From Cymbomonas tetramitiformis (taxonomy: Eukaryota > Chlorophyta > Pyramimonadophyceae > Pyramimonadales > Pyramimonadaceae): 64,000 nt of DNA. The notes beneath the pieces are model-generated. The model worked only from the letters and a program-made list of their open reading frames with translations. It had not been told where the DNA came from and searched no databases. The stretch's first letter is position 1; each line of letters starts with the position of its first letter. The stretch covers positions 1 through 64,000 of the forward strand of contig LGRX02025972.1 in NCBI GenBank assembly GCA_001247695.2, given 5' to 3'. Made by a program: the position numbers and the translations under genes. Positions 1-64,000 of this stretch are shown here, one piece after another.

Positions 1-273
1 AAATCCCCTTTAAGAAAGTTTTTTTGTTCGTATTCCTGAAAGTGTGCCAAAACTGCTCATTAGGTTAATGAGCGGTTTTCCTTCTTTTTTATAAATTCCC
101 CTTGAAGAATATTTTTTTGTTTGTATTTCTGAAAGTGTGCCAAAACTGCTCATTAGGTTAATGAGCGGTTTTCCTTCTTTTGTTTCAAATCCCCTTGAAG
201 AATATTTTTTTGTTTGTATTTCTGAAAGTGTGCCAAAACTGCTCATTAGGTTAATGAGCGGTTTTCCTTCTTT
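1..273. repeat. Three 93-bp tandem repeats with a hairpin
   Basis: The same block recurs at exact 93-bp spacing; the hairpin core starts at 51, 144 and 237. Each copy has an imperfect inverted repeat, AACTGCTCATTA facing TTAATGAGCGGTT, flanked by T-rich DNA. Because 93 is divisible by 3, one minus-strand frame stays open through all three copies, with a Met in each 31-residue period. I read this as a by-product of the period, not as a gene. The array runs off the left edge, so the copy number is a minimum. It ends just before the splice acceptor of the next gene. Confidence 0.85.
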
Positions 274-306
274 TTGAAAACATTCACTTTGCTGGTATAT
301 TTACAG

Positions 307-2643
307 GTGTGTTCGGCCTTCTACCAGAAGGTTTACAAAATAAGCCAAGGCTATTTCTGCGACGTACGCGAGCGCGTTCTCTCTGGAAGAACAAAATTCA
401 TTCACGGGCTGACTGGCAGTGAGGCAAATCGGCGTTTGTCCAACAAAAAATCAAATGATGTCGCCTTCGTGAATAAATATGCGGAAGAACAGGGCGAACC
501 TCAGCCTCATAAACCTGAGACGCATCTCCCGTCGGGGAAGACAAGAGAAGAGATTTGGGATGACTATCTCGATTATTTATCTATTCACGACCGCAAATCC
601 AAGGAAGTCTCCTTGCCGTACTTCTACGAAATCTGGAAAGACGAGTTCAAATCTTGGCTCAAAGTTCCGAAGTGCAAGCGTTTTTCGCAGTGCAGTGTAT
701 GTGCTTCGATCAAACTCTTGAAGGAGGGCACACCTAAATCCCAGCACGGTAAGCTAAATTCTGAAAAATATAGTATTTACATTTGTTTTACGTTGTTTTA
801 GAAGTTTGTATATTAAAACGTTTTTTCAGGTCAATACGACAAAATGCGAGAGGTGCACCTTAACCAAGCGCGTGCCGAGCGTGAGAAGTTCTACAAACAC
901 GGCCGAAAATCCAACATGACTAAGAGCATCAAGGAAAACAAGACGTGGTGGAAATATTCCTCTGTCATCATGGACGGGATGACCCAATGGACGACGCGCC
1001 TGCCGCATTTCAGGCGCATGCCATCATATCTGGACCGAAAGGACTTCTTGGACGTGCACAATATGGGTAGCATCACCGAAAACGTTGGCCGGTTTATGGA
1101 CTTCAACTACGCGAATTACGGTGACGACGCCAACTTCCTGCTGAACGTGCTGCATCGTGACGTCACTCGAATTCAAGAGCACCGTCGTAAAGGGGATGGC
1201 GAAGAACCGTACCCGATGCCGGAAGTGTTATACGTGGGCACCAACAAGAGCATTATGCTTTTGGCGTATATCTCTTGGTTGGTTATGTCTGGCGCGTTCA
1301 AGAAGGTGAAGGTGAACTTCCTAATCGTCGGCCACACCCACGAGAACATCGACCAGATGTTCTCGCGTTTTTCTGTGCGCTTAAAACGCAAGCTTGCGAT
1401 GACCCTTGACGAAATGATGGAAATCGCAAGGGAGTGTTTCTCGGATGGCATCTTCACGACCGCGGTGGCGAAAGTGCACGATTTGAAGACCTGGTTCGGT
1501 GGTCGCTACGAGAACGTCTGTGGCATCTCCACGCAGCAGACCTTCAAAGCGTTCAAGAACGAGGCCGGCGAAGTGGTCGTGCAATACAAGATGTATTCCA
1601 CCGACAAGAAGTGGCTACCAGAGGAGGGCCTCAAGGTGTTGAACTCTATGCCCGAGAACCTGCCTGATTTTGTCAAACCGAAAGCCTTCTCCAAAGAAGG
1701 GCTTACGAAGCTCGAGGATCTGGTGGACGGGATGCGGACCATTTTGAGTACGACGTTTACACCTACCCACGAGGCGTGGTGGGCGGAGCTGTTGAGGAAG
1801 CAACGAAAGCTGACCGAGGAGGGCATTTTCGAGGAGCCCAATGTCCCGTTCGTTTTGCCGAGCAAATTGCACGCACGTTTGAATGCCCCTTTGGTGCATG
1901 CCCTGGAAGCTCCTCTCAGACTCGCCGAAGCTCAGATGCCAGCAGCAGCAGAAATTCCAGCCCGAATTCAAGAACGCGTAGAACGTGCACCGATTGCCGT
2001 GTACACGGGCAAACGTAAGGCGGTGAATCGGGCTGCTAGAAAAGCTGAAGCGTACGTGGCCAACCCGGTATGGGAGGTTTCGTTCGATCAGATGACCGTA
2101 AACAGCTACGCCGTTTGCTTCGGAGAAATCACGGGCGTGAAGGCCAACGATGTATGCCAATTCCGTGTCAAGCTCAACGGCAAAGAATGGTCGGACCCCC
2201 TGATGCTTGTCCGAGTGCATGCACGGATTGTCTACGCGAAGAAGTTGAAGTACAAGTACCTGAAAGTGAAGACATACACGGACACTAAGGAGCGAAGACT
2301 CGGAAAGGTGTTGGCAGGGAAAGCGGGAGCCTTCTGGGAGAACGCATCCGATACGCCGTCAACTGAGCCCTTCAAAAGTGCAGAGATATTGCTAGCGTGG
2401 AACATCGCAGCTAACGAAGCAAAAGGTTGTATCCCAGAAGAACAGTATGGGCAACTTATAGTGGCACTGCTTGCGCAAAGAGCCAAGAAAAGACGAATTG
2501 ATAACGGGCAAATGGAAGAAAACGAAGGCGATGAAGACAATAGCGAAAACGAGGGAAATGAGGAAGTGCCGACCTGTCCAGACCGGTCCAGACCTGACCA
2601 GAGGTGTAAAGACCTAGACGACGGTAGCGATGTTGAAATGTGA
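307..2643 (+). CDS. Transposase-like multicopy protein (THENID motif family), 5' partial
   Basis: Two exons can be joined: 307-748 and 830-2643. The intron has a GTAAG donor at 749 and a T-rich tract ending TTTTTTCAG at 829, and it joins the frames in phase 1. The product is about 750 residues. There is no ATG before 307, where a TTTACAG acceptor sits, so the first exon probably lies left of the window. The N-terminal exon has a CSVC pair. The main exon carries the motif VGHTHENIDQMFSRF (coordinates about 1330-1370), typical of a large multicopy protein family in algae, oomycetes and dinoflagellates, which I believe is catalogued as DUF7869. The C-terminus is basic, then strongly acidic. I infer descent from a transposase. 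I see no terminal inverted repeats, so its mobility is unproven. The frame is intact, so it may still be expressed. Confidence 0.7.
749..829 (+). other. 81-bp intron in the THENID-family gene
   Basis: It has a GTAAGC donor and a T-rich stretch ending TTTTTTCAG. Removing it joins two long open frames without a stop, which supports it as a real spliceosomal intron. Confidence 0.75.
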
Positions 2644-3740
2644 ATAGAATCAGCTGACTAAGACGCAAGAAATATATGTACATAATGTAAATACGATTAT
2701 TAGAGAAATCTGATATGGCAATTGCTCATTTCTTTTGTATGTCATGCTCGCTACCATTTACAGCACAGAAAATAAATTGCATGCTTCACCGTGTCTTGGA
2801 AACATTTTCGTACGTGTCTTGTAATTTTACCGTTGCGGAGGCCTGCGAGCAAAATTATTTTCAACATTAACATTTTCAGCACATATATTTTCTAAATATC
2901 GCAAAAAACAGCTAATGTCAATTATCTACCCTAATGTCAATTTCATCGAATAGCGTGTTCTTGTCACAAGATAGTGCATGCTCACTTCCCAGACAATAAT
3001 GTATATAAGGGCGGGACAGCCTAGCGAGGACGTAGGCGCGCCTAAAAGAGGGGGAGAGTTGCACTACGTAGGGTGTATCGCGAGTCAGTACGAGAGACAG
3101 ACGTGTCAGAGTGACGAGTGACAGCACTGATGACAATCACCAGTATGACCGAGAGGTATGACGAGGGTGACTGACAGAATGTGACATTTGAATATCTTCA
3201 CCCACAGCAGATCATGTTTGAGAGAATTGGTGGGAAACCATCCATAAATGGCGGGAAACCTTCAGTACTCAAACAGCCGAACAGAACTGGAGGGAAACCA
3301 GGAGAGCCTCAGTTCTTGCCACATCAGCACATCTATGATCATTCAGAGGAGAGATCTAGGATTGCTCAGAAGATAGATCAGAGTTGATTGGCAACTGCAG
3401 TCCGAGGACTGTATGGCATGACCGATATCGAGACTGCATAAGAAGTGACTGACCATGTGGCATTCGAATCCGAGGCGAGCCGAGGGAGTTCGAGTCGGCA
3501 AGTTACTACTAAAAGAGCTGAGCAAGCTCTCACATCAGTTTTTGAATTAGTTACAAGTGGCACTCAACCTCTGGTTGCTAGTAACCCCGACTGTAAGTTT
3601 TAACCGATATTTCCGATATCCCACCTTGGGATCCTTAGTATCTCAACCAGTGCTATTAGGGCATTCCTGCAAGCTTGCTTACACCGGTGTCGATCCTGCA
3701 TTAGGACTCATACCCTGAACAGTTCTGACCACATAATAAT
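2644..3740. other. AT-rich spacer with possible retroelement relic
   Basis: A TATA-like TGTATATAAGG lies at about 2999-3009. A short open frame follows at 3214-3387 (57 codons) with three GGKP repeats encoded by GGGAAACC-containing units. It is followed, out of frame, by another short open stretch near 3445-3603. The pattern (TATA box, then broken open frames) suggests a decayed retroelement leader and gag, but no domain can be recognised. Confidence 0.25.
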
Positions 3741-3974
3741 CGTTGTCGACGATAGGCTTCATGGATTCGACGCCTCAAATATTCCTTAGCTCGGCTGCCA
3801 CTTCAATTTTCTTTCAGGCACACAGAACAACCGACAAACCTACTGTGAAAGGTTGCTCTGCTTGTTTTTTTGCTGTTGTAAATTCCATGTCAGTGAAAGC
3901 ACGTTTTCGCACCTTGCTTTCGTTTTCAATTTCCTGCTTGCAGTATGTTTTGGTTTTGGTTCATTCGCTTCAGA

Positions 3975-4290
3975 ATGCTCGGTGTCCGTCGGGCAATGTG
4001 GCTGTCGGGTTGGGTTCGATTCTCAACATTCCTGCTATAACTAGCGTCCTGTTATTTTGTGCAAAATATGTCCCTGTGACGCCAACGACCTCATTTTTAC
4101 TGTGGCCGATGTCGCATTCTACTTGCGAGTTTGTCCATCATTTCGGATGGTGGGTGCGCAGTTCTGTTTTGATTGCTTCGCGTGCTCACAAGGGTGGTGT
4201 CATAGTTGTTTTATCATTTGATTTTTAATAAGAGTGCTCGGAGCCCGTCGGGCATTTACCCGCCGGGTTGGGTTCGATTCTCAACATTTC
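3975..4290 (+). repeat. Two tRNA-like (SINE-like) copies about 237 bp apart
   Basis: Segments at about 3975-4035 and 4212-4290 share a block with GTCGGGCA, then GGGTTGGGTTCGATTCTCAACATT. The TTGGG / TTCGATT / CTCAA part can fold as a tRNA T-arm with a canonical T-loop and matches a Pol III B-box. I cannot close an acceptor stem, so these look like tRNA-derived repeats, not genes. Confidence 0.4.
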
Positions 4291-4319
4291 TGCCAACTCA
4301 CGTACTGTGTCTTTTGGTA

Positions 4320-5060
4320 CCCTCTTATTTTTGTCGCCATCATGATTTTTTGTCGCCGTGCAGAAATTATGGGTTGATTGCAGAATTTTCGGCTGCGTGC
4401 AGAATTTCCTGAAAAATAAATGATCCGAACCCATAGAGGCACCATTTTAATTCTTGTTCTTCCGTTTTCCCTCAGGAAATTATGCATCGCCATCGCCATC
4501 GGAAATTTGTCACCATCGCCGTCGCCAACAGCATCACTGCCACTTTCGACTTTGCCAGCCCTTTCGTCTTTCGCCAGGTCTGTCGAGTTCGTGTGCAATA
4601 TCGTTTATACCGTATCGTTACCGTATCGTTACCGAATCGATACGGTATCTAATTATACGATCGGCCATATATTTCAAATTCTGGTACGGAAGACGAAAAT
4701 ATTAAGTAAGAGCGAGTGATATAATTATATATGTTTGCGAATATTTTTGTACTGGTACAGCGGGCTCGTTGGTGTACGCGTCGGCCGTCACTACCATGTT
4801 ACTACTTCTCGTTAAAAGAGAGTTTTTGTGACATGGCGACAAATTGTCTCTATTAGAGGATTTCTGTTACATGGCGACACATTTTCTCTATTAGAGGATT
4901 TTTGTCGCGGCGACAAATTTCGTGGAGACAAAAAGGATCGATTAGAGGATTTTTGTGACATGGCGACAAAAAATATCGATTAGAGGATTTTTGTCGGCGA
5001 CAAATTTCCTCAATGGCGATAAAATAACGCCTGGCGACAAAAATAAAGCTTTGTGGCGAC
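4320..5060. repeat. Dispersed GCGACAAA / TTTGTCGC repeats
   Basis: Between 4822 and 5060 there are at least seven GGCGACAAA-type motifs, interleaved with four copies of ATTAGAGGATTT(C/T)TGT. Two TTTTTGTCGCC motifs occur at 4328-4353. No coding frame is convincing. The same GCGACAAAA word recurs at 45.5-46.5 kb and 47.8-47.95 kb, so it is a genome-level repeat family. Confidence 0.6.
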
Positions 5061-5878
5061 AAATTTCACACGTTATCGTGTCTCTCTGCAGCACGCTTTC
5101 GTCCGCCCGTATGCTTGCGCGAATACGGTTTGTTATATGTTGTAGTATTCACTCTGGCTTACTACCACGCATTGTGCGACGGTTTGTTATATCTTTCCAC
5201 TGGTGACTCTGTAGATCTGTGCGTGCAGGATTTATCGTGTTTTGAGCCCGAAGTAAAAATAGCCGAACATTAGCCGCTGCACATTAAAATGACCTATCAT
5301 GTGACAAAAACGACCCACTACCCACCATCTCCCCAAAGGGAACCGTGCGCTTTTAGGCCATCACCGCTGAGCCACCGCGCCGGGATCGGGGCTCGAACAT
5401 CAGTGTACCTCGGGCAAAAGAACGCAGTGACCTCGCCACTCGCACAATATTTCGCGTCACGGTCGTCGGTCGGGGCACCTTTTACGTATATGTACCAATA
5501 TTAATCATCGGCGAGGTGTGATCTCTAGGCGATTGACCGATCAGAAAGTGAATAAGTCACTCTCTAGAGTACTTTCGTATGTAGCAATGCAATAATTCCC
5601 AGCATATACCTGTTTGTGCAAGTTGAAAGTAAAATATCAGGTTGCACATGCCAATGATGCGGGCACTCTTGCAGTATAATTCATCTTATGCAGTTGCGCA
5701 CACCTACATCTATGGTATGCAAGATACACTGGATGTGCTTGATAGATGAACTGCTGTGCAATTCTTCTAATTACTTGAACGTACATTGATGCTGCTGGCA
5801 TGTGACAACGTATAGTGCAGATGTTCCCAATGATCTTCTATGTCCAACACGGCATTCTATCTATGAGTGATCGATGAT
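5060..5878. other. Non-coding stretch downstream of the MUT gene
   Basis: I see no gene here. On the minus strand near 5350-5410, B-box-like TGTTCGAGCCC precedes A-box-like TGGCTCAGCGG, but the stems do not pair. The MUT stop codon is at 5879-5881, so its 3' UTR should lie just left of that. Confidence 0.5.
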
Positions 5879-8800
5879 TCAATTAAGAGGCAATTTTGCT
5901 AGCATTTCCTTTGCCGCAGCCGGGATGCGTGTTCCAGGTCCAAAAATACATCCCACGCCGTTGTCGTAAAGAAATTGATAATCCTCCTGAGGAATCACCC
6001 CTCCAATGACAAGTAGCACATGGCCTACACCAGCATCTTGCAGCGCCTTTCGAAGTTGAGGCACAAGAGTTCGATGGCCTGCAGCTTGTGAGCTCACTCC
6101 CACACAATGTACATCGGCGTCTACAGCCTGTTCATGAAACATGAGTCCCCAAACCTTCCTTATGGTTTACTGCCTGTTTGTCAACCACGAGTCTCCCCAA
6201 GCCCTCATTCAAAATATTCGTCCTCAGACTACATCCTGAGAAACGTGAGAAGCGGAAAATTCAGTAGCCCCTCGTGCAGACTGCAGTAACCCTTCTTGCC
6301 ACTCATCAAGGACAGCCCTCCACGGAACCTTTTCTGTGGACAAAAACTGCCCAATCCTAGCGATGCGTCGGGAACACTGAGTCATCACCTGGCGGGCGAC
6401 TTCCTCGGGTGTTTGGAAGAGCGGACCAATGTCCACGTCGAAGCCCAGGTCTGCCAGGCCCGTGGCAATCACCTTGGCTCCTCTGTGTAGCCTCACACCG
6501 CGCCACTTCAGTATCGGAGTCCTGTCACTGGCAGCGATGTATGAAGCAAACCGACACAGCAGCCAACTTATTCAGAGGTTGTGACGAACCGGTCATGCCC
6601 ATCCTGTCCCATTTTGGCCACCAGCACGCGCGGGCGCCGCCCGGCGCGCTCCTCAAATACGCGCACCTCTGCCATTGCGCTCTGCTCGCCCGCCCGTCTC
6701 TCCACCCCTTCTTCTAGTCCCTCCAAACCCAAAAAGGTTCCTGTGGAATCCCACTCACCCGAACGCCACAGCGGATGGGAGAGACGTGTTTGCCTGCGGC
6801 CACAGTTCCTGATGCTACAACATTGAACAAAGGTGTATCGGAGCCCCACATCATGCGACAATTCTGTCTGCCAGGGCGCCCTCAAAGAAGCAGTGGCGCA
6901 GCAGTGCAGCATCAGCTTGGCCATCCTCCATGTCCTGTCTGCTCAAAAAGTGACAGAAAGAAACAATGCTCTGCTCCTTCGACTCATTTGATACAAATCA
7001 CACATACCAACGCGGTGTCGCAGGGGGACTGGATTCAGGCCTGGGGGAATCTTGTGGAATGATGGCGCGCAGCATTGCCGGAGGCCGTGCGAGCATTGCT
7101 CCTTACATCCCTACATAGTAAGGAGCATGTCACGCGTGTCCTCAGAGCTGGAGGTCACAGAGAATGGGGGAGAGGGGGCATGCCCTCGCTTGCACCAGAA
7201 ACCGAGGAGGTCATCATGCAGGCGACGGCGATGCGCATCGCAGGCTCTGCTCTGCTCGGACCTTCTTCACAGCAAGAGCCGGAGTGCAGCGACTGTTTCC
7301 AAAGGGACGATATCGAGTGTTGTGTGACACAGTCCAACACGAGGGACATTGTCCGGCAACTTGGTTCTGGACAGTTAAGAGCTAGATACGCTCCGCATGA
7401 AATTCAAGCAGGAAGGATAAATAGAACATCCACGCAAATATCAGAAGTAAAGTACATGTGAACGGTATGAAATAAACGTAACAATATACACTGAATGGCA
7501 TAAGATCAGCCGACAAAACCCAGCCCACCATCATCCCAGTGGATGTGAGAAGCTAGTCAGGAGCAGGGCGGGGCCGTGACAAGACACCACCAACACATAC
7601 ATATTTCCAACCCAGATGCAAAGCAGCATGGAAAGATGATACGATGTGACCGATCATCGCCCACCTATGAATATGTCTACACCCACTGTAGAATTATCCC
7701 TATATACGTATAAAATAAACGCAGCAACCTGTTTGGTTGGCTGCAATAGGATATCGGGTTTACTGAGCAGGCGTACCTGTATGTCTGCGGCATCCTCCCC
7801 ATACGCCTGCCCATACACCCCACTGGAGTGCCATCCCCCACAAACACTCCAATCCCCACGTCAATTATCCTCCCCACCATGAGCCCCCCCACCTCAAGCA
7901 TTTCGCCGAATCCCCCCACCTCAAGCATTTCACACCGCGAATCCCCCCACCTCAAGCATTTCACACCGCCGAATCCCCCACCTCAAGCATTTCACACGCG
8001 AATCCCCCACATCAAGCATTTCACACCGCCGAACCCCCACCTCAAGCATTTCACACCGAATCCCCCCTCAAGCATTTCACACCGCGAATCCCCCACCTCA
8101 AGCATCTCACACCGCCGAATCCCCCACCTCAAGCATCTCAAGCCGTCGAATCCCCCCACCTCCCCACCTCATCAAGCATCTTAAGCCGCTGGATCCCCCC
8201 ACCTCCCCACCTCAAGCATCTCAAGCTGCTGGATTCCCCCCACCTCCCCACCTCAAGCATCTCAAGCTGCTGGATCCCCATATCTGGAGTCGCTCAGGCT
8301 CCGACTTTGTAGGCACTGGAGGATCTTGTGGGAAGACTGGAGAAGCCGGCAGACGGGCACCTCCCAAAAGCACAGCTGGCAGACGGGCACCTCCCAAAAG
8401 CACAGCTGGCAGACGGGCACCTCCCAAAAGCACAGCTGGCAGACGGGCATGCCAGAAAAGGGCGGCAGTAGGCGAGGATTCCCCATCAGAGGCAATCAAG
8501 GGGAGCCAGCACACGATGGTGGACAAGGATGGAACCTGATAACGCTGTCAGTGGGCACGTATCGTCCCCAGCCCCCAAATTCCAGAGCATCACTTATCTC
8601 CCCTGCGGTGGCCGCCACCCATCCAATTCGTTGGCTTCTGAGAGGCGCGCCAAGGGGACCCTAATTTGCTGCTGCTCGGTGTGATTTAAGGGCGTGCAGG
8701 CAGTAGCAACCTAATGTGTAGGGCCTCTTGCCGGGGCTGTGGTGCGAATGAGAGATAAACACAGAGATCTGGGGACCGAAGGCATGAGGACACACGCGCT

Positions 8801-11800
8801 TAGTGCCCTACGATATGTAGCTGGCGATCATCCATCGAGGCCCCGAATGAGTTCATCCCCATGAACCATGGTAAACCAGGCCAGGCCAGTCTGGGCCATG
8901 ACAGCATAGCATAGAATGACCCGGTGCCGCACTCCCCCTCGAGAGCACCGGCCCTGACGAGCATCATGCAAAGGCGCACGCCCTTCATGCCCAAGCCGCG
9001 CGTATGGCAGTCGGATCACTGCATCGCTGCCTAAGTATATCCAGACAGGGAAACGCATCTCCGCCGAGGTGCACACCATCCCGCAAGCTGGGGGCATCTT
9101 CTCGCAAGCCAGGAGCATCTTCCCGCAAGCCAGGGGCATCTTCCCACAAGCCAGGGCATCTTCCGCAAGCCAGGGGCATCTTCCGCAAGCCGAGAGCATC
9201 TTCCCGCCAAGCCAGGAGCATCTTCCGCAAGCCAGGAGCATCTTCCCGCAAGCCAGGAGCATCTTCCCGCAAGCCAGGAGCATCTTCCCGCAAGCCAGGG
9301 GCATCTTCCCGCAGGCCGGGGGCATCTTCCCGCAAGCCAGGGGCATCTGCTGAAGCATCGCATGCGGTTCACATGGTGGGCAGCGGCCGGGCATGGCGTT
9401 CACGTGAAGGCCTCGAATGCCAGCACTCCACCAGCTCTTAGCATTTGCGATTCACTTCACTGACCAATACACACCTGTTCCGTCCATCAGCGCATGCGGG
9501 TGGGGCGGGCCCAGCGGCCACGCACCGACAGTGCAGCGCCGGCGGGCCGCCTCCACAGCCAGCTCGAGCAGATTTGGAGACTCCTTTTGGCTCATGGGAG
9601 CCGCCTGCAGCGCGGAGGCCCCGGCACACCCGCCACCCCGCCCGCATGACCCTGTGGACGTCGCGCCTTGACGCACGGGCGCAGCACGCACGGCTGACTC
9701 CTTGACAGCTGTGCCACCGACTAGAGCGAGACTAGGGGAATGCAGTTGCATGCCCCTTTTACGGCCCCACCGTTGGATCGAGAAGCTGTGCATCTCTTAA
9801 TGAACAACGCCATCGCAGTATGAGATCCCCAGCACACAGAGACTCAACCAACTTGTCCACCGTGGAAGTCACCTCTCCAGCAGCCCATGCGGCGACACGA
9901 GTCTCGGCCTGGCCGTGTCTCGCGCAGACTCATGCAGGCATCACATACAGGACTCAGAGGGCGCGCGTACGCCTCTGCCCGGAGACCATTGCTGTTCCCA
10001 AACCCTTCGATCGATGCGGCAGGCGGTGAGGTGGGTCACCTTGGCGAGCGCATCCAAAGCCTCCATGCAGTGGTCCTCTGCTCCCCAGCGGCCCGCCCAG
10101 CCCCCGCCCGCCCCCTGGCCCCTGAGAGTCTGCGCGAAGCCGGCCAGGTAGGAGCAGCGGCAGAAGGAGAAGAGCACACCGTCGCGCGATTCGCGGATTC
10201 GGCGGAGCTGTTCAACCTGCTGCTGCAGCACCGCAGCGTTGTCGATGGACCGCGTTGCCAGCGGCTCCTCCTTGTCGAGGCGGAACTTGTTGACCCCCAC
10301 AATCACCTGCCAGGCACTCTCCCGTCCATGGGTCATGCCACCTGGCACCAGCAGCTCCTCCACATCGCCCATGCCACCTTGTAGGAATTCGAGAGTTTCG
10401 TTTTCACAAAAGCAATCATGAACTTTCATTATCAAAAGATATACCAGTTCGCAGCTCGAAACGCCACGAACATTTGCGCGCCATCATTACTGATTGGGCG
10501 ATCTTATGTGAAAGTTCACCAAACAGACTCCTACGTGTCACTGTCGTGTTCATAACGACCGCAGTGACACTCTAGAGTACAGATGAACTCATTACGCACT
10601 TCCCGATGGTCATCAGTGATCTGACGGCCACGATTAGTTCAGCAGATCTACAGATCTAGATCTAAGGGTTCCATAGGGTTTCTTTAGGGTTTCTTCAGGG
10701 TTCGAGCATCCTGACTACTGTACAATGTCTAGATAGTCATGCTTTACACCAAACTGATCAGCAGCACTTGCAGATTCCAATACCCCTTCTAAAGGGTGAC
10801 TGTCTAGTTGTCCTACTGCCAGTTCTTGGGAATGGTGCCCCTTCAGTCAGCAATATCCAGTTCTTGGGATGGTGCCCCTCCAGCTCCAGAGTATGGGATG
10901 GTGCCCCCTTCAGTCTTCAGTCTTCAGAGGTGGTGTCCTGCAACTTCATGATGCCCAGACTTTCCCTGTGCATAAGAAATGGTGGTAGGGGAAGAGGTTT
11001 GGTGAAGATGTCCGCTGTGTTGTCCGCTGAGCAGACATACAAGGCTTCCGCTGTGACGGACTTCACCAATTCTCGGATGTACATATTCCTGACCTCAATG
11101 TGCTTGGATCTATTGTTGTTGACATAATCGGAGGCCAAATGAATGGCCCCTTGATTGTCACAGTACATAGGCACCGGGTTGCAGATGTCCACCAAGTCGT
11201 TCAGCACATTGATGATGTACTTGATCTCCCGAGCCCCTTCAGACATGGCGATGATCTCAGCCTCGGTAGTCGACAGCGACACACATCTCTGCATGATCGA
11301 GGAGAAGATGAGCAAGCTCCCACACAGGTAGACTGCAATGCCAGATGTGGACTTTCTCGTTGTCTTGCAGCCAGCATAGTCAGCATCAGTGTATATGCAC
11401 ATCGGTAGTGCTCCACATGCCAGACCCAGCCCCCTTGGCACAGAAGAGGTTGTTCGCAGCACCAGCTCGTAGCTCACAGTGCCCTTGAGGTACCTGACAA
11501 CCTGCTTCAGTGCCACAAAGTGCTCTGGGCCATAGGACGCACAGAACCGAGAGAGAGCAGATACAACAGCCATGATGTCAGGGCGTGTGCACCTTGCAAT
11601 CCACTGCAGCTGCACAAGCAGCCCCCTGAACGGAATGGTGGTATCCTTGCCATCAGACGGGGCAAGAGAGCACCCTGGGGACATGGGCAGACTAGCCGGC
11701 TTGGCATCCTTGAGTCCATAGGTGTCAATCATCTGGGAGATGTACCCAGATTGAGAGAGATATGCCACCCCAGGGCCCCAGCGCACACCAATACCCATCA

Positions 11801-14800
11801 CAAGATCCAGAACACCCAATTCCTTGCAGGCATACTTGGAGTTGAAGGCTGCTACGAAGTTGTCATACCACGTGCGACTGTCAGTGGCCACAATGTAGTC
11901 ATCAACATATGCCAGAATAATGACCGTGATGTCAAAGTCCCTTATGAAATACAGACAGGGCTCAATATCACTGCGCCTCATCCTCTCGTCGTAGGCCATG
12001 ATGAAAGCATCGCTGGTCTCAAACCACTCTTTGCCCGCTTGCTTCAGGCCATACACCGCCTTGAGGAGCTTGGCACACGTCCTCCCCTGATACTCCAGCC
12101 CCCTAGGGAGTTGGACATACAGATCCTCCTCGAGGGTCGAGTTCAGGAAGGCTGTTTCCACATCCATGTGATACACCTGCAGGGAAAGGTTCAGCGCCAG
12201 AATGATAACCAGTCTCACTGAAGACAACTGAGTACACGGGGCAAAGGTGTCGAAATAGTCGACACCATACTCCTGCTTGTTGCCCCTCACACACACCCTC
12301 GCCTTGCGCTTTTGCAACTGGCGATGCTTGTCCAGCTTGACCTTCAACACCAAAGCCATGTCCAACAGGCGAACCCCAGGGGGTACATCCTCCTTGTCCA
12401 TCATCTCGAGAGCCTGCTTGACCGTAATCAGGGCCTCCAGCTCTGTCTGGATAGCTTCCATCCACTCATTAGCATCTGGCGCCCCCATAGCTTGCTTGAC
12501 CCCCTTTGGTTCAGTCACCCCAGGTGGCAGTACATCCACTGAGTCTCCAGCACACGCCTTCGCAACCGCTGCCAAGCATGTGTGCTCAGGAGGGAAATGC
12601 ACCTTACCCAATGGCAGATCAATGTGCGTGAAGTTCGTGAGCAACATAACACAGTATGGAAATGAGCTGGGCCCCACAGCTCGTGCGCATATGATCCCAG
12701 CCTCCAGCTTCTCACGTCCAGCATCTGCCATGACCTCAGTAAATAATGGGTAGTCGACATTGAGGTCACCAGTGTGCACAGCCGAGCGCACAGCAGGCAT
12801 ATGCTTGGGCTGGCCATCCAGATAGTCCCGGAGGCTCACCCAGCATGTCACATCTCCAGCCTTCACCTTCAGCACTGCCAAAATCTCGTCGCTCTCATCA
12901 GGCAAATAGGCCCCAACACCAAGAATACCATCTTCCAGGCCACTGGGAAGGGTGTCATGATATGCCGCATCCAGCATCGTCACCATGAAGTTAGTACTCA
13001 GTGGGGCCACTGCAGAAGGATCCCATGTGGTGACCACCTTGCCCAGCTTGTCCACAGCCTCATGGAAATCTGACCATACCAGACTTGACGATCTTGCCGG
13101 ACTCAGGATCATACAGTAAGTAAGCTGATGAGACCTCAGAGTGACCAATGTATCTGAGCTGCTTTGCCCGGTCACTGAGCTTGTGCTCCCTGCTGTCTGG
13201 GTCCACAAAGGCATATGCCAGACAGCCGAACACTCGAAGAAGTGAGAGGTCATAATGTTTCCCATACAACTTGTAGTAGGGGGACTGCCTGCGTAGAGGC
13301 TTCTGGAACGTCCTGTTCAAGGTGTACACAGTGTGCCGAACAGACAGTGGCCATACCTCCACACCAAAACCAGATGTCACCAGTAGCGCTCGAGCCATCG
13401 CCTGCACCGTTCTGTGGGATCTCTCAACCCGAGCCTGGTTCTCGTGGAGGTACGGTGACCCATGGCGCTGCTCAATGCCTCGCTCCTTGCAGTACTGCTG
13501 CGTCTGTCCAGCAATCATAGTCGAGTCTCCATCAGTGTGCAGCACCATGTGGTACTTCTCCTCGAGCTTCATGCGGCTCCTGTGCCTTCTGACCTCGACC
13601 AGGAACTCCTCCAGCGCCCCCAGATAGTCAGACTTCTTCTTCAGGAAGTATACACATATCCAGGATGTGCAATCATCCAAAAAGAGAACGAACCACCTGT
13701 ATCCACCAGCACTGTGCCTGAACGGCCCACAGGTGTCAGACCACACCAATAACCCAATCTCCTCAGCCCTCTCCCTGCCCGTAGGCTTCATGGAAGGTCT
13801 GATGGCTTTGGTCAGTCTGCAAGAGACACACCTCTCTGAACAACGCAACACCAGACTCTTGGCATATTGCGCAGACGTGATACCCATGGGGACCCCCTCG
13901 TCCAGCATGTCCTGCATGGTGATGTCGCCAATGTGTCCAAGGCGAAGGTGTGCAAGCATCTTGGCGTCAAGCTTCATCGCCGTATGCCCATCCTTGTACA
14001 ACACAACCACTGGCCACTTGGTCTCTCTGACCCATACCCTGTCTTCGCCACACATCTCCAGGTTCTCCACATTGTAACAAGAATCCAGCGGAGCTGAGAA
14101 TATCGTTTCCCCAGCAGGATACTCATGAACAATGGCGAACTGGGATGTAAACTGCCACCAGCTGGCCGTCTCCCATCTGGGTAATACCAAAAGAAATTTG
14201 GTGGAGTGAGGTGCCCTATCAAAATCACTGAGTGCCTTCTGCAGGCACCTCAGGATGACATCATGCTCATAGGGCGGGTTGCCATAGCATGCCTCACCTG
14301 CCCAGTCCCTGTCGAAGCAAGGCCGGTCAGTGGTGCAATAGTTGCCCAAGACGTGGTTGTCACTGGAGGCAAACAGCTCCAGAGTGAATGGCCCATGCTC
14401 TTCGATGTGCTTTCCAGCCTTCTCAAATTTCCAGTCCGATTTGTCCCGGTCAGAGTCATCGTGATATGCCGCACAGGCCACATATGCATCCAGAGCGCCA
14501 GTCACCCGATCCTCATATATGATGTACTGGTTGCCAACCCTGGAGAATGAGAATGTCACTCCCTCACTGGATATCCGCCTGGCTCCAAAGTCAACACTGA
14601 ACCCAGCATCCTCAAGTGCCACCACTGACACCAAATTGAAGGGCTGCCCAGGGATACAGTGTGCACCAGTGAACTGCAGTCCAATAGCGCGCCCAGTGAA
14701 CACATCCAGTTTGGCAAATGTCACCGTGCTACTGCCCTCCGACGAGACAGTACCTGCCTGTACTACACTGAAAGTGGAACGAGAACTGGTATCAAAGTCA

Positions 14801-17800
14801 CCCCCAAAACTAGCCATCGAGTTGAATATGTGCTTGGAGGCACCACTGTCCGACATGGCCACTTGACCACCGCCTGCAGCCAATGGCAGGTCGCTGGTGA
14901 ACACGTCAGTCTTGCTGTTCGCAGATGCAACACACAGGGCAAGTGAGGTGCACATAGGATGCCCCCCTCGTAGGTCACAATCATGCCTCGTCATCATCAG
15001 AGCCACTGCCATCCTCCAGATCAGGCGCATCATAATACCAATCAGCCCCAGGGTCAGCGCCCTCGGGACAGAGGTGGTGCTTGCAAGGCGGACAGAATAG
15101 TCCAGATGCCCAATCATCAGAGGGGATGCCACCCACTCCTTCAAGGGGCTGCAACATGCACACATCATCCTCCTCGTCCGAGTCCGAGGCGTCCACCAGA
15201 TCAGGCATAGCATCCGAAGCATAGCCATCATCATCCGAGTCAATGTTAGAAGCTGTATCCAGAGCACTGATGGAGTTACCAGAGTCATCGCCACAATGAT
15301 GACAAAACAGCCCAGATGCCCAATCATCAGAGGGGATACCACCCACTCCTTCAAAGGGCTGCCATGAGTGCTCACCATCCTCCTCGTCCGAGTCAGAGGC
15401 ATCCACTAGAGCTGGCATAGTATCTGAAGCATAATCTTCATCATCCGAGTCAGAGGAATCACTCAGACCAGGCACACAGCCGAGTCTAGATAGTGTGTGA
15501 CAGGCCCAGGCATGATGGCCAGCAGCAATCTGTGCAGGTGTTGTGAAACTGACATCAGAGTCACCCAGTGCATACACATGCTCAGGCAATGGGTGAGAAG
15601 AGAAGGCATGTTGAAAGGCAACCTGCTCAACACCATACACCACACAGGCATCCGGTGTGGTCCCAGAGGTATAATCTTCTGGATCCGAAGAGTCATCACC
15701 ATGATGAGAAGAGCCTTCAGAGTCATAGCCACTGTGATCTGAACCGTCACTGCCATCAGACGCGGAGTCAAAGTCCCACTCATCCTCATAACCATATCCC
15801 AGCAAGGCCCAGAAGTCCTCAATCGCCTTCACCGTGTCTCGAGTAACCATGCTGAGTAAAGTTACCCATGACTGCAGCTTCTCAAAGGACCCTCGTACCA
15901 TGACCGGCTCCTTCTCAATCAGACGCTGCAGTAGACCGTGCTGCTCCGCCACAAGGTGCTTGGCACACTCCATCTTCACTTGGCACACCACTCTGCCAAC
16001 AGCAGGAAAGTGAGGATCTTCCAGCACCTTCAATGCCCTGTCCGACACTTCCACAGAGCCACTCATGAACATACTATGCACATACTGGACATCCGAAGTG
16101 TACCATGGCTGCCTGGGGGATATCTGATACCCAGGTCCAAGATGTTGCTCCCTTCCTGCCTCCCATAGGGCTTGGGTAGGATCAAGCTTCCTCCCAGGCA
16201 GAGCTGTGCACAGAGTATCAATGTAGACAAACGAGTCGTACACCGGAGCCACAGGGAAATACTTGTGCTTGTTCAATAAGAACTGATGCTTATTGGGCTG
16301 ATAGGGGTGTGACTTCTTACCAGGTCTCCTCAATGTAGAGTGCCCTCTCATAGAAGCATCAGACCTCCACCGACAGACCCCACTCACAGATTGGTCCTCA
16401 ACCTCAACAGGGAAAGAACCCTCAGAAGATGTAAGTCCACCCAGAACTGCATAGTAGTTGTGCAGGGAGATACCAGATGTAGACCCAATACAGTCTTCCA
16501 CAGTGCAACCAGAGATAAATTGAGGCATGTCCTCAGAGAAACAGGTAACCACGCTGTCCAGCTCACAGATTGCATACAGAGCCTCCCCAGAAGCATCCAC
16601 ACCAGGGTCCTGCTGAGCTTCAGTGACAGCAGCCGCACGATTGGGTAGCTTCCCATGCTTCTGGTAGTCCTGGACCCTCTTCATTATCGCGTCCCTCCTC
16701 TTGGGATTCTTCTTGAGGTACTCCTCCCGCTTGTCCTCGTGAGTCACAAAGCATTCCTTGGACGAGTGCCCAGTCATATGACATATCGGACACGGAACCT
16801 TCTTGAGCATCACAGTACGTTTCTGCTCCTCCTGCTTGCGCCTGTCCTCCACGATTCCAGCACCCGTCTCTGTAGCTGCTGCTGAAGTAGCTATAACGTT
16901 GTCGTAGTGGTCACACACCGCGTCACTCAGCTCCTGGAACGACGGTATCTTGTTCTTGGAGTACATAGAACGTACCAAGACATATGCCGGGTTCAAAGAA
17001 TTCAGCACCATAGCCACAAAGACCGCCTCCAGGCTGGCAACATGAAATTTCTCACCGGTCGGCAGGAATTCGCTCGTGTACGCATATTCCTTCACCCTGT
17101 CGAGAATCTGCCGCGCACTCAGAAAGCCCGGCAGTGGGTTAGCAAGCGACGCAAACTTCTTCGTGCCATCAAGCAGAGCCTTAACCTGCCTCACAAAGTA
17201 CGCAGAGCCCGTGCTCCGACGCATTTTAACTAGCTGCCGCCAGGCCAAGACACCGTCCGCCTCCTCGCAGTACGTCTGCACAACCGCATTTGCCGTCTTG
17301 GAAGTCACGGCCGACAGAAAGTCGTGAAACAACTGATTCGCTGCCACAGAGAAGTGCTCGTCCTTCTTGATGTCCTCCAAGTCGCGCGCGTCCGATAAGA
17401 GTAACGCCAGCGTCCGGTGACGCAAACATGGCACAATTTTACCGCGGAACTCCAGCCACTTGCTGTCATTTTCTGCTTCCTGACCAGAATAAAGTTGTTC
17501 AGACTTGAAACTCTTCAACATTTCCGCCAGAGGAGGCAAAGGTACGCCCGCAGTACCATCCGCAACGTGAGAGTGAACACCAGAACTAGACATACCGGAT
17601 TTCGCGGCCTCAGGAGACGCAACAGCTTCTCCTGTCCCCGCATTCTGATTCGCAGCCAACTGGGGCACTGTCTGTGCCAGGACCTGAACCATTTTCATAA
17701 GCTCATTTATACGCGCGTCTTGCTGCAAAGATAGCTGTTGTTGTCGCTCATCGATAAGAGCTGTCAGCGCTGCAGAGTCCTCCCCAACTGAAGTTCCACC

Positions 17801-20800
17801 TTCCGACAGCACCTCCGAGATATCGCCGTAAGTAGATTCCACACTCAGTCCTGTTGGGGTCCGCTCCGCAAGCTTGGCCTTGTCTTGTTTCATACTCATT
17901 TCCGAAAAACGCGCAGCAAAAATTTGCGTGATACAACCGTAGGTTAACACTTACTGTGTAGTAAGTGGGCCCAAAACCTGTAGGAATTCGAGAGTTTCGT
18001 TTTCACAAAAGCAATCATGAACTTTCATTATCAAAAGATATACCAGTTCGCAGCTCGAAACGCCACGAACATTTGCGCGCCATCATTACTGATTGGGCGA
18101 TCTTATGTGAAAGTTCACCAAACAGACTCCTACGTGTCACTGTCGTGTTCATAACGACCGCAGTGACACTCTAGAGTACAGATGAACTCATTACGCACTT
18201 CCCGATGGTCATCAGTGATCTGACGGCCACGATTAGTTCAGCAGATCTACAGATCTAGATCTAAGGGTTCCATAGGGTTTCTTTAGGGTTTCTTTAGGGT
18301 TTCTTCAGGGTTCGAGCATCCTGACTACTGTACAATGTCTAGATAGTCATGCTTTACACCAAACTGATCAGCAGCACTTGCAGATTCCAATACACCTGGC
18401 ACCAGCAGCCACTGTCCATCGCTCATGCCACCTGGCACCGAGATGCCCTCCTGGAAGCTCGTGCCACCTGGCACCAGCAGCCACTGTCCGTCGCTCATGC
18501 CACCTGGCACCAGCAGCCACTGTCCGTCGCTCATGCCACCTGGCAGCAGCAGCCACTGTCCATCGCTCATGCCAACTTGGCAGCAGCAGCCACTGTCCAT
18601 GGCTCATGCCACCATGGCAGCAGCAGCCACTGTCCATGGCTCATGCCACCATGGCAGCAGCAGCCACTGTCCATGGCTCATGCCACCATGGCAGCAGCAG
18701 CCACTGTCCATGGCTCATGCCACCATGGCAGCAGCAGCCACTGTCCATGGCTCATGCCACCATGGCAGCAGCAGCCACTGTCCATGGCTCATGCCACCAT
18801 GGCAGCAGCAGCCACTGTCCGTCGCTCAGGCCACCTGGCAGCAGCAGCCACTGTCCGTCGCTCATGCCACCTGGCAGCAGCAGCCACTGTCCATCGCTCA
18901 TGCCAACTTGGCAGCAGCAGCCACTGTCCATGGCTCATGCCACCTTGGCAGCAGCAGCCACTGTCCATCGCTCATGCCACCTGGCAGCAGCAGCCACTGT
19001 CCATCGCTCATGCCACCTGGCAGCAGCAGCCACTGTCCGTCGCTCAGGCCACCTGGCAGCAGCAGCCACTGTCCATGGCTCATGCCACCTGGCAGCAGCA
19101 GCCACTGTCCATCGCTCATGCCAACTTGGCAGCAGCAGCCACTGTCCATGGCTCATGCCACCTTGGCACCAGCAGCCACTGTCCATCGCTCATGCCACCT
19201 GGCAGCAGCAGCCACTGTCCGTCGCTCATGCCACCTGGCAGCAGCAGCCACTGTCCATGGCTCATGCCACCTTGGCAGCAGCAGCCACTGTCCATGGCTC
19301 ATGCCACCTGGCAGCCAGTAGAAAGCCTGGCCACTGACCTTACTGGAGCAAGGCCGACGTGGGCGAATACATGATACTCTGAGCCTGCCTCATTCACGCC
19401 GCAGGGTGCCCACATTCCGCATAGTTTGAGCGGCGAGATGGCTGAGCCCGGCCTCATTCACGCCGCAGGGCGCCCACAGTCCGCATAGTTTGAGCGGCGA
19501 GATGGCTGAGCCCGGCCTCCTTCACGCCGCAGGGCGCCCACAGTCCGCATAGTTTGAGCGGCGAGATGGCTGAGCCCGGCCTCATTCACGCCACGGGGTG
19601 CCCACATTCCGCATAGTTTGAGCGGCGAGATGGCTGAGCCCGGCCTCATTCACGCCGCAGGGCGCCCACAGTCCGCATAGTTTGAGCAGCGAGATGGCTG
19701 AGCTCGGCCTCCTTCGAGCCGTGGAGGGATGGCTGGACCGAGAGATGTGGCGGCGGATACGAAGCGATCCCGAATCGATAGCGAGCCAAGTGGAAACTGC
19801 ACAGCGGACATGAAGGGGGCGCGGGGGCTTCCACCTGCTCGCCGCTGTCGATGCGGGCTTGTTGCTGAGCGGCGCACTCCTCGATGCGAAGCTTGGGCAT
19901 CCCGGCCACGATGGCCGCCGTCATGCCTCCCATCTGCACGCCCGGAAAACAGAGGCACCGAGATCATTCTTCGACGAGGTCCGATCGATGTCCAAACGCT
20001 GCCTAAGGGGGGCCTGTGTTCCCGAGAGCGCAGGCCTCTAAACGCAATACCTTGAAGCACAGCAGATGGCACTGCAACCCCACGTGGCGGCGCCTTCGTC
20101 ACAACGGCAGGTGGCATGGCATTGGCGCATCTCCGGCAAAAAGACGGTCCCTGCTTTCAGCGTCCCTGGTGGAAAGAAAGGAGGCAGTGGAGACGGCACG
20201 GACGCGCTCCATGGCGCACTCTAGTCTCTGCTATGGGACTCTTTCTGGAGGAGCTGCGTGTTGGAGAAGCATCGGCGTGCATCGGTCGTGATCCCACCGC
20301 CTCAATTTCCTCAATGATTTCGAGCGCAGACTTCTCCAACTGGTCGGTCAGAGACTCCATCATGTATGATCCTGCCCATGGATCTGCTACCTGATCGGAG
20401 GGCCGGGGCAAGCTGTGAGCATAACGGGCAGATCACACACATCACGCTTTCCTGGAAGGCAGGGGCCGCATGTATTAAGAGCTGGCCACGTGGCGCACAC
20501 TGTCTCCTCCGGTCTCTACGCGGCGGGCACCAAATGGCCGTGCAAGGGGACGACAGGAAAGGGCCAGGGAGTATGCGCAAGTATGCAAGTAACTTTCGGC
20601 TTTCGTTTGAGGAGATTCGGTTACACCAAAGCACTGCACGTGATGCACGCCGCGGCTACCTCAACCAAACGATGATCAATGCGCCGTTGCGGGCTACGAC
20701 TGGCTTTGAGCGGGGCGCCGCGAATGACGCGCTCGAGAAGGCTGCTTGGGAGATGTCTCATTCACCCGAGGATGCCACGCTCGAGTACATGTCCGCAATC

Positions 20801-23595
20801 CAGGACTTCATGGCCCCGGCAATCCACGAGAACGAGCGCCTTCGACGCGACAAGAGCATGGGCTAGCACGTCTGAAGACAAGCGGACTGCGCTCACAGCA
20901 CTCCTTCCGCAAGACGGCTAGCGTATGTAAGCGATGGGCAAAATAAGGGAGGTGCAAGGAGCGACGGGGCGGTGACTGGGGCCCAACAAGGGGGGAAGCG
21001 GGGAGCAAGCCGGCACTGATTGAGGGATCGCACTTTAGTGATCCCTGTCTCATGCTGCAGCACAAGTTGTGTGTTACGTGCAACGTGGGCCGAGAGCTCC
21101 GTGGGGAGTGCAATGGCCTGAGGGCGTCATCACAACCGCCAGGACACGCATCAGTCCCGTTCCACCCATGCTGCTAGAGGAGTGGGATTCCACGGGATTG
21201 GAACGCCCTTTCCCGGATTGCAGGAGTTTTGGCCCACCAGCGCTCTCACCCTCGCCCCCGCCGTGCCCTCACAATCGCTCGCTGACCGTAGGTCACTGTT
21301 CACTATGTTCTCGGGCTTCTTAGATTTGTAGAGATCAGCCCCATCACTCTGTACCGCTGGGTCCCCTCTTATCCACGAGATCAACATCGCCCGCCAGGCG
21401 TGCACGGGAAGGGGAGATCGGCGCCAGGCGTGCACGGGAAGGGGAGATCGGCGCCAGGCGTGCACAGGAAGGGGATATCGGCGCCAGGCGTGCACGGGAA
21501 GGGGAGATCGGCGCCAGGCGTGCACGGGAAGGGGAGATCGGCGCCAGGCGTGCACAGGAAGGGGAGATCGGCAGGATGGGAGTGCATTGAAGCCATTGCC
21601 AAGGCTCGGGCTCGAGGCGCAAACGTCCGAGGAGGGGAGGGAGGGAAAGCAAGTTTTTCGAGCACCTCGTCAAATGAGTTTGTGTGCAGACTCTGAGTTC
21701 CGCCGAAGATGGCCCCCATAGCCTGGCCACCGGCAGGGGTGGGACGTCAGGGCAGGGCAGCATCCCCAGATATTGTACACACACACACACAACATACATA
21801 GTGTAGCCGGTCTTCTGCGGTGTGCCAAAGGAGTCGGTCCAAGAATAAACAAACCCACACACTATGACGCTGAGGGCGAGAGGAGGAGCTTGCCATTCAT
21901 GCCATGGGTGGCACTGGTTCTCTCGGATCAACATTTCATTCTATCACAACATCATAGTTCAGGGAACTGTCACCTCCACGGTGGTGCGGATGATGTTGTT
22001 CATGGGGTCCTGCTCCGTCAGCGAGTACCCCGAGGTCTGGGAGTGCGTGCGCAGGATGAGCGACTTCTCATTCTTTGGCTCGAAGCTGGCGGAGCAGCGA
22101 GATCCACCAAGCCGGAGTGGAGGGGCAAGAGGGGAGGGGGGCGGCGGGGCAAGAGGGAATGAGGCGGATCAGAGATCTGGTGCGATCGGATTTGTTCTGT
22201 GCGCACACAGAGGGCACCGCGGGTTCCCAGACGGCGCGCCACAATTGGACCACCATCAGGTAATCAGGCAGCCCTTCGCAGGATATGCCCATTTCCACGG
22301 AGAAGAAGGGTAAGCCGGGTCCATGGCTTGGGATCGGCCAGAACTGTAAATGCAATCGGCGGCCACATACTGAACGGCATGAGATCGGCCAACAAAAGCC
22401 AGCCCACCATCATCCCAGTGGATGTGAGAAGCAAATCAAGAGCAGGGCGGGGCCGTGACAAGATACCACAAACGCATACATATTCCCAACCCAAATGCAA
22501 AGCAGCATGGAAAGATGATCGGCGGCCACATACGCACGGTGCACGGAAGTGAATGCCACAGGACTCGCAGCATGCTAACTCTGGAAGAAGACGGCGCTCT
22601 CAGGGGTGAGACCTGGCCTTGGACGTGTTACCGGGGTGCTGCGTACCGCTGCTTGACCAGCTTTGCCCAAAGGCGCCGCGCAGCGCGCATCTTAGCGATC
22701 TCCACGTAGAAGTTCATGCCGATGGCCCAGAAGAAGGAGAAGCGCGGAGCGCACTCGTCAACCGAGAGTCCCGCTGCCTGCACCCAGCCGCCCCCTCTCG
22801 CGCCCTCCAGCAACCTTCCTCACTGCCACGAAACGCGGACGATGGCGGGGACAGGAAATGACACAAGGAGCTGCCATGGCCATCTTCCGGATGCAGCTGC
22901 AAAACTCTACGCTGTGCCGGGTAAGTGCATGGAGCGCAGAGAGTGACGGGCGGAGGCATTGGGAATTCGGCGGGTGTCCGAGGTCACCTGAGCGCATCTG
23001 ATGTACTCCAAACCGTCCGCAAGCGTGAATGCCAGCTCGAGAGTCGAGTTCGCCCCGGCCTCCTGCGCGCAACAGCTCAGGTGCACACAAGTCGGCGCTC
23101 CTTTCAAGCAGGCTTCCAGCGGCCACCACCCGCTGTTCCACGATTGCTACTGTACTGTAGTGTAAGAACTGGCCGTGAAAGCATGTCGTTGCAGTCCGTG
23201 CACGATGCCCCAGCGCGGACTCTCGAGGCGCGCCGCGTCAGCCTCGGAGAGGCCTCCCCATCGATTTAAATCGATTTTAAAGCCCTTTCTCTTTCCCTGC
23301 TCTTGCCCGTGGTGCAGTTTTCACAAGCGAGGGTGAGATATGAAAAGTGGCCGCAGCTCTGCGCCTCCCAGATGTCCCAGCCCCAAACTGCATGCCCGAG
23401 GTCTTTCACCGCCCTTTCACAACCCTTTAGGCAAGCTGAGCTCCCCATGTTGGACAAGGTAGAAGCCCGGAGGGCCCTGCGAGCAAAGCTACCTGCATAT
23501 GGTACCCGGAGATGGAGATGGAGTTGTAACGGGGCATGTACTTGCTGGTGTAGGCCATGATGTCCCCGATGAGACGCATGGATGGCTGCGGAGGG

Positions 23596-23627
<32 letters not shown>

Positions 23628-26610
23628 CAGCACGTCGTTCTGGATGGTTCCTGCAAGGCATCGTCCGCACCTTTCCTCTCCTCATCAGCACGTCAATCTA
23701 TATGGTTGGCCGGGAGCCTTCTACATGCCCCTATCTGGCCATTCCGCCCGGGGGAGGAAACGTGCAAGCCAAAGCAGCCCCTTGGAGCCAAAGCGCCCGC
23801 CTGAAGTTTGCGACAAACGCTTTCGCGTCATCAAACTGGTAGGAAAATTGGTCGAATAACGGCAAGCATCCGAATAGAAATAGCGGCGCCAACGAGTTGC
23901 TTCGTCTCGCGGCGCACCGAGCAGGAGGGGAAAGCTGCGACTGGGAGAGCTATGCCTGCGCCTCTCACACAGGCTTCCTCCGCCCCACACCAGCACCTCG
24001 GCACTATTGTCCGCCCCTTGCAGTGCGCTGGAAATGGCGTGGCACCTCCTTTGCTTTGTCGCCGCCCGCACCAGGCATGCCACTTGTGCCCGGCTCAGCT
24101 CGAGGGCTTGGCGCGGGGCTTTGCTTCGACGTACCTGACAGGGCGGAGGCGGGTACCCCCTGCTCCTCCGCAGCCACGATGTACATGGCCTGCCGCGTAC
24201 ACGCCGAGGCACCCCCGACATGACCCTCAGTCCCCGGAGGCTCTCACCAGCGCTCACTAGCTCGCACCACATCCTGCGGCAATTTCGTAGCCCCCCCCGC
24301 AAGGGGCGCTACGAGAGGCAGGGCTCGGGCCGCACCAACACGGGAAGCACGGCGCCATTCATGGTCATCGAGACACTCATCTTGTCCAGGGGGATGCCGT
24401 CAAAGAGGATCTGTTGTGAGGTGCGCCGCCCAAGCCCGCCCACCTCCACGCGCATATACCCAAGTCACGCAGCACAAGGTGGCCGGTCGTTCGGTGGCAG
24501 TTGTGAGTGGGACCCAAGAGTCCGCCGCCAAAAGTAATAGAAGAGGTGACTTTTATGACCGCGAAGCCGGTGATAAATGGCCGTGAGCCATGTGCACAAA
24601 GCCACAGGCCGACCCCGAGACAACACCACCCGACAGGAATGGCTCAAGTCTGGGCCCTCAGCCTCCACCAATTAAAACCCTACTCAAAGGTAGATCCTCG
24701 TTAAACACAGCTGAGGTACGTAGCCTGAGACACAGCTCCAGACAAAACTGAGATTAAATGTCCCTTCAGTGCACAGTCACCTCCATTGCTGATAAATTCC
24801 CGACGCAGAGGAGGCAGAGAGGGCAGAGAGGCGAAGAGAATAAGCAAAGGGTCACGTGGCAATCGACGCATTCGACTATCGATCACGTGCTTGAAGCTGG
24901 CTGAGTAGAAGCATCTACACTGCCAAGTGCACAGCAAGAATCCCTGTATTAGGGTTTTGGTGTCTGGAGGAGGGGGCTGTGTAGCGGGAGGGCAAGGGGG
25001 CTGTGCAGGGCAAGGGAGGCAAAGGGGGCTGTGTAGCGGGAGGGGAGGGAAAAGGGGGAGGGACAGCGTGAGGGCAAGGGGGCTTTGTAGTGGGAGGAGG
25101 GAAACGGGGGAGGGACAGCGTGAGAAGGGGTTTAATAGCGGGGAGGAAACGGATCGCAGCCTCAGCCAAGGGACAGTGGCAAAGAAGCAGCCACAGAGAT
25201 CACTTTGGCACAACGCGGCGCACCTTCATATCTTCGACCGAGTCCACCGCAACCCCAGCCATGCCCACGTCTCCCGAAACTCGCGGGTGGTCGGAATCGT
25301 ATCTGCTCCAGAGCGCGCACTCGCAGTGAAAAACTCCGCGGGCTCGTGAGCCTTGCCGGGCAATCGACCTCAGACGGCGCCGCAGAACGTGGACCAAGTG
25401 GAGGACGCGTGAAGACCAACCAACCACTTCATTCCGTCGAGCCTCAAAGACAGATTACCACAGCGAAGAAACAGGAGGAAGGAAATGGACGGAAACCTGT
25501 GCTTTCCGGCATAAGTGTGTGCAAAATTGTACCAGCAGCCAACACCCAAGTTACGGACTGCAATTGTGAAGAAGCGATTTGTCCCTGAATTGCCAGGTGT
25601 CTGCGCACCTCTGCCGAGCCCCACCTTCGTGAGATACTCGAACATGGGGGCCGGAGCTTCAAACGGGTGCACCTGCTGGCAAGGTGGGAGTGCTATGGTA
25701 AGAGCCCGATGGTGGGTCTTCAGACATACCCTCGATGTGTCGCCAAATCGAAAGCGACACTGAGACCCATTTGTCCTTTCTTCAGGTTTGCCTTGTAGAA
25801 CTCGTTGGATTCTTGTGCAGTGCTAAATCCAGCGTACTGCCGAATAGTCCAAGGCCTTTGGGTGTACATAGAGGCATACGGGCCCCTTGTGAAGGGGTAC
25901 ACTCCCGGCGCCTGCGAAACGTGGAATACGTGGCACCCCGTGCAAAAGGTGAAACCCAAGCTTCTTCGGTATCTTAAGCCGGTTCGAAAAAGAAAATTCG
26001 AACTTGACTACGTGACCGTTATGCGTCAGTAGAAAACATAGAAAGCCATAGGAAAGGCGCGAAATTTGCGGTATACGACGAGATGCTGGCCTGCACCTCA
26101 TCCTCCAAGGACTCCACATCCGCTTTAGTGTACACAGGCTTCACGTCGAAACCCTGCACTCAAGCAAGCAATACGACCCGAAATACGCACTGAGGTCGCA
26201 GCCCCAGTTTGTGAGCTGTTGGAGGATTCTGGCCCCACACAGAGAGATCCACACTTTATAGGAGAACACAACTCAATGTCACAAAAACACAATGTCGCAG
26301 AAACTCGAAGTATTAGAAAACAAAACAAATTGCAACAGATCAGCGGGGCCTTGCTTGACGTTCGAAAAAGGAAACAGTACGATTTCATAGGACGTGGAGA
26401 TCGGTTCACCTCTGGAGTCTTCCAGGTGAGAGTCTCCCATGGGTTTTTGCCTTTACACTCTTTAGTGGCCCGTGCTTCCCATTTGCTCAAGATTTCCGAG
26501 TCGCTCGACGCTGTCGTAAGAGCGCGAGCTGGGCCTGCAGGAGATATGCAGCGATGCCAAACAGCTTGGATACCGCGAGTCAGTCCCACGCCCCAGTGGT
26601 AGTTGCGCAT
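5879..26610 (-). CDS. MUT: Methylmalonyl-CoA mutase, mitochondrial, multi-exon
   Basis: This enzyme isomerises (R)-methylmalonyl-CoA to succinyl-CoA using adenosylcobalamin. Exons on the minus strand, with AG acceptors and GT donors: 26610-26410, 26153-26097, 25911-25730, 25302-25224, 24410-24336, 24189-24135, 23650-23493, 23062-22988, 22777-22647, 22085-21974, 21722-21666, 20390-20298, 19933-19835, 10306-10180, 10077-10040, 9604-9526, 6681-6590, 6482-6389, 6127-5879. Phases agree at every adjacent junction. The start (ATG at 26610) opens a basic, Ser/Ala-rich presequence fitting mitochondrial import. Family landmarks in order: [91 protein letters not shown], then the B12 site GQDGHDRG (DxHxxG, axial His) and GGVIP. 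Two family segments were not found: one between 21666 and 20390, one between 9526 and 6681. A possible short exon lies near 6770-6805. The copia insertion is intronic. Confidence 0.93.
6773..6806 (-). other. MUT: Possible additional MUT exon
   Basis: On the minus strand, CCGCAG is followed by a frame reading [11 protein letters not shown] and then GGGTGAGTG. This matches in position, and weakly in sequence, the mutase linker before the B12 domain (a histidine/arginine-rich stretch before a VSG motif). The exon bounds are uncertain, and at least one more piece would be needed to keep phase. Confidence 0.3.
7860..8280 (+). repeat. Degenerate ~30-bp minisatellite in a MUT intron
   Basis: The core CACCTCAAGCATTTCACACC, followed by CGAATCCCCC, recurs more than ten times with small indels. 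The later units change to CATCTCAAG(C/T)(C/T)GCTGGATCC. It is C-rich on the plus strand and therefore G-rich on the transcribed (minus) sense. Confidence 0.8.
8348..8457 (+). repeat. 30-bp minisatellite, about 4 copies
   Basis: The unit starts GGCAGACGGGCACCTCCCAA and recurs at 8348, 8378, 8408 and 8438, nearly without change. It lies in a MUT intron. Confidence 0.9.
9089..9350 (+). repeat. ~21-bp minisatellite, about 12 copies
   Basis: The unit CTTCCCGCAAGCCAGGAGCAT recurs with variants (AGGGGCAT, GAGAGCAT, CCGCCAAGC). It lies in the MUT intron just downstream (minus sense) of the exon at 9604-9526. Confidence 0.9.
10375..10379. repeat. Left target-site duplication, CACCT
   Basis: It is the same 5-mer found directly after the right LTR (18393-18397). 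Five base pairs is the usual copia target duplication. Confidence 0.75.
10380..10782 (-). repeat. 3' LTR of the copia element (403 bp)
   Basis: It matches the right LTR throughout but lacks one 11-bp TCTTTAGGGTT unit. In element sense it begins TATTGG and ends CCTACA, so the usual leading TG is TA in both LTRs unless the boundary is moved by 2 bp. Confidence 0.9.
10917..13265 (-). CDS. Copia pol, reverse transcriptase and RNase H part
   Basis: The frame is open for 782 codons and carries copia RT landmarks in order: a variable linker, [37 protein letters not shown], the catalytic YVDD (about 11900), then RNase H with [15 protein letters not shown] and NQGAIHLA. The meaningful part starts near 13075, where the integrase frame ends. 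The two frames overlap by about 200 bp, and the junction needs one base to be skipped (+1). That can be read as a single inserted T in this copy or as a sequencing error. It is in the same strand sense as the host gene MUT. Confidence 0.9.
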   Translation of the reverse strand: MGNIMTSHFFECSAVWHMPLWTQTAGSTSSVTGQSSSDTLVTLRSHQLTYCMILSPARSSSLVWSDFHEAVDKLGKVVTTWDPSAVAPLSTNFMVTMLDAAYHDTLPSGLEDGILGVGAYLPDESDEILAVLKVKAGDVTCWVSLRDYLDGQPKHMPAVRSAVHTGDLNVDYPLFTEVMADAGREKLEAGIICARAVGPSSFPYCVMLLTNFTHIDLPLGKVHFPPEHTCLAAVAKACAGDSVDVLPPGVTEPKGVKQAMGAPDANEWMEAIQTELEALITVKQALEMMDKEDVPPGVRLLDMALVLKVKLDKHRQLQKRKARVCVRGNKQEYGVDYFDTFAPCTQLSSVRLVIILALNLSLQVYHMDVETAFLNSTLEEDLYVQLPRGLEYQGRTCAKLLKAVYGLKQAGKEWFETSDAFIMAYDERMRRSDIEPCLYFIRDFDITVIILAYVDDYIVATDSRTWYDNFVAAFNSKYACKELGVLDLVMGIGVRWGPGVAYLSQSGYISQMIDTYGLKDAKPASLPMSPGCSLAPSDGKDTTIPFRGLLVQLQWIARCTRPDIMAVVSALSRFCASYGPEHFVALKQVVRYLKGTVSYELVLRTTSSVPRGLGLACGALPMCIYTDADYAGCKTTRKSTSGIAVYLCGSLLIFSSIMQRCVSLSTTEAEIIAMSEGAREIKYIINVLNDLVDICNPVPMYCDNQGAIHLASDYVNNNRSKHIEVRNMYIRELVKSVTAEALYVCSADNTADIFTKPLPLPPFLMHRESLGIMKLQDTTSED
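13060..14978 (-). CDS. Copia pol, protease and integrase part
   Basis: The protease motif is DSGAS near 14855. It is followed by an integrase zinc finger (HLRLGH, then CxxC in SCRL) and the DD(E) core with [17 protein letters not shown] and ARVERSHRT, ending in the copia-type [10 protein letters not shown] motif. The frame stays open upstream to 15402, but that upstream part is only the antisense-frame shadow of the acidic Gag tail. It ends at a stop at 13060, one base out of frame with the reverse transcriptase. As it stands, this element could not make a full Pol without frameshifting. Confidence 0.88.
14981..17899 (-). CDS. Copia Gag with long duplicated acidic tail
   Basis: I chose ATG 17899; the frame is open upstream to 17950 but without an earlier ATG. 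The product is about 970 residues, much longer than a usual copia Gag. The N-terminal third holds the capsid-like helices. A CCHC knuckle, [14 protein letters not shown], lies near 16790. The C-terminal ~330 residues are Asp/Ser/Glu-rich and contain a duplicated block with [17 protein letters not shown] in each copy (DNA near 15095-15140 and 15315-15355). The stop at 14981 is followed by the pol frame at +1. The acidic duplication has no counterpart I know in standard copia Gag. Confidence 0.82.
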   Translation of the reverse strand: MSMKQDKAKLAERTPTGLSVESTYGDISEVLSEGGTSVGEDSAALTALIDERQQQLSLQQDARINELMKMVQVLAQTVPQLAANQNAGTGEAVASPEAAKSGMSSSGVHSHVADGTAGVPLPPLAEMLKSFKSEQLYSGQEAENDSKWLEFRGKIVPCLRHRTLALLLSDARDLEDIKKDEHFSVAANQLFHDFLSAVTSKTANAVVQTYCEEADGVLAWRQLVKMRRSTGSAYFVRQVKALLDGTKKFASLANPLPGFLSARQILDRVKEYAYTSEFLPTGEKFHVASLEAVFVAMVLNSLNPAYVLVRSMYSKNKIPSFQELSDAVCDHYDNVIATSAAATETGAGIVEDRRKQEEQKRTVMLKKVPCPICHMTGHSSKECFVTHEDKREEYLKKNPKRRDAIMKRVQDYQKHGKLPNRAAAVTEAQQDPGVDASGEALYAICELDSVVTCFSEDMPQFISGCTVEDCIGSTSGISLHNYYAVLGGLTSSEGSFPVEVEDQSVSGVCRWRSDASMRGHSTLRRPGKKSHPYQPNKHQFLLNKHKYFPVAPVYDSFVYIDTLCTALPGRKLDPTQALWEAGREQHLGPGYQISPRQPWYTSDVQYVHSMFMSGSVEVSDRALKVLEDPHFPAVGRVVCQVKMECAKHLVAEQHGLLQRLIEKEPVMVRGSFEKLQSWVTLLSMVTRDTVKAIEDFWALLGYGYEDEWDFDSASDGSDGSDHSGYDSEGSSHHGDDSSDPEDYTSGTTPDACVVYGVEQVAFQHAFSSHPLPEHVYALGDSDVSFTTPAQIAAGHHAWACHTLSRLGCVPGLSDSSDSDDEDYASDTMPALVDASDSDEEDGEHSWQPFEGVGGIPSDDWASGLFCHHCGDDSGNSISALDTASNIDSDDDGYASDAMPDLVDASDSDEEDDVCMLQPLEGVGGIPSDDWASGLFCPPCKHHLCPEGADPGADWYYDAPDLEDGSGSDDDEA
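17948..17967 (-). promoter_or_regulatory. Perfect hairpin in the retrotransposon leader
   Basis: CACTTACT and AGTAAGTG form an 8-bp perfect stem around a GTGT loop, 11 bp inside the 5' LTR. By position it could be part of the primer-binding or RNA-packaging region. No tRNA match to the primer site was recognised. Confidence 0.5.
17979..18392 (-). repeat. 5' LTR of the copia element (414 bp)
   Basis: It carries one more 11-bp unit than the left LTR. Both contain a run of AGGGTTT/TTTAGGG-like units (here about 18264-18312), resembling plant-type telomere repeats or telo-box promoter motifs, and a TCTAGA-rich segment. Confidence 0.9.
18393..19320 (+). repeat. 36-37 bp minisatellite, about 25 copies, hosting the copia insertion
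   Basis: The unit is a (C/G)AGCAGCAGCCACTGTCC core followed by ATCGCTCATGCCACCT, with an ATGG variant block in the middle. Two partial units lie left of the retrotransposon (about 10325-10379), so the array existed before the insertion. All three plus-strand frames read through it as long Ala/His/Ser-rich ORFs. These are artefacts of the repeat. Confidence 0.95.
19393..19712 (+). repeat. 64-bp minisatellite, 5 copies
   Basis: ATAGTTTGAGCGGCGAGATG recurs at 19421, 19485, 19549, 19613 and 19677 (period 64). It lies in the same MUT intron, directly 5' (plus sense) of the exon at 19835-19933. Confidence 0.92.
20558..20866 (+). pseudogene. Unrecognised open stretch antisense to a MUT intron
   Basis: The last ~100 codons of a plus-strand frame ending at 20866 read like ordinary protein (balanced charge, [19 protein letters not shown], then [10 protein letters not shown]). 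The upstream part does not. I cannot assign a family. It may be a captured exon fragment or chance. It falls in the interval where one MUT exon is missing, but it is on the opposite strand. Confidence 0.2.
21394..21572 (+). repeat. 30-bp minisatellite, 6 copies
   Basis: The unit CCAGGCGTGCACGGGAAGGG followed by GAGATCGGCG recurs six times with single-base variants. It lies in the MUT intron after the exon at 21722-21666. Confidence 0.92.
24958..25145 (+). repeat. G-rich degenerate minisatellite
   Basis: Repeats of GGGGGCTGTGTAGCGGGAGG and variants make a purine/G-rich plus strand. It lies in the MUT intron between the exons at 25224 and 24410. Confidence 0.7.
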
Positions 26611-27082
26611 CGTGAAAGATTGTGCTGCGTGCTGCGTGCTGCGTGGGCAAAATGTTTACAAGAAGCTGAAGCTGAAACTCGCGTGAGCAAACACGAGCTG
26701 TGGCTTCGTCGAACTGTTTCTAAGACAAAATATCAAATCTCATAATCACATTCAGGGATACTGTAATATTGTAATTGTTTGCTAGTGTTTAAAAATGTGT
26801 CGAATTTACGGATCATTTAACATGTTTATGTAGAGACAATTACTCTAATAATGTTGCTATCGGTAACATGGATTTGCATACGATAGGAAAAGGAGAGGGA
26901 ATACTGTACGCTTCGGCTTGAAACGGTGCGGTGATGACACGGGGTGTCACGCTTGTGTCACGACGCGACGCGACGCGCCGCGCCGCGACGCGAGCGACGC
27001 GAGGTCACGACGCTCATTCGTCAAAAACCATGAATCAGTAGGACATTCAACAGTGCGAAGCAGCACACTCTAAAACGATATT
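26611..27082. other. MUT upstream region with GACGC pentamers
   Basis: The intergenic region between the MUT start and the tRNA gene. It contains a (GACGC)n-like run at about 26961-27003, a low-complexity motif also found at 34570-34605 and 41575-41640. No TATA box is obvious. Confidence 0.4.
27072..27075 (-). terminator. Pol III TTTT terminator of the permuted tRNA
   Basis: Four T on the transcribed sense, about 8 nt after the 5' half. It is expected if the permuted gene is transcribed as one precursor that starts upstream of the 3' half. Confidence 0.65.
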
Positions 27083-27164
27083 GTGCTAAGCGGGCGCTCT
27101 ACCATCTGAGCTACTTCCCCTTCAGAGTGGAGAAGGGGGGCATCGATCCCCCTACCTCCCGCAT
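27083..27164 (-). tRNA. Circularly permuted tRNA-Ala(AGC) gene
   Basis: Read on the minus strand, the 3' half comes first. It runs 27164-27128: loop bases AT, anticodon-stem strand GCGGG, variable loop AGGTA, T-arm GGGGG/ATCGATG/CCCCC, acceptor strand CTTCTCC and discriminator A. A 7-nt spacer CTCTGAA (27127-27121) follows. Then comes the 5' half, 27120-27083: acceptor GGGGAAG, D-arm GCTC/AGATGGTA/GAGC, G26, CCCGC, TT and anticodon AGC at 27087-27085. Every stem closes: GGGGAAG with CTTCTCC gives the G3:U70 wobble that specifies alanine, and CCCGC pairs with GCGGG. A Pol III-type TTTT lies at 27075-27072. GATA before the 3' half can pair with TATC after the 5' half, fitting a relaxed bulge-helix-bulge at the termini. 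No second 3' half follows, so this is not a normal intron-containing tRNA. Confidence 0.88.
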
Positions 27165-27559
27165 CTTATCCATTGTTGAATGACAATTTGATGACGATTA
27201 ACTCAAAAAATAACAAGTTTAATGTAATACATGCGCCTTGCTCATAATCAAATTTAAACCATCACCCAATCGGCGGGCAGCGCGGTGGCGCTGGCGGAAA
27301 CAGGATCGAAATCGAATCGGAATGCTAATCGATGAATCGGATGCAAAACCCTCGAACGTCGGGGTGGCTAGCGTCACAGGGTTCCTAGCTTCCTACTGGC
27401 TAACCTCGTGTTCCCATGTCGTAGGCTGCTTGCTCATCCGATCGTCTCATCGTCATGTTTCACTTTCTTTTCTCTCTGGTCTCAGTTTCAGTTTCTCTGT
27501 GACAGATCGAGATCGGATGGTTCGGTTTGAATTTTGGAGTTAAAGCCAACGTCGATTGG

Positions 27560-27965
27560 ATAGCCATAGCCATAGCCACTCGTTTTTGTGATACAGCCAT
27601 ACTGTGTACACAATATAGTGTCACACGCCCGCGCCCTGTGACAGTGTCACAGATACAGGAGCATACAGATACAACATCAACATCAGAAACAGAGATACAG
27701 GTGGCGCTGTCACAGGGTGCGAAGCGTTTTTACAGACGAGAGGAGGCCGAGGCCGCGGCCGAGGCCACGATACGACATGATATGACAGCGACACTTGTCT
27801 TGCGTTGCTAAAAATGGAGAACAAGTTCGCCAACGTGCGCATTGTCAAGACAGGCAGTGCCTATGCCTGACAACTACCTCACGTCATGTGCTCATGTCAC
27901 TCTCGTGTCATGTCATGTCAATGTCATCTTGTCATATCATATCATGTCATGTCATGTCACTGCAT
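27560..27965. repeat. GTCAC / GTCAT pentamer-rich tract
   Basis: Scattered TGTCAC words and then a dense (TCATG)n run at 27888-27960. A similar run lies at 41639-41705 next to GACGC repeats. No gene was recognised between the tRNA and 28336. Confidence 0.5.
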
Positions 27966-28335
27966 CTGCGGCATCGGCAGCGGCATCGGCATCGTCCTGC
28001 GGCACTGTCCATGTCCACGTCACTGCGTCACCGTCACGCTCTAGCCTACTTGTACTGCAAATTAGAGCCTTTATACTTTATATACGGATACTGTTATTAC
28101 TACACGGCCGAGGCCATCCCTTGCTGTATCGGATATCGGATATGAAAACACTCGACTGACTGGACCAAACCACCGAAGCGTCACACGACAGTCATATACA
28201 AATACTCAATACACATCGTGTGTTGCGTAATCGTGCTGTTTACTTTTCCACTCTACGCAATCAGGACCAGCAGCTACTATCGACAACTGTGATATTGCAT
28301 ATCCCCCTTTGGCTCACTGAGTGCTAGCAGTTGGA

Positions 28336-31300
28336 ATGTTGCCACCTGCGCAACCTCGAGCAACTTTGCCTGACCTTACACGAAGATATATATGGGCTTC
28401 TCTTGCTGTGGCTTTATATCTGGGAGTTTTGCCCATGGCTGATTGTGTGACAGCCGATGGGAGTGCTTTGATTTGGCCCAGTCAAACCGGTGTGCTCATG
28501 GACACTTGGGGATACGATGTAAAGCAGTTGAATAGGTTGGGCGAGTTGTCTGAAGGCGTCGCCAAGCTGGTGTTCCAAGAACACGGGTTCAATCTGTTAA
28601 GAACACCAATTCGAGCATGCTATCATCCCGATTGGAAGGCGAGATATCCCAACAACGGACATCCCTACCCTGGAAAAGTTAACAGAGCAGCATACGAAGG
28701 AGAGATATCAGACGTCGTCCACGCCAAAGCCGTGAAGCCTGACATCAAGCTTTTTGCTAGTCTCAGGCTCTGCGTGAATGAAGAAACTGGCGTCTTCTAT
28801 CCGGCGCTACCGAACTGGTGCCTTTACAACGAGACGGACAAACAGCAGGGAAAGTGGGATGGGAGCAAGGACACCCAAGTGAAAGCTCCCATGTATGCCG
28901 AACTCCTTGCGGATTTCCTCACCTTTTCCGAGTCAGCCGGTATATTCTACGACTTCTTGGGCATCGAAAACGAAAGTGGCTTAATTGGTAACAAAACGTT
29001 CGTGGTGCGCCCTTTAGCGAGCGCTTTCTCTAACTAGGTCATTGAATAATGTCATACGGTGTACTTGGAGGAGGCGCCTTCCCTGGCGCAGGTCTATGGC
29101 TGAACGCGTTTAGGCACCGGTCGTGGTCTGCGCGCCTGTAACACACCTCAGACACGCGTCGCGTGCGCGCAGGACGTTGTTACCGAACTGAAAACCCTTC
29201 AAAAGCTCCGCAACTTCACCTTGCCGCTCTTCGTTGGCCCAGATTTGTATGGCCCCCCAACGACCTGGTTTCACGGGCTGGAGGGCCTGCACGGCGGTGA
29301 TCTTATGAACGTTGCCGGCACGCACTACTACTCTCAGCTAGTTTTCAGCACCAAGAAGGGCCGGTTACATGTACAGGTGTGCCCCTGTAACGCAATAAGC
29401 CCTATGAGAGCTGGGAAGAGTATGCCTCCCGAGATCCCCCAGATAGAGTGCCGCCTCACGCAGGGCGAACAGCGAACATTGACGCCTCAACTAAACGACT
29501 GAAGCCGCCTCGTGATAGAGAGCTACAACAGCAGGCTGCGGTCAGGAGTGTGCGGAGTGAATTCAGCACACCTGCAGATACAACGCGCGTATCTATCGGC
29601 GCAGCGCGGCCTGCATATATGACAAGCGTAGGTGCAGGCACAGTGCGCCCTTTCGCATTGCGATCGTTGTTGTCTGATTAAAACACTTCAGAGGTCGCAC
29701 GCGTGCGTGTGTTGCATCCGCAGGATGATTTGACAAACTTTGTTGCCTCAGTGCCACCGAACACGCCCAAGTGGCACAGTGAGGTACTTTGCCTATCTCC
29801 CTACGTCACCGCCACTATCTCTGCGTGCGGGTATAATCAATAGAGTTCGCCTTCATGAAGAGATGGTCGTGCACATGCAAGAGCGAAGACAGTCGAAGGA
29901 GAACGCACTTGACCTTTGCACTGAAGGCTTTCACGGACGCAGCGGCGAGCGCGGCATCCTTTCCCAAGCAGGGCGCAAGGCAAGGCTAAACCTCCAACAA
30001 GGAAGAGCCACGTGGCCCTTTCGCCCGTTCGAGGGTCTGAGGGAACTGACAGCTCTATGCTCGCTCTTCTTTCAGGTACACTGGGTCAAGGCTAAAGATA
30101 TCGTGCCAACTGACCTAATTGGCCGCAGCGCTAACCACATCGATGAGCTGGAGAATCTGCTGGCCGTGCAGGCGAATCTGTACGACCATGGCTTCAGCGG
30201 CTTCGTGTGGTGCCCACCCGCCGCAGCCACCCTGCTTTCAGGCAGCTAGGCAGATAGCGAGCTTCGTGGATGGTCCAAGCGGCGGCGTTTCAACTGATGA
30301 CAACTGGCTTTTGTGCGCGCAGGTGGTCTTATGGCACGAAGACCGCAGAATTTGCCCCAACCTCGACCGATATCCAGCGCGTTGCAATGCATGCCGTTAC
30401 TGAGAGCACGCTGATGCGGACTCCGGTGCTCATGGACGACCATGATGGGAAAAATGCAAGCCGTACGTCCCCCTCGCTGCTCATCCCCGTTCGCCCATCC
30501 TATATAAGCTCAGGCAGCGAAATGGCGCCTTCCGGCTTGAAGACACTCTGAGGGCGTCCACGCGCAGCAGCGTGGATTTCAAGCATTCGGCGAGATGTGG
30601 AGAGCTGCATACCGGCGGTGACGACCCTTCTCGGAAGTCCGGGTCTGCTTCAGGGACAGGAAGCGCAGGCAGGACGCAGCTTGCAGCGAGTGGGCCACGT
30701 CATGGAGCGCTGCAGCTGGGCGACCAATTTCAGTCTGCGGGTCAAGTCAGGAAGTGCTGCATGTGAGCAGCAAGGACACATCGGGTGATTGCTAAAGAAA
30801 GCCTCTGCTTGTGGAGGAGTGGCAGAGTTGTGCTGAGGGAGAGGGGTGTCTCGTGGGGCGAGCGGCAGAATACTCCTTTACCTCTCGAGCTCTCCGCCGC
30901 GGGGACAACATTGTGGTGTGGGTCACGAACAACAACGATGCGGCGTGGGAGGCGTACCCGTTCATCCTAGCGAGTGGAAACCTGCAGGCGCCATGTGGCG
31001 CAAGTGACGCGGGATCCAGTATTCGATGGGATCAGTTCTACCTGGCCAGCACCAGCACCAACACATCTGGCAGCCAGGACCCCATGTGGGGTAATCGGTC
31101 TGGAGTGGCCACAGTCTTGGGGTCCAACGCTTTTTCAGTGCCCATTCCAAAGCGCACGGTGACGATGATCACACTGGACGTGACGGGCGTGGTGGACCCT
31201 GCGATGCGTGTAGCGCGCTTTCAGCCTCATGCTGACGTGTACGCCCTTCAGAAGGGTGATGCGGGGGTCCTAGACGAGGTGTACAAGCTGAACGCACAGA

Positions 31301-31632
31301 CGCATGGGTGGGGCGGGGTGGGGCTCATTAAGTTCCACACAGAGGGGCTCAACGGTGCGGTGGTGAATGCCACTCTTTACGTGCATGTCGCCGAGGGGTC
31401 AGGCATTGAGAACATCATGGTCGAGCGTGTCGGCAACGACTGGGAAGGGAAGAGCGTGAAGTGGTCCAGCCTCCCAGCGCGGTGGGATACCCAACACGCA
31501 CCATCCGATCCCCTCACATCGTCGCCAGGTGTAGGCATCCACACGCACGCACCATCCGATCCCCTGCCACATCGTCGTGGTGTAGGCATCCACACGCACC
31601 ATCCGATCCCCTCACATCGTCGCCAGGTATAG
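28336..31632 (+). CDS. Secreted glycoside-hydrolase-like protein, multi-exon
   Basis: ATG 28336 is followed by a hydrophobic signal or anchor segment (IWASLAVALYLGVL, residues about 18-31). Exon 1 runs 28336-29001 and exon 2 29173-29376 (both phase 0). Further coding pieces begin at 30076 and 30323, lie near 30570-30633, and run about 30800-31487. The N-terminal domain looks like a clan GH-A TIM barrel: WGYDVK, then LLRTPIRACYHPDW, then GIENESGL with a candidate acid/base Glu. GTHYYSQL and FSGFVWC follow. A beta-sandwich part has RGDNIVVWVTNN, and the end (about 31230-31490) resembles the DNRLRE / CBM96 type (VNATLYVHVAEGSG, then a Trp/Pro motif). GH30 is my best guess for the family. Exon junctions after 29376 are uncertain. 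The reading after 31487 enters a tandem repeat and is probably intron, so the true 3' end is unknown. Confidence 0.6.
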
Positions 31633-31640
31633 GCATCCAC
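31485..31640 (+). repeat. ~50-bp minisatellite, 3 copies
   Basis: CACCATCCGATCCCCT(C/G) followed by a CA(C/T)ATCGTCG(C/T)(C/G) block and GTGTAGGCATCCACACG recurs three times. The candidate donor GCG|GTGGGA just before it suggests it begins an intron of the glycoside hydrolase gene. Confidence 0.7.
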
Positions 31641-34600
31641 ACGGTCGCTGCAAGGCGGTGGAGCACATTCAATAACAGCCAAGTTTAGGCGCACTCGTGT
31701 TGCGTTCCCACAACAATGCCCCCACGTGCATCTGGGTGGACTGGGTGGATTGGGTGCATCTGGGTGGACTGGGTGCATCTGGGTGGATTGGGGGGTGTAT
31801 GGGTTTGCATATGGACACCGGCTCCCCTGCCATGGGCCTCTCACCTACCGTGCTGTGGACACCCTTTTTAGTACAGCATGACTGGCAATCCTCTGCCAGT
31901 GCGGCGGTGACAAGTCAATGTGCTTGCTGCTCGAGTCCTGATGCATTCGCATTCAAGTGATTACATCTGCTGTGCCGGAGAGCTTGGGACACACAGGCAT
32001 GTGTGGGGATGTGACTTCATGTAGGAACGATACAAATCGACGGTGGCCGTGCAAATGAAGCGCATTGCTCAAGACCATAGCTTACTCGCAGGGTGTACAA
32101 CACTAGAGTTCAAGTCCCGTAGACTTGGTGTTGGGGGGAGGGGCCTGCCATTGGATGCTGCTGAGTGTCGATGCAATCGTTTGTAAGGACACCTCCTGAG
32201 TTTTAGATTGGGGTTGGTCATTATACACATTTAATTTCTATTGATGGTTTTATTCTGCGATGAAGCACCAACGGGACGCATGCTTTTCGGTGATGCTGGC
32301 ATGCAGATCCTGTGTGCGCAATGCTTGAGGAACATGCCAAGGCCCACCTTAGGGCCGCATCTGGATCACCGTGTCATCATCACGTCATGGTTGTGTCTCT
32401 CAGTCGCCCGTTTTGGTGTCATCAATTATTGTGGTGCTTTTGGATCGCATTGTGAAGGAGGCTCCTGGGGCTGGCTGGATGTTGTTGATCACCATGCAGG
32501 GCTCCTCGAGGACTAAGCGCAGTAGCAGGGCAGCCTACTATTCCCGCAAGCTCATGGTTAGCCCTAGATGTCACGTCGGGACTGGACAATAGCAATTGGC
32601 AGTCTTTTCTCTTGTCAACAGACACCTTGAAGACCTACACAACATTGCATTCCTCGCGTTCAGATTATGCACCTTACTTGGAAGTTGTGGCTTTGGAATC
32701 ATACCCTAAAATCCATGGAGCTTGCGAACCCCGAAGCCACTTGAACCTGGCAGACTCCTCTGCTGTAAGTGCCCAATAGCGTGGTTTAGTCAATTGTTTG
32801 CAGAACTGTAAGCTATGTAAGGATTATATGTGCCCATGGGTTATACATTCTTCCGTCGATGCATACAACGGAGTATCACCCGCCTGTGTAAACAAGCAAA
32901 CGGAATCCGAAGCTCGGATCAGGACCACACATATACGATACACCTATCATACACGCATACTGTCATACACACACTAGCGGCTTGTTTGTAAGTGGTCAGC
33001 GTGCAACTATTGCCTGGATAGTTCAATTGTATTATATACGCACACGCAGTGAACGGTATGTTCCTGACGACCATGTCGACTGGCATGTCACGACTCGCAC
33101 ACCTGAGTTTCTCGAGTCGCGACGGGTTATCGAGAGGCCTGGCACGGGCCTAACATGGCATATTTTGTCGTCTGACCGTCGCAACATGCCCTGTGCATCC
33201 TTCGATCTACTAATGGCGGCCTGATTTTTTGACGGCTTTCGAGAGAGACGACTCTCTGCCGACTAAATCTACGTGCCACGTCGGAAAAGCGACTCGCACC
33301 TGCAGTGCTTTTCAGCCTGATATAGCGTCCCAAGCACCGCGGCTTTCAAAGAATTAACTTGATATTTCTGCGAGAGTGAGCCTATTATAATTATGACATT
33401 ATTCCGAAGTTATAAAACCTATAACTTTGTAATAATAATACTTTTCATTGTGTTTTCCGTAGTGAACTTTTTTATTGGACATGATGAGCGCGTGCGTAAA
33501 GATCCCCGCACGTTTTCATCATTGTACCGCTATAAACGGGACAATTGGAACAAGTTTTGGAGTGTCGAACTTATGAGTGTTCGAACAACGTGAAACTCTC
33601 TCCAACATTTTATAAGTATGTAATGCAGTTAGTTTCAGTCGCCGTCTTGAGCATCCACAGAAACGCGGATGCCCAAAACGCGTTTGATTGAAGTCCGCAA
33701 TGCGAACCCCCTTGTTCGCGGCTTGCTCACATCCGCGAATACGGATGGCGAATAACGCCAAACGCGCTATCACGCAACGTTAACTTAAGTCAACTTTGCG
33801 TGAAAACTTGCGGAGACTCATCTCTGTACATCTCGCTACGCAATCGTTTAGTACCTCAAGGGTACCCCCTCACTCCCGGCGAGCATCCTAAATCGCGAAG
33901 TACGGCTTCTAGTTTCGCTACGTTTCGAGTGTCAAACGACGCACATATATCACAATGCAAACATGTTTAAAATGTTGTGATATATGCTGGGAAATTTGCA
34001 GAGTTATTGCCAAAATTCATGTGCGGGCAGCAGCCCGACGCATGTTTTAAAGGGTCCTTCCGGGTTAACGGTGGGATAGTAGGCTTACCACACCGGTCAG
34101 ATGAAAATCGCACGGTCTTCCCGATTTCTGATGTGGAGGAATATTTCCTACGATTGGGAATCTACGTCATGTCGGGGAGGGCAAAATGGGGAAATGTCAT
34201 TCTATAAACTGGTGACCTATAAACTGCCGAATGCCGACTGCCGACTCCGTGACGTGACACCAATCCATAGATCGGCACTGAATCGCAATCGTTGCCGAAT
34301 CGGTCATTCTATATTTTCTATTATGATGATCTATCGCTACAGTATCGTCGAAACTAGATGACAGAACCGGAAAACATATAACATTGAGCACGATCTCCAC
34401 ATACTCGATACTGATAGAGCCTCTACTCTCCACATAGGGCTCTACAGTAGTGCATTAAGATTATCTAGCGATCATAATTGTGCATGGACATGATCTTGTA
34501 ACATGCGATGGTCCGCAGCCTCCCCGCAGAATCGGCACATTGCTGCTCATTTACTGGTAACACGGCGTCGACGCGACGCACGACGTCGTGACGCGCGACG

Positions 34601-35004
34601 CGTCCTACCCTGCCATCCAACCCGTAGAACAACACTTTATATAGATGATGCTGACTCTGCGGAGACCATTTTGAATATTGTCCGGTAATGTCATATACGA
34701 TACAGAACATCCTCCGGCTCGGACTCACCCATCCAATCACTATCCAATCTGAGACATCCAGGAAGCCGATGACGATGACGACTTGACGGCCCCCCCATAT
34801 GAAAATGAGCACGAGCTCCTGGGAAAAATCTAAAATGGCGCCCCGGCGCGTATCAAAAATCCACCCTTGGTGAAAATATCTTCAATAAGATGTACAGTAT
34901 GTGGCAATGACTTGGATAGGCGTCTAAACGTGAACTCGGTTCTTTAGAGCACAGAAACTGCCTTGTGTACTCTCGGCTTCCATCGTCCCAGTATTCTGTG
35001 CAGA
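31641..35004. other. Gene-poor AT-rich interval
   Basis: It holds TGGGTGGA(C/T)TGGGTGCATC repeats at 31730-31795 and a short GACGC run at 34570-34605. No open frame here has family features. Later exons of the glycoside hydrolase gene may lie in the first kilobase but were not recognised. Confidence 0.4.
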
Positions 35005-35950
35005 ATGAACATTGCGCCCACTGCTTTTTCGTCCCAAATGCAGGTCGCATCCTCAGTCGTTCGTTCGTTCGTGCGCATATCTGCGCCAACGAAGAGCCCC
35101 CGTGCTGCCCGCTCGGTATGCAGAGCACAACTTCCCAGTCATGCAGCCGACCGTAAGTGGAAGGTGAAGTGCAAACCGGAAAACGTTGACCAGGCTGCGC
35201 ATAAGGTCGCGGCGGAAGCCATGTCAGAGGTGTTGTTAGAGGAGTGCATGAACGCTGTTGCAACGGTTTGTACCTTCCTCCTTCTCCCCAAATTTTGCAG
35301 CATAGAGTTGTGCTATGTCTGCAGACTCGAACTCTACCGGGGCGAGAGTTGTATTCTTGTCTATGACGACGTCACTTGTTGCATATATCTGGGACTAACC
35401 TTCTGATTGGGGGTTTTGTTCAGGGCGACGTTGAGGAACTCGAAGCGTGCGTTGCCGAGGCAGATGCCGAAGTAAAGGCAGAGATTCAAGATTCTGCGCA
35501 CAAAACGTCCTCTGAGGCAGTAGCCGAAGTTGTCTTGGAAGACTGTGTGACCGCCATGGCAACGGTGCGTACGTCCGTATGTCCACCATGTTTGTGCGCG
35601 TTGTTGTGCGGAATCTATCCTTGTGAATTCAGGGGCACTGTTCTTTGGAGGCCTGTGCCGTCAGCCTCTTTCACCGAAGCTTATTTTTCTATCGTACTGT
35701 TTGCTGCAAGTATTCTACATAAGAAACCACTTGATTTTCGCCCTTAAAAAAGCGCCTAGAAAACTTCTGAGAGATAAGTCTCTTGGACGAGACGATCACA
35801 CCAGTTCCCCCAACTGGCATCTGTGAAAGGCCCTGAATCTCATTTGACTTTGCGAATTCTTCGCAGGGCGACCTCGATGACTTGGATGCTTGTGTAGCTT
35901 TTGCGGAGTCTGAAGCTGGTGCGGATGCTGATCAGTCGAAGAAGAGATGA
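35005..35950 (+). CDS. Small, probably plastid-targeted protein with duplicated exons
   Basis: Model: 35005-35265, 35424-35564, 35867-35950, giving 161 residues and a TGA stop. All junctions are phase 0 with AG acceptors and GTTTGT / GTGCGT donors. The first ~45 residues are rich in Ser, Ala, Arg and Val and lack acidic residues (RSFVRISAPTKSPRAARSV), as in a chloroplast transit peptide. The mature part is about one and a half copies of a module: a helix with (A/S)E(A/V)(M/V)(S/A)EV(L/V)LE(E/D)C, then GD(V/L)(E/D)(E/D)L(E/D)ACVAEA. Intron boundaries fall at the same place in each copy (after ATG/GTT GCA ACG), so the module arose by exon duplication. The EEC...VEEL pattern faintly recalls CP12, but its Trp and C-terminal Cys pair are missing. 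Function unknown. Confidence 0.6.
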
Positions 35951-37600
35951 CAAATCATATTTATAGGACTGCAAAAACTTTCACACGCAGAGGATTGCTC
36001 CTCACCCTTAACAAGATCTGCATGAATTTTATCCACGTTGGTCTTTGTGGAGAACGTTTGCCCTCTTTCATAGCAAGTGTAGTTTCTGAAAGTAGTCAAA
36101 CGTTAAAAAAAAAATACCTTTGACAAGTTGACAGCTATATGTTTGAAACGTAAGGCGTTGTTCGATCGAATGTTGATTTAGTAGGTGGTCACTGTTGGCC
36201 TTTCGGGGGATTTATCTGGGACCCGTATGCTGTTGCTTATAAAGTACCGACGAGCAAACATGTTTTCCGTGTGTGAGCTATGATCGCGGTCTTGGCGTGT
36301 TTCTGAAGGTTTTGATCAACAAGCAGTTGCACGGTTGTATGCAAGTGAGCTATCCTCTGAAAGGGCGGTAGGGAGGTGGTAGTTATACGGCGTGTAGTTT
36401 ATATGCGGAACTCTCAGACGACTCGAGACGATCAAGTGTGGACGAGTTTTGTACGGTGAAGGTATAGGTATTTGACGCAGCTAGTGTTCAATGTCAAGTA
36501 TCACTTTTCGGCAGGTGCTGAGCTGTGGGCACACTTAGAGTGATTCACGGGTTTTGTTATCTTGTTCTTCGATTGAATGTTCTACCAAAAGGGTTTTGCA
36601 GACGTATACTGCGCACATTGCTCTCGTTGGGTGGCAGGGCCACGGCGCACATTTATTATACCACCTTTTGAGCGTAATATTAAGAATTGTAGACTGAATG
36701 TTAACAACTCGAGCCACTTACCGTACACTGTCTCGACCATAGTCTGGAAACTCGAACAACAAGGTATTCGTTTTATCTCGTATGTTTGTTATTGACTCAG
36801 ACTCAACCCTAAGTACCTTGACCGTTCCTTGAGATACTGCCTGTGACATCAGGGATTGTATCTACCAGGTTCTCGCGGGAACCACACCTTTCATGAGTGT
36901 TTGCGAAAACTTCACACGTCCCTCGGAATATCTACTAGGTTCTCGCGGGAACCACCACTTTCCCGAGTGTCGGTTCGCGGGAACTACTTTACACCATGCG
37001 GTTTTAGCCATGTGTGGTGAATGCAGACGGATTTTCTGGCCAGACTGGACGCGCTGCATCGACCCTTGGGTTATCCTAACCAGCACCCCTCGTGGAGCTC
37101 ACGACCCGCCCCATCAAAGATTTATCCCTCGCGACGACCGGTGTTGCTTACTTTCACGACATCCTTATTCGCCACACATTTCCCACCCCACCGCCCACTC
37201 AACCCCATCTCTGCAGTCTCTCCACGTATGCAAAAGAGATCTATGCAAACGCCTCCTACTCGCCTGCTCTGCTCCTCTCTGTTTGTGGGCGTCCCGGGCG
37301 GTCGTTTGCCGACACATCCCCTCCAGTGCGGTGGGGCATCCCTCCATCACCGGGGGACTCCATGCGACGCCGCGAATTTCGGGCTACACCTCACTCGCAG
37401 ATCGTGCGTTCAGTGGCGCGCGTCGTTTCGCAACATCTCGGCTCGGGGTCTTGGAGCGTTCGGGCGCCTCCTCCGACGCTGTTTCTGGGTCACTCCTAGA
37501 GTACGCCTCGACCGCCTCCCTTGCTAGCTCTGCCCACTCAGGGTCTGTGCTTGGGGGTTCATGATTAAGTTCATACTCTGCACATAGCTATGCTGCATCA
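35951..37600. other. Mostly non-coding; GGTTCTCGCGGGAACC palindromes
   Basis: Two near-palindromes GGTTCTCGCGGGAACC lie at about 36868-36883 and 36938-36953, with a half copy TTCGCGGGAACT at 36974. They are E2F-like in core. A plus-strand frame 36893-37564 is open for 223 codons, but the other two frames are also open across much of it, so I do not call a gene. Confidence 0.3.
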
Positions 37601-37614
37601 CTCATGGGCATTTG

Positions 37615-38215
37615 TAACATCCGGGAAATCCCGCGAGTTGTCTTTTCCATTTGATTGCTTTCGTTCGGATGAATATTTACAACCAACCCAAAAAATCCTG
37701 TGAGATGCCATTTTTATTTGATCGCTTTTGGATGAAACTAGCCCTGATGTGTGTGAAATCATGGTGAAAATGTTATGTGAGTATCGGCATGTATGAATAA
37801 TACTAATATAACATTTACGCCGCAAGTAAGCGGACCGTGTCCCAGGACGAGTGTTGTATCCCTGTTGTGCAGGCAAGAGAATTCACGAGGGGCTACCGTT
37901 CTCCTAATGCAATGTATGCATTGATTTAGTGTCTATTGTCGTATTTAATTGATATGCAACTCACATCGGCCATATATGCTACCCATAGGATGGGATGCAC
38001 ACACCAAATGCATTGCTGGATGTGGCACACCGTGTGTCATCATCCTTATGTATGTACTGTGTACTCCTACAATACAAGGGTAACAGTCCGTAGGGTTTGC
38101 GGCTTAAGCCGTTCAGACTGATATGAGTTTTACACAAGTAAGATAAGCGAACGCATTCTGAGTACAACTATAGATATATATCTGAACTTATATATCTAAC
38201 CGGTTATGGTGCGCT
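37615..38215 (+). repeat. Possible LTR-like leader before the Gag-like ORF
   Basis: It begins TGTAACATCC and precedes GGTTATGGTGCGCTACGCACC, whose last 12 bases match, with one change, the sequence after the primer site at 49059. No second LTR is in view, so this is tentative. Confidence 0.25.
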
Positions 38216-38593
38216 ACGCACCTTCCACTGCTTACTTTACGATGAGTGGCTAAGCCACTCCGCTTGGTGGGGCGTTGGGGGCACAATTTGATGTCGTGAG
38301 TTTTCGGAGTTGCGGTTGAGGGCTCGCTTCGGGCGGATTGATTTACGGACACGCTGCAGCGTGCACCCACCTGGACTTTTTGTACTATCCGCGCGGATTT
38401 CATTTGACGGGAAATTGATTACTTTTTGTCGTTGACTCCTTGGCTGACGCGTTTCAACCTTTGCAAATTTCACAGTTACGGTATTCCTTAATTTATCCGT
38501 CCGACGCTGCGTATCTCGCCCTCGACTTCGCACTCTTTAGCACCTCCGGCATCGCCCCTCTACTCCGCCGCCACCACCTACAAGATTTTCACG

Positions 38594-39733
38594 ATGATGA
38601 GTGTTTCTTCTCACGCGACGCCTCCCTTGGGGGCCAACAATAGAATTAGATTGGACACAATTTTTTCACGAGACGTCGGCTGTCGTTACAGGTCGACTCC
38701 GAATTCGCCTGGAGCCGCTTTGACAGTTCCGGATGGGACTCGAGCTACCGCGGTACTCAACTCATCTTGGGACGTAGAAATTATCAAGCGTATCTCTCGC
38801 GACGCTTTGGGATCCAAGGACGTCACGTTCCATGGCAACGAGATGGACCGCAACGTGCTCTGGACGTCTATCGTTAAGTCGCTCCAGACCGTGTTCGAGC
38901 AGAAGGAGACCGCCAACACCGCTCTTTTTTATCTGGTTGACGCCACGAGGGAGTGGGTGGAGGCCTCGGGGAGAGCTTCGCCATCACGCGATGGCAAGCG
39001 TACGCTCCTCGAGGTCACCAACAAGCGATTGATTCCACGTGTGGTTCGACCTCTTGGGCACTACGAGGAACTATGCTCTATTTTCTTCGACCCCAAGTTT
39101 AACCCTGATCCGCTGATTCAGAATTTTGACGCCTGCCTCATCGCTATTCGCAATGACGAGTCTGGTGCTCTCGACGACATGGTGGCCAAGAAACAACTTC
39201 TGGCCTCTCTGGACACGAGCTTCTACGACAAGGTCATCACGCCGCTACATCTGGACGTTGAGTTGGCCAAGGTCGAGCTCGAGGACATTTACGCCCACAT
39301 CCTTGAAGTTTGGGAACAAGCCAACCCCGACGTCGGCCGCAGCAAGCAGGTCACCCCTTCTGACACCACCGTCGGCGTGGCGTACTCTGGACTTCCCTCT
39401 GGCATGGACGTGCATAAGCTGACCAATGACTTTCAGTTCCACATCGACGCCGCCAACGAGGTGATTTCTTCCCTCAAGGACAACGTGACCGATGCCGAGC
39501 CGCCTACCCGCTGGCCGGCTCCGTCTTCAGGCAAGCCCACGGGTAAGCCAGGTGTGCATTTTCCACCCTCCTCGCTTGGCGTGACCGCCGCAACCGTTGT
39601 GGAGATGGTAAGTTCCACGGGCGGCAACGCACCCACCGCTTTGCCGCCTCGCCCCTCGCCAACACAACGTATCCAGGTCCACTTCTGGGTGTCGCGAATC
39701 TATTCGAACAGACACCACGACATGACAGGGTAA
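38594..39733 (+). CDS. Retroelement Gag-like ORF, orphan
   Basis: ATG 38594 (ATGATG) opens 379 codons with strong coding character and high GC compared with its AT-rich surroundings. The helical content, with LWTSIVKSLQTVFEQ, ALFYLVDATREW and KKQLLASLDTSFYDKVITPL, is Gag/UBN2-like. It is followed by a Pro/Ser-rich tail, but there is no CCHC knuckle and no protease or RT downstream. The frame stops in a region with no further coding sequence, so this is most likely a truncated LTR element. A non-retroviral host protein cannot be excluded. Confidence 0.45.
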   Translation: MMSVSSHATPPLGANNRIRLDTIFSRDVGCRYRSTPNSPGAALTVPDGTRATAVLNSSWDVEIIKRISRDALGSKDVTFHGNEMDRNVLWTSIVKSLQTVFEQKETANTALFYLVDATREWVEASGRASPSRDGKRTLLEVTNKRLIPRVVRPLGHYEELCSIFFDPKFNPDPLIQNFDACLIAIRNDESGALDDMVAKKQLLASLDTSFYDKVITPLHLDVELAKVELEDIYAHILEVWEQANPDVGRSKQVTPSDTTVGVAYSGLPSGMDVHKLTNDFQFHIDAANEVISSLKDNVTDAEPPTRWPAPSSGKPTGKPGVHFPPSSLGVTAATVVEMVSSTGGNAPTALPPRPSPTQRIQVHFWVSRIYSNRHHDMTG

Positions 39734-40302
39734 CATTCGCGTTCGATGACTCCATACGCTCGGGTGTCGATCGGCCATCGTGTCATCGACGGATCGGGAC
39801 GAACACTCTACCTCGAGCGAGTAATTGTCGCGAAAGCACTGAGATTTGCCCGACTCTTGGGGGCAATTTTCACGATTGCGTCGTGAATCGTGCCGCTTTT
39901 CGCATCTCACAAATTGTCATCGGACAACGAGTTGCAAGAGTCTCTCAATACTGTCCCGAATCGTGTCTCGTATGCTCAGATTCTTTTAGAACTTACGAGG
40001 GAAAACCTAGCACTCGAAGCTCTGTTTACTTGCTGTCGTAACGATTAATTTAGATACTGGCACCTCCGCAGATATGCGGGTACGCGATGGAAACAAGTGT
40101 TTTTTCTACTGGCTGCTCTAGACTTAGCACCATCTCCATCCGGGTTTTTTCGACCCGCATAGTCTACGTAGATTTTCGGGTTTTAGACAGATGCTGTAAA
40201 TATATGCACTATCACTCCGGGTTATGTAAATTTACAACAGAATATAGCTTATGTAAATTTGCCACATTCAAGATACAAACGGTATGTATACGGGAAATAT
40301 GC

Positions 40303-40476
40303 ACCCTCCGCATATTTTCGAGAAATATGCACCCTCCGCAATCATGCACACTATCACTCCACGTTCCGTAAGTATGCAGCATATCACATATCGTGTAAGT
40401 ATGCTGCATATTTGTGGATCCGTAAGTATGCAGCATACTACATATCGTGTAAGTATGCTGCATATTTGTGGATCCG
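40303..40476 (+). repeat. 54-bp tandem repeat (2 copies) and 28-bp repeat
   Basis: CCGTAAGTATGCAGCATA recurs at 40366 and 40420 (period 54). Each unit also holds its near mirror, GTAAGTATGCTGCATA. Just before it, GAAATATGCACCCTCCGCA is present twice. The region continues into ATATATGCAT-rich DNA to 40550. Confidence 0.85.
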
Positions 40477-41574
40477 GAATAGTTGCGGGTAGTATGCATC
40501 GCGCATATATATGTAATATATTTGCATTATATATGCATTATATATGTATCACGTGACGCGCTGTTGTGTGTAACATTCAGCCGTAGATGCAATCCACGGC
40601 TGAGTGCTACTGTCTCGATGCGTGGCACCGACAAGTTATCCGAAAGGTCGAAACATATGCTAGGAAGTGATCAAGATGAGTTACAACACAATATTCAAAT
40701 GCTCGGAAACTATCGAAACGCGTTACAAATATTCAAAGAAAAACAAATCTTACATATTTAAGATGGTCTATTACAGTTACTATCACATATCAGTGTTACA
40801 GTCAATTACTGCTACTATCACATATACAAGGTTAGAGGCAAGTCTAATCTAGTTTCGCTAAAATAAGTCAGCATTCTGGCTCTTCTTTGCACGTCGCCTT
40901 GCACCTGCGAAAAAGGCAACTGCACTCAGCATACGGAAGTCATATTTCACAAAATTCACCTTCGGCGCACTGCGCCGAAGGTGGTGATGTCGAAACATCA
41001 CGATGAAAAAGGAATTGTACAAACCTGGCAAAACGTTATGAGCATGGGGACTTTTAAGGAAAAAGAAAACTCACCTGTGTCGTTCCACGTTCGATGATTG
41101 CTTCCGCAGGGAGACCTCTGACGTGTCTAAGCCTGCACACGTAAGAAACGCTGAAATTAGTCAGCGAGTCACAGAAAACAAACAGCGAGGATAGTGTGAT
41201 CGGACTAGCTAATGCGAAAGATTTCTGTCCAAGGAAGGAGAAGCACCCGCAAAAAGAAGAGCACCCGCCTTACCAACTTCAAAATTGGAGCCGCGCGCCG
41301 AAACTACTTTCTCGCGAGTTCCAGCGAACCCAACCTGTAACATACACAAGTCGTATGAGCGTGTTCTAAAATTTCAAAAAGTATCCGAAAAAGCACGCAG
41401 CACGAAAACGAAAAGAAGACTGACAGCTGACAAGACCCGCTGCTGGGCGCACGTTCGTCAGCTGACAGTCTCCTTTAACTCAACGGCAATCCAAAATTGT
41501 TATGAGCATTCGAACTCTTTCTCATGAATTCTGGTGCGCGAGTCAACTCGTCATCCGTCAGTCTGTCATCAGCG

Positions 41575-41745
41575 ACGCGACGGAGCGGAGCGGAGCGGAG
41601 CTACAAGTACGCGTCGCGTCGCCGTCGCGTCGTGGCAAGTTATGTCATGTCGGATGTCGTGTCATGTCATGTCGTGTCGTGTCATGTCATGTCATGTCAT
41701 CACATTTTCATGTCGATGTCGCTGTCATACCGCGCGGCGCTAGCG
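41575..41745 (+). repeat. GACGC/GGAGC and GTCAT pentamer arrays
   Basis: A (CGGAG)n and CGTCG-rich stretch runs into a (TGTCA)n array at 41639-41702. All plus frames read through it, giving false ORFs of Met/Ser/His/Val. Confidence 0.8.
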
Positions 41746-42114
41746 CTATGAAGACCATCTGAACCGCAAAGCACTGCCCCTCAGCCTTAAGTGTTAAGAG
41801 CCCACTGTACCCAGGCGCTTTTAGGCCCTAAAAGCGCCCACTTTCCACAATCCACTATAAAACCATCATTACACACCGCGCAGCATGAAGACAATTTATG
41901 CTGATGGTTCGCGCCATCGAGCTGATAGAGGCCGCAAACCGCACTTCGCCGGTCAAGGGTGGCCCGGGTGCACGTAACGACACATTTTTAGACGAGTCTC
42001 AAGCGATTTTATTTGACCCAATTCGAGATTTCTCAAACGAACTAAAACTCGTGGGGTAAGATAATTTCGTTACACCATCAAATTCTGCCGAAAAGAAAAT
42101 GCACTGCAAAAATA

Positions 42115-43125
42115 TTCCGGAAATTAGAAATATTCTGAGTCCGGCGTCACGCGAATGCGTGATAGTGGAGATGGCAACGAATCGTATTCCGGAAATAAAA
42201 CATATTCCGGAGGCACGTGAATCTGATAGTGGAGATGGGAAATATTTTGGAGGAGATGCCAAATCTTCGGGAGTCACGCGAATCGTGTCACGGAGAGGAG
42301 AGTAATTCCGGAGATGAGAACTTTTCCCTTTTCCGGAGTCACGCGACGAATGTCACGGTGAGGAGAGTCATTCCGGAAACGATGAGAAATATTCCGGAGA
42401 CATGAGAAATATTCCGGAGTCACGCGAATGTGATAGTGGAGATGGGAAATATTTTGGAGGAGATGCCAAATATTCCGGAGTCACGTGAATGTGATTGATG
42501 TGAAAGCAAATAATATTGATATATATGCTTGTCACTAAAAATGAAATGCAGCGCGGTAGGGTTTCGGCGGTTCGGTTCTCGGCTAATGTCAGATATAACA
42601 ATAAAGATGGTCGGACTTAAGCTGGCAGGACCGTGACACACTCGCGGAGCAAACAGGCAGGCACTGCAAGTGACATCCTACCAGGCGAGGGGTGACACAG
42701 GGGGCACCATTGTTCCCCCCTTATGGGGGGAGAAAGTTGGCACTCCCATGAGTGATAGTGGAGATGGGAAATATTTTGGACGAGATGATGAGAAATATTC
42801 CGGAGTCACGCGAATTTCACGGAGAGGAGAGTCATTCCGGAGATGAGAATTTTTCCGGCGGGAGAGAACTATTCCGGAGTCACACGAATGTGATAATGGA
42901 GATGGGAAATATTCCGGAGATGGGAGAAATCGATTCCGGAGGCACGCGAACGATAGCACGAAGAGGAGAGTCATTCCGGTGATGAGAAATTTTCCGGAGG
43001 AGAAAACTTTTCCGGAGTCGCGCGAATGTGATAGTGGAGATGGGAAATATTCACGAGATGCCAAATATTCCGGAGACACGCGAATGCCACGGAGAGGAGA
43101 GTCATTCCGGCGATGAGAAATATTG
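42115..43125 (+). repeat. Degenerate ATTCCGGAG tandem array
   Basis: About 20 ATTCCGG(A) words. They occur in larger units such as ATTCCGGAGTCACGCGAAT followed by GTGATAGTGGAGATGGGAAATATT. Copies cover 42115-42490 and 42750-43125, with an unrelated 260-bp insert between them. No protein is credible. Confidence 0.85.
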
Positions 43126-43559
43126 GCATAGAGGATGAGGCCGAGGAGCCACCGCCACCAACACTATATTAACCTTTTCGTCTATCAAATACCTACTCAA
43201 CACACTAAATTTTGGCCCGAAAGGATAAGTATGTAACAAGTTAGGGAAATGCATCGTTTCCGCTAATCGTGCGTAGCCTCAAACCGATAGTGTCATAGTT
43301 TTCAATATATTACGCCTACTATCGTGCTAATAAACTATATACCGAAATTTTTGTCTATGCAAAACCTATTCAGCACCCTAAATTTCAGCCCGAAAGGATA
43401 AGTATGTAAAAAGTTAGAAAAATACAAAAAGAAGAGTATGTAAGGTATGAGCTAACCAAAGCTCGCGTCAAGATAAGTTATGATAAGTTATGACTGTATG
43501 AGTGATATGCAAGTGGTATATGCTAAGTTTAAAGCTTGGATGACTAGTTGCGGTATGCT

Positions 43560-43895
43560 CGAATGACAAGTTCGGATGCTCGGATGGCGAGTGGGTATGC
43601 TCGGATGGCGAGTGGGTATGCTCGGATGGCGAGTTCGGATGCTCGGATGGCAAGCTTGCCTTTTGGCAAGCTTGCCTCTTTAGCTCACATGCTTGGCTCT
43701 TTAGCTTCACGATCCTGAGGGAGCGCTCTCTTGCCAGGCAAGGGGCTCTTGCCCTCGGTTTCGTGAAGTGCGCCACAGCAATGTGATAATTCACATGCTT
43801 GGCTCTTTAGCTGCACGATCCTGAGGGAGCGCTCTCTTGCCAGGCAAGGGGCTCTAACCCTCATTTTCGTGAAGTGCGCCACAGCAATGTGATGA
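43560..43895 (+). repeat. 21-bp repeats followed by a 106-bp tandem duplication
   Basis: TCGGATGGCGAGTGGGTATGC units occur at 43572-43655. Two near-identical 106-bp copies then start at 43685 and 43791 with TCACATGCTTGGCTCTTTAG, each holding CTTGCCAGGCAAG. Confidence 0.85.
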
Positions 43896-44073
43896 AAGGT
43901 GGCATCTCAGGTCCAACTGAGATCTCCGAACTTGGTTCGGCGCTCTTTAGATTTGAGCTAATGCCACTAAAATAGTACGATCGACGACTCATACCTTCTC
44001 AATTCCATCCATTGGAACGAATTCCTTCCTCGCGCTTTGATATGTGATGTCCGGAATTTTGGCATACCATGGA

Positions 44074-44107
44074 AGGCCTCCTACTGTGGCACAGTGTGCC
44101 ACAAATA
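44074..44107 (+). repeat. 34-bp dispersed motif with hairpin, copy 1
   Basis: It is identical to 49523-49556. It contains TGTGGCAC-AGT-GTGCCACA, an 8-bp perfect stem. The flanks differ between the two places. Confidence 0.8.
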
Positions 44108-47036
44108 CAGGCCCCATGGACGATTTTCGTGAATACTTCGATTATGAATCAAACGAAGTAGCTACATGTCGTAATTTTTCACGGAGAGTAACGTGACGTT
44201 CTCAGAAATTTCGTCAGATAAACGGTTGCGGTAGAAAAGCGTCGCGCTGAAAAATCTGCGAGTGGAAGAATACTTAGTTTGGCCAAAAGGAAAACGCAAG
44301 TTTCGGTAAAATTACCCAATTGAAGTGTGTGAAATAGAAACATCTTGTCTCTTTCGCGCTGAGTTTTGCGGTGAAAGCAGTGCAACCCTCAGTTGCCAAT
44401 TTGAGTTCCCTTTAGCGAGGGTTTCCAAGCGACGAACAAAATCTTACCTCGCGCCCTTATTTCATTCGCTTGATATATTTCCGCAAGGAAGCTGCGTTTA
44501 AGAACGCAGTGAACAAAATCATTTCCTGCTGCTGCTGCATCTTTGACCGCAATTTTTGAAATTATCTCTGCATAGAATTCGATTTTATTTCTGCCTCCGT
44601 CGGCGCATTCTGCATTCAAATTCACCGATGACCACAACGAACAGACCGGGTGATGATGATGCATGTTTTTCTTCACTCGACTGTCAATGTCACTGAGCGA
44701 ATGTTTTCCGCATGAACGGCGCATTGCGCCCGATGGGCATCATTTCGATCTCCAATCACGGGACGGCGCTTTGGTTCTTCGAGCCAAGATGCTGCCCGAT
44801 GCGACTTTCGTCATTTGTCGAATAGTGGACGACGATAGACGAATTTCGGCAGATCCCAAATTGCATCGGTGGTCGGAAATTATGTAATATTTATATTTCC
44901 ACGATGATCCGCATGACTTATCCATTTGCAGCTCATCGTATAACTGTAGTATGATAACGGCCGAATATTGTATATGCTGATTTATAGGATACTGGACGGA
45001 CAACAGAAGAACTACAGCCGATTTCAAATTGCATCGGGCCACGGAATTTATATACTAGTTATATATTCGCGATGATTCGCAAGACTTACCGATTTGCTGC
45101 CTGCTGTACTATTGTCGTAGGATAACGGCCGAATCTTGGATACGACGATTTGTAGCACGAGCTCGTTCACCGTATTTCCTTCATGTGCAACGCGAGTCAC
45201 AAAAATATGAATTATATATTACACACGTTTCAATACAGTCGAATCCGAAAAGTGAAAATATATAAGAACGCCACGATACTCACCGATCGGTTCCGGAAAG
45301 CGCGTCCAGTGATAATTTAGTATACTCGACTGATATCGTAAACCTCGTGGATAACGTCACTCCTGAATTCTGATACGAAAAACACGTTTCATGTCATTTA
45401 TACAGTCTGACGTCACTCGTGTATAATGATTCAAAAATGACTTGTCGCGAGGATTATGTTCCTAAAATGCACCCGAATCGGGTTGTGTCCCATATACTGG
45501 AGTGGCACGATTCGAATAAATATGTTAAAAAACGGAAGCGCCTTTTTTGTGTCGCGAGGTGTATTTTTTTTGTCGTGTCGCAAACAGATCCGATTATACT
45601 CAACATTATACACCGACGGTTCGCAGCTTTTTCAAAAAAAAGCTGCAAGGCCCTGCGTTTCCCTTATAGGAGCGAAACAGGTTTTCCTGGAAAAAGTGAC
45701 ATCGACGCACACGATACTACCAGAACTGTCCACCTTTGGGGCCCTTTTTTACGGAAACAGTGTGATTTCCCTGTCAGATCGGGAGTAACCGCCCATATAT
45801 AATTATATTGCAGTCCACACCGGTCACCTTAAGATGGCAAGCAGGAGAGTTATACAAATCGGTGGAGCATTGCCGCCAATCAGAGACGCATAGAATATTC
45901 CTGGGCGTAGTATCGAATTATGGATATTCATGCAGAAGTTATCAGCGCGACAGATTTCAGATGGCGTATAAAAGAGATTTCCGACTGATCGCCAATCAGA
46001 GGAGCCATGAGATTAGATAAACTCCATGAATATGGGTCACACGCGAAATACCATAAGCTGACTGTGCACGTACAAGGAGCACGTTTTTTTTGTATAATTA
46101 TAGAAGGCGCACGTGCTACAGATTTCAGGGTGTTTTACATGAGATGTTTTGGACTGATCGCCCATAACCGCCAATAAGAAGTGCGAGCGCCTGAGATAGG
46201 CACCATGAATATGGGACGACAAGGGAAAGGGATCACACGACAAAAACGAGATGGTTTGCAGACGATGGATAAGCCAATCAGCGACGCGATCAGTTTCGAT
46301 TTATATATTGGTAAATTAAAAAACTGCACCACAAAAAGCCCTTAAGTGTGGCTCCCTCGCGACAAATGCGATGCGACAGGTTCCAGACTTTCGCAACATG
46401 CTGACATGGCATGGGTTTGCGACACGACAAAAAAAAGTCACCTGGCAGACATGCTGACGTGGCATGGGTTTGCGACGAAGATTACAGTGTCACAGTTGAA
46501 TGACACACCCGAAACACTGTGTCTGTCATCAACTTTCATTCTGAATTTTCGCTATCTCCATCCGCTATCTTCATCCAGACATGAGACCCACGCGGGCCGC
46601 TGCTGGCTGATTTCACATATCAGATATTCACTCACACGTTAATTCATTAAGCTTTCGTTTTGCGGCGCACCTGACACCGTTGCCTGCTGTGTCCCGTTTT
46701 GTTCTGCTGAATGTATCGTGCATACTAACTATTTCCCGGTTAAATCCCATCATCCTTGCTGAGTAGCGTTTCCTTGCTTTACAAGTCACGTTCGTTGTTG
46801 CGCTTTGTCCGATGCCGCCAGCAACATTCGGTTGCTGGCGCCCCTTGCATGTCTTCGTAGAGGGCAATCTTGTAGCGAGGCTGACTGACGGGCTGTACTG
46901 CTGCCCGACGGATTTGTTGTTGTTACAAGCCCTCACTGACTGATATTCTTCAGGAATTTGCTATTTGTTTTCAAGCGCCTGTTTTGTGTTCGTTCTGCGT
47001 GTTTCTCGTATGGTGTTTTTTTTTCGAGGGCGATAT

Positions 47037-47079
47037 CTGCACAGATTGTGCAGCGTGGGTTCGAGTCCCACCACTCTCA
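47037..47079 (+). tRNA. Orphan class II tRNA 3' part (variable arm, T-arm, acceptor strand)
   Basis: CTGCACA-GAT-TGTGCAG makes a 7-bp hairpin like the long variable arm of a Leu/Ser tRNA. It is followed by T-arm GTGGG/TTCGAGT/CCCAC, acceptor strand CACTCTC and A. No matching GAGAGTG acceptor or D-arm was found on either side, so this is a relic, a permuted gene whose 5' half I missed, or chance. Confidence 0.35.
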
Positions 47080-47112
47080 CTGACTTTGCTCTCTGTAATT
47101 TTGCAGGATATC

Positions 47113-47185
47113 CTGAATGCCTGTTTCGCATTCCTGACTGCCTGTTTCGCATTCCTGACTGCCTGTTTCGCATTCCTGAATGCCT
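47113..47185 (+). repeat. 21-bp tandem repeat, about 4 copies
   Basis: GCATTCCTGA(C/A)TGCCTGTTTC recurs in tandem immediately after the tRNA-like 3' end. Confidence 0.85.
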
Positions 47186-47794
47186 GTTTCGCGTGTGTGC
47201 TGTTTCTCGTTGCGTGTGCGGTTGGTTTGTCGTTCATCTTATTTCTGACATGTTTGCGTTTACCGTGTGCAGGTATTTCAACTATTTCATGCTCGTTGGC
47301 GATACGCATGTTGCTGTGTGGAATTTGTGAAGAGTGTAGTTTGAGCTTATTGTCTTCGAATGTTTGTATGCCTGCGTGTTTTTATGATGTTTGCAATATC
47401 TTATCACTTGGTTCTGACGTTTTAGCGTTCGCTTTGTGCAGGCATTTCAGTTTTACTTTTATCGCTGGCGAAATGCATGTTGCGGTGCCCAGCAACCTGC
47501 TTATCTTTTAGATTTTAGATTTTAGAAGTCAATCGTTTACAGGATTTGTTTTGTTCATACCTGACTTCACATTCGAAATAGTATGCACTGCACATTTATT
47601 GTAAAGATGTATAAGCATAGTTATGTAATGAATATAGAGTAGACAATCGAGCATGCTTTGCTAACGTGAGCACATTCTCCTACCAATTGTTAGTTAGTTT
47701 GCATATGTTTCTTCCGTAAACTGTAATATTATGTTTACAGTCCATAATCTGCTGTATAATTTCCGTAAATTATCTGTCCGTAAATATCAGTCTT

Positions 47795-47945
47795 CTTTTT
47801 GTCGCTGCGACAATAATGAGCCCCCTACTCATTATTGTCGCACTGCGACAATAATGAGTCCCGTACTCATTTTTGTCGCTCCAGAATATAATTGCTGTGT
47901 CGCATGGTGCGACAAAAATAATAGATCATGCGACAAAAATGAAGT
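47795..47945. repeat. Nested GCGACAATAATGAG hairpins
   Basis: GCGACAATAATGAG (about 47806) faces CTCATTATTGTCGC (about 47829), a 14-bp perfect stem. A second GCGACAATAATGAG faces CTCATTTTTGTCGC. More GCGACAAAAAT copies follow to 47941. Confidence 0.75.
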
Positions 47946-48496
47946 GCTACCTTAAAAAACTGCACACTCAAAAAACCCGGATGTTGCTCGAACGAAAGTT
48001 ACTTCGGCGGCTTCCAGCGCTTTTCACTGACAAAATGCTAGAAGCAAACAAAATGGGTCTCGCTCACGGTTATTCTCTGTTTTCATCGACGCCCTACTTT
48101 CCATCAGCTGGGTGCCGCGAAGCGCTTCGCTGGCCTCTTCTCCCCGGTAACTCTCTCCCTGATTTTTGCGATGAGCTTCAAGTTAAAATGTTTTTTCCCT
48201 CTGTCCCCTTCGACCGTTTCTTGCCCGCCGACAAAAATTACGACCTGTACAAGTGGCGAGACACTTCCGTTAATTACCCTTGTAGTTTACACAGAACCTA
48301 ATTAGTTGAAGGCAGTCGATCCCTATTCGATCCCTGAGCCTTATTCGATCTCTGTGCCCAGAAACGGAAGAGCAAGCAGAAGAAATACCGCACAAAATCA
48401 CGGAAACAGGGCAGTGGGCACACCTTTCCCTCATTTGGTTGCAGCCCTTCAGTTGAGCACGATATTTCCGTGTTCAAAACTCTTGTGATGCATAAC

Positions 48497-49055
48497 TGTC
48501 TGTGAGGCTCGCACATTCACAGACACATGACGGCACGCTGTTCCGTCCTGTGCTAGGACAACACACGGTGTCATGCGCGGATGACTCAGCAATGTCATAC
48601 ATGCCAGTAGTGTCATACGCGCTTTACAGCATTAGCGCCCGAGACCCTTGTTGAGGAAGAGACCCCCCTTATATGGGAGTACACAGTACTACTGTACTGT
48701 GTAATAATGTGTCATGAAGAATACTGGCACATGATAATGCAGTACAAGCATATGATAGGTTGATGAGACTTGGCCATGCTGACTAGGATTACCTCAGAGA
48801 GCTGAGTGAATAAGTAATGGCCAAGGCCAAAGAAACAGTTGAGACTTCTAGAGTAAAACAGCCGCATGGCAAAAAGTCAATATAATACCTAATTCTTACT
48901 GCAAATATATGCACTGAGTCTGGACATAGTTCCTAAGAATCGACATAGCTTGATTAGTCTTATATAGTGCATAATATAGAACCTTGCACTATATATGATC
49001 CACAAGTAGTTTCACAGTGTCTGTTATGTGAGGAGGGTTACAGCTGCCTCCCACA
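48497..49055 (+). repeat. Probable 5' LTR
   Basis: It runs from about TGTCTGTGAGG to CCTCCCACA, with a TATATA element at about 48961. A 3-nt gap and then a tRNA-Met-type primer site follow directly. The left boundary is a guess, since no second LTR is present in the window to compare. Confidence 0.4.
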
Positions 49056-49058
49056 AAA

Positions 49059-49067
49059 TGGTATCAG
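49059..49067 (+). promoter_or_regulatory. Primer-binding site (initiator tRNA-Met type)
   Basis: TGGTATCAG matches the first nine bases of the usual plant-type LTR-element primer site, complementary to the 3' end of initiator tRNA-Met. It starts 3 nt after a CA dinucleotide ending the putative LTR. Confidence 0.55.
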
Positions 49068-50318
49068 TGTGCTACGCACCACCACCACCACCGCTTCCGC
49101 AAAATTTTTCTGCTTTGAGATTGTGACTCTTCCGACGAATTTGCGTGTGCTTCAGTTTTTCGAATGGAATTTGAACTCTCAAGTTACTAGCGCGTTGCGT
49201 AACTTTGGGTCAAGCACTGGCCAAGGAAAGCGTTTGCGACTTCCTTCAGCGAGATGACTTGTGGCACTGTCAAAATTCTTCTTCGAGTTACTTGTGAGAC
49301 ATAATCTTTCTTCGCGGATTGCTTCATAATGGTTTCTTCGTGCAGCTGCGCGCGCTTTACAGTCTTGGCTGCTGTGACTTCCTAGTGCGCACGCAGTTCT
49401 TCACTCGAATGTTCGCAATGGCGTTTGTTCCGCAGCAACAAAAGTTCTTAGAATTGCCTAATGCAGCGTATACCTTCTTCGCGCCGTGATCTGTGATGGA
49501 AAGTTTCGGCTCGCCTAGTGTGAGGCCTCCTACTGTGGCACAGTGTGCCACAAATAAAGTAGCCCTGCGCTATCTTTCGTCTTGCGTTCGCTCTGCGCCT
49601 GGGACTTTCAAATTACCTTTACAAATTGTGGCAATTTTTGCGGGTGCTGCTTAAATTCGGGTTTGAGAATGGTCGAAATTCTACTTCTGGCTCTGGCCCT
49701 TGAGTTCGCGCTCTGACGCGCTGGTCAACGACTCGTCGTTTTTCTTGCTCACTGGCAGTTTTGCGCCGTTAATTCTTCTCGGAAATTGTGCCAATTAGTC
49801 AGCGTTTTCCGCGAGATCTTCGTCTACACTACCCTCTGCGATTGGGATGTGTGCGCAATGTTCTTCTTGGGCTCGGAATTGGCGTGATGCAACTTCAGAT
49901 TAGCGCTATTCCGCTGGCGTGCGTGTTCTTCGTCGAGTGTCTTTGCGACTGAGTGGGATTACGCAATTTTATGCTTTGGAATTCGAAAATGTTCTTTGAA
50001 TTGGCAGATGCGACTTTCTTGCGTTGCCCTTAACGCGCTCCAGCGTTCTTAACAGTGGCTGACCCTAAGTGGTATCGCGCAGCAGCGTTACTTTGACTTC
50101 CGTGGACCGATCGTTGCCCAATTTTGCTCAATTTGTTTTCATCTTGCCTCTTCGAGTTCGCTGGGAAGCTTCAATTGAGATTTGGTAACAACAGTTGCTT
50201 GTTTGCTGTTAACTTCTGCGTCTTCGCTCTTCCACTATACGCCTATACGGCGGAAGCGCTGGCAAATTTTTCAGAATCAGATTGCCGCGTTTCTCCACCA
50301 ACTTTGGCGACTGTTTGC
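49068..50318 (+). other. Long leader between primer site and ORF
   Basis: 1.25 kb of T-rich sequence with many TTCTTC and GCG words, no domain-bearing frame, and the second copy of the 34-bp hairpin motif at 49523-49556. Its position fits the 5' untranslated leader of the putative LTR element. Confidence 0.4.
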
Positions 50319-53300
50319 ATGTCTTCTTCTCGGTCGCAGCGTGAGTTGCCGCCTTGGCGGAGTGGCAGCCCCGGTGCTGCGGGGGCTTCCCCTGGGCCTT
50401 CCAGGCTCTCAGGCTCGGCTCGGCCGTTTGAGCCTGGGGTGCGGGATGAGCTTGCGGCTTTGGAGCCCACTCCTTTCTTTGTTCCGCGTGCTGGGAACGG
50501 GCCTGCCGGGGCGCGGCGAGGCAGCGGGGGGGGAGGAGGAGTGCAACGCTCTCTTGAAGAGCAGTACGCGCGTTTCTCAAGCGCGCCAGTGCCTCGAGGA
50601 GAACGCGACTCACAAGCGTCGCTGCCCGCCACACCCATGGGCTTTACCAACGAGCCGCGGGACACACCTGGCCAGGTGTCCGCTACCGTCCGCATGTTTG
50701 AGCGGTACTCTACACCGCAACAACGCGCTCTTCTGGCTCGCGCTACTCCACGACGTGGCCAACCAGCTTTCGAGGAAACCAACACGGTCGCTATAGCCAC
50801 CCCATATTCCTTGGAATCACCTCCTCGAAGTGAAGCTGTAGTTGATCAAACACTTGTAGTAGAGCACCGTGCTGCAGAGTTACCCACTGGTAGTGACATG
50901 TCGGCGCACAAGCGCGAAGGCGTGCCTCTGGGTAGCGAACGACGCCTGTCTGGCACAAGCGTCAAACTTGCTCGCCAAGCAGTGGCAGTGGACATTTTGG
51001 CTCAATACGTCCTACGTAGTTGGTGGAGCACTTGGAAGGCGCGCGTATATAGTGGTAGCACTCTTCCAGTCTTCAAGGCATGGCGCCTACGAGCCCGTCT
51101 CGTGCGGACTGCCACTTTCTTTGCAGCATGGCATGAGCAAGTCCAACACGAACGTCAGGAGAACATTATGCGAGCAAACTCGCATTTGTCATTTCTACTC
51201 TTGGGCGTCTGGCGAGAGGAAACACGTCGTGTAAAAGAGATCAAACTCGAGATCACGAAGTGCAACGACGCTCTATCCAGGTTCTACGCGGAAAAGTGTG
51301 TGAAGGCGTGGAGAGCTATCGTGGATTTCGCGTCCAAGTGCACACGTTTTGCGGTACAACGCAAACAGCACGTGAAGCGCAAAGCCCTTCACGAGTGGGC
51401 AGCACTGACGGACGTCCCTGACGTGACTCCAAACCAATGGGCGACTTTACGTAAACATTTGCGCCGCCTGAGTGGCGAGGAGAACGCGATTGCAGCGATC
51501 ACATGGGAGGCTCACCTCAAGACGAAAGGTGGAGAGCAGCGTGTGATCCCATCGCGTGGGCTGCTCTTATCCCACGTCGCCTCAGCGGGCCATCATTATC
51601 ATCACCTCACTCGAGCTGTGGTCACAATCATCCCAGCCAACCGACCTGCAAGGCTTGTGAAGTTGGGAGTGGACGTTGAGGACGTGATTAGAACATTGAG
51701 GCGTACAACCACCTTGGAGATCCACGTCCCACAGCAGGGAGTACGAACCGTGCCGGACCGCAACCCCTACGAGGTTTTATCGTCCGAAGATGACCCCACG
51801 ACGGATGCTGAGGATGATGGACCTATCTATGCGCCACTGCCGTCCCGCTCAAAAGCCCCAGCAGCCCCACGACCTACCCAACGAGAACGTGGAGTCCGCA
51901 TGCAGGCTTTAATGGAAGTAGCCCACCAGAAGGAGATGGCGAAGCAAGAGCGGAAGCAACGGAAAGCGACCAAGCGCAAGCTCGCTAAGGCTCGACGCCG
52001 CAGTGGCGGCGACCATAGCACGTCGTCTGAAGCTTCATACAACTCCAATGAAATGGGAACCACATCATCATCATCGTGTACCATCCACTCCGAGTCACTC
52101 TCCTCCGACACCTCGCATGCCTCTTCGTCTAGAAGCTCTCGTAGTAAAGGAGGGCGCCAACGTCGACGCCAAGCTCAAGCAAACCGACATGAGCAGCAAC
52201 TACGAAAGTTGCGGGAGGAGTCCGAGAAAGTTGTGATGGAAGCTGCAGCCGCTCACCAGCTGCAACTCGCTGCACTTCAAACGACCATGCAGAAGGCTGC
52301 GGAGGAATCTGCTCGCGTACAGAAGGAGCTCTTGATGGAAGTGCAGCACGAAGCTCAACAAGCTGCACTTGAGGCCGCGGGCGAGCAAGTAGCACGTCAT
52401 GACCAACAGCTTCAAGAGCTTCAGCGAGTCGCAGAAGAGCAGCGCCAACAACTTGACCAGGCTGCTCAAGATCAGCGATTACTTGAGCAACAGGTGGTGG
52501 AGAGCCGCTCAGTGGTGGAGGCCGCGTTCAAATCTGCTGATGACCGCGTGAGCTTAGAGGAGCACGCTCAGCCGCTCACCACCCCTGTGAGTTGCGCGAC
52601 TGTGACGAGCGACGCTCCCAAAGCAGAAGGAGAAGCCTTGGTGGTACCCTCGTCAGCCACGACTGTTGACGTACGTGATCAACACAAAGGAGTGACGTTC
52701 GACCCTATCGTGCAAGCATCCTCCCCTACGACAAGTGTACGAGACCGGCTTGCCAAGCTAGACTGGAGGTCCATCAGTGCACCTGCCGTCGTGGCTATTC
52801 ATGCACACGTGGAAAAGCACTTGGCGGGCCACGCGGACAAGCTGGAGGCAGAGCGCATGTTCTTTGCCGTCGCAAGAAAGTACCGGGAGCACGATCTAGC
52901 GTCAGGGTGCGGACCACCAGTCTCTGAGGCGCCTGCCTCTGAACTCCCTTCGCCACCTCACATGGGCAAGGCCGTGATTCTCAACGTGCACAACGAGGTC
53001 GCGTCCAGCACCACCAACATTCCGTGCTCGAGATGCACCCGTACCCCGCAACCTCCTGTAGCTATATGGAGCTGCGAGGTGATGACCCTTCCAACCTTGT
53101 CAGAAAGCACCCAACTCGTGCCGTTGTGTATATACTGCACACGGGGAGTTTGGCCTGGTGCGTTCGACCGGTTTCCATCGGTGAACCCGAAACCGCCTCC
53201 AGTGCGTAGCGGCGGAGGCGGCGATGACGGAGATGGTGGTGGTGATGATGACGGTGACGACCCGGGAGGACCCGGTGGCCATCAAGGGGGGGGGAATGAG

Positions 53301-53816
53301 CCGCCTGACGACCCCACTTCTGACGCACCTAGCGAACCCTCGCGGAATCCTGAAGGTGGACGTCGCGGCCATGGCGGGGGCGGAGGCGGTGACGACCCGC
53401 CCGACGATGAGACGTCCTACAGCTTCGGTTCGAGTAGGAGGTCCTCGTACAATGATGGCAGGCAGCAAAGGGAGGAGTACACCAGGCACTCATATGCCCT
53501 CAAGGCCGCGAAGGACATCATGTCCTTGTACTCAGCACCGTTGGAGGGGTCCACAAACCCCTTCGGCCCGCTGTTGCGATTCGTGGACGAGTTCGACAGG
53601 TGCTTAACCCTTCCGGTGGTGCTCCTCGCGATGAACACCCCATGCAACGTGCCCAACGGAGCATTCGAGTTCGGAGAGCCGATTCTCTCGGTGCATATTT
53701 TGTTGAAGGAGATCACCCAACACTGCTTCCCTACACCTAGCTCCGAAGGAACGGAGCTGCGAGGGGTTCTCCTGGATGCCGAAGCGGACAAGCACACTGA
53801 GAAGGAATCGTGGTAG
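50319..53816 (+). CDS. 1165-residue protein: Trp repeats, coiled coil, Gly/Asp-rich tract; putative Gag-like
   Basis: The frame is open from 50124, but the first sensible ATG is 50319. Layout by residue: 1-210 Pro/Gly/Ser-rich and disordered. About 220-370 has six Trp-containing helices (LRSWWSTWKAR, FKAWRLRAR, FFAAWHEQ, LLGVWREE, VKAWRAIVDF, LHEWAAL) spaced 17-32 residues, like Sfi1-type centrin-binding repeats. About 520-745 is a basic then Gln/Glu-rich coiled coil. About 905-940 has two CxxC pairs (CSRC, CIYC). About 960-1030 is Gly/Asp-rich, and 1050-1165 is a small folded-looking domain (FGPLLRFVDEFDRCL). Its GC content is well above its surroundings. The upstream primer site suggests it is the first ORF of an LTR element. 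The Trp repeats and coiled coil instead suggest a cytoskeletal protein. No pol follows. Confidence 0.55.
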   Translation: MSSSRSQRELPPWRSGSPGAAGASPGPSRLSGSARPFEPGVRDELAALEPTPFFVPRAGNGPAGARRGSGGGGGVQRSLEEQYARFSSAPVPRGERDSQASLPATPMGFTNEPRDTPGQVSATVRMFERYSTPQQRALLARATPRRGQPAFEETNTVAIATPYSLESPPRSEAVVDQTLVVEHRAAELPTGSDMSAHKREGVPLGSERRLSGTSVKLARQAVAVDILAQYVLRSWWSTWKARVYSGSTLPVFKAWRLRARLVRTATFFAAWHEQVQHERQENIMRANSHLSFLLLGVWREETRRVKEIKLEITKCNDALSRFYAEKCVKAWRAIVDFASKCTRFAVQRKQHVKRKALHEWAALTDVPDVTPNQWATLRKHLRRLSGEENAIAAITWEAHLKTKGGEQRVIPSRGLLLSHVASAGHHYHHLTRAVVTIIPANRPARLVKLGVDVEDVIRTLRRTTTLEIHVPQQGVRTVPDRNPYEVLSSEDDPTTDAEDDGPIYAPLPSRSKAPAAPRPTQRERGVRMQALMEVAHQKEMAKQERKQRKATKRKLAKARRRSGGDHSTSSEASYNSNEMGTTSSSSCTIHSESLSSDTSHASSSRSSRSKGGRQRRRQAQANRHEQQLRKLREESEKVVMEAAAAHQLQLAALQTTMQKAAEESARVQKELLMEVQHEAQQAALEAAGEQVARHDQQLQELQRVAEEQRQQLDQAAQDQRLLEQQVVESRSVVEAAFKSADDRVSLEEHAQPLTTPVSCATVTSDAPKAEGEALVVPSSATTVDVRDQHKGVTFDPIVQASSPTTSVRDRLAKLDWRSISAPAVVAIHAHVEKHLAGHADKLEAERMFFAVARKYREHDLASGCGPPVSEAPASELPSPPHMGKAVILNVHNEVASSTTNIPCSRCTRTPQPPVAIWSCEVMTLPTLSESTQLVPLCIYCTRGVWPGAFDRFPSVNPKPPPVRSGGGGDDGDGGGDDDGDDPGGPGGHQGGGNEPPDDPTSDAPSEPSRNPEGGRRGHGGGGGGDDPPDDETSYSFGSSRRSSYNDGRQQREEYTRHSYALKAAKDIMSLYSAPLEGSTNPFGPLLRFVDEFDRCLTLPVVLLAMNTPCNVPNGAFEFGEPILSVHILLKEITQHCFPTPSSEGTELRGVLLDAEADKHTEKESW

Positions 53817-54120
53817 AATGTGGTAAACTGGTGTTAAAATGTGGTAAACTGGTGGTAAACGGCGGTAAGCCCCTATGTGGGGTGGTAATCAGGTGGTAAA
53901 CGTTAAAATATTTATAAAAAAAAATAACTGACGGTAAATCATTGGTAATTTGCGGTAACATAGGTTGAAGCATGGTAAAAGCCTGGTAATTTCAGAACGG
54001 AGCGTGGTAAACGAGGATCTGGAATGGTAAATGGTCGTGGCCTAATGGTAAATGGATATAAAACTTCGCAATGTAGTATAAATATAGAGACGGAGCTGGC
54101 GGTAAACCGTGGTAAACGAG
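53817..54120 (+). repeat. GGTGGTAAAC / TGGTAAA-rich tract
   Basis: About fifteen GGTAAA words in AT-rich DNA start immediately after the ORF stop. The change in composition is abrupt, which suggests the putative element is truncated here. Confidence 0.6.
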
Positions 54121-54676
54121 GATCCTGAATGGTAGATGTGCAATTCTCTGGTCTGTGGCCAAGGTAGAATTGACAGGAGTGGAGCGACTGGCGAATGGCG
54201 GCCAGGTATGAACGCAGGCAGGGGTATACATCATCGTTCAGTAGATAGGTGGGATGCGTCACATACAGATCGTATCATACCTGTCTCGGCTAAACCAGTA
54301 GGGAGCCGAAAGGTAGCCGATTTTAGTGGCCACGCGCACCATAGCTGATAAGAGAGGTAACGTAGCCAAGAAACCAAGTTAGGTTCTTGAAGTTGAAGTT
54401 TTCAAAAAACAGTTAAACTGTAACAGTTTATTTTTTTGTTTATTTAATTTAAGTAGCAGAAGGTCGAGAAAGAAAATGGCTGGTAAGTAGTTTTACTTTT
54501 TTCTTGAATCACGCGGGTGACAGAAAGCAGTTCTGTTGCAATGTATGCAGAACAGTTAGTTTACTTTTAAAAGCGAGTACTGTTACTTAAGAATGGAGAG
54601 TACCCGGACAGCAGCAATGGGCGCTGCTGAACAAGGTGCACCTAAACGGGCAAGGACGGCCACGGCTGGCAGCGAG
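54121..54676 (+). other. Spacer with short possible first exons
   Basis: ATGGCTG|GTAAGT at 54476 looks like a tiny coding exon with a strong donor. ATG 54593 opens 59 codons with a basic KRARTAT stretch that run into the 247-bp duplication. They could be 5' exons of a gene continuing to about 55350. Confidence 0.25.
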
Positions 54677-55170
54677 GCAGGCCAGGCCGCACTCGCTCCA
54701 AAGGTTACGTGCCCCATGCTTGTCTCTTGTGGATGTGCATGTTGGATAGGTTCGTGGCTTAATTAGTTAACCGCTGTTCGACTGAAAGAGCGGACGGCTC
54801 CTGAAAGTTTCTGCGTAAATAGGTGGTCAGCGAATATGTGGATACACACAGCCGGTGACTGCGCCCTGGTGCGGAATCACGTGCTTAGGAAAAGTCACCG
54901 GCTGTGCGTATTCATTCAGGTATGCAGGCCAGGCCGCACTCGCTCCAAAGGTTACGTGCCCCATGCTTGTCTCTTGTGGATGTGCATGTTGGATAGGTTC
55001 GTGGCTTAATTAGTTAACCGCTGTTCGACTGAAAGAGCGGACGGCTCCTGAAAGTTTCTGCGTAAATAGGTGGTCAGCGAATATGTGGATACACACAGCC
55101 GGTGACTGCGCCCTGGTGCGGAATCACGTGCTTAGGAAAAGTCACCGGCTGTGCGTATTCATTCAGGTAT
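54677..55170 (+). repeat. 247-bp perfect-looking tandem duplication with a 14-bp inverted repeat
   Basis: Copy 1 is 54677-54923 and copy 2 is 54924-55170; I saw no difference between them. Each holds CACAGCCGGTGACT and its exact reverse complement 32 nt later (54847/54893 and 55094/55140). Each ends ATTCATTCAG followed by GTATGC, which can act as a splice acceptor. Confidence 0.9.
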
Positions 55171-55350
55171 GCGGACTCCCCTGTTTTCCGGCATGCACGC
55201 TGTGGGATGCCACTGCTGTGGGAATATCCCATGGTTTCCGCAGTGGATTCAAACATGCTTTCGTGAACTGGTGCGCAGGCCTCCGAAGCTGCAACCGTGC
55301 AGGGAGGCGGCCTCCCCCGGTCGCTGGAGGAGTGGTCGAGGAAAACCCGG
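55168..55350 (+). CDS. Possible small exon with CHCCGN
   Basis: Starting at GTATGCGGACTCC after the second ATTCATTCAG, a frame reads MRTPLFSGMHAVGCHCCGN and then an Arg/Pro-rich tail, to CCCG|GTAAGA near 55350. Acceptor and donor both fit the consensus. No family was recognised. Confidence 0.3.
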
Positions 55351-56204
55351 TAAGACCGTGAACTTTTCCTTCCCCTCCCTTCCCGTACGGGATCCCGCCC
55401 GCCCGCCCTTCATCTAGTGAACGCAGCCGCCACTCCGCGGGTGCCTGGTCAGCAGCTTGTCGGGCGACTGTTCATCTGCGGTTGCGAATCAGCGGCCAAG
55501 GGGTGGACAGCGAGTCATGGGTGGGATTGTTTTTTTTTCCCGGCATATATCTTTGTGTATTTCTTTGTAGAAAGGTGCATAGGGTGCACGCAAGGAACAT
55601 AGGACCCAGGGACAAAGGGTGCGGGGAGGCTGCTCCGCTCCGCGCCGAATCAGGCGCGTGGCGCGTGCGGCGCTCTCCCCGGCGCTGTGCCTTATGCTGC
55701 TTCATCTGCGGTTGCGAATCAGCGGCCAAAGGGTGAGCAGCGGCGCTGCAGGTCGTGGGTGGGGAGGGATGCGCGAGGGTGCGCGTACGGTAGATAGGTG
55801 CATAGTGTGCTCGCAAGGACCATAGGACCCAGGGACAAAGGGTGCGGGGAGGCTGCTCCGCTCCGCGCCGAATCAGGCGCGTGGCGCGTGCCGCGCTCTC
55901 CCCGGCGCTGTGCCTTATCCTGCTTCTTCTGCGGTTGCGAATCAGCGGCCAAAGGGTGAGCAGCGGCGCTGCAGGTCGTGGGTGGGGAGGGATGCGCGAG
56001 GGTGCGCGTACGGTAGATAGGTGCATAGTGTGCCCGCAAGGACCATAGGACCCAGGGACAAAGGGTGCGGGGAGGCTGCTCCGCTCCGCGCCGAATCAGG
56101 CGCGTGGCGCGTGCCGCGCTCTCCCCGGCGCTGTGCCTTATCCTGCTTCATCTGCGGTTGCGAATCAGCGGCCAAAGGGTGAGCAGCGGCCAAAGAATGG
56201 CTCT

Positions 56205-56430
56205 CCCCGGGCCATCGACAGGGCCATGGATACCTGGCGATGTCGGTCCCGAGCTGCGCATGCTTCCACAGCCATCGAGTGTATGCCCCTGTGACAGTGT
56301 CCGTTCGCGTGTTTTTGTAGGGCTGCTCTCCCTGCTCTCTACGCACATGGCTGCTTGTAATAGTCCCCGGCGATGGCAAGTGTTTCATATGGTCGCTAGC
56401 AGCGGCAACTACCGGCCAGTTTAGTGAGCA
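56205..56430 (+). other. Unique 225-bp insert inside the 223-bp array
   Basis: It starts after GAGCAGCGGCCAAAG and ends before GAGCAGGGATGGCGG. It contains TTTTTGTAG and no credible coding frame. Its length is close to one repeat period. Confidence 0.5.
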
Positions 56431-57589
56431 GGCCGTGAGCAGGGATGGCGGAGGGTGCGCGTACGGTAGATAGGTGCAAAGCGTGCACGCAAGGAGCATA
56501 GGACCCAGGGACCAAGGGTGCGGGGAGGCTGCTCCGCTCCGCGCCGAATCAGGCGCGTGGCGCGTGCGGCGCTCTCCCCGGCGCCGTGCCTTATGCTGCT
56601 TCATCTGCGGTTGCGAATCAGCAGCCAAAGAGTGAGCAGCGGCGCTGCGAGTGGTGGGTGGGGAGGGATGGCGGAGGGTGCGCGTACGGTAGATAGGTGC
56701 AAAGCGTGCCCGCAAGGACCATAGGACCCAGGGACCAAGGGTGTGGGGAGGCTGCTCCGCTCCGCGCCGAATCAGGCGCGTGGCGCGGGCGGCGCTCTCC
56801 CCGGCGCCGTGCCTTATGCTGCTTCATCTGCGGTTGCGAATCAGCGGCCAAAGAGTGAGCAGCGGCGCTGCGAGTGGTGGGTGGGGAGGGATGGCGGAGG
56901 GTGCGCGTACGGTAGATAGGTGCAAAGCGTGCCCGCAAGGACCATAGGACCCAGGGACCAAGGGTGCGGGGAGGCTGCTTCGCTCCGCGCCGAATCAGGC
57001 GCGTGGCGCGTGCGGCGCTCTCCCCGGCGCCGTGCCTTATGCTGCTTCATCTGCGGTTGCGAATCAGCGGCCAAAGAGTGGGCAGCGGCGCTGCGAGTGG
57101 TGGGTGGGGAGGGATGGCGGAGGGTGCGCGTACGGTAGATAGGTGCAAAGCGTGCCCGCAAGGACCATAGGACCCAGGGGCAAAGGGTGCGGGGAGGCTG
57201 CTCCGCTCCGCGCCGAATCAGGCGCGTGGCGCGTGCGGCGGTCTCCCCGGCGCCGTGCCTTATGCTGCTTCATCTGCGGTTGCGAATCAGCGGCCAAAGG
57301 TTGAGCAGCGGCGTTGCGAGTCGTGGGTGGGGAGGGATGGGCGAGGGTGCGCGTACTGTAGAAAGGTGCATAGCGTGCATGAAAGGACCATATGACCCAG
57401 GGGCAAAGGGTGCGCGGAGGCTGCATGATGGTGTGCATGGTGGGAAGGCGCCCGGTGATGGAAGGTTTTGATGTTCAATATGTGGGGACAGCTCCCCGGG
57501 CACGCGCCTGTCACCCGAGTAGATTTTGCGTGTTTCTCAAATTTCCAGCAGAATATTTATTTCGCGATAGATATTTTGGTGCCTAATTA

Positions 57590-57847
57590 ATGCATATTGT
57601 TTTTTTCCCCCAGGAATTAGAAGATTCCAGTGAAGAGGAGGATGCACAGTTTCACTGTAGACTTTGCAAGATCTTTCTGTTTGATGTGCTGGTGTATGGA
57701 TGTTATCTTTGTGAAGAATATCCATACTGCCACAACTGTTCCACAAATATGTTCTGCGAGTGTGGTGTGTTTTTGTGTGAGAACTGTGGGGGTCATGAGG
57801 AAAAGGTTGTGTGTAAAGCATGTAGGCAGGGGAAGATTTTTCATTAA
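57590..57847 (+). CDS. Cassette ORF a: small Cys-rich zinc-binding-type protein
   Basis: 85 codons from ATG 57590 to TAA. Alternatively the coding starts at 57614, because TTTTTTTCCCCCAG is an excellent splice acceptor and leaves the frame in phase 0. An acidic start (EDSSEEED) is followed by CRLC, CYLC, CHNC, CEC, CENC and CKAC: paired cysteines spaced as in RING/treble-clef or zinc-ribbon folds. It sits between two blocks of the 223-bp repeat, is AT-richer than the repeat, and is on the plus strand like the other cassette ORFs. Function unknown; a ubiquitin-related or nucleic-acid-binding adaptor is possible. Confidence 0.5.
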   Translation: MHIVFFPQELEDSSEEEDAQFHCRLCKIFLFDVLVYGCYLCEEYPYCHNCSTNMFCECGVFLCENCGGHEEKVVCKACRQGKIFH

Positions 57848-58788
57848 CTCAGACATGTATCAGATGTTGGAATAACTTGTTTATTAGCAACTGATCACCT
57901 TCAGCACACTATTTACTACCTATTTCAACATCAAAAAATCTGCGATTATTGATATTGCATATCTTGCCGTATATAACTTTGTTTATATCTTTGTAGAAAG
58001 GTGCACAGGGTGCACGCAAGGACCAGAGGACCCAGGGACAAAGGGTGCGGGGAGGCTGCTCCGCTCCGCGCCGAATCAGGCGCGTGGCGCGTGCGGCGCT
58101 CTCCCCGGCGCCGTGCCTTATGCTGCTTCATCTGCGGTTGCGAATCAGCGGCCAAAGGGTGAGCAGCGGCGCTGTGAGTGGTGGGTGGGGAGGAATGCGC
58201 GAGGGTGCGCGTACGGTAGATAGGTGCAAAGCGTGCACGCAAGGAGCATAGGACCCAGGGACCAAGGGTGCGGGGAGGCTGCTCCGCTCCGCGCCGAATC
58301 AGGCGCGTGGCGCGTGCGGCGATCTCCCCGGCGCCGTGCCTTATGCTGCTTCATCTGCGGTTGCGAATCAGCGGCCAAAGAGTGAGCAGCGGCGCTGCGA
58401 GTGGTGGGTGGGGAGGGATGGCGGAGGGTGCGCGTACGGTAGATAGGTGCATAGCGTGCACGCAAGGAGCATAGGACCCAGGGACAAAGGGTGCGGGGAG
58501 GCTGCTCCGCTCCGCGCCGAATCGGGCGCGTGGCGCGTGCGGCGCTCTCCCCGGCGCCGTGCCTTATGCTGCTTCATCGGCGGTTGCGAATCAGCGGCCA
58601 AAGGGTGAGCAGCGGCGCTGCGAGTGGTGGGTGGGGAGGAATGCGCGAGGGTGCGCGTACGGTAGATAGGTGCATAGCGTGCACGCAAGGAGCATAGGAC
58701 CCAGGGACAAAGGGCGCGGGGAGGCTGCTCCGCTCCGCGCCGAATCAGGCGCGTGGCGCGTGTGGCGCTCTCCCCGGCGCCGTGCCTT

Positions 58789-59331
58789 ATGCTGCTTCAT
58801 CTGCGGTTGCGAATCAGCGGCCAAGTGGTGAACCGCGAGTCATGGGTGGGACAGGCTTTGTGGAAGGCTGCCGCCGGACGGGCATATGACCAGGCGACCA
58901 GCGACGGCTGGCCATATGTAGGGTCTTATGTAGCGCGACGGCTGTATCCATATCCGTCAGCTTATGGACGGACATGGTATGGTGCGCAAGTGTTGTCCGC
59001 CAAGTGGGTCAACGAGGTGGGCGGCGAAGCAGAAGAATACGAAGGTCCTTGGGTCACGGGTTACGTACCGATCGTCACCTCGCCGCCGGATAGGGGTATC
59101 AATTTTTATGTTTCTGAGCGGCAGTTCATCCCTCCCGGTGCCATTGACCACGGGTTCCCAGAAGTGCATCGGGTCACCGTGCCTGCAGAAGGGCAGCCCC
59201 GGCTGCTTTATAAAGTTCGATACCCTTGGGACGGGGACGAGGAGGAGCTGTGGCAGCATGAGGTGCTAGCTGGTGTCCTACACTTTTCGGTAGAGAAAGA
59301 CCGTGGCTGCTGCATAGTGAAATCCAAGTAG
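58789..59331 (+). CDS. Cassette ORF b: aromatic-rich unknown protein starting inside a 223-bp repeat
   Basis: 180 residues. The only in-frame ATG near the start lies inside the preceding repeat copy (ATGCTGCTTCATCTGCGG), so the repeat supplies the first 12 residues or so. The frame then enters unique sequence with balanced, protein-like composition: DGWPYVGSYVARRLYPYPSA, then GPWVTGYVPIVTSPPDRG, FIPPGAIDHGFPEVHRV and a C-terminal RGCCIVKSK, whose Cys pair near the end could be lipidated (inference only). Tyr, Trp and Pro are abundant. No family was recognised. Confidence 0.5.
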   Translation: MLLHLRLRISGQVVNRESWVGQALWKAAAGRAYDQATSDGWPYVGSYVARRLYPYPSAYGRTWYGAQVLSAKWVNEVGGEAEEYEGPWVTGYVPIVTSPPDRGINFYVSERQFIPPGAIDHGFPEVHRVTVPAEGQPRLLYKVRYPWDGDEEELWQHEVLAGVLHFSVEKDRGCCIVKSK

Positions 59332-59603
59332 TGGACAACTAGGCAAAAACATACCTCACCAACCGTAATTGATGAAGACATACGTTTATAACAGATGTAT
59401 GCGTGCGTATTGTGTGTGCGTATTGTGTGTGCGTATTGTGTAGAAATATACAAATAAATAATAAGAATAAACAAGAACCATGGGCGCGGGGGAGGCCGGT
59501 GTGCATGGTGGCACGGCGGCTGGTTATAGCAGGCTGTTTAGGAGGAACTGCGTGACGTTATGGCAAATTGACCCTAGGTCACGGGCTTGCACAGGGAGAT
59601 GCA

Positions 59604-59843
59604 ATGGAGGAGGAATACACGTGGGAGGACGTCCAGAGAATCTTTTTCCCCAGATCCGAGGAGGCGTTCTGCATAGTGTGTTTAGAGGAAGTGGATCCGG
59701 AGGATGTAGTGGACTGCGGTGGCCTAGGATGCGAGTGTAAAGAGAAATACATGCATATTTGGTGTTTTTCTTTGCTTGTAGAAACCCTTGCCTCCTCGAG
59801 GTGGGTGACGTGCCCATGCTGTAGGCAGAAGTGGTTTGAGTGA
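59604..59843 (+). CDS. Cassette ORF c: RING-type zinc finger protein
   Basis: 79 residues from ATG 59604 to TGA. The order of ligands is CIVC, then DC, EC, H (YMHIWC), C and CPCC near the C-terminus, as in a RING or RING-CH finger, preceded by an acidic N-terminus (MEEEYTWEDV). Such a minimal RING would be expected to act as an E3 ubiquitin ligase partner. It follows cassette b by about 270 bp and is followed by a 95-bp segment that is duplicated at 60487-60582. Stand-alone small RINGs are common in both algal genomes and large DNA viruses. Confidence 0.6.
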   Translation: MEEEYTWEDVQRIFFPRSEEAFCIVCLEEVDPEDVVDCGGLGCECKEKYMHIWCFSLLVETLASSRWVTCPCCRQKWFE

Positions 59844-59924
59844 ACCTCTTTTCAACATGTGTGTACATTATGTGAATAGTACATTATGTAAATGCTACTG
59901 AGTCTCCGCTGGCCTTTTGTTGTT

Positions 59925-60582
59925 TACTTACAACTTGTTATTTGTTCTTTAAAAGTGATCATGTGGATGTTTTTGGTGTCCTTCAAAGTGTCAACCTGTG
60001 GTTGCGATCGTCGCTGGGGAGGGATGCGCGAGGGTGCGCGTACGGTAGATAGGTGCATAGTGTGCACGCAAGGACCATAGGACCCAGGGACAAAGGGGGC
60101 GGGGAGGCTGCTCCGCTCCGCGCCGAAACAGGCGCGTGGCGCGTGCGGCGCTCTCCCCGGCGCCGTGCCTTATGCTGCTTCATCTGCGGTTGCGAATCAG
60201 CGGCCAAAGGGGGAGCAGCGGCGCTGCGAGTCGTGCGAGGTAGAGAAGTCTTAGGGGTCCCCTCGAGGCGGGATTGCTTGCGGGCTCCGTGCGAGGTAGA
60301 GAAGTCTTACGCAAGGGTCCCCTCGAGGCGGGATTGCCTGCGGGCTCCGTGCGAGGTAGAGAAGTCTTAGGGGTCCCCTCGAGGCGGGATTGCCTGCGGG
60401 CTCCGTGCGAGGTAGAGAAGTCTTAGGGGTCCCCTGGAGGCGGGATCGCCTGCGGGCTCCGTGCGAGGTAGTGGAGTCTTAGTCTTAACTTACAACTTGT
60501 TATTTGATCTTTAAAAGTGATCATGTGGATGTTTTCGGTGTCCTTCAAAGTGTCAACCTGTGGTTGCGATCGTCGCTGGGGA
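59925..60582 (+). repeat. 95-bp duplicated segment flanking a 56-bp minisatellite
   Basis: CTTACAACTTGTTATTTG and the following ~80 bp, ending GCGATCGTCGCTGGGG, occur at about 59928-60018 and 60489-60580. Between them lie one 223-bp unit and a 56-bp minisatellite (starts 60233, 60289, 60349, 60405, 60461) with core GGGGTCCCCTCGAGGCGGG. Confidence 0.85.
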
Positions 60583-61042
60583 TGCATGCGCGAGGGTGCG
60601 CGTACGGTAGATAGGTGCATAGTGTGCACGCAAGGACCATAGGACCCAGGGACAAAGGGTGCGGGGAGGCTGCTGGCCAACCAGTCGTGGGTGGGGAGGG
60701 ATGGGCGAGGGTGCGCGTACAGTAGATAGGTGCAGAGTGTGCATGCAAGGACCAGAGGACCCAGGGGCAAAGGGTGCGGGGAGGCTGCTCCGCTCCGCGC
60801 CGAATCAGGCGCGTGGCGCGTGCGGCGCTCTCCCCGGCGCCGTGCCTTATGCTGCTTCATCTGCGGTTGCGAATCAGCGGCCAAAGGGTGAGCAGCGGCG
60901 CTGCGAGTGGTGGGTGGGGTGGGATGGCGGAGGGTGCGCGTACGGTAGATAGGTGCAAAGCGTGCCCGCAAGGACCATAGGACCCAGGGACCAAGGGTGC
61001 GGGGAGGCTGCGCGCGATGGGGGTTGTGATCCCTATCGTTGA

Positions 61043-61450
61043 ACGTGTAGTTTGTGGTATGCGTGGCAGCATACATGGGTCAACACGGAGAACGGGGGCT
61101 CGCTGCCTGTGCGTATTGGATGGTCGGTGACGCTTCATGAAAGCCGGTTCGTACCGGCGCCCTGGATTATCGAAGCGAAAATTGTCGGATTCAACCCAGA
61201 CCACGTATGGACCGCGGCGCCCACGGAACATGATGTTCCCGAAGGGACGTATCATGATGGAGAATTTGGAGAGCGGCCCCCAAACGGTTACGTGGTCGTG
61301 CGGCTGTACCACCCGCGAAGGGAGCATTGGCTGGAGTGGCAGGAGTATGCACAAATTGTGGAATCGGAGGCGGAGTGTCCGACACACACGGATCCGTCCG
61401 ACGATGATGAGGAGTATGTTAGTGAAACTAGCGAAGAAGACACCAATTAA
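61043..61450 (+). CDS. Cassette ORF d: acidic-tailed unknown protein without its own ATG
   Basis: 135 codons, open from just after a TGA at 61040-61042 and ending TAA. No in-frame ATG opens it. A TAG acceptor at 61050 could splice it to an upstream exon. The composition is convincing: WYAWQHTWVNT, then SVTLHESRFVPAPWIIEAKI, VVVRLYHPRREHW and an Asp/Glu-rich C-terminus (DDDEEYVSETSEED). It lies directly after a 223-bp repeat that breaks off at GGAGGCTGC (61003-61011). Family not recognised. Confidence 0.45.
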   Translation, partial: TCSLWYAWQHTWVNTENGGSLPVRIGWSVTLHESRFVPAPWIIEAKIVGFNPDHVWTAAPTEHDVPEGTYHDGEFGERPPNGYVVVRLYHPRREHWLEWQEYAQIVESEAECPTHTDPSDDDEEYVSETSEEDTN

Positions 61451-61732
61451 CATGCTCGGCCTGTTTGCGCACTTAACGAAATGTAATGAGATGTAACAAT
61501 ATTGAGCATAAATCATCTTTGTGTGTAAAACGCGTGCGTGCGTGCGTGCGTGTGCGTGTGTGTATGAGACCGCCCTGGACGGCCTGCCCTGGTGGACCTC
61601 AAAAGTCATTATGATGCAATGTCGCAAGATCTGATTATGCATGTACCCGACGGTGCTGTGTGCATGCACGGGGTGGGGACCGATTGTATCGGGGAGGCTG
61701 CTCCGCTCCGCGCCGAATCAGGCGCGTGGCGC

Positions 61733-61740
61733 GTGTGGCG
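61733..61740. repeat. 8-bp target-site duplication, left copy
   Basis: GTGTGGCG is identical to 62860-62867 on the right side of the hAT-type element. Confidence 0.92.
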
Positions 61741-62859
61741 CAGGGAAGATATCTTACCGCGATTGGCGGGCCGAACTCAGTCGCCAAAAACAGGTCCGGG
61801 CCGACGTGGGGCCGATGGAGAAATCGTCTTGGGGCCGAACCGCATTCACCCTGGAAATGACTTAAAATGGTGCTGGCCGATTGGGCCGACATCGGGCCGA
61901 TCGTACAAATCGTTGGATGCCCACCTCAATTTAGCCGGGCCGAATCGAACGGGACTGGACCGACTGGGGGCCGAACGTATTTCGAAATATCAGGCTCAGC
62001 GAGATTGGACCGACTCGGGGCCGATCCGTAATCTGAAAAGAAAAAAAGAAAAAAAAAATACGCCCCTGGATCCGTAATCTGATCCATATCGCGAGTACCG
62101 TGAGCTTGACCGCGAGTACTCGCGATTTTCTCCCATCCGAAGGGCCATATGCGTGCATGCTACGAGTTGCAGCGAGCGGAGGGAATTCACTCATTCTACA
62201 AGTAGGTTTTCAGCGCAGACCGTCGGAGCAGTATGGTATTACGAAGCAGAATGGAGCTCCTTTTTTTACCTCTATTTTTCTTTACGTCAGTTTCCTACGT
62301 TTCGGCGTCTCCTACTGCTGGGAGTGGTTCTTCTTCAGTTTTGGAAACAGGTTCCTCAATCGGGCCGTGATCTTGATATCCTTATAGAGGACATCGAGCC
62401 CGACATTTTGAGCTATCAGACGTTGTTATACGATTAGTATTTCTCATAACGAGCATATGTGGGGGCATGTCTGTAAACTGGCGGGCCATTTACAAGTATG
62501 GTCATATCTCGAGCCTTACTTATCTATTCGAGCCGTAATCTTGATATCCTTATAGAGGACATCGAGCCCGACATCTTGAGCTATCAAACGTTGTTATACG
62601 GTTAGTATTTCTCATAACGAACATATGTGGGGGCATGTCTGCAAACAAGGGAATATGCTAAAAACACATCTTGAGGGAAATATGGACCGGGCCGAAATCA
62701 GGCCGAACCTTAAAATCATGCGAAGCCATCTCAATATCATGACCTGAAGGGCCGAAGGCGGGCCGAACCGATATCTAGCCCGGACCGGGCGGGCCGAAGG
62801 CGGGCCGAAGGAAATTTTGATTTGGGGCCGTACCAACTCAAAATAAGATATCTTCCCTG
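61741..62859. mobile_element. Non-autonomous hAT-type DNA transposon (1119 bp)
   Basis: The left end CAGGGAAGATATCTTA (61741) and right end TAAGATATCTTCCCTG (to 62859) are perfect 16-bp inverted repeats. The 8 bp outside each end are identical, GTGTGGCG (61733-61740 and 62860-62867). Removing the element with one duplication restores a normal 223-bp repeat. An 8-bp duplication and CAGGG ends are the hallmark of the hAT superfamily. Both subterminal regions are packed with GGGCCGA words (about ten at 61767-62030, about eight at 62690-62830), as expected of transposase-binding sites. No transposase frame is present. Confidence 0.93.
62365..62645 (+). repeat. 168-bp tandem duplication inside the hAT-type element
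   Basis: TCTTGATATCCTTATAGAGG occurs at 62371 and 62539. The following ~100 bp match with a few substitutions (ATTTTGAG/ATCTTGAG, GATTAG/GGTTAG). Confidence 0.85.
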
Positions 62860-62942
62860 GTGTGGCGCTCTCCCCGGCGCCGTGCCTTATGCTGCTTCAT
62901 CTGCGGTTGCGAATCAGCGGCCAAAGAGTGAGCAGCGGCGCT
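62860..62942 (+). repeat. Right part of the split 223-bp repeat
   Basis: It continues the unit that begins at about 61690, from GTGTGGCGCTCTCCCC to GAGCAGCGGCGCT, then diverges into unique DNA that leads to the next ORF. Confidence 0.9.
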
Positions 62943-63120
62943 TAAAATCGTGGGTGGGATGGGGTGGGGTATCCCGGGTGGGTCGGTGCGGGGCGCAGTA
63001 TGTTGGCCAGGTATCAATGGCGTGCCATCCACATGCGGATACGCCATGTAGGGTTCTTCACGTGCAGTCGGGGCTACCCAAAGATCTGGAGGGGCTAGGC
63101 ATGCACGTGGTGCCCCTCCC

Positions 63121-64000
63121 ATGTCCTGCGGGTCCAACGGGGACTGCGTATTGGTTGACCTGGAGAAGGCGTGCCTGCTTGTCTGGGCCGCATGCTGTAT
63201 GGCCACCCTTCGTATGGTGCAGAACCAGTGCGAAAGACACGGGTGCACGCTTGCGCATCTGGTGAAATTGCTGGATTGCTGGACGGCGGCTATGGAAGAA
63301 TTGGAATCCCCATCACCGGCTGATTCAGCGATGACGACTAAACGGTGTGAAGCTGTCGCGCTGGGGAACCGTGAGGAGAACGTCAGAACTGCCTGGGAAG
63401 GGGTACAGTCTTTTTGCAAGCTCCATCGCTTCACCCTGGGTGAAGGGGTTGACCCCACGGCACTGCACGATGCGTGTGAGCTGCGCATACGTGTATGCCA
63501 CCAGAAGATTGAAGACTGTAAGGCGGAGTGCGCGCGGATCTTGGAAACGATCGTGTGCGTGAAGGATTGTCCCCGCTGTTCATCGCTTTTCACAAAAGCT
63601 ACAGACCGTGCGGTTGCGAATTTTCTGACGCCCTCTTCCCTGTTCAGCACGCGTGAGTGGGACCCGCGGGTCGAGCGGGACGAGCGGTGTCTCCGACCAG
63701 GGGCGAGGTATTCCGTGAAGGTGGACTGGGAGCGCGCGAAATCGGAATATCCGGGGATCTGGGGGAAGGTGCTTGAGCATCATCACGTCAGCATGCAGAA
63801 GGCGGTCCGGGTGTCAGGGGTTGGCCAGTTCTTGCTATCCCCAGCTGTCCTCCTGCGCAACCTGGGGAGCTGGGTGCAGATGTGGCACACTGACCTCTTG
63901 CTCCGGAGCGGCGAGGAGGCAGTTTTCCCTACCCAGTTTTCCTCCGGGATGTTCCTTGACGAGCAGAGCTACACGGAACTCCTGCCTGATTCGGTAGATG
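63121..64000 (+). CDS. Cassette ORF e: long unknown protein, 3' partial
   Basis: From ATG 63121 the frame stays open for 293 codons to the window edge; the next upstream in-frame stop is near 63046. The first 130 residues are Cys-rich and helical (CLLVWAACCMATLRM, then RMVQNQCERHGC, CELRIRVCHQKIEDCKAEC, CPRCSSLF). Later parts have RVSGVGQFLLSPAVLLRNLGSW and an acidic stretch. The composition is clearly protein-like. No domain is recognised. It follows a 223-bp repeat remnant, as the other cassette ORFs do, and is on the same strand. Confidence 0.55.
   Translation, partial: MSCGSNGDCVLVDLEKACLLVWAACCMATLRMVQNQCERHGCTLAHLVKLLDCWTAAMEELESPSPADSAMTTKRCEAVALGNREENVRTAWEGVQSFCKLHRFTLGEGVDPTALHDACELRIRVCHQKIEDCKAECARILETIVCVKDCPRCSSLFTKATDRAVANFLTPSSLFSTREWDPRVERDERCLRPGARYSVKVDWERAKSEYPGIWGKVLEHHHVSMQKAVRVSGVGQFLLSPAVLLRNLGSWVQMWHTDLLLRSGEEAVFPTQFSSGMFLDEQSYTELLPDSVD

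Follow-up and report, generated by a model that had tools for sequence, protein, structure and literature searches.

The window analyzed here (the whole stretch of 64,000 nucleotides from contig LGRX02025972.1 of the prasinophyte green alga Cymbomonas tetramitiformis) carries a permuted tRNA-Ala(AGC) gene on its minus strand, at positions 27084-27163. Read along that strand, the 3' half comes first, followed by a spacer and then by the 5' half, and the following features can be distinguished:

27189..27193, minus strand: CATCA motif, 30 nt before T38; a weak candidate for a start-site element in this copy, which lacks an upstream tRNA
27164..27168, minus strand: leader TAAGA directly before T38; its TAA is predicted to pair with T32-T33-A34, and a cut is expected before T38
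27128..27163, minus strand: 3' half of tRNA-Ala(AGC), T38-A73, 36 nt; encoded first, CCA absent
27121..27127, minus strand: spacer CTCTGAA, 7 nt, from A73 to G1; presumably removed from a circular intermediate
27084..27120, minus strand: 5' half of tRNA-Ala(AGC), G1-A37, 37 nt; encoded second, anticodon AGC
27072..27083, minus strand: trailer CAATATCGTTTT following A37, with a Pol III-type T run at its end

Rejoining the halves at 37/38 gives a 73-nt tRNA-Ala(AGC) that ARAGORN calls as tRNA-Ala(agc) and whose minimum-energy fold is a full cloverleaf (-33.9 kcal/mol). The order of the halves, the cloverleaf, the short spacer without a terminator, the missing CCA, and the downstream T stretch are all those of a type II permuted gene. 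The initial annotation had proposed a tRNA-Ala gene with its 3' half in front of its 5' half, and its anatomical claims hold up: the ARAGORN call on the rejoined halves supports the permuted order and the anticodon AGC, all stems pair across the halves (21/21 pairs) with the alanine G3:U70 wobble among them, seven nucleotides (CTCTGAA, 27127-27121) lie between A73 and G1, and TTTT follows the 5' half. The permuted gene at this locus thus stands, to which we add the minus strand, a dispersed family of copies, and neighboring tRNA-Glu and tRNA-iMet genes in that family, none of which the annotation contained.

The surroundings of the gene hold a Copia-like retroelement on the minus strand (10917-17950, with RVT_2, integrase, and SH3-like domains), the frame of which also gives a weak match to a Dam methylase. 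Long tandem arrays occupy 54677-58831, including two copies of a 247-bp unit and a 223-bp unit repeated about 8 and 4 times. A DUF7869 open reading frame of the window shares 94% identity with CYMTET_55576 of C. tetramitiformis. A protein search with the open reading frame at 28321-29037 returned no matches.

ARAGORN predicted no tRNA in the unrearranged 64-kb window, and Rfam reported no family there at gathering score; that permuted tRNA genes are overlooked by standard annotation is recorded in both PMC3978253 and PMC12633428, the latter with regard to Auxenochlorella, also a green alga with permuted tRNA genes, which tRNAscan-SE initially missed. A scanner purpose-written for tRNAs permuted at 37/38 gave a single match in the window, with 21/21 pairs, whereas among 40 dinucleotide shuffles of the window only 2 gave any match, the best having 18 pairs. 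A covariance model of permuted tRNAs scored the site at 77.4 bits, a value that is not independent since the site is among the model's 12 training sequences. With ranges of 67.9-78.3 bits for complete permuted genes, 44.4 for one broken member (L020), up to 58.4 for conventional neighboring tRNAs, and 65.3 for a phage stretch, this model discriminates by score only partly.

The phage stretch (L022, positions 995-1076 of IMGVR_UViG_3300031992_000025) lies in a phage tRNA cluster, where a 3' half with CCA precedes a 5' half and the acceptor is fully paired across the two. We rejected it as a permuted tRNA: the rejoined loop lacks T33, and related phage records (15 were compared, 8 of them with tRNAs annotated at the matching stretch) show the border of two ordinary tRNA genes. 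It may be a permuted relic or a decayed tandem pair.

A single DNA search starting from the window locus, in which all 13 candidates were scored, uncovered a family of 13 places in the genome, namely 11 complete permuted genes in eleven contigs and two broken members. In one of these (L020) the 5' half is truncated and the 3' half short by one base, and in the other (L021) only the 3' half is left. The mature 73-nt sequence is identical in 10 of the 11 complete copies, with a single change in the remaining one (L017), while the spacers are 7-14 nt long and of variable sequence; a TTTT ends the gene 4-18 nt after A37 in every complete copy (11/11). When nine pairs of copies were compared, every pair agreed at 37/37 positions of the 5' half, and eight pairs at 36/36 of the 3' half (35/36 for L013 and L017), yet the 220 nt further upstream agreed at only 79-168 positions. 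Selection or sequence homogenization likely keeps the mature sequences alike, and homogenization could be the cause instead of selection. Two of the loci, L014 and L015, agree at 99.3% over a length of 1805 bp; they could be alleles or the products of a recent duplication.

That the locus is an assembly artefact or a chance resemblance, the former having been named in the initial annotation as an inversion or duplication that would undo the claim, can be practically dismissed, above all owing to the ten further complete copies in other contigs, besides the 21/21 pairs, where the best of 40 shuffles reached 18, and the identical mature parts within mostly differing spacers and flanks, which do not fit one assembly error.

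None of the 13 matches of the DNA search with the window locus is a conventional tRNA-Ala(AGC) gene of this sequence. The same search method reports a 35-nt piece at 89% identity, so that a near-identical conventional gene should have appeared, whereas a diverged one could escape. AGC is the usual main alanine anticodon of eukaryotes. A conventional tRNA-Ala(TGC) gene is present in the genome, behind a tRNA-Lys. ARAGORN also reads a tRNA-Ala(AGC) at positions 1175-1248 of L037 (contig C21358), which we rejected as a conventional alanine tRNA given that it has C3:G70 instead of G3:U70.

As for the splicing signals, the leader TAA of the window copy forms three of the four helix pairs with T32-T33-A34, amounting to a relaxed bulge-helix that falls one pair short of the strict four-pair helix. 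The same three leader pairs (with TAG in L016) are shared by 10 of 12 rows in the comparison, and L018 and L019 have three of four possible pairs as well, from a different set. A tRNA-splicing endonuclease domain (PF01974) was found at one place (L043, 57.6 bits), at a level that does not distinguish the subunits, and tRNA-Glu(TTC) genes of this alga carry an insertion at 37/38, the position of canonical introns. Machinery for 37/38 junctions should therefore exist.

A new feature of the family is what lies in front of it. Seven of the 11 complete copies follow an intact conventional tRNA gene at a distance of 5-6 nt, on the same strand and with no terminator in between. This gene is a tRNA-Glu(CTC) in five cases (L010, L012, L014, L015, and L016), where T38 begins six nucleotides after A73, and a tRNA-iMet in two (L013 and L017), where the linker counts five nucleotides. 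The linkers read GTAANN or GTAGNN after tRNA-Glu and TAANN after tRNA-iMet. Even the broken members partake in this arrangement, as L021 stands behind an intact tRNA-iMet and L020 behind a decayed one (0/500 shuffles match iMet equally well). Counted the other way around, a permuted tRNA-Ala follows 5 of the 7 full-length tRNA-Glu(CTC) genes and is absent behind the other 2. The Glu-linked copies represent at most four independent contexts, since L014 and L015 are near-identical, and three of these contexts (L010, L012, and L014/L015) have diverged flanks in common.

The four other complete copies (the window copy, L011, L018, and L019) lack an intact upstream tRNA. For the window copy, no tRNA was predicted in L009 or in the window, so that it does not count as dicistronic, and its upstream 110 nt match neither tRNA-Glu nor tRNA-iMet beyond what shuffles give. 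Upstream of L011 lies a 19-nt stretch that resembles tRNA-Glu at 17 positions (2/500 shuffles do equally well, in one of ten comparisons), which is suggestive at most.

Short linkers are also seen between conventional tRNA genes of this genome (L024, L025, L034, and L035), in Leu(AAG)-Lys(CTT) and Asp(GTC)-Cys(GCA) pairs. The former lie partly in 233-bp tandem arrays, and the members of the latter are 1 nt apart according to ARAGORN. Opposite another tRNA-Glu(CTC), on the other strand of L049 (1588-1679), lies a tRNA that ARAGORN leaves unnamed and that we read as tRNA-Tyr(GTA) with an intron.

The review of the field leaves open how a gene whose B box precedes its A box comes to be transcribed, and transcription from an upstream promoter has been proposed for algal permuted tRNAs (both in the sections of PMC3978253 on this subject). 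In the 150 nt upstream of the window copy there is neither an A box nor a B box. Of 39 distinct tRNA predictions, 13 have a CATCA in the preceding 25 nt, compared with 2.7% of random 25-mers, and the motif is found somewhere in 709 of 4000 random 150-mers; the CATCA at -30 of the window copy is thus a weak candidate for a start-site element. A-box-like strings lie upstream of 12 of the 13 family places, and also in 1349 of 4000 random 150-mers drawn from the window. Because of this background we abandoned an upstream A box as a rule for all copies and kept only the boxes inside recognizable tRNAs, by which the copies without an intact tRNA lose one support and our confidence is slightly lowered. 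In L018 and L019 (at about 1471-1500) an A-box-like string sits exactly 30 nt before T38, equal to the distance from position 8 to position 38 of a tRNA; it is perhaps the remainder of an outer 5' half, in two related loci and at a position noticed post hoc.

Taking these observations together, we are fairly confident that the window gene belongs to a dispersed nuclear family of type II (37/38) permuted tRNA-Ala(AGC) genes that mature by the circular route and mostly act as second cistrons. With the anatomy, the copy number, the near-identity of the mature parts, and the adjacency to other tRNAs as the starting point, transcription, cutting, circularization, and decoding can be inferred from known pathways. 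Pol III would produce a transcript running from the leader through the 3' half, spacer, 5' half, and trailer to the T run, in which the acceptor, T, and D arms could form and the anticodon stem would be closed between the two ends of the transcript. The tRNA-splicing endonuclease would then cut both ends at 37/38, aided by the pairing of leader TAA with T32-T33-A34. Ligation of A37 to T38 would give a circular pre-tRNA, from which RNase P and RNase Z would excise the spacer.

In the linked copies, the internal A and B boxes of the leading tRNA would drive a single Pol III transcript, whose two products would be separated by RNase Z behind A73 of that tRNA or by the splicing endonuclease at 37/38. 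The 3' trailer of the upstream tRNA would hence double as the leader of the permuted gene, and the upstream tRNA would supply both the Pol III promoter that a gene with inverted A and B boxes lacks and the splicing strand. Having no upstream tRNA, the window copy would need an external promoter or may be silent. We lean slightly toward the further reaching reading as well, in which permuted tRNAs serve as second cistrons, the 5-6 nt linker is trailer and splicing strand at once, RNase Z and endonuclease act on one precursor, and the AGC tRNA-Ala of this alga arises wholly via circular RNA.

A different question is how the family came to be dispersed, and here one tentative option is a mobile cassette, perhaps reverse-transcribed, which would have spread by inserting at tRNA gene 3' ends. 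It concerns the origin of the copies and is compatible with the explanation given above. The same 80-nt unit does occur 5-6 nt behind two different tRNAs in otherwise unmatched contexts, and the alignment between L013 and L016 is confined to the unit itself, but the flanks common to three of the Glu-linked contexts point to segmental duplication for those copies. Altogether, we regard such a cassette as unlikely, though worth keeping in mind.

We find it rather improbable that these are permuted genes of the known type, each with its own AT-rich or TATA-like upstream promoter as proposed for Cyanidioschyzon, and that the tRNAs in front are incidental. The window copy and the three others without an intact upstream tRNA, which have nonetheless retained the mature sequence and the T run, would fit such promoters, and upstream-promoter transcription is what the pertinent part of PMC3978253 proposes for algae. 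On the other hand, the gap of 5-6 nt in seven complete copies would place a separate promoter inside a tRNA gene, and the same layout recurs behind two unrelated tRNAs (Glu and iMet).

The notion that the copies are relics, i.e., tandem tRNA-Ala genes that have lost their outer halves and yield no tRNA, is very improbable. Loss of outer halves is one of the proposed origins of permuted genes (PMC3978253, in its part on origins), L020 and L021 are clearly broken, and the window copy has no evident promoter. Relics would scarcely be expected to agree at all 73 mature positions in 10 of 11 complete copies despite diverged flanks, or to be left as the only genes of this sequence among the 13 matches, with AGC usually the main alanine anticodon of eukaryotes.

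The interpretation as a family of type II genes acting mostly as second cistrons can be set against what is known of permuted tRNAs elsewhere. The type II genes of the prasinophytes (Ostreococcus and Micromonas) and the Bigelowiella nucleomorph, as treated in the relevant part of PMC3978253, are alike in the 37/38 junction, short spacer, relaxed hBH, and downstream T stretch. Neither an alanine tRNA nor an AGC anticodon appears among the green algal permuted tRNAs in Table 1 of that review, where no species has more than one gene for a given anticodon, apart from O. tauri with two Ser(CGA) genes, whereas here there are 11 complete copies of one tRNA. Their position behind another tRNA (7/11 complete copies) likewise sets the Cymbomonas genes apart from the known type II green algal ones. 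The tRNA-Ala(TGC) of Cyanidioschyzon merolae is also a permuted alanine tRNA, with an 8-nt spacer and no encoded CCA, but differs in its type IV junction (59/60), its anticodon TGC, and the TATA-like upstream promoter proposed for it (PMC3978253).

Permuted Arg(TCT) may be a second instance in this alga. A candidate was found on contig C25144 (L026, 1436-7388, in the stretch 17000-24800), in six copies within the fetched part of a tandem array. It has a 7-nt spacer, and rejoining its halves gives a full cloverleaf that ARAGORN calls as tRNA-Arg(tct). Its distance from the preceding tRNA-Lys(CTT) is about 75 nt, and greater in the first unit; a tRNA-Glu(TTC) stands ahead of the Lys gene, and no T run occurs in the 130 nt examined. 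A permuted Arg(TCT) is also present in O. tauri (Table 1 of PMC3978253).

The closest parallel to the linked arrangement comes from plants. Kruszka and colleagues reportedly described, in 2003, dicistronic tRNA-snoRNA genes in which Pol III uses the promoter of the front tRNA and the RNA behind it is released by RNase Z. The Cymbomonas arrangement differs in having a permuted tRNA in second position, with a linker that would additionally act as a splicing strand. We encountered no description of a dicistron of a tRNA and a permuted tRNA in the titles or abstract openings that our searches of the open-access literature gave, which does not prove its absence, and PMC5741210 makes no mention of tRNA or permuted.

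Type II permuted tRNAs as such are already known; what is new, as judged from the genome sequence, is a multi-copy permuted alanine tRNA that mostly takes the position of a second cistron behind an ordinary tRNA. For this alga, the adjacency to tRNA-Glu and tRNA-iMet offers a concrete and testable answer to the puzzle of how permuted genes are transcribed. If there is no conventional gene, an abundant and essential tRNA would come from many permuted copies, and the circular pathway would bear a heavy load. Finally, with near-identical tRNAs, differing flanks, and broken members side by side, the origin and spread of permuted genes may be studied within one genome.
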